The notes under the pieces are model-generated. The model made no database searches, was not told the DNA's origin, and saw only the letters and a list, made by a program, of their open reading frames with translations. A DNA stretch of 64,000 bases from Asterias amurensis (lineage: Eukaryota > Echinodermata > Asteroidea > Forcipulatida > Asteriidae): positions 16,388,012 to 16,452,011 of the forward strand of contig NC_092665.1 of assembly GCF_032118995.1 (NCBI RefSeq), read 5' to 3'. This document shows positions 1-64,000 of the stretch, one piece after another; position 1 is the first letter of the stretch, and every line of letters starts with the position of its first letter. Made by a program: the position numbers and the translations under genes.

Positions 1-78
1 TTGAGGGAGTTTTCTTTGTAAGTATAAATACTTTCTTCTGTTTCACAGTTTTTTATTTTGTTTTTTTCTTCTCTGTAG

Positions 79-685
79 GAAATGTATCTGGCTTTCATCC
101 CAGTGCTGTTAAAATATGGTAAGTTTGGTTTCTGACAATCACAAAAACCATGTCTAAATATCTAAAATGGTGTAGCAAATGAAATGAGAATTAACTATAA
201 TTCATAGTAAACTTGAGGGTACTACCATGTGTAAAATTGTTTTGTTGGAGTGTTGGCTCTAAAAAGAGCCTGCGTGATCTTGATGTTTCAAACAGTATAA
301 ATACTCTGCTCGTCTTTGGGAGATGAACAACAAGAGAAGAGCAGAGTAAACTGTCAAGACCATACCGGCTCATTTCAGAGTCAACACTCTTAATTCTTAT
401 CTTAGAGTAAATTTGTTAACTATTGACCACTGTTCATACCCCGTGATAAGATGTCAGTACCAATCCTCTACTAAGCAGTAAGTACTGCAAACAAAATATC
501 AAAGGAGTTTTCATTTTGCTCTTGCAGGAGGAAATGTTGGCGTCAACAAGTGTCTGATGAAGGTGGCTAAGTGCCAAAACATCGGTCCAGCACGTCTTCC
601 GAACCCTAACCTTAGCAGTGAGGCACTCCTCCTTATGGAACAGGATCTTAAGAAGATTGGATTCCTTGAATGGATCAAACAGTAA
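79..685 (+). CDS. NPL: N-acetylneuraminate lyase (NPL-type), 3' end only
   Basis: Two terminal exons of a gene whose 5' part lies outside the window: 79-118 and 528-685, stop TAA at 683-685. The acceptor before 79 follows a T-rich tract, the donor at 119 is GTAAGT, and the codon phases (13 codons plus one base) join cleanly. The joined C-terminal peptide reads EMYLAFIPVLLKYGG and continues to a final FLEWIKQ. The segment GPARLPNPNLSSEAL, followed by a lysine-rich helix ending in GFLEW, matches the C-terminal end of animal sialate aldolases (GPPRLP motif). These enzymes belong to the DapA/NAL TIM-barrel family and cleave N-acetylneuraminate to N-acetylmannosamine and pyruvate in the cytosol. 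The catalytic Lys and Tyr would be on missing upstream exons. Another DapA-family member (for example HOGA1) is the main alternative. Confidence 0.7.
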
Positions 686-1077
686 AAGGATCGGGGAAAG
701 ATTTTTTTAGAGCTGCTAAGGTAACATTTTGCTACTGTATCTGCCAAGCGGGAATCCAGTTGTTAAATCTTTCATGTGTCGACCGGGCGCTAGCGACTGG
801 TTTTAATCCCTTCAGAAAATAGATGTACATGTAAAATGAAAAAGATATATTGCATGGCCACAGTTTTCAGAAAAGAATAGCTGACTCTTGATAGAGGTAA
901 CTATTGTGACTAGGTTTTGGGGGAAAAAAAACAGAGTAAACTTTTATTTTTATTTTTATTATTAATGGTTTATTTATTCCACATATTTAAAAAAGACACT
1001 GACAGTAAAAAAAAACTGAATTGCGGTCTTAACTTACAATTTGTCATTTAATAGTTAATATGTCCATATCACTGTAT

Positions 1078-1083
1078 AATAAA
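1078..1083 (+). terminator. Candidate poly(A) signal for the NPL-type gene
   Basis: AATAAA lies 393 nt past the NPL stop codon, just before the palindromic element at 1101. Other A/T-rich sites nearby could serve instead. Confidence 0.35.
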
Positions 1084-1100
1084 TGATGTATGAAAGGGTT

Positions 1101-1281
1101 GAAGGCCCGTCCACACAGGTCCTGATAACGAGAATGAAAACAAGAATGACAAAAATGAACGCCCTTGATTGGTTGAATTGCTTCACGCAGAATACGCCCA
1201 TGCTTATTCAACCAATCGAGGGCATGCAATTTTATCGTTCTCATTTTCGTTCTTGGTATCGGGGCCTGTGTGGCCGGGCCT
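1101..1281. mobile_element. MITE-like palindromic element, about 180 bp
   Basis: The left end AAGGCCCGTCCACACAGG is the near-complement of the right end (CCTGTGTGGCCGGGCCTT). Inside, GAACGAAAATGAGAACG-type arms pair across the centre, and two copies of an ACCAATC(A/G)AGGGC-type segment face each other. There is no coding capacity. The structure is that of a non-autonomous DNA transposon, but I do not know the family. Confidence 0.6.
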
Positions 1282-1920
1282 TAAGACAGCGAGGTAATTG
1301 GGCTGGGAAGTAGATTTCTGTAAAGCAATGTTACTCAGGGCTTAGCAATTATTTTGTAATGGTTTAGTAGCTTTTATAAAAGTGTCCCCTGGTTTTAGCT
1401 CTGAGTAAGGTGATCATCCACACATGCCTTGCTGCTTTCTTGTCATGATCAGGTGACAACTTCTTTTTCAGCTGAGCCAGTGGTTATTTCAAAACAAAAA
1501 ATTGGTTTATTTCCTTTGTTTTAGATCTTTTTACAGTTGTTTGCCTCAAGGGTGGACTACACAACATGCTGAGATTGATCTTAAGATGTGTATCGAAACT
1601 CTGTTTGTCTTGATCAACTCATTCACACAAAAAACTGGCGAACTGTTTAAAAATATAAAAAGGACTAGGATTTTAAACTTAATTTTTTATATTGTAGGGT
1701 TTAAAATTTAAAGTTTTTAGATACAATATCAAAACTTTGTCAGATTGGGCACAAATGTATCTTTAAAAGTATGTATATTTTATGTATTGGGCAATCTGCC
1801 AATAACCACCTCTATATTTGTACTGTATTATGAAACAATCTTGCTCTATATGTGCCCTTTGTGTGTATTTGATTGCAATAATTCTGTCTGTATGTTTAAG
1901 CTGTTAAAGTACTCCAATTC

Positions 1921-2100
1921 TTGGCAAAACATTTAGAGAGAAAAAAGACAAGGGAGAGGGCCAGCATTTTTATCAATTTTAGGCAAAATATTGAGGGGAA
2001 AAAAGCGACAAGCGGTAAGTCCAGCATTTTTATCAACTTTGGGCAAAATATTGAAGAAAAATAAACGACATGGGGTAAGTCCACCATTTTTATCAATTTA
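1921..2100. repeat. Three tandem copies of a 60-bp unit
   Basis: Three consecutive 60-bp units share GGCAAAATATTGA-like starts and a CCA(G/C)CATTTTTATCAA-like end. They differ by scattered substitutions, so this is an old minisatellite. It lies downstream of the NPL gene and codes for nothing convincing. Confidence 0.8.
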
Positions 2101-3101
2101 ATTAAGGCCAGTGTCCACTTTGTCCTTCTTTTTTTACGATTTGAACTTTAATTTTGTATTTAAACAAAAAAGTAATGTTAAGTAAAAGAGGCTGACCTAC
2201 AAGGAATTGTCCAAAGTTCATATTGGAGTCTGACCTCTTCATGCTGGATGGAGGGGGGTCATGGGTCAAGATGTTAATATTTCCTCTGTTTGGTTCAAAA
2301 TTGAAAGCATTTTTATCTTTGATTGAGGGTCAAAATTACTGGGAAATCTAAAAAGCACTCAGGTGATTTTTGTGGTGGGGGAGTTACTTCTTAAAGTTTT
2401 TGCTTGCCAGTACTTCTTTTAACATAGAAGTTTAAGAACAGTTAGTCATCAAAAACAATGTTGTTAACATATTTTTGTATTTTGACACTAATTTAATTTA
2501 TAAAATGATGGTATTAAAGTTCTATGAACATGGTCTTTGTTTGAAATTATATACTGCAATGACATAATCTTATCATAATCTCATAAACTTCAACCATAAT
2601 TTAAAATGACAAGGTTTTTGTAAATTGTATTGCTCTTTTAAGACATACTGCCGTTCAATACCCAAGGCACTTTGGCGCTCTAGTCATACACATTCAGCTC
2701 CATGAAATCTCCCATAACTCAATAAGATCAATTTTACAAACAAACACTGCAAGATAATAACTTCAGGTTATCATCAAATAACTAGAATTTAAGATGTGAC
2801 ACTCTAAGTTCTCACACTTATTTTTAAAGCATAATAAAAATTAACTGCATACAGACTTGATTTCAAGTCTGAACAAATCAAGACAACTCTGAGTAATAAA
2901 TACCTACAAAACTGGTAATATTACCCCAACAAAAATATTTCAATTTCCTCAAACGAGTGCAAATAGTGAAAGCAATATTTCAAAATAAGGTATTTTAAAT
3001 CTCGTCTTAAAGGTGCCAACCTGTTCCTCTTTGTTGTCAATATCGGACTCTAGGTGGCAGCAGATTTAACAGGTACGTTTACTGTATTGACCTGATTATT
3101 T
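2101..3101. other. AT-rich convergent intergenic spacer
   Basis: Between the NPL 3' region and the SUMF2-like 3' end. I see no exon-like frame or RNA gene here, only A/T-rich sequence with scattered poly(A)-like hexamers. Confidence 0.5.
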
Positions 3102-3262
3102 AGGGCTCAATTTCATTAAGCTGTTTAGCAGAAAATACTGCTTAGGAAATGTCTTTGCTTAGCAAACAAATGAGGTGCACCATTTAAAACATCAAATTTT
3201 ATTTAACTTTGACTGGTCACCTTTTTCTGCTGAGCAAATTGTTGTTGTGCTTAATGGTTTGA
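3102..3262. mobile_element. Degenerate copy of the GGGCCCAATTTCAT palindromic family
   Basis: It starts GGGCTCAATTTCATTAAGC and carries the TTTAGCAGAAAATACTGCTTA interior (first 20 bases shared) seen in the copy at 5356. The right end is eroded. It sits just past the SUMF2-like stop codon, so the 3' UTR of that gene probably runs into it. Confidence 0.5.
3198..3203 (-). terminator. Candidate poly(A) signal for the SUMF2-like gene
   Basis: AATAAA on the minus strand, about 220 nt past the stop codon and inside the degenerate MITE copy. It is the nearest canonical signal; usage is inferred. Confidence 0.3.
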
Positions 3263-3420
3263 TTTAGAAACATTAGCTGTTTCAAACTGCTACCAATCAA
3301 AAGAACTTGTGGTGTAGTAAATGCAAAGAAATGTTAATGGTCCGACAGTGCGACCCTAGCAGAATTCAAAACTTTTCCAGACTTGTACACAATAAGGGAT
3401 CCAAATTACTTGAGGCACGG

Positions 3421-6400
3421 TTAAAGTTCATTTTTACTTTTCTTTTTCCTACCGTTCAGATCGGCTGGATGAGGCTTGACCTCTTTGACCTTTTGACCTT
3501 CTTGAATAATGACATCAGGCTCCTCAGTTCGTTGTTTTTTATCTGTACCTTTTTTCTTGCCCTTGGGTGGTTTCTGAGTGTTTGACGCGACGGACATAGC
3601 GCAACGGAAGCCGAGGTTGTCTGATCCTGCATCTGGAGTGTTTCCAGTTCTGAAAGAAAAATATCAAAATGAATTATGATTTGTTTAAAGCGAGACCTCA
3701 AAAAAAGGTACAGTCAAAATAATTAAGGGCAGGCAAATTATTTTTCTTAAGAACAGTTGGCTGTTCAAAGTCAAACGCCACACAACACGGATGAGCATGG
3801 AGATGGGAGTAACAACACCCGGGCCCAATTTCATGGCTCTGCTTACTGCCAAATTCTGCGCTTACGATCGCGATTCCCCGCTTACGTGCAAGCGCCAAAT
3901 TTCTGCGCTAGCCTTGTAAGCGAAGAATGCCTTGTAACGTGGAGTAGGCATGCGCATAAGCAAAAATTCACTGCTAACCCGTGAAATAGGCTTGCCGTAA
4001 GCACAGAATTCCCTGCTTCTGCGCTTACGATCACGATTCCCCGCTTACGTGCAAGCGCCAAATTTCTTGGCTAGCCTTGGAAGCGAAGAATGCCTTGTAA
4101 CGTGGAGTAGGCATGCGCAGAAGCAAAAATTCACTGCTAACCCGTGAAATAGGCTTGCCGTAAGCACAGAATTCCCTGCTTCTGCGCTTACGATCACGAT
4201 TCCCCGCTTTTGTGCAAGCGCCAAATTTCTTGGCTAGCCTTGGAAGCGAAGAATGCCTTGTAACGTGGAGTACGCATGCGCAGAAGCAAAAATTCACTGC
4301 TAACCCGTGAAATAGGCTTGCCGTAAGCACAGAATTCCCTGCTTCTGTAAGCGCGCCGATTCTGTGCTTACGGTAAGCAGATCCATGAAATTGGGCCCAA
4401 GTCCTTTAATGTCCAGGTTCAAGGCCCTGCAGTAAAGGCCTTTACCTTCGGATTGATCCGTTACTTCAAGGCCACAACCTTGCCAGTTTAAGACAGTCGT
4501 TTAAGGCCTCGTTGCCGCTCTTTTATCCCCTTAATGATTGATTGATAAGATGTTAAGCTGTCCTCTCACCTTGTCGTTACTCTGACTTGATGATTGAAGG
4601 AACCATCTTTAGAGTCGATATAAGATCCTCCTCTTAAGGTGTATTTGGTTCCTTCTGTCTCCTCCGTATCTTCACTACTGCCATCAAACCTGGAGGATGT
4701 CCATTCCCAAACGTTGCCAACCATGTCAAAAAGATCTGTTATAAAAACATTTGTATTTATTCATTCATTTATTTATCAAAAGTGCGAAACTCCTTTCCAA
4801 CAGAAAGGGACTTATGGCATCACTGCAAAATGTATTTTGTTTATTTAATAAAGAAAACGGGAATCTGACGGGCTATTTTGTAAATATAATGATGGGACGA
4901 ACCAAAATTGACTGGAGTAAGTCTTTAACCTGGGATCTTGAGCTTAAAATGACGGTGCTCTCTCAACTGAGCTATCTAGCCCTAATATTAGTGCTCTCCT
5001 ATTTTTACCAATATCTGTTTCGGAGTGCCACTCAGAAGCCATACAAGCAGTAACTTGCATGTTTATGCAGATCTCTCCCTAAAGTTCAGAACTTGTAGAC
5101 TCACCAAACTCATTTTGAGATGGGAAGGCATCCACGGGTGACACGCCCTTGTAACCGTCTTCCTCAGAGTTCTTGTCTGGGAATTTCCCCTGCCAGATGT
5201 TCATGCGATTGACGTCAAACTTGTTACCCCACGGATACTTTCTTTCTGTAGACAATGAAATAATTGTTTACAAATTTGTTAATTAATGAAAGGTTAAAGG
5301 TGAAGATATAAAAATAGAAATTGGAGAACGCCAAGAGTGTACACACAATGTACATGGGCACAATTTCATAAAGCTGTTGAGCAGAAAATATTTCTTGAAA
5401 ATTACTTTGGTAAGCTAAAATTTAGTAAACTTGATCTAATTTTGGCTAAAAACCTGCTTCTTTAAAGCGATACTTTTCTTTGCTAAGCAGAATTTTTGAG
5501 CTTACAGGCTTTATGAAATCATCAGGCCCTGTGCATTTTTAGTTAAGGTCATTATTACTGACAGTAACTTCTGCCTGGACAGCACCATGGCATATACACT
5601 ACTCTAGGGTGAGGTCATCCCCCAACCCCTACCAACCCCACCCCTAAGCTACCAGCTTACTTGCTAAACCTCCTCTAGCAGCATACTCCCATTCTATCTC
5701 AGTTGGTAGTCTCCATCCATGCCACTGGCAGTAAGCTCTGGCATCTCTGTGGCTGATATGAACTGCTGGATTATTCAGACGATGTACGACCGATGAACCT
5801 TTCCCTTCTGGCTGAAGAAAAAACAAAAAAGTTATAGAAGAAAATCATTATTAACATGAAACAGTGGTATAATAAAAAAGTAAAGCACTTTAAGAGAAAT
5901 TGTTTTAAAGGTGACTGACAACTGTTATGAATATTAAAGAGCTAAGCGTGTGTGGGAGATTGTGATAGCGCCCTCTTTTGTCTCAACTTGCTTCAGCCTT
6001 TGTTATTTTACCGTATGGGGGGTCACACACACACTGGGGGAAAAACCCCATTGGGTGTAACACCTCCAATAAACCACGAAGGGATATCTTGAAATAAAAA
6101 TAAACTCCTTTTAGGTGATCCCTGGCCAAATAAAAAGGGGGAATTGAGGATAGATACAGGCTTCTGCCTGGCACCCCGATCAAAGATATGACTCAACAGG
6201 GAGACTGCCAAGATCTGAGCTAGAGCACCAGCATATTCATCCAGAGGTTGCAAATTTAAGTCTCGCTGCAGTAAATTTTATTTTTGATCAACACCCAATA
6301 CAAGGTTGTTGCCACAAACTGAGTACAAGAGACTTAGACAAACACATGCAATGTAAACTCAATCTTACCATTCTCCAGTAGGCTCGATCAACTGGTACCC

Positions 6401-8605
6401 ACCACGGTGCACCCTGGATAAATAAAAGTCGAAATAAACAGCCATCGTCAATTACATCATCAATTAATTAAAGTTCTTTGTTAAGTCATATCATAACTAC
6501 AGCTGTTTCCAACATGTGTGTTTAAGCAAACAATGAGCAGCAGATACACCAAACAATTAAATAATTCCAAACATTTTGATCAATGCTCAACTCGGACACA
6601 AATTAATTCTAAACGTACTGCCACGTATACCACGGTTCACTGAGATATAGCTTGCCTAATGCCCAGAGTCCTGTAATTTCAGCTCTTGGTCAGTAACCCA
6701 AACAACCGAACCCGCTCTGCTTTTGTATTTCAAAGAGGATGGGAAATGCAAAACTCAATTCTGCGATGGTAATCAATTTCTAGAGTTCTCATATTGAAGA
6801 CAATGTGTATCTTTGAGAGGGCACGGCCATTTTCATTTTGCAAAGGGCATCTCAATTGTCAGTGAATCATAAAGTCTATAGGAGAATTGCTGGCAACAAA
6901 GCCAAGATGAGGGCAATGTAGCCAATGGCCATAGCCGAAGCCAAAGACCAGGGCAATGTAGCCATTAGCCAACAAGTATAGCCATAGCCAAGACCAGGGC
7001 AATGTAGTCAAGCCAACAGCCATAGCCGCAGCTGCAGTGGGACTATTACCTGAATTCTATCCTTTGCCTTGTCACTAACTTCCTTGGGAACAAACATCTC
7101 AAGCACAAAACTCCAGCCGAAGGTTTCAGCATCTGTCTTGTATTTCTTAGCCTTGACAAATTTTCTGTCCAAATAAAATTGAAAGATTACTAAATAAATG
7201 AGCATTTTAAAATTCAATGGAAAGACTTGTGAAATAAATTGATTGCAGAAGTTGATCTTATATCATTGTGTGGATTTTGGATTTTTGTGATTTCTCTTAA
7301 AAATCATAAAGACTCATATTGTGCAATTCCAAAAATGTGTAACTTCCCTTCAAACATGTTTACACCTAGTCACTGGGTCATGTATTTTATTCCTTAAACC
7401 ATCTCAGCTCCCTCTAGGGAGTAAACAGTTTGTACTGCCAAGTAATGTAGTGCACTAAGCTAAAGCAATCACAAGAACCATCTCTGACTCACAGGTACCC
7501 ATGTACCCATTTACTCCTGGGTGAAGAGAAGCAGTTAAAGTTAGTTGCCTTCCTCCCCTATTAATACAAAAAGCACTGATCCTTTTAAACTATGTTATGC
7601 TTGCTATACCTAAAGGATGCTATCGTGACAGGATATCTGTTGATCTTGAAGTTTTTGACCTTCTCAAGACGAGTAGGACCTTCTCCTTCTTTACCGTCCT
7701 CTGCATCCGTTCCCATGACAAACTCCTTGCCTTCAATAAGAACCATCTCCTCATACTTGTCAACCTCAGGATCTGTGGGCAAAATGAGAGAAATTTATGC
7801 AGATTATTCAGTTGCTCAACATTTGTTTCTTTTATCGGATAAAAAATATTGTTCAAAATTTGAGATGTCTTTAATTGTTACTTTTTCAGTCGACAGATTT
7901 TTCTTTTTCTTAAAAATTTCTCTGAAAAACTGTTGATTAATATTAATTGTTGAAATAATCAGTAAAAGTGTCGCCGTGATCAAAAGCAAGCCTGTCTGTG
8001 TGGCTGTACAGTACTCATGAACTCTGTCTGACTCTGATACAGTTATGTAAATGTCCGTGGCATTCGTCCAACAGAGACGTGTGGTTCAAAGAGGGAGAGT
8101 GGAAAGGTGATTAGTTGGGTAGGGGTAAGTACAGGTAGACTGATTGAGAAACAGAGTTGTCAGGTCCAATCTCCAATAATTTTAAAGAGTCAAGAGTCCA
8201 GTCAAGAAGAGATGTTGGGTGAATTGCAACTGCATTTTATTGAGAAGTCAGTGACCATGGTGACCTTGACTGAGGGTTAAATTCACAACCACTCCAGACC
8301 ACACCAATAACTACTCCTACAACTATATAGTCTATAGTATAGAGGTTCGTTCGGACGTTCGGAGACGATAGCCGAACGAAACTCATAGTTCTAGGAGTAA
8401 CCAACAGCTATGACAACGAACAACAAGCAGACAAGTTACAACAACCATGGCAACAACAATGTAGTTTTTTACTTAACTTTGTTTATTCCATAAAAATAGT
8501 TTTTTTACCTGATGGAACGTCATCTTTCCGAGCTGATTCTGCACTGAAAATCACCCATGACAGAAGTAACACCAAGCAATGAGAAATCCTTACGTTTGAA
8601 AACAT
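3421..8605 (-). CDS. SUMF2: SUMF2-like protein (inactive formylglycine-generating-enzyme paralogue), ER-retained
   Basis: Eight coding exons on the minus strand: 8605-8509, 7772-7610, 7164-7050, 6413-6369, 5811-5661, 5245-5105, 4735-4570 and 3649-3421. All junctions are GT-AG and in phase, giving 368 residues. Residues 1-25 or so form a signal peptide ([20 protein letters not shown]). The FGE-sulfatase domain follows, with landmarks [59 protein letters not shown] and [12 protein letters not shown]1 oxidises a cysteine of sulfatases to formylglycine using two cysteines before the NTPD segment. Here that stretch reads [20 protein letters not shown], with neither cysteine, as in SUMF2. The tail after RCA is about 55 residues longer than in mammalian SUMF2, rich in Lys, and ends KNEL, a KDEL-type ER retrieval signal. 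I chose Met at 8605 because it begins the signal peptide; an upstream in-frame Met at 8863 would bury it. Likely an ER-lumen partner or regulator of SUMF1 and sulfatases. Confidence 0.93.
3819..4399. mobile_element. GGGCCCAATTTCAT palindromic element enlarged by three 163-bp tandem units
   Basis: The ends are inverted repeats: GGGCCCAATTTCATGGCTCT on the left, and its near-complement ending CATGAAATTGGGCCC on the right. Between them a 163-bp unit repeats three times, starting at about 3859, 4022 and 4185 with CGCTTACGATC(G/A)CGATTCCC. The copies are nearly identical, so the expansion is recent. The whole lies in the last intron (4569-3650) of the SUMF2-like gene. Confidence 0.85.
5356..5529. 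mobile_element. GGGCCCAATTTCAT-family palindromic element in a SUMF2 intron
   Basis: The left end GGGCACAATTTCATAAAGC and the right end GGCTTTATGAAAT...GGCCC are inverted repeats about 170 bp apart. The interior is TTAGC/GCTAA-rich with no coding capacity. It lies in intron 5 of the SUMF2-like gene. Confidence 0.7.
6885..7030. repeat. Minisatellite, about three units of 45-55 bp
   Basis: Repeated AGGGCAATGTAG(C/T)CA and GCCATAGCC words in the intron between SUMF2 exons 3 and 4, ending about 20 bp from the exon 3 donor at 7049. On the minus strand it forms the first part of that intron. No function seen. Confidence 0.65.
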
Positions 8606-9673
8606 ACTTTCGGTGGGCAAGAAGATTAACACACTGTTTACGGAAGTACAGTTCCAATTGACTAGACTAGGAAAGTACACGTAGAAAGTACGCGTAGAGT
8701 TAGCATTGTATTGTTGTGTCTGTGTACACAACACATGGCACAGAAGGTCAAGGGTCATCACAAAACTTCTGAAAATTAATGTCGATGAGGGCGGTATACT
8801 ACCACACCGTAAAAACCAAACCGACACTTTTTCGCATCCCACTACTACATCCGCCCCACACAAGAAGCTTCAGAGTTTCGCAACCATCCCCTCCCACGAC
8901 TCTTTAAAAAGGGGGGAAAACCTGAATATCATAAAACACCTGCCCCTCTCTCCAATGATTATTTCAAAAAGGGAAAGAAAGCATAAATTCAATTTAAGGC
9001 ACTAGTTATTATATATAACGCCTCTCTAAGGATTATTTCAAAAAGGGAAAGAAAGCCCGAATTTCATAAATCTTGTCCGCCATTTTGGGAGCCAATTGTT
9101 CAGAAACGAATGACTCCCAAAAACGATTTATTGATAATAAACGCAGCTTTTGATCAAGTGATAATTTTTTAAAGCCATTGGACCCTTTCGGTACAGAAAA
9201 AAAAAAAAAGTTCACAGATTTACAAATAATTTACAGGGTTTACAGAAGGTGATGGTGAAAGACTTCTCTTGAAATATTAGTCCATGAAATGCTTTACTTT
9301 TTGAGAAAACGGTAAAACAATATAAATTCTCGTTAACGAGAATTACGGATTTGTTATAAACACATGTCATGACACGGCGAAACGCGCGAAAACAGGAGTG
9401 GGTTTTCCCGTTATTGTCTCCCGACTCCGATGTCCGATTGAGCCTAAATTTCCACAGGATTGTTATTTTATATATAAGTTGTGATACACGAAGTGTGGGA
9501 CTTGGACAATACTGTTTACCGAAAGTGTACAATGGCTTTAAACAACTTTTTAGGCATAATTATTTCCTTCGATTTATGAAAACAAAAACTGCTTGACCAG
9601 GTACAAACAAAGGGTTTGGACTTTGTTTGGAACGTTGATTGCAACCTACCTATACAAAACCATTTGAGACGGT

Positions 9674-10049
9674 GTCGCATGCAATGATGTCCTCTATGCA
9701 ATACTATCCGGAGGACATTATTCCCGATGCAATAATGTCCGCCGGACGGTTTCGCATATATGCAATCGTGCCCGCCCGGACGCTACTGTGTAATGCAATA
9801 GTGTCCGCCCGGACACATTTGCACATGCAGTTGTGTCCGCCCCGTCGCCATTTTTTACAAGAATAGCCATGCTGTAGGTTCGGTGCATGAACGCTTGCTT
9901 ACGCGCGCACATGGCCAGTCATGTACATGTACAAGTGTCCAAATGTACAGTCATCCACCGGACGGCTTTTGCATAGCCCCGGACACGATTGCATATGCAA
10001 AAGTGTCCGGAGCGGACAGTATTGCATGGCGGACATAATTGCATCTGAC
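9674..10049. mobile_element. Composite palindromic element, copy A
   Basis: Made of alternating TGCAAT, TGTCCGCCCGGACA and TTGCATATGCAA words, with terminal inverted repeats GTCGCATGCAATGATGTCC (left) and the complement of GTCAGATGCAATTATGTCC (right). It is missing at the matching place in the other half of the duplication, which defines its ends. No open frame. Confidence 0.7.
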
Positions 10050-10668
10050 AATGGCACAATGCCAGTGTTTCCCTTTTTTACTGTGAACCTTTATCGTACA
10101 TACTAGGCCTACACTGTCAGACCACACGCCGCGGTTGTAGCCTATTCAACAAGGGAAGGTTTGTAAAGAAATTCACCAATAGGGATTCGAACCCATTAGT
10201 GGCCTGCAGTTACAGGCATGAATGCTCACTCAAACTCTGTTATATAACTCTAATGGGTTGCCCTACTCATCAATACGAAAAGAGAAAGAAATTGAAAAAC
10301 AGATGAAACTGAGGAATGTGACCTCTTGAATGTTTTCATTATTAATACAAAATAAGGATATCTAGGCACGGGTTTCGAAGCCCTCGTAGTGTGGCCCTAT
10401 ACATCACAAGCCATTTTGAGATAATGGTGGACACAATACTAACACTATTGTTTGTGTAAACCTGTCTGTATACACCCAAACCACACTGGCCACATTATCT
10501 AAAAAAGGCTAAATTTATTGCTGGACGTCTCGCGCTGGGTCATCATCACAAAACTTCTGAAAAATAATGTCGATGAGGGCGGTATACTATCACACCGTAA
10601 ACCAAACTGGGTTGTGTTTCCCCGCTTACATATCCACAGGAGCTTCAGACTCTTCCAAAAGGCCGGTG

Positions 10669-11120
10669 GTCGCATGCAATTATGTCCTCTATGCAATACT
10701 ATCCGGCGGACATTATTGCATATGCAATAAACGTCCATGCAACAATGTCCGCCGGACGGTTTTACATATGCAATCGTGTCATGCAATTGTGTCCGCCCGG
10801 ACACATTTGCATATGCAGTTGTGTCCGCCCCGTGCAAAAACCGTCCTTGCAGTAAATTAAACGCCCCTGGTCGACGGAACACTTTCGCCTTTAATGTTCG
10901 GCCGTTGGATGTTCGCTGCAATCATAAAAGTAATACGTGAATATTCATGCTGTACAAATGTTGTTATGGTAGGTTCAGTGCAGGGCACACTCGCTTACGC
11001 GCGCACATACATGTACACATGTCCGCCGGACGGTTTTTGCATAGCCCCGGACACGATTGCACATTTATGCAGGGGAGTCCGGGCGGACAGTATTGCATGG
11101 CGGACACAATTGCATCTGAC
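10669..11120. mobile_element. Composite palindromic element, copy B
   Basis: Same end words (GTCGCATGCAATTATGTCC and ...AATTGCATCTGAC) and the same internal GTCCGCCCGGAC and GCATATGCA palindromes as the copy at 9674. It lies between blocks a and b, while copy A lies between blocks d and f. A long C-run follows its right end. Confidence 0.7.
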
Positions 11121-12892
11121 ACCGCCCCCCCCCCCCCCCCTCGCTCCAAGGGTTATTTTCAAAAAGGGAAAAGCCTGAATTCAATAAAGGCCCTAATTAT
11201 TATAACGCGCCCCTCCAAGGATTGTTTCAGAACGGGAAAGAAAGCCCGAATTTCATAACGAGGCTAAATGAATACGGTACACACACGCGCAGTTTAATGG
11301 CTCCTAATTACACGCGTGCCTGATATATTGTCCGCCATTTTGGGAGTCAATATTGTTCAGAAAGGTCGAATTACTGCCCAAACAAAAATTATTGATAATA
11401 AATGCAACTTTTGATCAAGTGAATTCATCACACACAAAAACTGAAAAGTGTCTACAAGTGTTTCCAGGCTCTCTGCATTTCTTCGAAATTGTTATTTTAA
11501 TAACTTATAGGGATAACTATTTCCTTCGATTTGTGAAAACAAAAACTAGCTGTTGTAAACTGCATGACCTGGTTGTAGTACAAAAAAGTGTTTGAGCCAC
11601 CCACACATGAGATGGAACAGTGGGTATTTTTTTTTTTTTTTTTTTACCTGTATTGTACATAATACCACGCGCCATGTAGTTTTAGCCTATTCAATTGTAA
11701 GTGAAGGTTTGTAAAGAAATTCACCAATAGGGATTCGAACCCATTAGTGGCCTGGTTAAAGGCATGAATGCTCTCTCAAACTGTTATATAACTCTAATGG
11801 GTTGCCCTACACATCAACACGAAAAGAGAAAGAAACTAAAAACAGGTGAAACTGAGGAATGTGACCTCTTGAAGGTTTTCTTTGTTATGCAAATCAGGCG
11901 ATCTCGGCACGGGTTTCGAAGCCCTGGTTGTGGTCGACACAGCCTGGCCATTACTGGACGTGTCGCGCTGGAGGATAGCCGTATCTCTCGGTTCAACTTA
12001 GGGTCTTGGACTCGTCGCGTTTTCTGATGAACTTTACTCGCAAAATTGTCGAAATTCTCACCATATTAAGTCTTGTGCATTCAGAACTATTTCGTCAAAC
12101 TGTTGCAAGTTTAAAATTGCGATATTCTTAAAGGCTCTGCCACGTTTTTTGAGTATAATTCTCAGCCTACAACAACACAAGATGTATGAACCTTTGTTCA
12201 TTTTGTCACATGGCTGGACAGAAGTCAACTAAAAACTTCAGTGTTCAACACACATTACACTGTTGAGCAAGTTCACCAACATAGCATGAATTCCACGAAA
12301 TTTTCTAGTTCTGACTAAAGCTAAATGAACTTCGGTGTTTGAGGTCGGGTGGCTGTTTGAAAGCTCCTCCCGGGTCGCCATGGAGGGTAGTGTAAAACTC
12401 CGACCCGAGCCGACTGAACACATCCAGCCACCGGCATCTCCTTCACAGGTAAGGCGTGGCAATATACCTAAGATTGGTGTCTCAGACCTATTATGGCTAA
12501 ACCTCGTTTTCTTAGTATTATACAAATAAATTTTATTCCATAAAAACAAGTTATGTACACTATTTGGCCACTGACTGACGCGAGTCTTTGTTGGATACAG
12601 TGGTGGGTGTGGTGGGAGGGGGGGGGGGGGGACTTGGGGCAGAGATCAGGCCCAGATAAAACACTGAAAAAGGATATAAGCAAAATAATTTTTTAGTTAA
12701 TGAAATTTAACATTTCAAAGAAATGAAACAGTATTTCAAGGGAACAAAATTTACCCTAGTTAAATTAAATTGTTTACCTGTTCCTGTGGTCCATTTCAAC
12801 GCAATCAAAGACTTAAAGTGTTCACTAAACTATTCTCTTTTTTTACTTGAATTTTAGAACTGATTGAGGCCGAGAGTGACTTGAGAGCGAGG

Positions 12893-13158
12893 AAGCCAGT
12901 AGCCAGCAGCCAGTAGCCAGCAGCCAGTAGCCAGCAGCCAGCAGCCAGCAGCCAGTAGCCAGTAGCCGGCAGGCAGCAGGCAGCAGGCGGCAGGCAGCAG
13001 CCAGTAGCCAGCAGCCAGTAGCCAGCAGCCGGTAGGCAGCAGGCGGCAGGCAGCAGGCGGCAGGCAGCAGCCAGTAGCCAGCAGGGGGCAGGCGGCAGGC
13101 AGCAGGCGGCAGGCAGCAGCCGGTAGCCAGTAGTCAGTAGCCACTAGCCAGCAGAGAG
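12893..13158. repeat. CAG(T/C)AGC heptamer VNTR inside a putative exon
   Basis: About 265 bp made of CAGTAGC and CAGCAGC heptamers, drifting into GGCAGCAGGC(G/A)GCA in the middle. It fills most of the putative exon 12858-13228. Open frames across it (for example the Leu/Ala/Cys-rich minus-strand one) follow from the repeat and are not evidence of a protein. Confidence 0.9.
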
Positions 13159-13759
13159 CTACCATCCAGCCAAACTTCAAGAGGCACTAACTCATGAGTT
13201 GCAGCAAGAGGGAGCCCTCATGTGACAGGTAAAAAGGATTCCTAATTGGTCAACTTGAATTTTGTAACTATTTTTTGGTACATCTTTTCCAAACTCTTGC
13301 AGTCACATGATCTTGTATTTCACTAACTCTAATTGAGCAAAGAAACAAATACAATACAAGACCTATCAGAATGATTGACGGTCTCTTTTGTTGTCAGGAG
13401 TGCATCTTTAAATTGGTTATTAAAAAAACAATACTGACCCCCTTCCCCCAAAAAACCATTTAAAAAACAACAAATTTAACTGTTTTCAAGTGAATAGAAA
13501 AAGGGACATAACAATGTAACATAATGATGACAATGTCGAGTAAATAAAAACAAGTATTTAGAGAAAACAAAATAAATTTAATAACATGTTTTTTAATTAT
13601 ATTTTCCTCTTGTTATCAGATGGGTGTTATGATCTATGGATATGTGGTTTGTGGACGTTCTCATGGGAGTCCTCGCTGGAGTCATCGCCGGATTCAGGTA
13701 AGGAAAACTTGGCACCATCCGACCTCCACTTTTTAAATCGCGATTAATTCCTTGATAAT

Positions 13760-13923
13760 GCTGCCCTTTATCCTTGCAGGCCTTAATTGCCTTCTTAGAG
13801 GGCAGCAAACACATTCTAGTACAACCTCAACATTTTAAGTCCACTTTTGCAATGTAATTCTTTGATAAATGCTGCCCTTAATCTTTAAAAGCCTTAATTG
13901 CTTTTTACTTCTACAAGGGCAGC
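13760..13923. repeat. Two tandem intronic hairpins with GCTGCCCT/AGGGCAGC outer stems
   Basis: Hairpins at 13760-13806 and 13871-13923. Both have the same 8-bp outer stem and the same CTTAATT apical loop. The inner stem differs but still pairs: AGGC/GCCT in the first, AAAAGC/GCTTTT in the second. Flanks also match (TTGATAA before, AAAC(A/G)C and TCTAGTA after), so this is a tandem duplication of about 111 bp. They lie just after the donor at 13698. Confidence 0.65.
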
Positions 13924-14775
13924 AAACGCAATCTAGTAAGAATTATGGAGAGACCTTATTATGGACTTTAAAAAGGAAAATGGTGGGCTTTTGAAAACAA
14001 ATTAATTAGGTTGAAGTACTTTTCACTTGATTGATATACATTCTTTTATAATGAATGCACATAAACTTTCCCTTTTGAGATTTGATGGTTCTCAAAAGAA
14101 AACAAAAGATCATTCTCAAAGAAAAAAAATGTTAAAAGAAAAAATTCTGATAAAATCATTATAAGTGGAGGTCGGAAAACGCAAGTTGTCCTAAATCAAG
14201 ATCAAGATCAAGACGAAGACTTCAAAGTGTAAGAGCAGAGCTAACCCGTTCTCTTGCAGAGTCCAACCCCTTGTACCGCCCCTTCCCCCAAAACGCTCTG
14301 CAATCTTGTCGATGTTGTCCTTGCTTGTGCAACTTTCAAGGTGTCTTTATACTTTCTTGGCATTTTCTTGAGCTGCATATTGGTCGTAGCCAATGATGCT
14401 TTTAAGTTAGGAGACTAGTCTTACTGGAAATTTCTGGGTGGGTTAATACTTCAAGTCATCAGTTGTCATGCTTATTTAAAATTGTCATGATTTAATATTT
14501 CAAACTCTGTAAATAAAAAAGGTTGGAACCAAATCCAACCAAAACTTAATGTTAAGATTAATTTTACATAATTATAGGAATAAAAAGCAAAATTACAGTT
14601 TCTTGAAAAATATTTTCTTTTTCTAAACTTAAAAAGTACATCCTGTACTTGAGTCCCCTTTGCTCCATCAGTGCTTTGCACAGAACCTTAACCCACCATA
14701 AGTTATTTAGGAGTGATCATTATGCAGTCCAATGTTCCAGTTAGATCACCAATTAATTTAATGATTAATGTTTGA

Positions 14776-15063
14776 TTTAGGAGTTAGTAAATATATTATT
14801 TAGACCTGCTAAATGAATATTTACGCTCCTAATATCAGCATTCATCAAGTATATATGTAGACATCTTAAAAAAAAACCATTATGTTAAAATAAAATAAAA
14901 ATATTAATATTTTTCTTCAAGTAGCTAAGTGAATGCTCAATGTCTATTATTTAGGAATAGTAATTAATATAATTTATACATCAGCTAATGATCAATGTCT
15001 GGTTTAGGAATAGTAAATAATATCATTTATACATCAGCTAAATGGATTATTTGCATACTCCTA
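14776..15063. repeat. AT-rich hairpin repeats with TTAGGA/TCCTAA ends
   Basis: A hairpin at 14776-14833 and another at about 15003-15063, each near 60 nt. The left arm starts TTAGGA(G/A)TTAGTAAATA-like and the right arm ends TTTACGCTCCTAA or TTTGCATACTCCTAA. A half-copy at 14951-15000 lies between them. Each full copy can form a stem of about 25 bp with a few mismatches. Confidence 0.6.
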
Positions 15064-15568
15064 AAATCAGCATTACATCATCAGTCCCAAAAAAAAAAAA
15101 ACATTTTAAGCTTTAAAAAAATTATAATAGTAAATTAATAAACAAAATATAGGTGTAGTGCCTGCTCATTTAGATCAAAGTTCCAACAAAAAATTGGGAG
15201 ACACAAATTAAGTTTTTTAAAGGTTAGACCAGAAATTTTCGAGCGCTGCGAAAAATCAGGACAAGCCCTGAAGCCGGCAACATAGGATCGAGTAGACTTG
15301 ATGACAAGTCGTTAGCGCTGCCCAAAACACACATTCTGCTGTTCATGCAACAGTCCGATGTGATTATCGTTCATGCAACGGTCGTAGGTGCGCTTGGCCG
15401 TACGCCCGTAACTGCACTGTGCTTAACAACTATCGACTTGATTTCAAGACAAGATGGAGCGAAGCCTGGTAATCCATTCATGGAGAAAAGACATCAGTGG
15501 TGCCGTTAGGTGAGTATGATGGTAAAACAGTAAGGCCTAGAGATAAGACTAACTCTCTATCTTTCAGC

Positions 15569-16595
15569 AGGTTGACTGGAGATAGGTTAAGTATAAGGTC
15601 TGGATAACTTTCCGTATGGCGCCACCACTTTTTTACTCAATTTTACAAAAAGGAATATTATTATCATTAAGGTAAATTAGATACTATATTATTTCATATC
15701 GAATGAAACAGTGGTGGCGCCATACGGAAACTTTTCCTAAGGTCTGACTAGCGTAGTACTTAGTCTTGTTTCAAGACGCTCAATCTCATTTTCTTGTGGT
15801 GATCGAAATAACTCGCCCAAGGACAGTTAAAACAAGATCCTTAACAAAATAAAAGATAATCTCTTGAACCAAACTAAGAACTATGCTGTCAATGGTAAAA
15901 GCGAAGAACTCGCATCGATGTCCCTGAGTGACTGGAGGTCAATGAGGTCGGCAGTTTGCAGAGGTCAAGTTCAACAGGTGATCAGGTATAAGTATTGGTA
16001 AGTGGAAAAGAGTAACAACTCTTTTTCTCCTGGGGATCTAAAAATGTTTTATTTTCACTGATTTGAAATTTTTTGTTTATTTTCACAGAGACCTGAGGAC
16101 AAGTCTTTGCAGCACAGGTTAAGTATAAGGCGAAGAATGAGGGCAAGTGTAAAAGAAAAGTTTCTTATTATTTGTTGTAGTTTTTAACTTTCTCTGTTTG
16201 TTTATGTTTATTTTCGCAGATTTGGGACCTGATCGGTCATAGCGTTCAATGAAGTCTTTGCAGCACAGGTTAAGTATTAGGTGAAGAACGAGGGCAAGTG
16301 TAAAAGAAAAGTTTCTTATTATTTGTCGTAGTTTTTAACTTTCTCTGTTTGTTTGTGTTTGTTTTCACAGATTTGGGTACTGAGGTCAAGTGAGTTCAGT
16401 AAAGTATTTGCAGCACAGGTTAAGTATCGGGCGAAGTATTAGGTAAAGTTTGAGAGCAAGTGTGAAAGAAAAGTTTCTTAATTTTAACTCGTAACCTTTC
16501 CCTTCACAGGCCAGCTGTTACCTTGCTTGTTTGCTAAAGTGCATGTTGTGGCAAACAGATGTCAGCTCTGGGACACTGTAGAAGACATGGATTTG
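15569..16595 (+). repeat. Tandem array of micro-exon units sharing one donor motif
   Basis: Units of about 130-150 bp contain an acceptor (TTT..CACAG or TTTTCGCAG), a 29-49 nt exon-like segment ending GCAGCACAG, and a donor GTTAAGTAT. The donor word occurs at 15586, 16118, 16269 and 16419, with a variant (GGTATAAGTATTGG) near 15984. The intron parts also match (GTGTAAAAGAAAAGTTTCTTA). Segments 16220-16268 and 16371-16418 both begin ATTTGGG. Confidence 0.7.
15605..15737. mobile_element. MITE-like palindrome, TTTCCGTATGGCGCCACCAC ends
   Basis: The left end AACTTTCCGTATGGCGCCAC and right end GTGGCGCCATACGGAAACTT are near-perfect inverted repeats of more than 20 bp around an AT-rich centre of about 80 bp. 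No coding capacity. Confidence 0.75.
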
Positions 16596-17639
16596 GTAAA
16601 GTATTGGGGTTTCTACAGGTTATCTGTAGGGTGAGCCTGATTTTGGCTAATTGATGTGATCCAAAAAATCGTAACCTTCAAGAAACAAAAGTCTTCCCAA
16701 AACAAAGATCATGTTTTCATCTTGAAGATGCAGAAGAAGTTTGTGTGTTGGAAGTTTTCACTGGGCTTGAGTTGATGCCAGCAGGGATTACCAGAGTCAT
16801 GAAATGAAATTGGTTATGTGTATCAGGTTCAGCTACTGATAAGAAAACTTCCTACTTAACCGGACAACTCCATCAAGAAGTTTTAAAGATCACAAACAAA
16901 CCTACTTAAGTTTGTTGATTACTTGGAGCAAAAATACAAAAAAATGCCAAAGAAAACATTTGAATATTTCAGTATTTATAACCAGCAATCAAAATACTAG
17001 TATCATTTTGAGACTCTGCAACAAAAAGCGTGAATGACCAGCCAATCGTCAGGGTAAAAGCAATTGATAAACCCAGTTAATTAACCTTTTACAAATTTCT
17101 TGCAATCATTAAGACTTTGTCTGAATGTCTACTATTTTTTTCTCCTCAGTTTTGAGCAGTCTCTTGTGGAGTGAGATGAATACAACCCAGACCTGTTTAG
17201 TTTGGATGAGCGTCGTTGGAGCAGACAGGGAGTGATGAGTACAACTGGACCTGTTTCAGCATCGCTAGAAGGCAGCTGCAAGGAGTTAACACGCATCTTG
17301 TGCTAAGTTTGAAATAAAATATGTTGAAACTTTTGTTTGAAGAAAAGCTTGTTCCAATAATTTTGGCAGAGGGGGACATTTTTCAGAATAACCATGTTTT
17401 CAAAGTTTCTAATAATCGATTTGAAAGATTCATTTCCAACCTTTGCGATAAACACATCATAAAAACGAACCTGGGAAAACTTCATTGAAGTATGAGGTCT
17501 AAGATTGTCAGAAGAGTTTTCTCTAAAGAAAGAAACTTCAATGAAACCTGGAATGTTGAGTCTTGTTGAGTGCATGTTCAATAAGTTGAAGAAACTATTG
17601 GACCTGAGGGAGATTTTAACTACTTTCTGATAATAGATG

Positions 17640-17880
17640 TTAAATTTGCATCGGGGATAAAGATTATTAGTTTTGGTTTTTACCCATACACCGATATGTG
17701 TCTTAGCACTGTATAGGCCAACTCGGTACTTTCTTTAAGACCTATGAGGGTCATGGGTTCGAATCCCACCCGAGTAATATGCCTGTGAAATTTTTTCTAC
17801 AGAACTTTCGGAAAGTACTGAGTATACAGTGCTAAGACACATCGGTGTATGGGTAAAAACCAAAATTATTATTTTCTAAC
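17640..17880. mobile_element. tRNA-like core flanked by long inverted repeats
   Basis: The left arm 17673-17714 (GGTTTTTACCCATACACCGA...GTGCTTAGCACTG-like) and right arm 17823-17862 (CAGTGCTAAGACACATCGGT...AAAAACC) are inverted repeats of about 38 bp. Between them is GGGTTCGAATCCCACCCGAG, a perfect Pol III B-box. A related, less symmetrical copy lies at 41940-42180. Confidence 0.7.
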
Positions 17881-17924
17881 ACTTGTAGAAAGAGTTTATC
17901 AAAACTGTATATTTTCATCTTAAG

Positions 17925-19475
17925 ATTGTGAAGATGACTTTGTAGAAGGCCTCTACGCTACTTGGACTGTGTACCACCTGAGCTGAAGAAGGACTGTGTC
18001 AAGTCTAGCCAGCTGACTCACTACTACAACTCGTGTCAGTCAAACCAACCCTTTTTGGACTGGTGCAAAAGAGTCGACAACAAACTACTTGGTAAGTTTG
18101 AACAAACTTATTCTAAAACCTTTTTTTAAGGATCTGGGTACTTTTTGTAGGAAACAAAACACAATGTCCAAAGATTTACATCAAACTCACACAGTTAGAA
18201 GATGTTGATGGAAGAAAGCTTTCCTTAAAATATTACTTGCTGAGGTGCTGTATTTTGTTTTTAAATGAGTACAAAAAGTCACGAAAATAATTTTTGTCTC
18301 AGGAGACAAAAATTATATGACCATGTAAAACACAATTTCGTGACAATTTTACCCATTTACAAAAATAACCCACAGCACCTTAGTAGGTAATACTTTAAGG
18401 GAAGCTTTCTATTATCATTCTTCAAACCGTGTACATTTAATGTAAATCTGTTGACATTGTGTTTTGTGTTACAAAAAGTACGAAAATCTTAGAGGGTTCC
18501 ATCCCACAAATTTGTCAAATGAGTGGCTGCTTAATGGTTTCAATTCGATGTTGAAGGAGTAAATTTTATTCCCATCCTTCACTGAGATTTTAAAAAACAC
18601 GCCATACAAATATACTGTTGGAAAACTACATTTTAATAGGAGGTCAAGTTTGTCAGGAAAGATTTTCGAAAGCACAGAAAGTTCAACAAAACCTGGACTG
18701 TGTTCAATCAGTTGAAAAACTGATTCGAGCTTGAGGAGAATTTCCTTTGCAAGCAATAAGAAGTTTTGTCCTTAGAACAACTTATATTTGTGTTGAAGTA
18801 GTTTATAAAAATTAATATTAGAAAAAATGTTCTACCACAGATTGAGATGATGACCTGCACACAACATTGAAGCTAATCAACACTCTTTGGACTGAGTGCA
18901 ACCAGCTGAAGAAGGACTGTACCAGTTGACGCTTCTTGACTTGCTACAAGTAAACGCTATGGCCATGATGACTGACCAATGCTTTATGAACTCGGTGTGA
19001 TCATCTGAAGAAGAACTGTATTAAGTCTAGCTCCCTGACTCTATGCTACACGTTTAAACGATCAAGGCACATTACTTTTGGGCCATGGCCAACCAACGCT
19101 TTTTGAACTCGGTGTCACCATCTGAAGAAGAACTGTATCATGTCTAGCTCCCAGACGCAAGGCTACAATGAGTTCAACTGTATCAAGTTTAGCTCCCTGA
19201 CTTCAGGCCATAAGTTCAACTGTTTCAAGTTTAGCTACCTGACTCTATACCACAAGTGACCAGGAATGTTGTGATGATAATAATCACAGCTTATTGAACT
19301 AATCAGCTGAAGATCTGCATCAAAGATTCTTTTCGGAACTATCTCTTCTCAAATGGAGATTTTAAACATGGTTTTACCTGCAAGTTTACTAAGTTGTAGG
19401 TACTTCTTATTTTCACACCATGCAAATCTTCAATGCTTTTTGGACTGTCACCAACTGAAGAAAGACCGTGTCAAG
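17925..19475 (+). repeat. Degenerate repeated motif in putative exons
   Basis: A word near TTTGGACTCGGTGT, followed by CTGAAGAAG(G/A)ACTGT(A/G)TCAAGTCTAGC and CCTGACTC (quoted in parts), recurs about 5-7 times at irregular spacing: about 17965, 18890, 18990, 19100, 19180, 19215 and 19435. No reading frame stays open through all copies, so selection at protein level is unlikely. Confidence 0.6.
18141..18482. repeat. Long foldback, about 340 bp
   Basis: The left arm starts TACTTTTTGTAGGAAACAAA and the right arm ends TTGTGTTACAAAAAGTA. Inner parts pair (AAACACAATGTCCA/TTGACATTGTGTTTT, AGAAAGCTTTCC/GGAAGCTTTCT), and the centre is TTTTGTCTCAGGAGACAAAA. It lies within the putative intron from 18092 to 18840. 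Confidence 0.75.
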
Positions 19476-20349
19476 TGATCTCTACATGTTTGAACTGAAA
19501 CAAGCTGGACCATGAGGGCGCCTTACTGTATGATGTCAACACTCAAGGGGATCGGACCAATGATGTCATACCTGAATGTGTGGATGTGGCTATGGCTGCA
19601 GTTGTTGCTATGGGAGTCACATTGGTTTAGGAATTATTAACTCTAAAGATGGAACAGCTTTTGAAAAGAAAAAACAAGTAGCTTAATCAGGTAACCAACA
19701 ATGTTGGAATCCAAGCGCAATTATGAGACCTGAACTTGGTGTTTTTGTGCTTTTTTTCCAAAAACATTTGACTACAAAATGATTAAAAATGCCAAGAAAA
19801 GTCAAAACTTGATTGCAGGGAAGATTAAAAGAAAATTAATTTCTATTTAAACAAAACTCAAGTTACCAAAGTTCTTTGACATGTTCAATATCTTGGCAAG
19901 AAAAGCTCAGATTAAGTCATTTTGTTATAATGGTAAACTGCTTTGTGATGAAGGTAAAAAACATGACAAAATCTTTTGACAAAACTGCAATGTTATTATG
20001 TACAACTATCTTAGAGTATTTTAACAAAATGCATTTTGTATACTAGCGCTCTAAACAACTTAGGTTTCACAGCTGATATTGTTTTAATGTTTTGTAATTA
20101 TAATTTATTGTTACTTATCTGAAGTAATCATACATTTTTATCAAAGGTAACATTTTTAGCTTTATTTATTTATTTTTCATTATTATCTGATTGTTGGTGT
20201 ATTATTGTTTGAAGTTTACTTCGACTGTAAAAACTCCTAATTTCTTGCATTTTTAGACACATTTTTATTGAGAATGTTCGGACTGACTGCTCACCTACAC
20301 TATGTAACAAGATGCTTCAATATTACTATAATTTGTGTCATAATTTAAA

Positions 20350-20525
20350 AATGGTGTATGCACTATGTTCTGACACCCCTATGCTCTGACACCCCTCCAT
20401 TGTTCCGATTAAGCCTCGTTCTGTACATGCATAGGGGGGGGGGTGGTCGGGTTAAGATTAGAAAACAGTATTGGGTGAGGGACATACTGGTGTCAGAAAG
20501 TAGGGGTGTTGGAACATAGTGTGTA
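20350..20525. repeat. Imperfect inverted repeat around CACTATGTTC/GAACATAGTG
   Basis: The left arm GCACTATGTTCTGACACCCCT pairs (first 20 bases considered) with GGGGTGTTGGAACATAGTG on the right. The centre has a G-run. Probably a MITE. It lies upstream of the AATAAA at 20582. Confidence 0.5.
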
Positions 20526-20581
20526 CCTATATGCAATTAATTAGCACACCTGTTGTAAAATGTAGCAAGAAGGCCTTTTGA

Positions 20582-20587
20582 AATAAA
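20582..20587 (+). terminator. Candidate poly(A) signal for the noncoding locus
   Basis: AATAAA in a plausible 3' end context after the last exon-like repeats. A second AATAAA is at 20960-20965. Neither has direct support. Confidence 0.3.
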
Positions 20588-21584
20588 AGTTGATTATTAT
20601 AATGTTATGTAAACTCAAGTATAATTATGTCTGAGCCAATTCTGATGTTTTAATCACAGGGCCTAGTTTTATAAAGCAAGCAAAACATTTTGCCTTGCAA
20701 TCAAGTTAACAATAAAACAAAGTATACACTGGCAAGTCAATACATGGTAATTTTTGTCAGTAACATTATTTTGGTTAGCGAAAGGTTGCTGTTGGTTTAA
20801 AACTTTGTTTTAGTGAAGTTCTAGAATTTTGGCAGTGGAACACTCTCGCTGCACACAATGAAGTTTGTACTTATTGCATCATCTTATTGCTTAGCGTACT
20901 TTGAATGTTATTATTAAAATAATTGTTTTATTTAAATTATGGTTTTATTATGTGAGAAAAATAAAGAAATGTAAAGACGGGTGTCAAATAGAAGAATAAA
21001 ATGACGAGCACCATACCCATGTGCTTTGTGGGTCAATGGCCTACTGAAGTCTTTGTTTGTTGTTATGAACACATTATTGTTTATGTAGATATCATTCAGA
21101 TAATAGTAATCTTACTGGGGGCGGGGGGTTATAAAGAACTTTTTAGGGTGGTAATTTATCAAAATAATTGCAAACGTTTCAAGCTGACGAAGTCCGTCCC
21201 GCTTTACAATACAAGTTTGCCAAAGAAGTAGCCCCCCCCCCCCCCCGGCCCTATAGTTTACTAGAATGCGCCAGGTGGGGTTGGTTAAGGGGTGTTAGGC
21301 CTAATATCAAAAGAATAAAGCTGATGAAGTCCGTGTCACTATGGTTGCCAAAGAAGTATTTTGTTTACTAGACTGCGGGTGGGGGGGGGGTGCTGGTCAT
21401 TGATGGTCATTAGTCACCGACCTGCTACGCCGCTCTTAATAAATAATGCTTATTATTTGTATAGATAATGTTTATATTCTTATATTCTTATTATGTCGTC
21501 TTATAGGACACTTCCCACAAGGGCAAGAGTGATTGGTCAGAAGTTTCGCGGGCGCCGCCCAGAGCTTGACCTCTGTAAAAACAA

Positions 21585-22390
21585 GTCACAAGAGGGCGCC
21601 CCCATTATGCACCGTTAGAAAATCCACCACGGTACGGTGCTTTGATGATGATAGATCATGGATAGGGCTTTAGACCAAGGGTGTGGCAGGAGATTCTGTT
21701 CCCCCGGAGATTCACCACCCCCCCCCCCCTCCCCACCCCCCATAATAGCGAATTATGTACAAACTACTTCTGATAGCACCCTCTTTTTAATCCTCCTCCT
21801 CAGCCCACGTTAATGTTCTATGAGGGGACCGAATCTGCGGCGCCGACAGAATTCCCTGGGACGACAGGGGCACTTCCGACGCGCTTGGTGCTTGTTGTGT
21901 ATCCAACTTTCAACACAGTTAAAAAAAAGCAATTAAAAACTTACAAAGAAATATTTGGAGGATGTCTTCCTACCCACCCGAGCGGAAACCAATTCTCCCG
22001 ATTCTCTAGAGAAACTGTTTCTAGTGTGGTAGCACTACCCTCTTTTTATGACAGAAGCTGACTGCTAACTTCAACTCTTGATCGCTGCAAAAAAAACAAA
22101 AAGCCACAAGAGGGCGCCCCCATTATGGGCCGTTAGAAAATCCACCAAGTGCTGTGATGCAGATAGGGCAAGGGGTGTCAGTGGCGCGCGCTTGTACCAA
22201 AACTTTAGGAGGTAGTTCTACCTCCGTGCTTCAACTTAATGCGTTAACACAGTTTCTTAGATTAAAAACCTTACAAAGGGATGTTTGCAGGTTGTCGCCC
22301 TACCCACCTGAGCAGAAACAATCCTCTTACGGCGCTGGAGAAAAATGTGTGGTAGGGTAGGCCACCGCTAGCAGTACACCCTCTTATGAT
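21585..22390. repeat. Diverged tandem duplication of about 0.5 kb
   Basis: CACAAGAGGGCGCCCCCATT and GTTAGAAAATCCACCA occur at 21587-21630 and again at 22105-22150. A following block resembling CCTACCCACC(C/T)GAGC(G/A)GAAAC (in parts) occurs at about 21970 and 22300. No coding signal. Confidence 0.7.
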
Positions 22391-22467
22391 GAATAACTGA
22401 CTGCTGAAATGTAGTGTTTTTATAATTATTAAAATCCGGAGACAATTAATAAAGGCCGCACCTTGTT

Positions 22468-22852
22468 GGAAGGCACCAAAAACTAACCTCTACAGCGGTT
22501 CGGAACTTTTCGTGTGCTCTCGGACATTCCGGCACGGTTCGCGACGATCCCCCACGCAGCAGGTTTGGGGAGTTGTTTCATAAGAGTGGACTATAAACCA
22601 CTAGGACCTGGTTGTTAATGATTTCGTGTCTAAAAGATGCAAGTACTGCTTCAGACCTCTTTATTCAAGTACATTTGTAGCAGCAGGTTTGGGGAGTTGT
22701 TACATAAGAGTGGACTAACCACTAGAACCTGGTTGTTAATATTTTCATGTCGAAAAGATGCAAGCATATGCAAAATGACGTCATAAGGTCATTCTCGCTC
22801 GGGTATTCTCTGATGGGCCGAACCGCTGTGAAGTTTAGTATTTAGTGCCTTC
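22468..22852. mobile_element. Palindromic element with an internal direct duplication
   Basis: The left end AAGGCACCAAAAACTAACC...ACAGCGGTTCGG and right end CCGAACCGCTGT...TTAGTGCCTT are inverted repeats. Inside, a block of about 90 bp beginning GCAGCAGGTTTGGGGAGTTG occurs twice, at 22557 and 22680. No coding capacity. Confidence 0.65.
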
Positions 22853-24052
22853 CCACATGGTTAGGGGTTGCTCACTGGTACATAGTCATCTGCTGGCAGC
22901 TTTATTCACAATCCAAAGAAAACCGATCCGCCTCTCTATTTAATTAAAAATGGCTCCATGAGCCGGTCTCCTCACTGGCTTCATCCACCAAAATATTGGA
23001 TTTGACTCTATCATTGTTTACCAATGTGCCAAATTTTAGAGACCAACACAGAATAATAAGGACGCAACACACAGACCCCACCGTCTACAAACCCAGCTAA
23101 AATTCCATACAGAGCTAAAGATTGAAAATAAAATAGTTAATGTTTTGTATAAAATGTGTACAACTAGTTTAAATACCAGGAATGAAGACGATATTGAGAC
23201 TAAATTATTTAAAAGATAAAATAATCCCACTAAGTTATGCCTTTTTACATCCTTGCATAGTTATCAGTGCGACTACCGTTAAAGTACAATGGCGCCCTCT
23301 ATCGGTTAACGAAGTCATTCAACAAAACTGTCTATCACCCCCGTAACAAAAATGCCCATGGGTGCACAAAATTGTTTTTGTTAATGTTTTTGAGGGCTTT
23401 ATCTAAAAGCATTCATTTCGTACTCCAAAATAGAAGCAACAATCTATTCAGCTGATCTTAACATTATTTTTTGTGTAACTTGAACCATAACCGTAATCAA
23501 AATTTATTCAGTTTCTCCTAGTGTGGATTAAATAACTATTTTAAAAACAGTGTAAGAATAGTTTTTATGTTTAATTCAATTATTGCTTATAACATAGGGC
23601 TACCCTCCTCCCGCCTGATATCCATCTTTCATTCTTCAAACGACGCCCATTGGATCCCATACCCTCTATTTTTACACGCAAATAGGTTTCCACTAGAATC
23701 ATGTGATAATCTTCTACTAAAAAAAAAGAGTCAGACTGAGAAGACAGGAATATTGTTACGTAGTTGATACAACAGATCATATAAATGTTTTATTTAGGGG
23801 GGGGGGGGCTGAGGTCTAACGGATTGTTGTAGTATTGACTTAGTGTCTACTCGGAAGCAGTTATAATAGTGCCCATAACCATTGTGGCTCAGAACTGGTG
23901 AGCCTTACGACAAGTTCACTATCGGTTTATGATGCTCGTAGACCCAGAGACTTACTGAACCGTTAAACTCCTTTTGAATATATGCAGTTATTATTGACGA
24001 CCAAGGGCACTGCAGACTCTACTATCACGATCTTGTTTTTTCTATAACATGG

Positions 24053-24447
24053 TTTTAAAGGAACACGTTGCCTTGGATCGGACGAGTTGGTCAAAACAAA
24101 AGCGTTTGTAACCGTTTTTTATAAAATGCATATGGTTGGAAAGATGTTTTAAAAGTAGAATACAATGATCCACACAAGTTTGCCTCGAAATTGCGTGGTT
24201 TTCCTTCTACTGTGCGAACTAACATGGTCGGCCATTTATGGGAGTCAAAATTTTGACCCCCATAAATGGCCGACGTGTTAGTCGACAAGGTAAAAGGAAA
24301 ACCACGCAATTTCGAGGCATGTTTGTGTGGATCATTGTATTCTACTTTTACAACATCTTTCTACCCATATGCATTTTATAAAAAACGGTTACAAACGCTT
24401 TTCAAAGACCAACTCGACCGATCCAAGGCAACGTGTTCCTTTAAAAA
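24053..24447. mobile_element. Near-perfect 390-bp palindrome
   Basis: The left half starting TTAAAGGAACACGTTGCCTT is the inverse of the right half ending AAGGCAACGTGTTCCTTTAA, with high identity up to the centre at about 24252 (TTTTGACCCCCATAAATGGC). The TTTAAA-like flanks may be a target duplication. It is a foldback-type non-autonomous element. Open frames inside on both strands are mirror images of each other. Confidence 0.85.
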
Positions 24448-25687
24448 CTTGACAGTCAATATTTTTCTAAGGTGATCTGGTTTGGTAAAGATCTGCAATG
24501 CACAGATTGGTGATGAACACCAAAGGGGACCTTTCATCAGAACAATATATTATTATCCATCACGCTATGCATAATGTTTTGGTCTGCATGCTTCTTAACA
24601 TTAGAGATGGAATTAGGGATGGTTGATTATTTTACTCCAGTAAGCTAATTGACAGAAGCTGTGATTTGAGGGATGTCTAACGACGAAAGAGAGGTTGAAG
24701 TTCCAGCGGTAGCAGGAGAGCGAGCAGAACGCCGGGCAGAGGAACATGATAGCTCTGCATTGGAAAGGTATATAATGCCTCAGTACGGGGTGATTTAGGG
24801 TGAAACTGACGGGATGACTAATATTGATGGTAGTTGCTATTCTCTGCAAATATCGCGGCATCTTGTAGTATTGCAAGTAACGTGTCTGTTTGTAATTGTG
24901 TTAGAAAAAAACTCCCAGGTGCCTATACAGACTCTGGCTGCAATTTTTCTTACGGCATTTTTTAGGTCCGGTGATCATGCGGTTAATTTTTTTTATTTCT
25001 ACGTATTTCAAAATTTGATTTGTTTCACGTCCTTTCTTGAAAGAGGATGAACGAATTCAAGATAATTATGAAAGCGAAGCTTTCAATGATGCCCAGGTAT
25101 GAAGTGTGACGTCAGATGCTATATGCAGCCCCAAGAATAATTCTAAGTGTACGCTTCTGAACCCGCTCTAAAACATCAACTTGTTTTGCAGTCAAACCAG
25201 CGTTCCATACTGGAACGGCGTAACTCTAACAACATGCCCCATATAAATCTGTCAAAAGGTCAGCTGTGAAGAGGTTAAAAACCAATATTTTTTCTTCTTC
25301 TTTTTATGGAAAATATATTTTTTCAAAGTTGATTATTGGATTAAGAAGGGCTCAAATAGGCACTTGTGCCCAACTTTTAATAAATAGTGTATAATAATAG
25401 CAGAGAAGGTAACTTAAAAGTTGCTAGGTAATTTTTTTATGGTGACCCTACATTTTATGTTATTGACATTCAAATAGCCATCAGTTCTAAAAAATAAAAA
25501 TAAAATAAAAAATCCCTAGGCTATTGAAGTATTAGGGTTTTAATGGGAAACAATCTGCCAATCCCGAAAAATGAACAGTCAGCCACCAACAAAAAGTACA
25601 AATTAACCATGGTGTTATGGCCTTGAAAATCACTTTGAGGACTTTGAACTCAGGTTGAAGGCAGTGGCCATGTATGCTCTGGCTGAC

Positions 25688-26063
25688 CTAGCCTTGCTCA
25701 AGGCAGTCGCATTATTCGCTCCGAAAAGACGCAGCTGTAAACCCACCCGCCGTATACCCTGTGCATGGTGTGTGCGATCACACCGAATGACCCACCCGTA
25801 TAAACACTGTCACATCGCACGAATACTGTTCACACAAGTCATCGCACTCGTACACCACTAACCGCATGCGGAGGCCGTCACGGCCTCCGCATGCGGATAG
25901 TGTACGGGGGCATCGTGTCGTGCGATGTTACGCACAGTGAATACGGGTGGGTTTTACGCACAGTGAATACGGGTGGGTTTTACGCACAGTGAATACGGGT
26001 GGGTTTTTATACAGCGGCGGTCTTTTTTCGGAGTGAATAATTCGACTGCCTTGAGCAAGGCTA
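25688..26063. mobile_element. Palindromic element with a CG-rich central hairpin and three 26-bp repeats
   Basis: The outer arms TAGCCTTGCTCAAGGCAGTCG-like and CGACTGCCTTGAGCAAGGCTA-like pair over about 21 bp. The centre near 25862-25895 is a hairpin, CGCATGCGGAGGCC/GGCCTCCGCATGCG. The right arm carries TACGCACAGTGAATACGGGT followed by GGGTTT three times in tandem (about 25929-26006); the left arm has the matching sequence essentially once or twice in diverged form. Confidence 0.75.
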
Positions 26064-26599
26064 TGGCTGACCGCCAAAACCAACCAAGGAGGAAAAACAT
26101 ACAACAGCCGCGAGCTATTCTTCGTCACATGATGATGTCATGAGACCAGGGTCACCTGATAATAAACCGATTGTATTGCGCGGTGCCGTGTTTGCTCGCG
26201 TAAATTTGGAACTTGCGCGACAAAGCTAGAGTGCAGTATTTTGCCGACTTGCTTTCAGTAAAACCAATTTCTAGGGATGTTGTAAAAGGTTAAACACGAA
26301 CTTAGTTCTTAATTTCATGTGACAATGCGCTAGAAAATGGACTGGAAAATTAAACAATTCAAGTGATAGCCATCAGTAGCTTGCGCGCGCAAATCAAATA
26401 CACGTACGCACTGCCAATTATCAACCTCGTTCGTATGGTTAGTAAATCGTCGAACACATAGCGCTAGGAATAGCTTGGCAAATTAAAAACACCCTTGGGG
26501 TCGAGCTTGTTTTAAGGTCACGTAAGGGTGACACAGGCGGTGTGTGGTCTGACAAAATTCGTCCCTGAATTATTTGACGTTCGTTGAGTTGAGATGACA

Positions 26600-26684
26600 A
26601 TGTCAAGAATTGATTTCTGTGACTGTTTCCGATAATAATGAGTAGCATAAACGAAAGTGAAAGCAAAGGAGGAAACAGTAAAAG
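26600..26684 (+). other. Putative 5' UTR exon of SLC12A9
   Basis: A strong donor (AAAAG then GTAAGG) at 26685 lies 0.8 kb before the first coding exon. That exon has its own acceptor and 5' UTR sequence before the ATG, so an upstream noncoding exon is needed. The left boundary is unknown. Confidence 0.35.
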
Positions 26685-27528
26685 GTAAGGGTTAATTTAT
26701 GTATGCCAGCCTTCGGCCCCCTACTCAAAAATCTCAATCGACATACGGTCTTCCTTGCATATTGGCCATGCCCTTGGAGTTGGTTTTACCTGTATCGTTA
26801 TTCTTTTGGGTTTACAACTTTTTTAATGATATGAAATTGTTAAGCTGGCATGTTGTGTGTTGACTTTAGTTTGGGAGTTCATGGTAGTTAAAACACGAAT
26901 ATTTACATCACACTTTTCCATTATTTACACACATTGTCATTACTTAAAAAATACTACACTACAGACTGCAAACAAAGTGTGGACTGAGTCAGCTTTCTTC
27001 AAGTTCAAAGTTTCATTCATTCAACAACACAGCCATTCGCCTAAATCGAGTTTCTGTTTCATCATCATAATTATTTATTATTGAAAACAACACATGGCGA
27101 TTGATACTACTTGGTCTTGGACAAATATTAACTAGAATTAGAAAGACTAAGAGCATCATTCTGAACATGAATAAAAATAATTCAACGCAGATTCAAACGA
27201 CATGCAGCAGTCACTCGAGTTCAAGCTCTCTCGAAAGGTACACACAGGGCCAGGCCACTTTTTTCGCCCTAAATTTAGCTTTGGTCAGTTGAATAATTTG
27301 ATTACATCAATCTCCATTTTTATAAGCTTTTATCCCAGCATATGGAACCACAGTCAAGTGGGTTTCAGTTGGGATTAAGATTCTCGTTCTTCATCTGTTC
27401 ATTGATTCTCTGACTAGAGGTACGGTCATTCCAACTATTTTCAACCTACATTCTCAAACAGCCTTAACAATGTTCCTCTCCCCTTTTTCCATTTTAGGCT
27501 GACGCTGTGGTTAAAAAAAGAAACAGAC

Positions 27529-30500
27529 ATGCAGCGAGCCGGCATGAATGAAAAATCACCACTCCTAAGGTATCGATTGGACAGCCAAGATCACAGCATC
27601 GAGGTACCGGACAATGATGGCAGCCATGAAGTTCATGGCGCTGGATCTACTCGTCATCTAACAACATTCTTCGGCGTTTTTGTGCCATGTGTGCTATCCA
27701 TGTTCAGCGTAATCTTGTTTTTGAGAGTCGGTAAGTGGCATGTCTTAGTATTTTTTAGAAATAAAACATCTGTCCCCTTATAAATGTTGGAGTATTAGTT
27801 TGGTAGTCAAAAAATTTACAATTCTGAAAGCAACAAGAATTAAGAAATATTACAATTTTTTTTTTTTTTTTAGAGTGTATTTTTTATTTTTTATTTTTTT
27901 TGAGTTTCATTTACCCTTCACTATTTGTGATAAACACCTGTAGCTTACTCAGTCCGTCTCTGGTTGAAAAAAATCCCAAAACCACGATGGGATTCCATGG
28001 TTTGCCCTTTCATTGACTGGCCAGCAGGACAAGGGCCCAACTTCATGGCTCTTCTTATACTGTAAGCAAAGAATTGGTGCTTACTGAAGCAGGGAATTCC
28101 GCGCTTACATGAAAGCATATTTCACAGGTTAACAGTGAATGTTTGATTTGGCTTACAATTACGTTCTCCGCTAACATAGCTAGTGCAGAAATTTGGCACC
28201 TGCCCTGTAAGCAAAGATTGGTGATTGGATCGTAAGCACAGACATTGACAGTAAGCAGAACCATGAAATTGGACGCAGCTGGCTTGTCATTTTGCTACTC
28301 CATCAGCTTTATAGTTCATAATTCCTATTAGCGATACTTTTAAAACGTTAAACGTCTGTCTCTCTCAGGTTACGCTATCGGTGAGAGCGGCTTGTTACAG
28401 TCTCTGGGTATGTTTGCTTTGGGTTATTTCATCGTCTTGCTCACTGTTCTCTCCATCTGTGCAATTTCCACCAACGGAGCCATCGAAGGAGGAGGAGCAT
28501 ACTGTATCCTTTAAGGCACTGAAGATTTCTCAGAATTTGTCTTTAATTCTCCTTAAAAAGTCTTTAACTGTTCTTCAGGAAGTAAATCACTTCACCAAAG
28601 GGAGAAAGAAATAACCCATATTATTTGTGTCCAAACCTGTAGTTTTGTATTTCAGTGCACATACAGTGTAGTTTCCCAAAGGATGTTTCTGTGAATTGCA
28701 ACTCAGGTTCACTACACTACACTAATACACTGTGTAGTGTAGAAAAAAATGAGTTGCGATTTCCTTTGGGAAACTTTCATTAGTTTGCAAGAGGGAATTT
28801 CCTGTCATTGGAGTCGAGAATCCATTTTTGTAGTGCTATTTTGGGCTAAGAATTCACATGCAGCGATTCTGATTGGTATCCTGCTAATAGTTGCTAAGCA
28901 CAGAACTTGTAAACAAAGTTGTCTGCAAGCAGCTGTATGTAATGGGCCCAGATTGTGAACAATGCAACCTGTATCACATGATGATGTAAACAATACCATG
29001 ATCCTGATCGACCTTTGACCCAATCACCACTACTGGTATAAAGATAAGAGATCAGAGTTTGTTCTCTGAGCTAGCCGCTACCAAAGTCCGTCCTACTTGA
29101 GATAATTTTCATCGATCGGTCATAAATTATCATGTAAACAATTATTCAACAGGTACCAGTCTGAAAATTCGGTATTTAGTTGCTAAGGATTAAGGCAGGA
29201 AGCAAGACTCTTTATGCAACCTGTATTTAAACGACCTTTTTGATTCAGACATTGCATTGATTATTTATTCTTCAATTCAAGTGATTGTTGTTGTCCATGA
29301 ACTCAGAAGTCGGGTTCTTATCTGGGGTTATAAGCTTATGTTGATAAAAACCTTAAAAAATAAATAAAATGAAAATGACACACAATGGCTTCCAATCAAA
29401 CCCACATTGACCCACTTTCTAACCTTTCATGCATTGCCAAACTTTTCTTGCTGAAGTGAGATAAAAAAGAGAACAATTCAATTTAATGTAAAAATCTTCC
29501 TTGAAACTGTTTCCTTGTATTTTGAACAGCCATAGAAATATATCAGGGGAAAAACAATTTTTATGGACTTAATTTTACCCGGTTCCAACTTATTGTAAAT
29601 CTTGAAATAAGATACATTTAAAAAAAGGTCAACTGTGTTTTTGTTTTGTTACGCAGATTCTTTTCTTCAGTTATTGCCAGTATCTAAACCCTTACCTAAA
29701 AAAAAAAGTCAGATGCATATTTTTTTGGTGGAAATTATTTCTTTGTACCGAATATTGACCTTAATTTGAGTTCATCAGTTATGATCAGCAGAGCTTTAGG
29801 ACCAGAATTCGGAGGAAGTATTGGATTCATGTTCTTCATCGCTAACGTATTCTCCTCAGCGCTTTATTGCATCGGCTTTGTAGAGGCTATTATTGATAAC
29901 TTTGGAACTGGAGGTAAGATTTTAGGTCAGAAGTTTCTGCAAAGCTAACTGGAAAAATAGTAATTATTAATTATAAATTGGGATGATGTCCTGACTTCTT
30001 AAGGATGTGGCTACCTGATTGTCAGACTGCATCAAGCTTGGATCTTTAATTCAAGTGTCATGGCAATCCACAATCTGTTTGATTAGAATACCAGTCAACT
30101 AGGATCTGGTGCTCTAGACTGGTCATCATGGAGACGCCGAGTTTCAGATTATTTTGTCTGGCACCTTGTATTTGCTTCTAAACCAAAGACTTTGATTTAC
30201 GTTGATTTTGTTTTCACAGGAGCACTTCTCATTCACGGACAGAGCGGACTTCCTATCGACTATTGGTGGACACTTTTGTACTCCTCTATCGTCCTCTTCT
30301 TCTGTCTCAGCGTCTGCCTCATCGGAGCCGGGATGTTTGCCCGTACCTCCTTCCTCATCTTCTTGGTTGTCATGGCAACACTCGTAACGGTGATTGTGAG
30401 TTTCTTCACCAAGCCAGCAGGGGATATGCCGATCCCGCACAACAACCCGATCCATAATGTGACGCATAACGCTTCGTATACCGGCTTCAACTTGACTACG

Positions 30501-33500
30501 CTAAAGAGCAATCTGTACGGTGAGTATGCCAATACTTTAAGGATTTAAATGCGACACCACTAGTCTCGGTTTATAGATGTTATGGTACATGACGTCGTCA
30601 GAGGTGAGAGCTATGTATTGAGAGAGTTGTGACAAAGAGGGACCAGTTTTCTTTGATGATGTGGTAGCTGGAGGCCATTTTTGGACCAGTTGCCTTACAA
30701 CCAAATTGGCAGAGTAGTCTGGCGCCTTTTATACACACATGTGTTTTTTGGACACAAAGTGACTTCTAATTGCAAGTTCCCATAACTCTCTCAATCAGGC
30801 TCTGGATTTTGTTTGTGGAGGATGCCAACTCAGATTACCATCTCATATAAACATTTCACTTTCTCTTTCAGTTTCCCCAGAGGACATTATCCCTGACTAT
30901 ACGACAGGCAAGGACGTGAATTTCCTTGTAGTGTTTGCCGTGTTGTTCAATGGATGCACAGGAATCATGGCTGGAGCCAATATGTCGGGTCAGTAAAGCC
31001 GATTGTGCCCCTGATAGTTTTGAAAAAGTTAGAGTTAAGTTTTTTTTGTCCTGAATTTACAGATGCTTCTGTCATGTCTGTAGATGTTTGACCAGCTGGG
31101 GGCCAATTTCATAAAGCCTGTAAACACACATACTTGCTAAGCACAGAATAGTACTGCTGAGCAGAAACACTTTACCAGCCAAAATTACATTAAGTTTTCA
31201 TTGTTGTGGCTTATTTTTTGCTTAGCCCTTATGAAATTAGGCCCAGGTCTTACCCCTGGAGTGCTTTGTGGTGTTGCACGTCCATTCAGTCAAGGGTATT
31301 GGACTCAAGTTCTGATCGCTTATTTATCAGAAAATGAGTTCATGTTTCTCAAATTTCTTAGGGTTGGTGTCTGTTCTTGTATGCTGCAGTTGACCGTCAG
31401 AGATGTAGTTAGTACCTTGTTTGAGTGGATTTGGCGTTAAAATGGCGTGACAGTTTTTGCCATTTTTTCAAGTTGACACTCAGCTGGAACTTTCTCTAGT
31501 GATTTTAATACATTATTATCATAATTATGTTGACAAAAAAATCAGCATTTTGTTGACAAAAAATCTGTTGAAATGTTTATAGGTGAGTTGAAGAACCCAG
31601 GTAGAGCGATCCCGAGAGGTACTCTAGGAGCTTGTCTCTTTACTGGATTGATTTACGCCGTAGTAGCGTTCCTCGTTAGCGCAACCTGCTCAAGGTAAGA
31701 CTAAGATTCGCCCATCTCTAGATTTTTCTTGTTGTTCTTCTTGTTGTTGTTCTGCTTTTTTATGACAGTAGTTCATTCTGATTGAAATGTTTAAGGTATC
31801 GTAAAGAATTGGTAAGGATAAACAACATAATTGCTTAATTTCAATCTGAAAGCCTACTTATTTGGAAGTTCATACCACAAAAAAAAAAATAATAATATAA
31901 TTCTACTAAAAATATATAATTTTTGAGAAAACTAGGTGAAAACCTGACCCAAAAAACCGCAACAGCTGATTTTGGTTGTTAATAATTTAATAATAATAAT
32001 AATTAAAACTTATAAAGCGCCATCTATCTAAGACTAAACTTATTCCGAGGCGCAACCGAAACTAAGGGTAATTGTTTCCAAACTAAGTTTCCTTGTTTAA
32101 AATTCTGCATTGTGTTTCACTTTTTTTTTGGAAAGAAAGTTTGTTGGCTAAAGTTCTCCTTAACTCTTGTTCATATTCAGAGAACTTCTACAGAATTCTT
32201 ACGGCTTTCTGCAGCAGATTAATATCTTTCCACCGGGTGTGGTAGTCGGAATCCTAGTAGTCTCTTTATCAGCCGCTCTTACGACTCTCATTGGAGCATC
32301 TCGAGTCCTCCAAGCCATCGCTAAGGATGCTGTATTCGGTAAGTTCATTAAAGACCCTGGACACTATTAGTAATTGTCAAAGATCAGTCTTCTCACTTGG
32401 TGGATCTCAAATTATGCATTTTGGGATATTTGTTGACAGCTGCTCAGCAAGAGGATTTGGTGTTAATAACAACTTCCTCTGAGTTGACTAAAACATAATA
32501 TTTACAGGTTCTATATGGTGGAACAACTGTGTAAAAGGTGGGGGTCGGCCTATTGGTATCTTTCCTTGCCTTCCACCTCTAGGACCCTGGTCGAATCTTA
32601 CCGGGGGCACTATGTGGATTGAGTTTTCAATCCCTACCTGACTGCTTGGGTTTCCCCCTGGAATAGTTCTCCCACATCTGAAACAAACATCTAAAACTGA
32701 AACAAAAATCGCTGTGATAAATTTTGTTAATGATTACTGATTAGTATTTGACAGTATGATCAACTAAAAAAAAATTACCAACTATTTTCTTTTCTGACGT
32801 TCTCGTTTTTCAAGGTGTTATTCTTCTGCCAGTACACAAAGGAATCACAAAGGATGGTAATCCTATTGTTGCAGTTCTTGTCTCTTGGTTTCTTGTCCAG
32901 GTTTGTAAAACCAACGCACAGTATTGTTTTTAACAAATTAATAGTATGAACTATTTTTAAATAACTTGGGTATTTGGTATTGCTGTAACACCATGTATGT
33001 ATCTACTTGCTTGGTAGTTGTGATTATAACCTCATCTGAAGAATACTTAAATAGTTACAAATATTTTGTGATAATTTATCTTTCCTAAACAGCTTGTTCT
33101 ATTGATGGGATCATTGAACACCATCGCTCCCTTGGTCACCGTTTTCTTCTTGCTGTCTTACACGGCCACCAACTTGGCTTGTATGGCCATGCATGTTGCA
33201 TCAGCCCCGAACTTTAGGTAAAGTGGTTTGTAAAAAAAAATTATTCTGATATTTTGATAGTTAAAAGTATTCTCTACTCAATTAGGGTTAGCTTTAAGGG
33301 GTTTATATACCCTTTATAGATTAAGTTTTTGCCGGTGGCATAATTGCTACCCACTGGCAGGGCTCACTGTGAGGGAAGATGTATGTATGTAGGGAGTAAA
33401 CTAGGTCATTAACGGGCTTTAAACTACAATGTACTGTGAATGAGGACGTATGTACATCCAAACCTTGATCCTTAACCAGAGCAAACCTAGACCATAAACC

Positions 33501-36500
33501 AGTTCTGAAAACAAACCCAACACCAGAACCATCGTTCCAAAAAGTTCCTTGATGTTGACTGTTTTGCTTCTTGCCCATCCCACCTTCTCCAGGCCGTCCT
33601 TCACGTACTTCTCATGGCACACATCACTTCTTGGGATCGTCTGTTGTCTGGTCATGATGTTCCTCATCAATCCACTCTGGGCATCCATCAGCATCGTTGT
33701 CTTCATCCTCCTCTTCATCATCATCTCGTTCCGCATCAGTGAATCGGACTGGGGTTACATCACACAGGCGCTCATCTTTCATCAAGTGAGTGGAATTTTT
33801 TATTAATTTCAGTTTCACCCTTACACCGATGAGTGTTAGCGTTGTATTGACCACTTGTACGCACATCACACGCTCACCATTGTGAATAACCCACGGTGAC
33901 ATTGACCAGGTTATTCTGATGATGACGTGACGTGAATTGGGTCAATACTCAGTACTTTCATCAGTCGCTTTGTGAACAAAATCACAGGCATATTACTTGG
34001 GTGAGATTCGAACCCACGACCTTTGCAGTTCTTCATGTTCTAGTGTTCATGTTCAACTGCAGTGTCTTACCAATTAGACCACTGAGATTGCCTGGTAGCT
34101 AGAGGCAGTTATCTGTGTCTGGAAATCAAATCGGTTTGTTAATCTGGAGGTCATTGGTTCTAGTCCTGTTGCTGTCAATTTTTCTTTGTTCAAACCCAAA
34201 CTATCTGAAATCAATCAAGTCATAAACAAATAAACAAAGGACCATGGTAAACAACTCAAATTTGTTGGGTTAAAATATTTCCTTTTTCTTCTCGGCAGGT
34301 TCGTAAATATTTACTACGTCTTGATGTCAGAAAAGATCACGTCAAGTTCTGGCGCCCTCAGATGCTCCTGCTAGTTGCGAATCCTCGTTCGTGCTGTGAA
34401 CTCATCAGATTCGTCAACGACATGAAGAAGAGTGGATTGTATATTCTGGGTCACGTCAAACGAGGTCAGAAAAAGAACTAATTCATGAAATATTTTGGCA
34501 TTTTGTGAAGCCTAATTAACTTTAAAAATATAAATTGTTTGAAGTTCAATGTTTTTTTATATTTATGAGTGCGTTTGTCATGTTTCATGCTTTCATTCAA
34601 TATATCTGGATATTTAAATATTGTTTGTTTTTACCCAATACTGTACTTTTCTGAGTTCTGTGAAAAAATCCTAAGGCATATCACTCGGTTGGGATTCAAA
34701 CCCATGACCATTGTTTTGCTAGAGCAGATAGCTTACCACGAAACCACCAAGCTAGCACACTATTAGAGGCAGTTTAAATCCTATGTGTATTGCAATGCTC
34801 TAGCAGGTGTTATACAATTTTGTTTTAAGTTACTGGCCCTATAAGCTGTTTAAAAATTGTTTAAAAATTGTTGTGATTTTTTTGTTGATACCATTTTGAA
34901 CATGTTTGTAAGCTACTTGGAAAGTGTTCAGAAACTATATTTTGGAAACTATTTTGAAACTATTTTGAAACTTTTCAAAGACAATTCAAAAGCTGTGTTG
35001 AAACCAATTTGAAATTCGTCAAAAACGGTTTATAAACTTTTCCAAAACTATTTTGAAACTGTTCAGAAACTAGGTTGAACACTAAATAATCACTTGCCAT
35101 GTACTTAAGCTAGTTTTAAAGTACAGTACACAAATTGGAAACATTAAATAGGTGGGGCATGTGGTGCTATTCCTGGCTGGCCCAGATTTTTCTTTTTTCT
35201 ATATTTGCTTGTTGTAAAGATTTTGCGCTGTTGTCGTATGTCCGTAGTCTTTATTTAAATTTTGCTGTTTTTCTATTTTAAATAATGCTCTTAACCATTT
35301 AGTTTTTATAAATATATTTTTTATATTTTAAAGTACAATTTTAAAATTTTGATGTGTTTGTAGTTGCTTGGCATCTCTGAAAAACAGTGTTTTACTGAGA
35401 GGTTTCCCCAGGGTAACGAAGAAATAAATAAATAAACTATTTAGAAGCTATTCAACATTTATTTAGAACCTCTACTTGTGAACTATTTAGAACCTCTACT
35501 TGTGAACTATTAACAATAACTTATCCTTACAACTTTTCTTGAAGGTGTTTTGGATGATGGTTACTCCGATCCTGTCCAGAAGGAATACCCAGCATGGATC
35601 GTCCTAGTAGAGAAACTTAAAGTCAAAGCATTTACTGAACTGACTCTCGCTCCAACGATTCGGGAAGGAGCTCAACATCTCATGAGGATTTCAGGACTTG
35701 GAGGTAAGGAGAAAGCTGAATTTCTGTTAAGTAATAATTTTATGGAAAACTATTTTGAAAATAAAGGGAAATCTGATATTTTGTGGCTGTCAAAAAGACA
35801 GAACAGTTTAACGCTTCCTCTAGTTAATAAATTTGTTTTATTTTTCTTGTAGGTATGAAACCAAATACAATAATTCTAGGTTTCTACGACAGCTGCCCAT
35901 CCAAAGATTCATTCAATAAATGCAAAGTGACGAATAACCATGGCAACATATACGGAACGGAGGATTCAGGCATTGAGGAAGAGAGAGGAGATCCGTTGAA
36001 TGCCTTTGAGCCCGTCAGACAGTTCAATAGTCCAAACAGACTGTCCGTCGAGGAATATGTTATGATCATCAGCGACAGCATCCGATTGAGGAAGAACGTC
36101 TGCCTCATGCGTTACTTCAGTAAGTTTGACCGGGATGCCATCGCTGCTAGCAAGACCCTGGCGTTCATCAACATCTGGCCCATCAACTTCTTCAAGCCGG
36201 AGACCAGCGGGTACCTGGATACGGCGTGTATCTTCCTATTACAGCTTGCCTGCGTCCTCCATATGGTCCGTGTCTGGAAGAAGCACACCTTACTACGAGT
36301 GTTCCTGTGCAATGGTGCCGATGATGACAGCTCCATCAGCAAGCACAGACAAGAGAAAATGGAGAAGTTTCTAAACGAGTTGCGCATCAAGGCCACAATC
36401 ATCATGGTCAGCAACAGCAACATCCAGCCGTTTGCCGTTATGAAGGATGACATGGGTGCTAGCAGCGACCACGGCCACGCCCAGTTGGTTTACTCCCAGG

Positions 36501-36706
36501 TCTCAGATACTTACATCCAAGAAGTCAACACGATGATCAAGAATTACTCAAAGAACACCGCTGTCAACTTCTGTTACTTACCGCTACCTCCAACAGATTC
36601 CACTCAGCAAGCTGATTACATGCGACATCTAGATGCACTGACCTTTGACCTGCCCCCAACTGTTCTTGTTCACGGTATACAAGAAGTAGCGTGTACAGCA
36701 CTCTAG
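27529..36706 (+). CDS. SLC12A9: Solute carrier family 12 member 9 (cation-chloride cotransporter-interacting protein type)
   Basis: Thirteen coding exons: 27529-27730, 28369-28503, 29779-29913, 30220-30519, 30872-30988, 31583-31694, 32181-32338, 32815-32900, 33093-33217, 33593-33785, 34299-34464, 35545-35703 and 35853-36706. All are in phase (2742 nt, 913 residues; the human protein has 914). The start at 27529 reads [17 protein letters not shown]; a Met at 27544 is the alternative and fits the family's NSSPLL-like start. The membrane core begins [20 protein letters not shown] and includes [28 protein letters not shown] and [17 protein letters not shown], the amino-acid permease signature of SLC12. 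The loop at residues 237-250 has three N-glycosylation sequons (NVT, NAS, NLT). After the last membrane segment, [20 protein letters not shown] starts the SLC12-type cytoplasmic C-terminal domain, which ends [19 protein letters not shown]12A9 is an orphan member of the family, reported to act on other cotransporters or in endolysosomal ion transport. The exon 5 donor (GTCAGT) is weaker than the others. Confidence 0.96.
28033..28275. mobile_element. GGGCCCAATTTCAT-family palindromic element in SLC12A9 intron 1
   Basis: Left end GGGCCCAACTTCATGGCTCT, right end GTAAGCAGAACCATGAAATT. The interior carries GTAAGC/GCTTAC words and resembles one 163-bp unit of the copy at 3819, so they belong to the same subfamily. 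Confidence 0.75.
31098..31244. mobile_element. GGGCCCAATTTCAT-family palindromic element in SLC12A9 intron 5
   Basis: Left end GGGGCCAATTTCATAAAGCC, right end CCTTATGAAATTAGGCCC, about 147 bp apart. Shares the TTGCTAAGCA interior with other copies. Confidence 0.7.
32351..32430. mobile_element. Fragment of the GGCAGTGGACAC palindromic family
   Basis: CCTGGACACTATTAGTAATT followed by TCTTCTCACTTGGTG matches the left end of the copies at 37530, 38097 and 60017. The right part is missing. It begins about 10 bp after the SLC12A9 exon 7 donor. Confidence 0.55.
33985..34225. mobile_element. tRNA-derived repeat fragments
   Basis: GGGTGAGATTCGAACCCACG at about 33998 is an inverted B-box. GGTTCTAGTCC followed by TTTCTTTGTTCAAACCCAAA at about 34155 matches the tail of the repeat at 48330. 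These are SINE-like remnants in SLC12A9 intron 10. Confidence 0.5.
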
Positions 36707-36755
36707 AAGACGTCGTGTCAAAGTTCATACAGATTCCTTTTTATAGTTCATGCCG

Positions 36756-36761
36756 ATTAAA
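36756..36761 (+). terminator. Candidate poly(A) signal of SLC12A9
   Basis: ATTAAA, 50 nt after the stop codon. This common variant is the nearest signal; the real 3' end could be later in the A/T-rich sequence. Confidence 0.3.
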
Positions 36762-37529
36762 TACATGCATCTAATGCTTTTATATTTGTAATTATTTTGT
36801 ACTGTGCCTTTACATTTATTTATGATAATGGTATTAATTAATGCATTTTTTTCAAGGACATCTCTTTTTTTTGCTAGTTTAGCTACTCAGAAAAGGCTTT
36901 CACCATTATTTGAAAAATAGAAAATCCAAAATATTTTGAGGGGAAAAGGGTGAACTTGTTTTGGTGAAAACTTGAATTGAAATTACTCAATTAGTGACAG
37001 AACAAAAAAGATCTTGTGGTAAATTGGATTGAGGACCAACCGTTTAATGATTATTTAAAGCCAATGCCTTGAACTACGTCGTTCTTATCAGCCATTTTTT
37101 CCCTTTTGTAAAGTATGCATCTATGACGCGTGGGATTTTAAACAAGTAAAAACAAAAATATAGAAACAAAATACAAAACATGAACTCTTTAAATTTTGTT
37201 AATAAAGAAAAAAATTGCTGCATATTATGAGATTTACCAACTGTTAAAAGAACTATTATAAATGTAATAGCATTTTTTTCTGCATATTATATTATTTTTG
37301 TAAATTTTGTTAAATCATATGAAAAAAAAATTGAATTTAGAAAGGAGCATAAACTGTGGAGCAAATTTTAAACCTATTTTATGAATAACGTTTTTTGTTT
37401 GTATCAGTGATGTTGGTATACATTTGAGATAAAAGAGCGAGTCACATTTTAAAGCAGTGTACAAACAATGCTCTATAGACATTTGTTGCGAGCCAAAATG
37501 CATCATACTGTATGTGGTCGGTACCCTGT

Positions 37530-37918
37530 TTAAAGGCAGTGGACTCTGTTGGTAATTGGCAAAGACGAGCCTTCACAATTGGTGTATCTCAACATATGCA
37601 TAAAATAACAAACCTGTGAAAAATTTGAGCTCAATCGGTCATCGAAGGTGCGAGATAATAAAGAAAGAATAAAAACACCCCTGTCACACGAAGTTGTGTG
37701 CGTTTAGATGGTTGATTTCGAGACCTCAAGTTCTAAATCTGAGGTCCCGAAATCAAATTCGTGGAAAACTACTTCTTTCTCGAAAACTATGGTACTTCAG
37801 AGGGAGCCGTTTCTCACAGTGTTTTATACCATCAACCTCTCCCCTTTACTCGTTACCAAGAAAGGTTTTTTGCTAACAAATATTTTGAGTAATTACCAAT
37901 AGTGTCCACTGTCTTTAA
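37530..37918. mobile_element. GGCAGTGGACAC palindromic family, full copy
   Basis: Left end TAAAGGCAGTGGACTCTGTT, right end AATAGTGTCCACTGTCTTTA. The interior includes a smaller palindrome, GATTTCGAGACCTCAAGTTC with its complement. It shares most of its length with the copy at 60017. A non-autonomous element of about 390 bp. Confidence 0.8.
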
Positions 37919-38096
37919 AAGCTGCAAATTCTCCCTGATTCTGCTATTTCCATGTTCTGATTATCAAATCTGAAAATCTATCTGATTATGGAAATATTTT
38001 CACTGTTTATGTTGAATGAAATTTTAATAATATCTCCCTGATATGAAAACAATCTTCCTGATTGCAAGATAAAGATGTCGGTAACTGTTGCTATCT

Positions 38097-38467
38097 TTCT
38101 AAAGGCACTGGACACCTTTGGTTCTTTGTCAAAAAGACCAGTATTCTCACTTGGTGTATCCCAACATAGGCCCCTATGCATAAAATAACAAACCTGTGCA
38201 AATTTGGGCTCTATATTGGTCATCGAAATTGAAAGAAAATAATGAAAGAACAACACCTTGTTTCAGTAGGTGTGCTCTCACATGTATGATAAAGGCTACA
38301 GGCCTGAAGTCTTTCTCAGATTCAAATACTTTAGTGCGAAACTATCTCTCTCAAAAACTTTACGTTATTTACTTCATAGCGAGTCATTTCTCACAATGTT
38401 TTACACTTACAACAACTCTCCATTGCTCATTTATTGTGAGTAACTACCAAACGTGTACAGTGCCTTT
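38097..38467. mobile_element. GGCAGTGGACAC palindromic family, diverged copy
   Basis: Left end TAAAGGCACTGGACACCTTT, right end ACGTGTACAGTGCCTTT. It has the same order of internal words (CATAAAATAACAAACCTGTG, TCGGTCATCGAA-like) as the other copies but lower identity, and lies 180 bp from the copy at 37530. Confidence 0.7.
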
Positions 38468-38954
38468 CCGGGGTCCCAATTCTAAAAAGCAAAAGGATGG
38501 TTAGGAGGTGTGGTTTTCGGAGCAATCAATGGTGTTTCCGCGACGTTTCGACCAGTGCTCTCTAGTATTCAGTATGTTATCTGATTTGTGCATTTTGCTG
38601 TCACTTTAACATCTGAAATCTTAATGGCGTAATTGAAATAAAATGAATTTAATTTTCTTAGTTTAAAAGGCAAAATAATGGTGTTGTATTCATTGATTGT
38701 GGTCAGGGTCTATATTAAATTGCAATTATGATGCTTCTGCAGAACTTCCCGTCTACAACATGTGAGACAATTGTCAAAAATGGGTGGGGCACAGCACACA
38801 GTCACAAAATGTAACCATGTATCTTTGGCTGTAACCGGTTTCTGTTAAGCAATACTTTTCACTGCCTATCATTGATTGCTATTGTAGGCATTTTATAATC
38901 AGAATGGCAATATGGCGGCCATTGATACATTACGAACACCACCCATTTGCCAAT

Positions 38955-39055
38955 GTTAGCCTTTAGTCAAGGCGAACGCGGCACACCGGATGGCACGCAC
39001 ACCTTCGCCGCTCGCGCTAGTCTTTTTTCGTGCTTGCGCCTTGACTAAAGGCTAT
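38955..39055. mobile_element. Short palindromic element, TAGCCTTTAGTCAAGGCG ends
   Basis: The left end TTAGCCTTTAGTCAAGGCGA and right end CGCCTTGACTAAAGGCTA are inverted repeats of about 18 bp, 100 bp apart, with a CG-rich interior. Confidence 0.65.
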
Positions 39056-39059
39056 AGCA

Positions 39060-41700
39060 ATGTACGGTCAGCAGAGAGATCGGGTCCTCAAAACACAAAC
39101 AGAAGTCCGTTCTTTATATAACAGAGGAAGCCCAAGTACTCGACTCCGGCCTTTGGATATCAGTCGGTCATCCTGCAAATTGTTATTGCTTTGAACAAAA
39201 AAAAAAACCTTTGTCGTGGAATCCTCTCTCTATTGTATGCCTACCAAGGAAAAACGATCCCCGGACCTCAAAAGCCCCAAGCACAAACCGACTCCTAAAT
39301 TACCCCACGACACATGACGGCAGACCAGTCAAGGGCGAAACCGGTAAACTGTGACTTTATGTGAAGTCACGCGTCGGTCACTTAGGTGCCACGATCGAAC
39401 ATCTAAGCCATGAATTGTGGTATCCATTTCAACAGGTTACGATTGAATTTCATCGGATTGTGTTTGGTTGGTTCTGCGAGACTGGAGGCTTTAGTCTTTA
39501 TACCTCTTTCATATTTCCCCAGGCGTCTTCAACATCTCAGGTAAAATCTTCCAGCACAGCTGTGCGCGCACGTGCGGTTAAAACCTGTATTTGAACATTG
39601 CGCGTGCTCTAAATGCACACGTATTGCGATATTGAATAGTACTATACCGTGGCAGTTTTAATGGCGAGGATTTTAAAGTGTGTTTTAAATTCTAGAGACA
39701 CTTTAGGTTTTGTCTTCGTCGATTGCAGCTTATTAGCTGGGCCTTGGCATTAACCATGCCTTGAAATCTTGAATCGTTTTTTAAAACGGTTCAAGAAAGG
39801 GTTAGTACTTAAAAGTACTTATCACTCTGTACTGAGACGAATCTTTTAAAACTTACTTTTTGACATAAATCAATTATTAAATTTGAAAGAATCGGCGGCC
39901 AATCCTAATCGTTTTGTAGTTCTAATTACGTATTTAATATTATTATTTAAACTCGTGATCAAAGCAGATTCTAATTGGCCGACGAGGTGTCGTAGTCAGA
40001 TCCTTTATTACCAAGGGGGTATTGGTACAATCTTCTTTGTAATTTTGTTTGGTTTGTCTTGGGATATTTTTTTTTAGATAATAATAAAAACCTCAGACAC
40101 AATTAATTTATTTGAATATGCCTGTCTTTAATATAAACCTAATTGCTTTAATAATGGTACTAAACAATGATGTTGACCAGAAAAATTGTCAAATAAAAGA
40201 ACATCGACGACTTTGTAGGGATAATGTGTATGCCCAAATCTTATATAATTCATAATTATAAGTTATTTATATCATCTCACCAGACTTGTGGTTTAACAAT
40301 CTTAAGAACTCGAGCAAAAACCAACAAAATGAAGTTGACAGTGAGTGAACACATGGTTTCACACAACTGCTGTTTTATGTTTTATGTTTTCAATCACGTA
40401 GAAGCCTCTTGCGTATTGGCTTGAACCGAAATCCACCCTTTACGATTTATTATTAGTTATTATCCGGCCTTTTTATTTTAGAATTATTTACACTGGATAT
40501 CTCTAACTTTAATTACTCAGTTTTAGACGACGTCACCTAATTGGTCGTATTGGGGATGCTACTATGATGGGCCGTCTCGAAATGATAGTTTTTCCTCTGG
40601 CCTCGCCCACAAATATAAACCTGCGATCCAAGCAAATTCAAAATGGCCGACGAGATGTAATTGTCATTAAAGACTCATACCCTTTATTAGCAAGAAGCCT
40701 GTGGTGACGTCACGGAGATCAAACGTAACATATCGCTATATACTTTGTGAACAGTTTGCCTGTTATACAATGCCAGTATAACTTTACAACTAAACATGCA
40801 CCTCACCATGCCAGTGGGCTGTGCTTAACTAATTATTTATTCATTTATGCAAACAAGTGGGAAGCCGAATGCGGATGAATAATATTTACAGCAATAATTA
40901 ATCTTTGGATGAGTAGGCCTACACTGGTAAGGTGCTAAAGAAACAAAACTAACAATGCTAGAGGACGAAGTCTGGAGTTAGCACCGAAAACTACAATTGG
41001 CTAAAGGATGCATTTTACAATCTAAACTTGGCTAAAAGTTGAGTTTTTCTCTAAATCAAATAATGCTCGTTTTGACATTTGTGTTGTTTTAATGTCAACT
41101 GCAAGGCGAATGCACATTTTATTATAAACACCTAGCAGTTACCAATCGTTTTTCTTTTAAGGACAGTTTTGATCTTCGATTTTTTGAACTCATTTGGAAG
41201 GTCGTTATCTAGATCAAAGTACTAGAAAGGCGATGACATTTTATGGAAGAGGGAAAGGGGTTGGGAATAGACACAATTACCAGGGTTCACATTCTGAATT
41301 TAACACCTTCTAAAAAATTGTCCTTTGCAAGGACCTTTACTGCAGTGCAATTGTTTTTAGGAATTATTGGGGGGGGGGGGGCAGGAAAATCTTGCAACCA
41401 CTGTACATAGTGCAACTCGCTGAATCTACTTAAAATAAGTGTTAGTGTGCGAGTAACTTTGATGACGTCGTTTAAGACGTAATTACTTCGAGCGTTTCTG
41501 AAACTACGGTTTGAAAAAGAAGAAGAAAACTCTCACCAGGCTAAACCTTTCTCAAACCAGCAAGATTATTGTTACTTCGGTCGCCATTTGCTTGCCCAAG
41601 TACGGCAAGAAAATAACCCCAAATGTTGTCCGCTATCCGTGTATATGAATTTAAACACCTCTGGCTACGGCTGTTCACTGTAGTAAGCCGTGGCCATAGC
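39060..41700. other. Intergenic interval without a recognised gene
   Basis: I see no supported exon. A possible donor (CTCAGGTAAAATC near 39538) follows a GC-richer stretch, and TTTATATAAC lies at about 39113, so an unrecognised 5' exon cannot be excluded. A G-run is at 41370-41382. Confidence 0.35.
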
Positions 41701-41775
41701 CAAAGGCGTAGTATCCTTACACGACTATGTTTAGTTGAATCGTGATGTTGTCGAGAGTCACTTGATTTGTGGTTC

Positions 41776-44700
41776 TCAAATGCTTCTTTTCTGAGATCCT
41801 TGTCCTTTGTCAAATACGGGTGTCCTCCAGAACAGAAAGTGTGCTGGATTTGAAAAAGGAGACAGAGAAAGAACAAATTAGGTAAAAAGGCCTTCTTTCA
41901 CTTTTGTACAAACTGAAAAAAAAAATAGAGCAATTGAACGATCGTGTAGGAAACTTTTAAAGTATATTAAATTTGCATTGGGGATAAAAGATGTTTTACC
42001 CCTATATCGACTAGTATCAAGCCCTGTATTCGGTGTTTTTCCCGAGTCCTTTGTCTGGTTAGACGGTTCTCTGGGTATAATAAAGAGGGTTCGATTTCCA
42101 CCCGAGTTATGCCTGAGGATATTTTTCACGTGACTCTGGGGAAAGTTCTTAGATACAGTGCTTTACACAGATTTGGTAAAACAGAATTATAGGGTTAACT
42201 TGATTACTTTTACGGGTAATAATGTTATCTTTCGGAGGAGAGGTGTTTCTGAAAGAACTATTGGTGGTGAGATTCTCGACGTTTCAATCAGTATACGCTG
42301 TTGGTCTTAGTGTGAATGCTAGCTAATGTATCATTTTTTTAAACAATATTTTATTTGTTTTTGTTTATGAACAATGTTTTTTACAAACTTAAAAGCTATT
42401 TATTTTACTCTTCTAGACTTCTCCTAAGCATATGAATGAGCAGACAACTATTAATTATGTGTATGCACAAGTTTGATTGTAAAGTTCTTTACTTTTTTTT
42501 TACTCTCGATTATTTAGTTTGTCCTTGAGAAAATTGACTCCCGTGAAAACAAAATATTTCTGAATTTTACGGTAAAAATATTTGAAACATGGCTGGAGTT
42601 CATGTCTGGTTCCATTGGCAATTACAACTGAGAACATTTCTATTCCCCCTGGACAGGATGCCAGTCCATCGCAGTTTACTCCCCAGCTCTCACCAATATT
42701 CATTATTTTGTACTCCTTGGTGGAGAGAAGCAATTATGATAAAATGCCATGCTCAATGACACAAGTGTCGCGACTAACCAGGCCCAGGATTCGAAGTCTA
42801 GACCGCTCAGCCACGACATTAAAAAAACAGTTATAAGTGGTATGATCATTACCAGATGGTCCTTTAATAAAAATCATCTAAGCTAAACTGTATCTTTAAA
42901 ACACTTTCTTCACCGTAAATGCAGACGAGACGAAAGTACAGTCTATGTTGAAATAGACACGACTCGACGCAAACCCAATACCCGCTCTTTTAATCACCTA
43001 TCGATTTATCCATAGCCGCAAAGACGGCTTGTCTGGGAGACTACACACCAACCCACCCACGTCAACACGAAACCGATCCCCTACTTCAGACTTTTGAAAG
43101 TTCCAAATGATCCGATTACATCCCCCAAAAATATTTATTTCACCGTGTTTAATATTCTTAATAATTGTTGAATAATTGAATACTTGAGTCACTGGAAAAA
43201 GAACTTCAAAAGAGGTAAATTCTCACTCAACTTATATTTAAAAAGACTTCAGCTAAAGCCTTTTATTATACATCCGAAAGCACACCAAGTAGTGCAATAA
43301 GGGTGTTTTTACTTCATTATTTTTTTGCAAATTCGATGACAAATTGAACCAAATGTTCACGGACTTAGTATTTTATGCATGTTGGAATACATCAAGTGAG
43401 AATACTGGTCTTTGACAATATTGCCAAAGGTGTCCAGTGCCTTTACAGCGCGCTTGAGGATATCTTTTATGTGGAATCTTAAGGAATAGTAACTTCACTT
43501 CTAGTTGAATCCCAGTTGCACTTCCCTAGACACGTCAAGGTGGATTTAAGGAAACTTTTTTTAAAACATTTTATTTGAGCAAACGTGTCAAGCGACTCCC
43601 ATGTCAAGCCAAAGTAATAAATGTCGAGTATCATAAAAAAGTGTGCCAACCCCCAAGTTATCATTACAGCATTTGGATCAGGATAAACCTCAGAAGCCCC
43701 TGGAGTTATCGGAAGTAACAAAGAAATTGGGGTCGGACAAATAAAGAATGTCCAACAACCCTAAGGATCTGTAAATGTTGTTCTTTCTTCGATGGTGAAT
43801 GAAACGAGCGCGGTTGAGCAGACGTTAAAATAAGGCGCGAAATATCCGTGGGGTATTTTGTAGTAAAAACATATCACGGGGTGAATTCCTTAGATCTAAA
43901 ATTTCCTTTTCGCGAAAGAAGGCGGTTTTGTATGTTACATTCGTAATTAAATTTCTGGGTATAGTGAGATTTTCTTTTCTTATTCAAAGAGTTGTTGACG
44001 AAAGAAGCTGGTATATGGGGCCAACCAATCAACTTTGTGTTAGAAATAATTATTATGTTAGTATGGCACCTATTAATTTGTATTTATTGTGATGGAGTTT
44101 TTTTATAATGTTCATAATATTAGAAAATGAACTAATGTTTGCGTTCATGTCTTATAAAGACTGGTTGTTTTCAAGAAATATTATATTCATATTGTTTTAC
44201 ATAACTCCTTTTACGGGCTAAGACTTTGACGAACATCCAGTTATCAATCTCCAACAACATTCGACAGAGAGAAGTGATTTGAACATTCTGTAAGTTTACG
44301 TAAAGTGAAATATTTCCGGTAGTATTTTTTTACCGCGATTCACATGACAGCATGCGTGATGGGTGACAACCATTTCTTTTTGTTTCCCTTTTTTATCGGT
44401 ACTTTCCTTCCCAGCAATGTAACAAGTTTTTTCTTTATCAAAACTATATATAGGCCTTTACTTTTTATAGTAAACAAACAATTTTAGTGCAGAACGAGAA
44501 CAATATACATTGTTGGTTTTATGAAAGAGTTAATAGAGGTTAATTATTTTTGCATTGTACAATTTACGCGTACCGTTACACAACAAAACGGTATTCTCTC
44601 CATACGTTATAATCCCGTTCTCCATAATTACGGAAATAATTACGGTTGTGCGTTATCTGGTTCGTAAGTAATAAAGTAAACGTTTGAATGTGGTTGTAAG

Positions 44701-47700
44701 GAATTGTGTCCTTGGGGTTTTTATTGCGTAAGTAAGTTTTGGTGTGTATTTTGTGCTTTTAGAAACTCAAACCAAAATGCATTTCGCTGAATATGTTTGT
44801 GTATAATGTGATAATAAAGCAAGCTATATATGCCTACTATAATTGGCGTGCCACATGAAATATAAAATAATGTTTGCATCAAAACTAACAATTTTATGGT
44901 GATCCAAATCAATAAACAAGAATAATTTTCCACTCTCACTATTCAACGATGAGACCTAAACACATGATGCGAGATACGAGCTTCAACGTGTAAATCAAAA
45001 TCTAAACCCGGGACAAGTTAAAGACTGACGGATGGGTTACGTGATTGGCCAAAGGCACCCATGTGACCTTTATCCTTCCACGTCTTTGAATCGAAACCAA
45101 ATTGTCCATTTTGATTAAAGATGTCATCAGATCGTCACGATAGACAAGAAGGAAGGAGTGTAGAAATGTCTCCAAGCTATGCAGCTTCTTGTCAAGCGTC
45201 AAAATGTCATGAAACTAATTTCCACTATTGTGAAATAATATTATCATCAACATTAGACTAGTCGTTGTGAACGTGTATGCGTGTGTTGGCCACAGGAAGA
45301 AAATTAACACAAGCAGATACCAGAATATGGTTATCAGCCAAAATACAACGTAAACACCATTTGCTATGGTTTCCTGCTTATATTTGATAAGCAGAAACAT
45401 TTTAAACACCAATATCTGCTTGAGCAGCTCAATGAAATATGTCTCTGTGTTTAACCTGCATGCATATTTTAAAGTTTAATTTAAACTAATTATATACCAT
45501 ATTTATAATTCTGTAAACTAAAAGTTCCTGCGAAACATAAGTCATCCAATAAGGTCACCCAAGAGAATCCGTCGGTGAAACGCATCCACGTAATCTCTCT
45601 GCGATTCCCATTTAACGTACATTATCTTGATTCAAAGAGCGTAAGCATTAACTGTAGTCCAACAACCTAATGCACTTTAGCTTGATTCAAAACATGTTTT
45701 TGCCTGCGCTCTCAAGAGAAAATGTCATCAGCATTGCCAATAACTTACAGAATAAAGGGAAAATCTAGCAATAAAAAAAAAAACACTATTTGCTAACAAT
45801 ACTTTATCGGGAGATTTAAAATGAAAGAAGCCGAAACCGGAAATGATGATTTTCATTTTCCATTTTGCCATTACATTTTGGTAAAAAAAACAAAAAACTA
45901 AAACAGTATAAGTATTAGCTCTTCGTATTAAATCGATCTTACTACGGTTTTTGTTGTTCATGTTTTGAGATATCCTATTTCCAGCACTGCCTGTAAATAT
46001 TTTAAAGCATTTCCTCCAAAACTTTCACTCGAATTTTCATTTCTACTGACGCAAGACCCACTTTCCATTAGACTTAATTCAGCCGCTTAATCTTACTGCC
46101 GGTAGGGTTTCCCATTACGCTGTACGCACATCAGCCTTCAGATAAATTAGCTGTAACCGTAGTGGAGACTAATAACGGTAAAAGCCCTCGTGCCGTACGT
46201 ACAGGCGCATTTGTTTTAATTATCATCATATTGAAAGAATTAGGTTTTAATCTATATTATGGAAAGGAAGTTGGTGTTAGATTCATATAAGACTTAGGCT
46301 ATGCATGTTTGAACAAAGTAAGTAAGGTTCGGTGAGACCATGTAATCAATCTATTTTGTGATTAGTGGTGGCTCTGAAAAGAGCTGGTTCCTTTATTAAT
46401 TTGAGTTACCTATACGTACATTCTTGTTAGTAAGCTGTTCTTATAAATTCTACTCGACTACTCTCCTCACCACAAATAATACTCTTCCTTATAACTCAGA
46501 AATATTCAAGTTTATTACTTGAATGTTATGACCCGAGGAAATACATGAAAGGGAAATTAAATAGATGATTCAACTTGCAGTAATTGAAAGGAAACGATTG
46601 CGGTGTTTCTTGGGAGAAAAGAGCGGGTCTTTTTTTTATCTCGTTCGTCAAAGTATTTGTTTTATATTTAATTAATCGTGATTTCGTTTCATGATTCAGT
46701 TTCTTTTATGATTTAGTTTCTTTTAAAAGAAACCAGTACACTTATCGAAAAAAGAAGGTGTTCGCCCCAGTGTTCCTGGTTTGATCGGCACTCGGCAGCA
46801 TACTGCGCCACAGCACCTTGTAAACCATTGCATGTGGTGCTATATAGGCCTAGAACTCATAATTTAAAGAGCCAATAAAGGATGATCTCAATATGTCAAC
46901 TATTACGTTTTTTATGGCCAAATAGACATCGCAGATAACGGTTAATAACCATTTTACTCTCAAAATTTGCATTTAGTAATAAATATCTCGCTTCAAAAAT
47001 GCACCCGGCCGCGCGGATTTTTCAGCCGAGAGTCAAAAACGGCTTATCTATTATAATGACCCTGGACGCCAGTGACGATTTTCCCCTATTGGTTTTGAAC
47101 ACAGTTCTTCAGCTTTGGCATTTCCACACCAAATAGCCACCACTGACGTCATGATTCCTTTGTCGCGCGGGTTTGTCTGACCCCACGTTTTTTAGAAATT
47201 TGGCTTGGAGCGTTCTGGAGAAAACCCATTTTTACCATGTTTTAACATGAGGTAAGAGACTCGTTATATTTTTTATGTTTCCTGGATGGACTGCAGCTGT
47301 TAGAAAACTGTAATATCTATATTTTTCAGATCATCCTTTATTGGCTGTTTAAACGTAGTCCCAGTCATTATACCCTCTTGCATGAAAGTAATATACGTTA
47401 AAGCGCCTTGCGCGACACTGAACGGTTTTCGTTTGTAATGAAACTTTCTAAAAACAACTCTAAAAGAGAAACTCCTTACACACGCCATCGGCTTTAATTT
47501 AGGATTAGTTAAAAACCTCATCAATATTATAAAGGGCGTGGTTAATCTTACATTTTCTTTTTGAAACTCGTTGTACGTCATCTTCATTGGGCGTGTCCAT
47601 GTCTTCTCTTAACAAGACCAAGGCATCCAGTAGGAGGTCTACCGTCCTTCTCTGCCATAGCGCGGGGGATGTGGCTGCTGGTCTTGCAACCATGTCGTAT

Positions 47701-49877
47701 GGAAGGTTCTCTGAGTTGTAGAAAAACCAGAAGAAAACAAAATCATCAATTTTCTCCGATTTTTTTTCTTTTCAACTTTCTAAATAATTATTGGTGTACG
47801 AAAAATGCAAACATCGTGGCCAAAAAGCCGAATTGCGGATGCGTTACAAAGATTTTTTTAAAACGCCAAGTGCCTTTACCTCCGTGACTCATTTTTGTCG
47901 GCAACTTCGATCGATATTTAATTTTTGTTAAAATAAACGAGGAGTACAATTGCATGTTCATATTAAAATGAAATCTTAAACATTGGAGTATAAAAAATAA
48001 AAAACAAAAGGAAACATAACTGCCCTTTTTTAAGTACCTCTGAAATTTGTGACATTTTCTTTATATTCATTTCACGTTTTGAAGCTAATGGAACTATAAT
48101 GAGTACTGAAAAAATGAGTACTGCAAAATGAGTATTGCATATTATGCAGTACACATTTTGCAGGGTATATCTGTTGTCGACAGTCAGAAGGAAAATGCAC
48201 TGTTTGCACGAAATAAAAATACATTTTTACATCTTTTAGAAGATATATTCTCGTCTTAGGGTCTGCTGATATCAATGTTTTAAAAACACATTTTAAATCA
48301 AAATTATCTCAGAGGTAAATATGGCTATAGGGTAGTTCAGTAGTAGATTACGTTTATCCGGAGAGTGTTGGTTCAAATCCACCATTAGTCACCTTTCTTT
48401 GTTCAAACCCAAATCAACTGCGACATTATGACTTTTTTGTTTTGGGTTTGTTGTTTTCTTTGACCAAGTGAGTTTCTAAACAAAGTCACTGAGGTGAAGT
48501 TTTTCACCCAGCTGAACAGGCTCAACAAAGTTTCGCAGACGACTGAATGTTTTTCCTATTTGCGTTGATATGAGGATATGGAATTTATACACAAATTTAA
48601 ATATTTGATAAGTAAATCAATCAGTCAGTTCTTCCTTAAAGTTATTTTGTGGAGTCAGCTATGCGTATGGTTTTATGGTATACAGAATAATTATTGCTCC
48701 ACTGAACATGAACAAAGGGAATTTTAAGTCTCCTCTTTTTATTCTGTGATTCTGTGATCAAAAGATATCTTTAATGCACAAATGTTTCTCAGAAATTAAA
48801 CAAAATTGTGGAAAGATTTTAGGTAATTAATGAAACTCTAAAAGCTGAACAATTAGTTTAATTAGCGCGTAGAAAGACCAAAACTCAGAGTATACAATCT
48901 TTTCAGGGTTAATTAAAAAATGTTCAATATTGATTTGCACAATGCACATAGAGGAGTTAGCCATCAGGCTCGCTTAAAGACTTAAACTCAAAGAATCTCT
49001 CATTAGGTAAAATTGCTTCTATTGACCAGTCATTCCCAGGGGGCATTAGTCGGATGAAATGAGAGACTAATGACCGTCTAATCCAAACAATGCCACTTGT
49101 TGACGGAGGTTGTCGTCCTAAGACGCTAATCTGAATGCAAATCAATTGTTTTAAACCGTCCACTTTAAATACCGACCATGAAGATTGTAGAACCAACAAA
49201 AATCAAAAGGTTGGCTTTGTTTTGCACACTGCGTTCACGGTGTGGAGAAAATTTCATGACAAATTTCGCCAAAATGAAAAGTTTAGCGCTGCCACTCGTC
49301 ACGCCCCTGAAATATTTTTCTTTTAATTTAATCAAATCTTATAAGATGATTTTGAATATTGAAAATAAGATCTATTGTTTCGAGTACCTATCAAAATAAC
49401 AACTTTTGGAATGAATTTGACGGCGATCAAAGCACACTGATCGAAACGTCAGGTTTTTCACATCATCATCTTTTTAGAATCCTACTGCCGCTCCGTTTTA
49501 AACTACTACAGTTTACAATAAATCCGTCAAGTAACCAAACAAAAGACAAAAACGCGACTTGTCTTGTTTCTAGTAAAAGATAAATCTTTGTCAAGTGAGG
49601 TCAAGCAGAAATCCCTTCACACAATATTTAAAAATCACATCCATTTGGTGACACTGATAAATTATTTGAACAAAAGCGCACTTCAAATTCAATCAAATTA
49701 TTGTCAAAAAAAGATTAAGGATTGTGTAAAAAGAAAAGGAGTAAGTGACTGAGATGCTTTCTTACCTTCTTCCGAATAAGGCGTTTCCATTGTGCTAGCT
49801 GATCGTGTGAGTGTCGATATAACTACAGCAACCATTGCTAAAAGCACGCAAATTCTTGCGCTAGTCGTTCCCGCCAT
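41776..49877 (-). CDS. Putative neuropeptide-like secreted precursor, 112 residues
   Basis: Three exons on the minus strand: 49877-49766, 47710-47552 and 41843-41776 (TGA at 41778-41776). All are GT-AG and in phase. The last exon has a very strong pyrimidine tract before its acceptor and continues into a 3' UTR with a further donor at 41720 (GTAAGG). Residues 1-28 are a clear signal peptide (core ICVLLAMVAVVISTL). A spacer follows with an RR site (LWQRR) and an amphipathic segment TVDLLLDALVLLREDM. Then SKRK marks the start of SHFLFWRTPVFDKGQGSQ, followed by KR, Ser, Ile and stop. This is the layout of prohormones cut by convertases. The FWRT core recalls the FWKT of somatostatin, but the paired cysteines are absent, so I do not assign that family. 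An unseen exon in the 5.7-kb intron could change the end; in frame 0 the last exon would instead read HTFCSGGHPYLTKDKDLRKE. Confidence 0.5.
41935..42185. mobile_element. Diverged copy of the tRNA-core repeat at 17640
   Basis: It starts AAATTTGCATTGGGGATAAA (compare AAATTTGCATCGGGGATAAA at 17643), carries GGGTTCGATTTCCACCCGAG and TTATGCCTG, and ends with ATACAGTGCTTTACACAG. It lies in the 5.7-kb intron of the putative precursor gene. Confidence 0.6.
42600..42822 (-). mobile_element. tRNA-derived SINE, minus strand
   Basis: On the minus strand GTGGCTGAGCGGTCTAGA (A-box) and CTTCGAATCCTGGG (B-box) are spaced as in a tRNA. They are followed by a body and by GCGATGGACTGGCATCCTGT, a word common in the 3' part of animal SINEs. 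A fragment of the same tail (CAGATGCCAGCCCGTCGC) is at about 55021. An aminoacyl stem does not close, so it is not a tRNA gene. Confidence 0.7.
43250..43446. mobile_element. Truncated GGCAGTGGACAC-family copy, reverse orientation
   Basis: It ends CAAAGGTGTCCAGTGCCTTT and contains the complement of the family's CATAAAATAC and TTGTCATCGAA-like words, plus AAGGGTGTTTTTAC. The other half is missing. Confidence 0.6.
46868..47347. mobile_element. 480-bp element with AGCCAATAAAGGATGATCT ends
   Basis: GAGCCAATAAAGGATGATCT at the left is the inverse of AGATCATCCTTTATTGGCT at the right. The interior (GGCCGCGCGGATTTTTCAGC, GACGTCATGATTCC) is not palindromic and has no long frame. It ends about 205 bp from exon 2 of the putative precursor gene, inside its second intron. 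Confidence 0.6.
48330..48420 (+). mobile_element. tRNA-derived SINE fragment
   Basis: GGGTAGTTCAGTAGTAGA resembles an A-box and GTTGGTTCAAATCCACC a B-box, followed by TTTCTTTGTTCAAACCCAAA. The same tail follows the B-box at 34155, so these form one family. Confidence 0.6.
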
Positions 49878-50030
49878 TTTCCGTAAAGTTGTCGTCTGCT
49901 CTTGGTATCTGCTATGGTTGATACACAAATCTGGTGGACATACACGGCTTGGATCACTGTACTCCGAGTTAATGAACTTCTCTCTTTGGCTCAAAGTGTA
50001 TAATGACCGAAGCTACGGCCGAGGGAGCGG

Positions 50031-50040
50031 TTTTTATGCG
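50031..50040 (-). promoter_or_regulatory. Candidate TATA box of the putative precursor gene
   Basis: CGCATAAAAA on the minus strand, about 155 bp upstream of the start codon at 49877, within a GC-richer patch. A start site near 50005 would give a 5' UTR of about 125 nt. This is inference from position and sequence only. Confidence 0.3.
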
Positions 50041-50790
50041 GAGACTACGTTAGGCTCCTCCTCAACTCGCAACTACAAACAAAAAAACTGTGCGTGAGTT
50101 GTTTTTGCTGTCAGGAAGAGTCCCCGGGCGGCGACTTCACGGACAAAAGATAACTAGCCTGTTCTTGGACGGAGGAATGAGTTCGTGTCGTAATTGCTAA
50201 AGCAGCGTGTTTCGTTTTTTGCATCTGATGGAGTGGTTAACGTTTGGTGATCGCAGGCGACATTTTAATGAACATCTTGCAGGTTTTTTTTCTTTTTTTT
50301 TCTTCTTCATGCCCACGCTGCTGCAAAACGTCTAAGTTACGGATGATCTGATTGGCTGGAGGGGTTCCGGTGTCACACACACGGATGTACCTGTGGTTTC
50401 CATTGGTTCACAACAGTATGACGTCAATTTCGTCTCGTGCAACTTTTAACATAGCAAAATGATGATGGAACACGGAACATCATGTTAAAGTACAAACAAT
50501 GTATGACATAAAATATAAAAATAAACTTTCATTTTGAAGCCAGCATTTTTTATTAAGGTACGGGCAATATCTTTAATCCCATTTGGAACCTCAGTTATAA
50601 GGCTTGGACCCCGGCTTGTGCTCTGGCATAGGGAAGGTACAAAACAAATTTAGCCACGAGATGAATGCAAGTAAAGAATTAATAAACTTCTCAGACCAAC
50701 AGAGAAACCTGAAAATAAGACTATGGCCTCTGTTTCCAGTTAGCGATTTATTTCTTTTCTTCTTCTGTACCTTAAAATCTGCCACAGGAC

Positions 50791-50948
50791 CAGCCGTCGA
50801 TTTCACCAAACTCTTCCCAACTTAAGATTAATCTTAGGTCTTAGGACGAGTGCCAACCGTGCACTGTAGCATGCAGACCTTAAGATTGATCCTAAGTGTC
50901 TTACCTCGAGATAGGATCAATCTTAGCGTTTCGTGAAATCGACGGCTG
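50791..50948. mobile_element. GCCGTCGATTTCACC palindromic family, copy 1
   Basis: Left end CAGCCGTCGATTTCACCAAA, right end TTTCGTGAAATCGACGGCTG, with AAGATTAATCTTAGG and AGGATCAATCTTAGC arms between. About 158 bp, no coding capacity. A second copy is at 59573. Confidence 0.8.
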
Positions 50949-52207
50949 ATCACGTGCTTCTGGTTATACCGTAAACAACTGAGAATTTTGCCCAAGTAGC
51001 GTTTATCATAACCTAGACTACTATGGTCGCACAACTTCGGACGTGATTGGCAATTGGGCTTCTAAAACCCTAAGCATCATCATAAAATTTGTTTTGTCTC
51101 AATGTTAAGTTTAACAGATAGTTTCTCTGCTATTTTTTTTTTATAACAAATTGCAATGAATAGTATTTTCAAGTGCTTGTAGAAAATTAAATAGATCTTA
51201 AAAAGAAGACTTGGTTTTATTGAGACGTTTTGTGTGTGTTTTTTTCGAACTGCTTTGCTTTTCACCCCGTACCAGGCTACTTCTTCGTAGAAAACAGTCA
51301 CCTCTAGCAATGGATGTGGGTCTTATGATTGTCTAACATAAGGAAGGGTTGTCGTTTTCTAAAAATTGACTTCCAGCTCAAAATTCTTTTCAAAGGTCAA
51401 GCAAAGAGCTGAAGCCATCCTGGAAAAAGATATATATATATTTTATAATATAATCACCAACTTTTCATCTTGCAAAATATCATGGAAATTTGACAGCTAG
51501 TAAACCAATGCTATTCCATAATCTCTAATCAGTGGGTAGATCATGCAGATTCACAGGGTTCTGATCTGTGCTATTTTCACCGTGAATTACCGACTTGCTA
51601 TAAGGCGGGCAGGAAGCGCATCTTGCCCCGGGGGACTTTGCGACGATATTTAACCCTCAAACAAGAGATCAATTTCAAAGGAAAAATCGATAATGATTAT
51701 GAATTTTTTCCGAATAATTTTGAGGATTTTTGTTTGTAATTTGTTCTCGAGTATTTGTTCATCTTTGATTCCAACCACGTCATTGCCCAGACGTTTTAGA
51801 TGAGTTGTATACCAAGGTACAAGATAATCACCTTTTTGAGAAAATATAATTAGGCCCCTTTCTGTATCAAACTGCTTACCAACCAAAAGGACCTTGAACA
51901 AACAATGACATAATGACCCTAAACAGAGTTTTTTTTTATCGAAGGCTAACCACTGTTCCTTTCTTCGAGAAAAGACTCTGCTATAGATAGAAACGTCAGG
52001 CCAAAATATTTCCGTTGCAATTGTTTTATTGTTTACTATTAAGCTTTTATCCAAAATCTATTCGTAAAGAGTTTCATGATATAGATTTGAACGATAATAA
52101 TGAAAATTGTTTCGGTCAGTCGGCAATTTTCTTAAAAAGAGAATCTTTGGAGTGAATGTTTAAACAAAATCTCGTCTAAAACAGAAGACAGTGACCTACT
52201 ATTACCA

Positions 52208-52300
52208 AAATGCCTTGTTAGCTCAGTTGGTATAGTGCCAGAACGTATAGGTTCAAGTCCCACTCTTCTAGTCAATTTAACTTTGTTATACAACCTTTTT
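52208..52300 (+). mobile_element. tRNA-derived SINE fragment
   Basis: GCCTTGTTAGCTCAGTTGGT is a good A-box region and TATAGGTTCAAGTCCCACTC a B-box, but the spacing is short (anticodon arm missing) and no aminoacyl stem forms. The following AGTCAATTTAACTTTGTTAT resembles the tail of the 48330 repeat. Confidence 0.65.
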
Positions 52301-54596
52301 AAAATTTTAACTCCATCATTTTTCCTTGTAGTTTAGTTACTTGACAATATAGTTTAAAATAGTGTAATCAGCTGTTCTTGTCTATAGTCCTTGAGTTCGG
52401 CTGTGGCTATCGCAAGATAGCCGATTCTTTACTTCAACATAATACAGCAACCAGCCACAGCCGCTCACCTTGGCTACGGCTTAGAGGTAGTTGGTTTGTG
52501 TATTTCCATATAACTATCAGCAACCATACCCGTTTCATATTACATTGTGACGTGGTGGTTCGAAGAAAGTCTCAGTCGTGACGCATATCATTAAAATGAT
52601 GGTTCTCAATGACGTATGTTTGTAAGTTTTTGCATAATAAAATTGTTTTTCGTCTGCAATTGATCTTTTTCAGCGGAACCTACAACTTAACACGCAGCAG
52701 GTATATTCAAATGATATTCTTCGTTTTCTGTTTGATCTCAAGAAATGGTTGAGTTTTGTTTTAAATATTTAAATTTTGCAAAAAGTGCAGAAGGGTATTT
52801 ATATTCTCATAGAAGTAAAAGCGATGCACAAACTGCTCAAAATTAGTATAGGGCAGTTCTTGACGAACAAGGACAAACTAATGTGGCTGATTGTATGAAG
52901 CAAATCTGCAGTTGCGGGTGAGTTCATTTTATTGGTTCCTTTAAAATGAACTTTAAAATACTGCTGTCAGTTCTAATAAAGACTCAGCCTTTATTATAAG
53001 AGTCATTTTCTCTGGGCAGTTATAAAAAGATTATTTGAATTACCCCTACATTTGACTCGCGTTCCACTTTCTACGAGAGTCGATGACAAAGACTAAGAAT
53101 CGAGTTTTTCTTCCGAGAGCTCTACGTCATGTCTCCCCCGCCGGCCGGCCTTCAAATAACAACACTTTTGGGCACAAACTTGACAGAAAACACTCCAAGT
53201 GTTCTAAATCAACACCGATGTCGAATCTATCGAGGGTCGGTTGGAGCTTTAAGAGGTTTACCAAAGTAACTTGCCCGTATTTGCAGTATCAGGAGCACCC
53301 CTCGTGCGTGATTCGAGCGAGAAAAAGCCCGCGCTTTTTCGCAGCAGACGACAGCTGGTGCAACAAGGGGAAGTGTGTGAGTAACGTTTTTCGTTGTTAC
53401 ACATGACTCCCACTCGGAAAGCTGTGATGTCGAGTCTCATTGTTTTTCACCCTTCCTGGTAAAATAGGCAGATATTTGAGAAAGTAATAACCCTCGCACT
53501 CTGATCATGTCAGAGTCGGACATGATGGGCATACTAAACACAAACACATCCCAAACAAGATTGACTTCTCACCCACCAATGCTCCACAAACTGGTATTTA
53601 ATACGACGTCGTCCATGCAGAAGATCCACTGTGACATTATATTTTGAACTGCTCCCAGTGGCAGAATTTTGTCTGTGCGCTTAGAGTCATAATAATAGTT
53701 GTTTTAAAACTGCTTCAAAATAATTGGCAACTATCTCATCCAGTCATCCGTCACGCAGTTATTATGTGTGAATGCTTGTCCCAAATTTGCCAACAAATAT
53801 TTTCAGACACTGCAAAAGCTGGTGATGTAAAATTGAACTTTTCTGGTATCTATTGTAACCGCACTGACATGATGTTAGTTGTCACCATCGTTAGTGAAGT
53901 TAACACCGTTTTTGTGTTGTCAAAATGTAGATACCAAAAGAACTAATTAAAACACAATTTTTTTATTTTTTTTACTGAATTGACTTCAATTGAAATGAGC
54001 CAGAGGCTGAACTAAGTTAAATGTTACAGTGTATGGCTATGCTCTTAGTGAGTGTGAACTAAGACTATAGTAATAATCTGTTTTTAAGCACAAAAGCCAA
54101 GGCTATCTTTATTGAATAGGCTACTTGGTTTTAAATGACAATAAAACAAATCTAAAAATCGAATCTAATCTTTCATCTGATACCTTGTAAGGCAAGTTCC
54201 TTGTAAGACAAAAGTTCCTTGAGGTTTTAAGACCATAAACCACTAATGCCATGACTACTCGGCATGAGATAATACTTCATGCTTATAACATACAACCATC
54301 TAGAGTCTAGTAATCCACTATTATGGACCCCACGTAGCGAGGTTAAACGCTCTCTATTTTCTATAATCACTGAAAAATGATCCATGATAAGCTAAACATT
54401 CCGGGGGGCTCGCGTTTCAAACTCAAATAATCTTAAGTGCTTGTGAAGGAGACTACGAGACTCCCCGTAGTCTTGCTCAACTGTTTGTTATTTACGCAAT
54501 CTCCATCTTGTTTTAATTGACATAATTAATCATTATATATCAAGAACGCCTGATGAATTGGTGGGGATCGGGAGACGAGTTACCGTCGCCAGGAAA

Positions 54597-54619
54597 AAAA
54601 TAAGAAGAAGAAGAAGAAG
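54597..54619. repeat. AAG trinucleotide microsatellite
   Basis: About six AAG units after an A-run. Isolated, with no gene around it. Confidence 0.85.
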
Positions 54620-55881
54620 CAGCACAGTTGTTGCACCGTTTCCATCTATATCGTCAGGATTTGCAAAGTAATTGCTGCATGGTAAAATTTTCTAGGGTGT
54701 GGTTTAAAAGTGTATGGAAGGGTTTTGTGGAAGGGTTTTCAGTAGAAGGGTTTGTTCTTGAGAGAGAGATTTGACAATAACTCTAGATAAAGTAACGAGG
54801 CATAAATATTTGCAACCACTATCAAATCACTATAGAAACCGAAATCACATTTCAATGTTCGCCTATAATTATTTACTGTGGTTGGACAGACACTGGAAGA
54901 TTGTCTCTTTTACTTCTAAACAAAATTAATGTAAAATTTGTCCCGAGCCAATAACAGCTCAGCTTGTGTGTAGTGACCGTTTTCCTTTGCATTAGTTAGT
55001 TGACCCAGGAACCCCTCTGGACAGATGCCAGCCCGTCGCATGTTAATAATGAAAAGATTTGTTTATTGCTTTCACTGTTTTCATTTCAAACACTGGGTTT
55101 GGGATGAACTCCCACAGTGGCGCAGCACATAGGGGCACTTAGTGGTATCACTTCTTGCTGTTCCGTTGCGTCAGTTTACCTTTAAAATGACGTGCGTCTA
55201 GTCGGCTATTTGTGACTTTATTTTGCTTTGCAGCCAAGCAGCACATTGAAACCGCTTTAACCAAATTGAGGCTATACGGTACACTTGTCTGGCACCTGCA
55301 CTTCTTTACCTATAAAACACAATTGATGACGTATATCAAGGGACATGAGCAGACGCAATGTTACCATAGAGCATCTAAGCGGGGATTAATGTTTACAAAA
55401 CTCATTATTTTCCCAATATCCACACTTGGTGCATTTGGCTTCGGGAATTAAAACTAAATTGCTTCCTTTGGCCTAATTAACCGTGATGTATGGAATGTTT
55501 TAGATAAGTAACTTTATGATTGCACAGGTAGATAATAAACCATAGCGCGCACCAAGGACGAGGCCATGTTGACTGAATGTTTAAGACGGTATTCTCGATG
55601 ACAAGACGTATGGTTCCTCCTTGTTTCCCGTGCAGGGAGTCTGTCTTGTTTGAGGACTTGTTATAGAAAAATGGTTTGTAGAATGAAACCACTCGGGGTA
55701 ATTGCTAATTCTTCATCATTCCGAGATTTGATCACTGAAGATTGATTAATCTCGTCCACCGTGTCTTGTCTCTGAATCGTTACCCGTGATTATGCGGCAT
55801 CACACTGGGGACGTCTGAGGTCGGTGACCCCTAAACTCAAAGCAATCTCGGAGTAATGAGGACTATGTCATACCACAGAGA

Positions 55882-56123
55882 CGGGCCAAATTTTATAAAG
55901 CCTGTAAGCACAACAATTTATTTAGCGTGAAATTTCTTCCTTAATAAAAACAGGGTTACCAACCAAATTTCCACGTGATTTTCAGGATAAGCAAACAACA
56001 GCTGAATGTCAGAAACAAGCAATACGCAACAAATTAAATGTGGTTGGTAATCTTGTTTTTATCAAGGAAGAAATTTCATGCTTAGCAAATTTGTGTGCTT
56101 ACATGATTCATGAAATTGGGCTC
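55882..56123. mobile_element. GGGCCCAATTTCAT-family palindromic element
   Basis: Left end CGGGCCAAATTTTATAAAGC, right end TTCATGAAATTGGGCTC. The inner arms pair, for example GAAATTTCTTCCTTAATAAA against TTTATCAAGGAAGAAATTTC. About 240 bp. Confidence 0.75.
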
Positions 56124-57067
56124 AGGTATGTGGGTCCTTTCTCTATATGGTTATATTGTTGTATAAAAAACTACAAAATATTATTAATTCATCTTCTTTG
56201 AGGCATAGTTTGATTTTTGAGCCATTGCATTTGGTAACACCATGTGGAACTGTCTATACTTTGCTGTCAAAATGTCTGTCAGTGTTAAATTTACAGGCCG
56301 TTGTTACTTTTCAAGTATTTTTAATTAAACCCTCTGAAAATAACCGTGAGTGGAACACACACTTAAACAGTAAGCCATTGTTATTTTTATATCACTTAAA
56401 ATTAAAAACACCCAAGGAGCAATAGCAGAAAGATAAACTGAAACAAAAAACGAACGTCAACGACATTACAATCATCTTTATGCAACTATAATAACTAAGA
56501 ATCTTGTGTAAGCGAATCAGCACGCCGTACAGCACCGGGGCGAACGTGTCGTCGGTCTTCACTGCCCGTTCAGCTCTATCTGGTGTTTATCTTATCCCGG
56601 GCCCACACTTCTTCAACATGTAGGCCATGTCTAGTGCTATTCTAAGGGGACATGGATACAATCCTAGATGAGAATAGATTACGATGTTACCTTTTTACGG
56701 AAGTAGGTACTCGAAGGGTAACAGGGCATTGAGCAAGGGTTGCTGAACTTGTATCAGTAAATTAAATAAAACCGTATTTAAAAGAGCATTTCCACCTTGC
56801 AGAAAACTTTACATTGTTATTATTTAGTGACCATTGGTGATGCACCGTGTCTTTCTAAATATACTACTGACGCATAAGCAAGTTAGCCTACAATGGATGG
56901 TTTTATCGAGTCTTTGTCGAAGGATTTTTGTAAAAAGTTTATCATTAAAGCACATAAGTGAAAATGATTACAGATTTCCAGAAAAAGGAAAAGTGTCATC
57001 ATGGGGAATGTTTTGAAAACAAAACAAAAACTATAACAACACCGAGCTACCAGTTTGTAAGCCTTTT

Positions 57068-57165
57068 TGCAGTTACCTTTGACAAAGATCTCGGGTAGGA
57101 CAAGTTTACTCGTCCGAATCTCCTAAAGAATCCTAGGACTATCTTTGTGAAATCGACCCTGGGCG
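57068..57165. mobile_element. Degenerate relative of the GCCGTCGATTTCACC family
   Basis: GGACAAGTTTACTCGTCC and TCCTAGGACTATCTTTGTGA followed by AATCGACCC resemble the interior and right end of the copies at 50791 and 59573. Poorly preserved. Confidence 0.4.
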
Positions 57166-58034
57166 TTTATGATGTATATACAGAATGACGTCGGACACAT
57201 CACACTCCTCTAAAGATTTAATAAAAAAAGTGACATACTTTTGTGGAATGTTCTTCTCTGATTTGCAGTTTAGTGAAAATGTATCCATTGTGAAATCAAG
57301 TGTTTTGACGTTGTAGGTTAGAGCAACACGCTCCCCGAGTCCAAGATGATAGGAGCGTGTGGGTAAATACGTGCGACGCCGTCAGATGGTGTGGATAGAC
57401 GGGGGGAAAGTTGGGACGGGGGACAGGTTGATGACGAGTTTGTACTCGTCGGATAGCTTTGAAGTCGCCGCTTTTGATGCTACCTAAAAATGGTTTACAA
57501 TGTGTTGGCGGGTATTAAAATCTCTTTTAGATTTGATTGTTTGGGCTTCAGTTTTGTATTTTTGTCTTGAGACAGAGGTCAGTATCTAGGATAAAAAGAA
57601 ATCGTATTCCATGTTCTTTTTTCTTTCTTATTAAAATTACAGCTGCCGTTGTGGGCGCTGTTGACAGTGTTCTTGGTTTCATCTGTCTTCTTTTCTTGAT
57701 ATGAAAATAAAACCGAGGTGGGTGATGAGCTTTTTGTAGCTTTGCACATATGGGGATAAGTTATTCAATTTTGAGGGTGTGCTCCATTTTATATTTCACT
57801 TATTCTATTATTAGTCGAAATTAGTTGAACTTGTTGCATTAATAATAGTGAGGTTTAGCTGCATGTGACGCGAGCAAACACGTGAACGTGCGAACGTCAA
57901 AAAATCACCGGCACTGCCAGCACTGGCTACAGACACCAGCCAGAGTCACGAGCAGTCAATTGAGTTGGACACGGCCTAAAGCCATTTTCGAACAATCCAT
58001 GTTTTCGGTTACTTTATTTCCCAATCCTGTAAGG

Positions 58035-58345
58035 GATGACTTTGTAAGGGCGTGACTTTTGTCAGGGGTGACTTTGTAAGGGGTGACTTTGTAAGGGGCG
58101 ACTTTGTAAGGGGTGACTTTGTAAGGGCGTGACTTTTGTAAGGGGTGACTTTGTAAGGGGTGACTTTGAAAGGGGGTGACGTTGTAAGGACTTTGTAGAC
58201 TTTGACTGCCCTGTATAAACTGACTCTATCAGGGGGCGACTTTTTAATGGGCGAATTTGACAGGGGGTGACTTTGTAACGGAGGGGGCAAATTTGTTGTG
58301 GGCGACCTTTGCTGGGGGCGACTTTGTGAGGGCGACTTTATTGTG
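58035..58345. repeat. 15-bp minisatellite GGGTGACTTTGTAAG upstream of NSUN5
   Basis: About 20 imperfect units, best preserved at 58035-58180 and more diverged (GGGGGCGACTTT) to 58345. It ends about 210 bp before the NSUN5 start codon. The long minus-strand frame here (TKSPLTKSPLTKSP) is the repeat read through, not a gene. Confidence 0.85.
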
Positions 58346-58556
58346 GGCAAAGTCGACCACGACCGGGCCATTGGCCTCAACCAAGACGGATCGACACTGA
58401 CAGTTACTGACGGTCGTTGTCGTGTTTTTGGGGCACGTGTCATTATCAGGTGGTCTACCACGTGTGCACACGATTCACAACCATTGAACTATCCGAACAC
58501 ACAGCAGCAAGCTGCATTGCGTGCCGTACATCACATCATACATAACCGGCTTGGAA

Positions 58557-63644
<5,088 letters not shown>

Positions 63645-64000
63645 GTTTATTATGCACTTTTTAATGTTGTAAACAGGATCGTAATAATTGGGGCAAGTTT
63701 AAGGAAGTTTCCCTTGTCCTATTTGTAATGTAATGCACCATGTTATTATAAATTGCATAATCGATCCAAGGACTAAATCTTATCGGAATTTTCTTCGCTG
63801 AAATCAATGACCATCTCAATTTTGTAAAATCTTGGAACTTGCTTGGATCTCGAATTGCCCTGAATGGTTCTCTTAGTTTCTGTATGTGGGAATTGATATC
63901 ACCATAGTGAGTGATATATCATTCAAAAAATTACAAAAAGGAATTGTCTTATAAAGTCATCAACCACAAGGGAACCTGACTGGTTGAATTTTAAATAATT
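63645..64000. other. NSUN5 3' flank
   Basis: Downstream of the stop codon. No canonical AATAAA is seen close by, and no other gene signal before the window ends. Confidence 0.5.

What the first reader, a model, noticed from the sequence alone, without database searches (positions are those of the whole stretch)
41776..49877. Possible undescribed neuropeptide precursor
Three spliced exons give a signal peptide, a dibasic site, an amphipathic spacer, and SHFLFWRTPVFDKGQGSQ set between KRK and KR two residues before the stop. The FWRT core resembles the FWKT pharmacophore of somatostatin, yet there are no cysteines to close a ring and no amidation glycine directly before the KR. It may be a linear somatostatin relative or a new peptide type.
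Basis: inference. Interest (0 to 1): 0.75.

Follow-up and report, generated by a model that had tools for sequence, protein, structure and literature searches.

The report
Orphan starfish neuropeptide precursor candidate
A starfish chromosome carries what looks like a small three-exon gene for a secreted signalling peptide of no recognised family; its supposed link to the hormone somatostatin rests on about four letters and does not hold up.

Summary
On the minus strand, three exons (49877-49766, 47710-47552, 41843-41776) with two phase-1 GT-AG introns encode 112 residues: a signal-peptide-like start, an RR site, an acidic amphipathic spacer, then KRK-SHFLFWRTPVFDKGQGSQ-KR-SI-stop. The genome fits the published Asterias amurensis assembly.

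The composite structure is unlike chance: 0 of 400 simulated 64-kb windows gave it. Exon 3, which holds the peptide, is the weak link: given exons 1-2, a dibasic-bounded last exon arises by chance in 38% of 6-kb stretches, or 7% if KR/RR must lie near the stop. Codon usage gives no support. No paralogue was found, no Pfam or PDB match, and no mention in searched papers.

The somatostatin reading fails three tests: no cysteine pair; a phase-1 first intron where SS/ASTC genes have phase 0; and similarity p=0.027, one of 22 uncorrected comparisons. Both known starfish SS genes lie elsewhere. Best reading: an orphan neuropeptide precursor. Expression and conservation in other species remain untested.

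The parts
49766..49877 (-). Exon 1: MAGTTSARICVLLAMVAVVISTLTRSASTMETPYSEE plus the first base of the next codon. Signal-peptide-like n-, h- and c-regions; donor GAAG|GTAAGA, phase 1.
   Evidence: Hydrophobicity of the best 12 residues 3.45. Donor ranks 10 of 7380 GT sites. The signal peptide is judged from hydrophobicity and recalled rules; SignalP was not available.
47711..49765 (-). Intron 1, 2055 nt, phase 1
   Evidence: no candidate cassette exon at the gene's own site scores.
47552..47710 (-). Exon 2: (E)NLPYDMVARPAATSPALWQ-RR-TVDLLLDALVLLREDMDTPNEDDVQRVS-KRK. Internal RR site, acidic amphipathic spacer, then KRK at the exon end; donor AAAAT|GTAAGA, phase 1.
   Evidence: spacer pI 4.05 and hydrophobic moment 0.66 for RRTVDLLLDAL; the only match of exon-2 DNA in the genome is itself.
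41844..47551 (-). Intron 2, 5708 nt, phase 1
   Evidence: one weak frame-keeping cassette candidate at 43191-43057, none that changes the frame.
41776..41843 (-). Exon 3: S(split codon)HFLFWRTPVFDKGQGSQ-KR-SI-stop. Predicted 18-residue mature peptide SHFLFWRTPVFDKGQGSQ, free C-terminus.
   Evidence: acceptor ranks 143 of 7320 AG sites and seventh of the 26 listed acceptors in the 12 kb after exon 2; branch-site match at -35.
50032..50038 (-). TATA-like CATAAAA, 161 nt before the ATG
   Evidence: a motif only. One short upstream ATG at -64 and an upstream in-frame stop at -138.
41118..41123 (-). First AATAAA downstream, 655 nt after the start of the stop codon: candidate polyadenylation signal
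   Evidence: a motif only.

Best explanation
This is a neuropeptide (or small peptide-hormone) precursor gene of a starfish that belongs to no recognised family. Shown by sequence: an open, phase-consistent three-exon CDS with a signal-like start, dibasic sites and one peptide set off at the C-terminus. Inferred: after signal cleavage in the ER, prohormone convertases cut at RR, KRK and KR, carboxypeptidase trims the basic residues, the acidic helical piece acts as a spacer, and the 18-residue SHFLFWRTPVFDKGQGSQ is stored and released, uncyclised and with a free C-terminus, to act on a receptor, most likely a rhodopsin-type GPCR whose ligand is not yet known. The aromatic-basic core HFLFWRTP is the likeliest contact region.
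For: Exact gene structure. Composite structure in 0 of 40 and 0 of 400 simulated windows. GC contrast and branch sites. The only last exon in the 12 kb after exon 2 that meets the same acceptor score and a closing dibasic pair. No frame-changing extra exon. Same layout as accepted echinoderm candidates (signal peptide, acidic spacer, single C-terminal peptide bounded by dibasic sites) described in PMC4772807 section 3.4. Orphan status: no Pfam or PDB match at E<=10, no paralogue in its genome. [quoted passage not shown]
Against: No transcript, no mass spectrum, no second species. Codon usage does not separate the exons from noncoding DNA: 11%, 14% and 73% of noncoding open stretches score as high or higher, and 3 of 4 control stretches from neighbouring genes did score positive while the NSUN5 stretch did not. 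A dibasic-bounded last exon of equal acceptor score occurs by chance in 38% of 6-kb stretches, 7% with KR/RR near the stop. A stronger acceptor lies 69 nt upstream of exon 3 (score 6.2 against 3.9) and would end the protein with FCTKVKEGLFT instead, though its only branch-site match is at -55. The scan also accepted an alternative last exon at 41208.
Confidence: 0.66

Rival explanations
1. The gene (exons 1 and 2) is real but the last exon is another one, so the peptide SHFLFWRTPVFDKGQGSQ does not exist.
For: Chance last exons of this kind are common enough (38% or 7% of 6-kb stretches). Six of the 26 listed acceptors within 12 kb score higher. An alternative last exon at 41208 also passed the scan.
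Against: No other acceptor at or above this score gives a dibasic-closed peptide in the 12 kb. The branch site at -35 with no AG between it and the acceptor is well placed. GC is raised in exon 3, 0.43 against 0.36.
Confidence: 0.18
2. A linear, cysteine-less offshoot of the somatostatin/allatostatin-C/urotensin-II family acting on somatostatin-type receptors.
For: FWRT against FWKT (p=0.027 uncorrected); peptide at the C-terminus; its gene lies on the same chromosome (C18) as SS2, 15.7 Mb apart. Human UII/URP genes, unlike SS genes, have a phase-1 N-terminal intron and further C-terminal introns (PMC7536072 passages), a partial likeness to this gene.
Against: No cysteines; no phase-0 N-terminal intron; precursor-level similarity to the SS2 last exon p=0.31; 22 comparisons were made, so p=0.027 is expected by chance; both known starfish SS peptides are encoded elsewhere. 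Sharing a chromosome has little weight with about 22 of them.
Confidence: 0.06
3. A small secreted protein that is not a neuropeptide (for example an antimicrobial or structural peptide) whose basic pairs are not processed.
For: Only the signal-like start and basic pairs point to a neuropeptide; there is no expression evidence.
Against: Three basic sites, an acidic spacer and a single set-off peptide form the usual neuropeptide layout. The precursor has just one cysteine, inside the signal region, unlike many secreted defence peptides (the latter point recalled).
Confidence: 0.06
4. A chance string of open segments and splice-like sites; no gene.
For: Codon usage is uninformative to mildly negative; three of four splice sites are unremarkable.
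Against: 0 of 400 and 0 of 40 null windows; exon-1-like starts 0.005 per simulated window and 0 in 134,803 bp of other genomic DNA; GC contrast at all three exons.
Confidence: 0.04

Closest known systems
Starfish SS2-type somatostatin precursor (ArSSP2; peptide RAKNARCMADFWKGRGLVDC)
   Same: One peptide at the precursor C-terminus after basic residues; an aromatic FW followed by a basic residue; same chromosome in this genome.
   Different: SS2 has a disulfide pair and an intron whose acceptor side reads as phase 0; this gene has no cysteines in the peptide and two phase-1 introns. Peptide similarity p=0.086.
Human urotensin II / URP genes
   Same: Phase-1 intron in the N-terminal part and further C-terminal introns (PMC7536072 passages); FWK core (recalled).
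   Different: Cyclic peptide; p=0.064; phases of the further introns were not seen.
Crinotocin, crinoid vasopressin/oxytocin-type peptide (CFWRTCPVG-NH2)
   Same: FWRT, then PV two residues later: the best-scoring peptide in the panel (p=0.001, but chosen by searching for FWRT).
   Different: Cyclic, amidated vasopressin/oxytocin-type peptide. The layout of that family (peptide next to the signal, neurophysin after it) is recalled. Here the peptide is last, uncyclised, and no neurophysin follows.
Echinoderm np18 precursors (Ovnp18 peptide LFWVD; Arnp18)
   Same: LFW triplet (p=0.026 uncorrected); orphan echinoderm precursor.
   Different: Arnp18 has nine cysteines in its C-terminal part and its dibasic site at 36/37; this precursor has none after the signal region.
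Orphan Asterias rubens precursors Arnp21-Arnp25
   Same: Signal peptide, dibasic-bounded peptides, no family assigned in 2016; Arnp24 places one peptide at the C-terminus.
   Different: Described lengths (102, 157, 118, 83, 97 residues), amidation glycines or cysteine pairs do not fit this 112-residue precursor; compared by the text only, as the figures are not held.

Membership tests
Neuropeptide precursor (general kind) | N-terminal signal peptide | tested here: met
   Hydrophobic core of 12 residues with mean 3.45 after MAGTTSAR; no dedicated predictor was run.
Neuropeptide precursor (general kind) | Peptide bounded by dibasic sites | tested here: met
   KRK before and KR after SHFLFWRTPVFDKGQGSQ.
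Neuropeptide precursor (general kind) | Expressed in neurons and processed to the mature peptide | not testable with these tools
   No transcriptome or mass spectrometry data held.
Neuropeptide precursor (general kind) | Peptide conserved in related species | not testable with these tools
No paralogue in that genome.
Somatostatin/allatostatin-C type | Pair of cysteines forming a ring | tested here: not met
   No cysteine in the peptide; the pair is described as characteristic in PMC7536072.
[quoted passage not shown]
   First intron is phase 1; phase 0 reported for the family, and the acceptor of SS2 in this genome reads as phase 0 (its first exon was not found).
Somatostatin/allatostatin-C type | FWK/IWK core (SS branch) or FXP core (ASTC branch) | tested here: inconclusive
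   FWR instead of FWK; four-residue match, p=0.027 before correction for 22 comparisons.
Somatostatin/allatostatin-C type | Activates somatostatin-type receptors | not testable with these tools
   Needs a receptor assay.
Vasopressin/oxytocin type | Cyclic amidated nonapeptide next to the signal peptide, followed by neurophysin (recalled) | tested here: not met
   Peptide is last, has no cysteines or amidation glycine, and no neurophysin follows.
Echinoderm np18 type | Cysteine-rich C-terminal part (at least 4, and 8 or 9 where complete) | tested here: not met
   No cysteine after residue 10.

The most novel reading that the evidence does not exclude
SHFLFWRTPVFDKGQGSQ is the founding member of a new bilaterian or ambulacrarian peptide type, and the missing ligand of one of the ambulacrarian receptor groups (such as leucokinin-, galanin/allatostatin-A- or QRFP-type) reported as lacking a known ligand.
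Probability: 0.1. Interest if true: 0.75.

Novelty: new member of a known kind. Interest (0 to 1): 0.4.

Why it matters
Echinoderms sit between protostomes and vertebrates, and several of their receptor groups were reported without a known ligand. Each new precursor is a candidate ligand, and a cysteine-free, non-amidated one is easily missed by searches that look for amidation glycines, cysteine pairs or repeated peptides. If conserved, this peptide can be made cheaply and tested at once on starfish muscle and on orphan receptors. If it is not conserved, it is a local curiosity of one species.

Tried and rejected
Somatostatin kinship: tested by cysteines, intron phase, peptide and precursor alignment, and by locating SS1 and SS2 in the same genome; rejected as membership. 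Vasopressin/oxytocin kinship through crinotocin FWRT..PV: rejected on layout. The likeness to the melanocortin core (HF, W, PV; p=0.10), urotensin II (p=0.064), spexin (p=0.32), galanin (p=1.0) and leucokinin (p=0.58) was scored with recalled peptides and carries no weight. Np18 and the Arnp21-25 orphans: layout differs.

Coding potential from 8521 codons of 30 GPCR frames (family search, which scored 147 of 1047 candidates): the exons do not stand out from noncoding DNA, and one of four control stretches also failed, so it was kept as weak negative evidence. Locating the first exon of SS2 upstream of its last exon failed, so the phase of its intron is read from the acceptor side only. NCBIfam (a prokaryotic library) had no match. 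REST-type silencer sites: best 16 of 21 bases at 56516, outside the gene; no meaning drawn. No structure prediction was run, because a lone 112-residue precursor would give little. No scan of the viral or prokaryotic collections was run, as they hold no echinoderms.
Full report
What is there. The finding's coordinates are exact, on the minus strand. Exon 1 (49877-49766), exon 2 (47710-47552) and exon 3 (41843-41776) join through introns of 2055 and 5708 nt, both phase 1, into a 339-nt CDS for MAGTTSARICVLLAMVAVVISTLTRSASTMETPYSEEENLPYDMVARPAATSPALWQRRTVDLLLDALVLLREDMDTPNEDDVQRVSKRKSHFLFWRTPVFDKGQGSQKRSI. The genome has 491,506,623 bases in 23 contigs, with a longest fetched contig of 38.01 Mb and one of 23.75 Mb. 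The published Asterias amurensis assembly has 491.53 Mb, 22 chromosomes of 13.43 to 38.00 Mb and N50 23.75 Mb (PMC10625585, passages). I take the species to be A. amurensis; this is an inference. The window lies on contig C18. Its neighbours are an SLC12-family transporter and an NSUN5-type methyltransferase, both on the plus strand.

Is it more than chance? A scan asked for a purine at -3, a 12-residue hydrophobic core at least 3.15, a GTAAG[AT] donor, a phase-compatible second exon with a basic pair, and a last exon that closes a peptide between basic pairs. It found in the real window only this exon 1 and exon 2, with two possible last exons: the one proposed and one starting at 41208. It found no complete case in 40 first-order or 400 second-order simulated windows. 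Exon-1-like starts averaged 0.005 per simulated window and were absent from 134,803 bp of other fetched genomic DNA. The thresholds come from the observed case, so this overstates rarity somewhat. GC is raised in all three exons (0.464, 0.491, 0.426 against 0.332 and 0.357 in the introns), and each acceptor has a branch-site match at -36 or -35 followed by no AG before the acceptor.

Results against it. Codon usage trained on 8521 codons of 30 GPCR frames does not separate the exons from noncoding DNA (11%, 14% and 73% of noncoding open stretches score as high or higher on the full score; 63%, 48% and 61% on synonymous choice). Three of four control stretches from neighbouring genes scored positive and one, from NSUN5, negative. 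With approximate generic matrices, donor 1 ranks 10 of 7380 GT sites, but donor 2 ranks 228 of 7380 and the acceptors 235 and 143 of 7320. Of the 26 acceptors listed in the 12 kb after exon 2, six score higher than that of exon 3. One lies 69 nt upstream and would give the tail FCTKVKEGLFT, but its only branch-site match is at -55. With exons 1-2 given, a last exon with equal acceptor score and a closing basic pair occurs in 38% of 6-kb second-order simulated stretches (300 runs), and in 7% if KR or RR must lie close to the stop; the real 12 kb holds only the proposed one. So the gene is more secure than its peptide.

With thresholds at this gene's own weakest splice scores, intron 2 holds one candidate cassette exon (43191-43057, 135 nt) that would keep the frame, none that would change it, and intron 1 holds none. 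Conservation in other species could not be tested: no other echinoderm genome is held. Within the genome, exon-2 DNA matches only itself, and the whole precursor and the last 26 residues match only this gene at E<=10; that search scores best candidates only.

What family? No Pfam model and no PDB sequence matches at E<=10. Full-text searches of 5.39 million open papers found no paper with FLFWRTP, HFLFWRT, FWRTPVFD, LFWRTPV, FLFWKTP or FWRTPV, none with starfish, neuropeptide and FLFW, and none with neuropeptide, echinoderm and LFWR. FWRT together with neuropeptide precursors and echinoderm, or with somatostatin and peptide, led only to crinotocin, CFWRTCPVG-NH2 (PMC9793003). Figures, supplements and most subscription journals are outside these searches. 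The orphan precursors in PMC4772807 (section 3.4, read in full) do not fit by described length and layout.

Somatostatin. Echinoderm SS/ASTC-type peptides have a cysteine pair, and the genes of starfish and sea urchin have a phase-0 intron in the N-terminal part (PMC7536072, passages). Here the peptide has no cysteine and the first intron is phase 1. In this genome the SS2 peptide is encoded at C18:724743-724802, 20 of 20 residues identical to Asterias rubens, and the acceptor of its last exon reads as phase 0. SS1 is encoded at C7:17518077-17518121, 15 of 15. Shuffle tests over 22 peptides (14 from papers seen here, 8 recalled) gave crinotocin p=0.001 (chosen by its FWRT, so post hoc), np18 LFWVD 0.026, human somatostatin-14 0.027, urotensin II 0.064, SS2 0.086 and alpha-MSH 0.10; the rest were 0.26 or more. 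Precursor against SS2 last exon: 0.31. For fairness: human UII/URP genes have a phase-1 N-terminal intron and more C-terminal introns, and this gene shares chromosome C18 with SS2, 15.7 Mb away. Neither outweighs the failed defining features. It may act like a somatostatin only in the sense that an aromatic-basic turn could be its contact site; that is inference.

How it most likely works. Signal cleavage, convertase cuts at RR, KRK and KR, trimming of basic residues, and release of a linear 18-residue peptide with a free C-terminus; the acidic amphipathic stretch TVDLLLDALVLLREDMDTPNEDDVQRVS (pI 4.05) is a spacer. These steps follow from established neuropeptide biology and are not shown here. 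[quoted passage not shown] An orphan ligand therefore has possible partners, though none of the scored motifs favours one of them.

Verdict. A credible candidate gene for an orphan starfish neuropeptide: new member of a known kind. The somatostatin interpretation is not supported. I could not tell whether the gene is already in an unpublished or automatic annotation.

Noticed in passing
window 5210, 22776, 25107, 40705, 47144, 50419: Six full palindromic CRE motifs TGACGTCA; 0.63 expected and no shuffle of 100 reached six. One lies 542 bp before the ATG of this gene and one inside its intron 2. Whether the motif is common genome-wide was not checked.
   Followed up: partly
window 27418-36706, plus strand: Exons of an SLC12-family cation-chloride transporter (SLC12 domain 49.5 bits at 35831-36703; permease domain over its cut-off at 33498-33803, below it at 30087-30545).
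   Followed up: partly
window 60741-63644, plus strand: NSUN5-type RNA methyltransferase exons (NSUN5 ferredoxin-like domain 36.9 bits; RsmB/F methyltransferase 67.1 bits).
   Followed up: partly
window 43057-43191, minus strand: Candidate 135-nt frame-keeping cassette exon inside intron 2, weak splice scores; it could add an alternative segment before the peptide.
   Followed up: partly
window 12894-13154, 58028-58189 and 3854-4347: Tandem arrays: a 7-bp unit (about 37 copies), a 15-bp unit (10.5 copies) and a 163-bp unit (3 copies, 97% matching). They produce long chance ORFs with repetitive translations.
   Followed up: no
window 34000-34082, minus strand: tRNA-like Rfam match right at the gathering score (29.1 against 29), not found by ARAGORN; possibly a tRNA-derived repeat.
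   Followed up: no
genome contig C18: 724743 and 16429787-16437888: The known starfish SS2 gene and this gene lie on the same chromosome, about 15.7 Mb apart; with about 22 chromosomes this may well be chance.
   Followed up: partly
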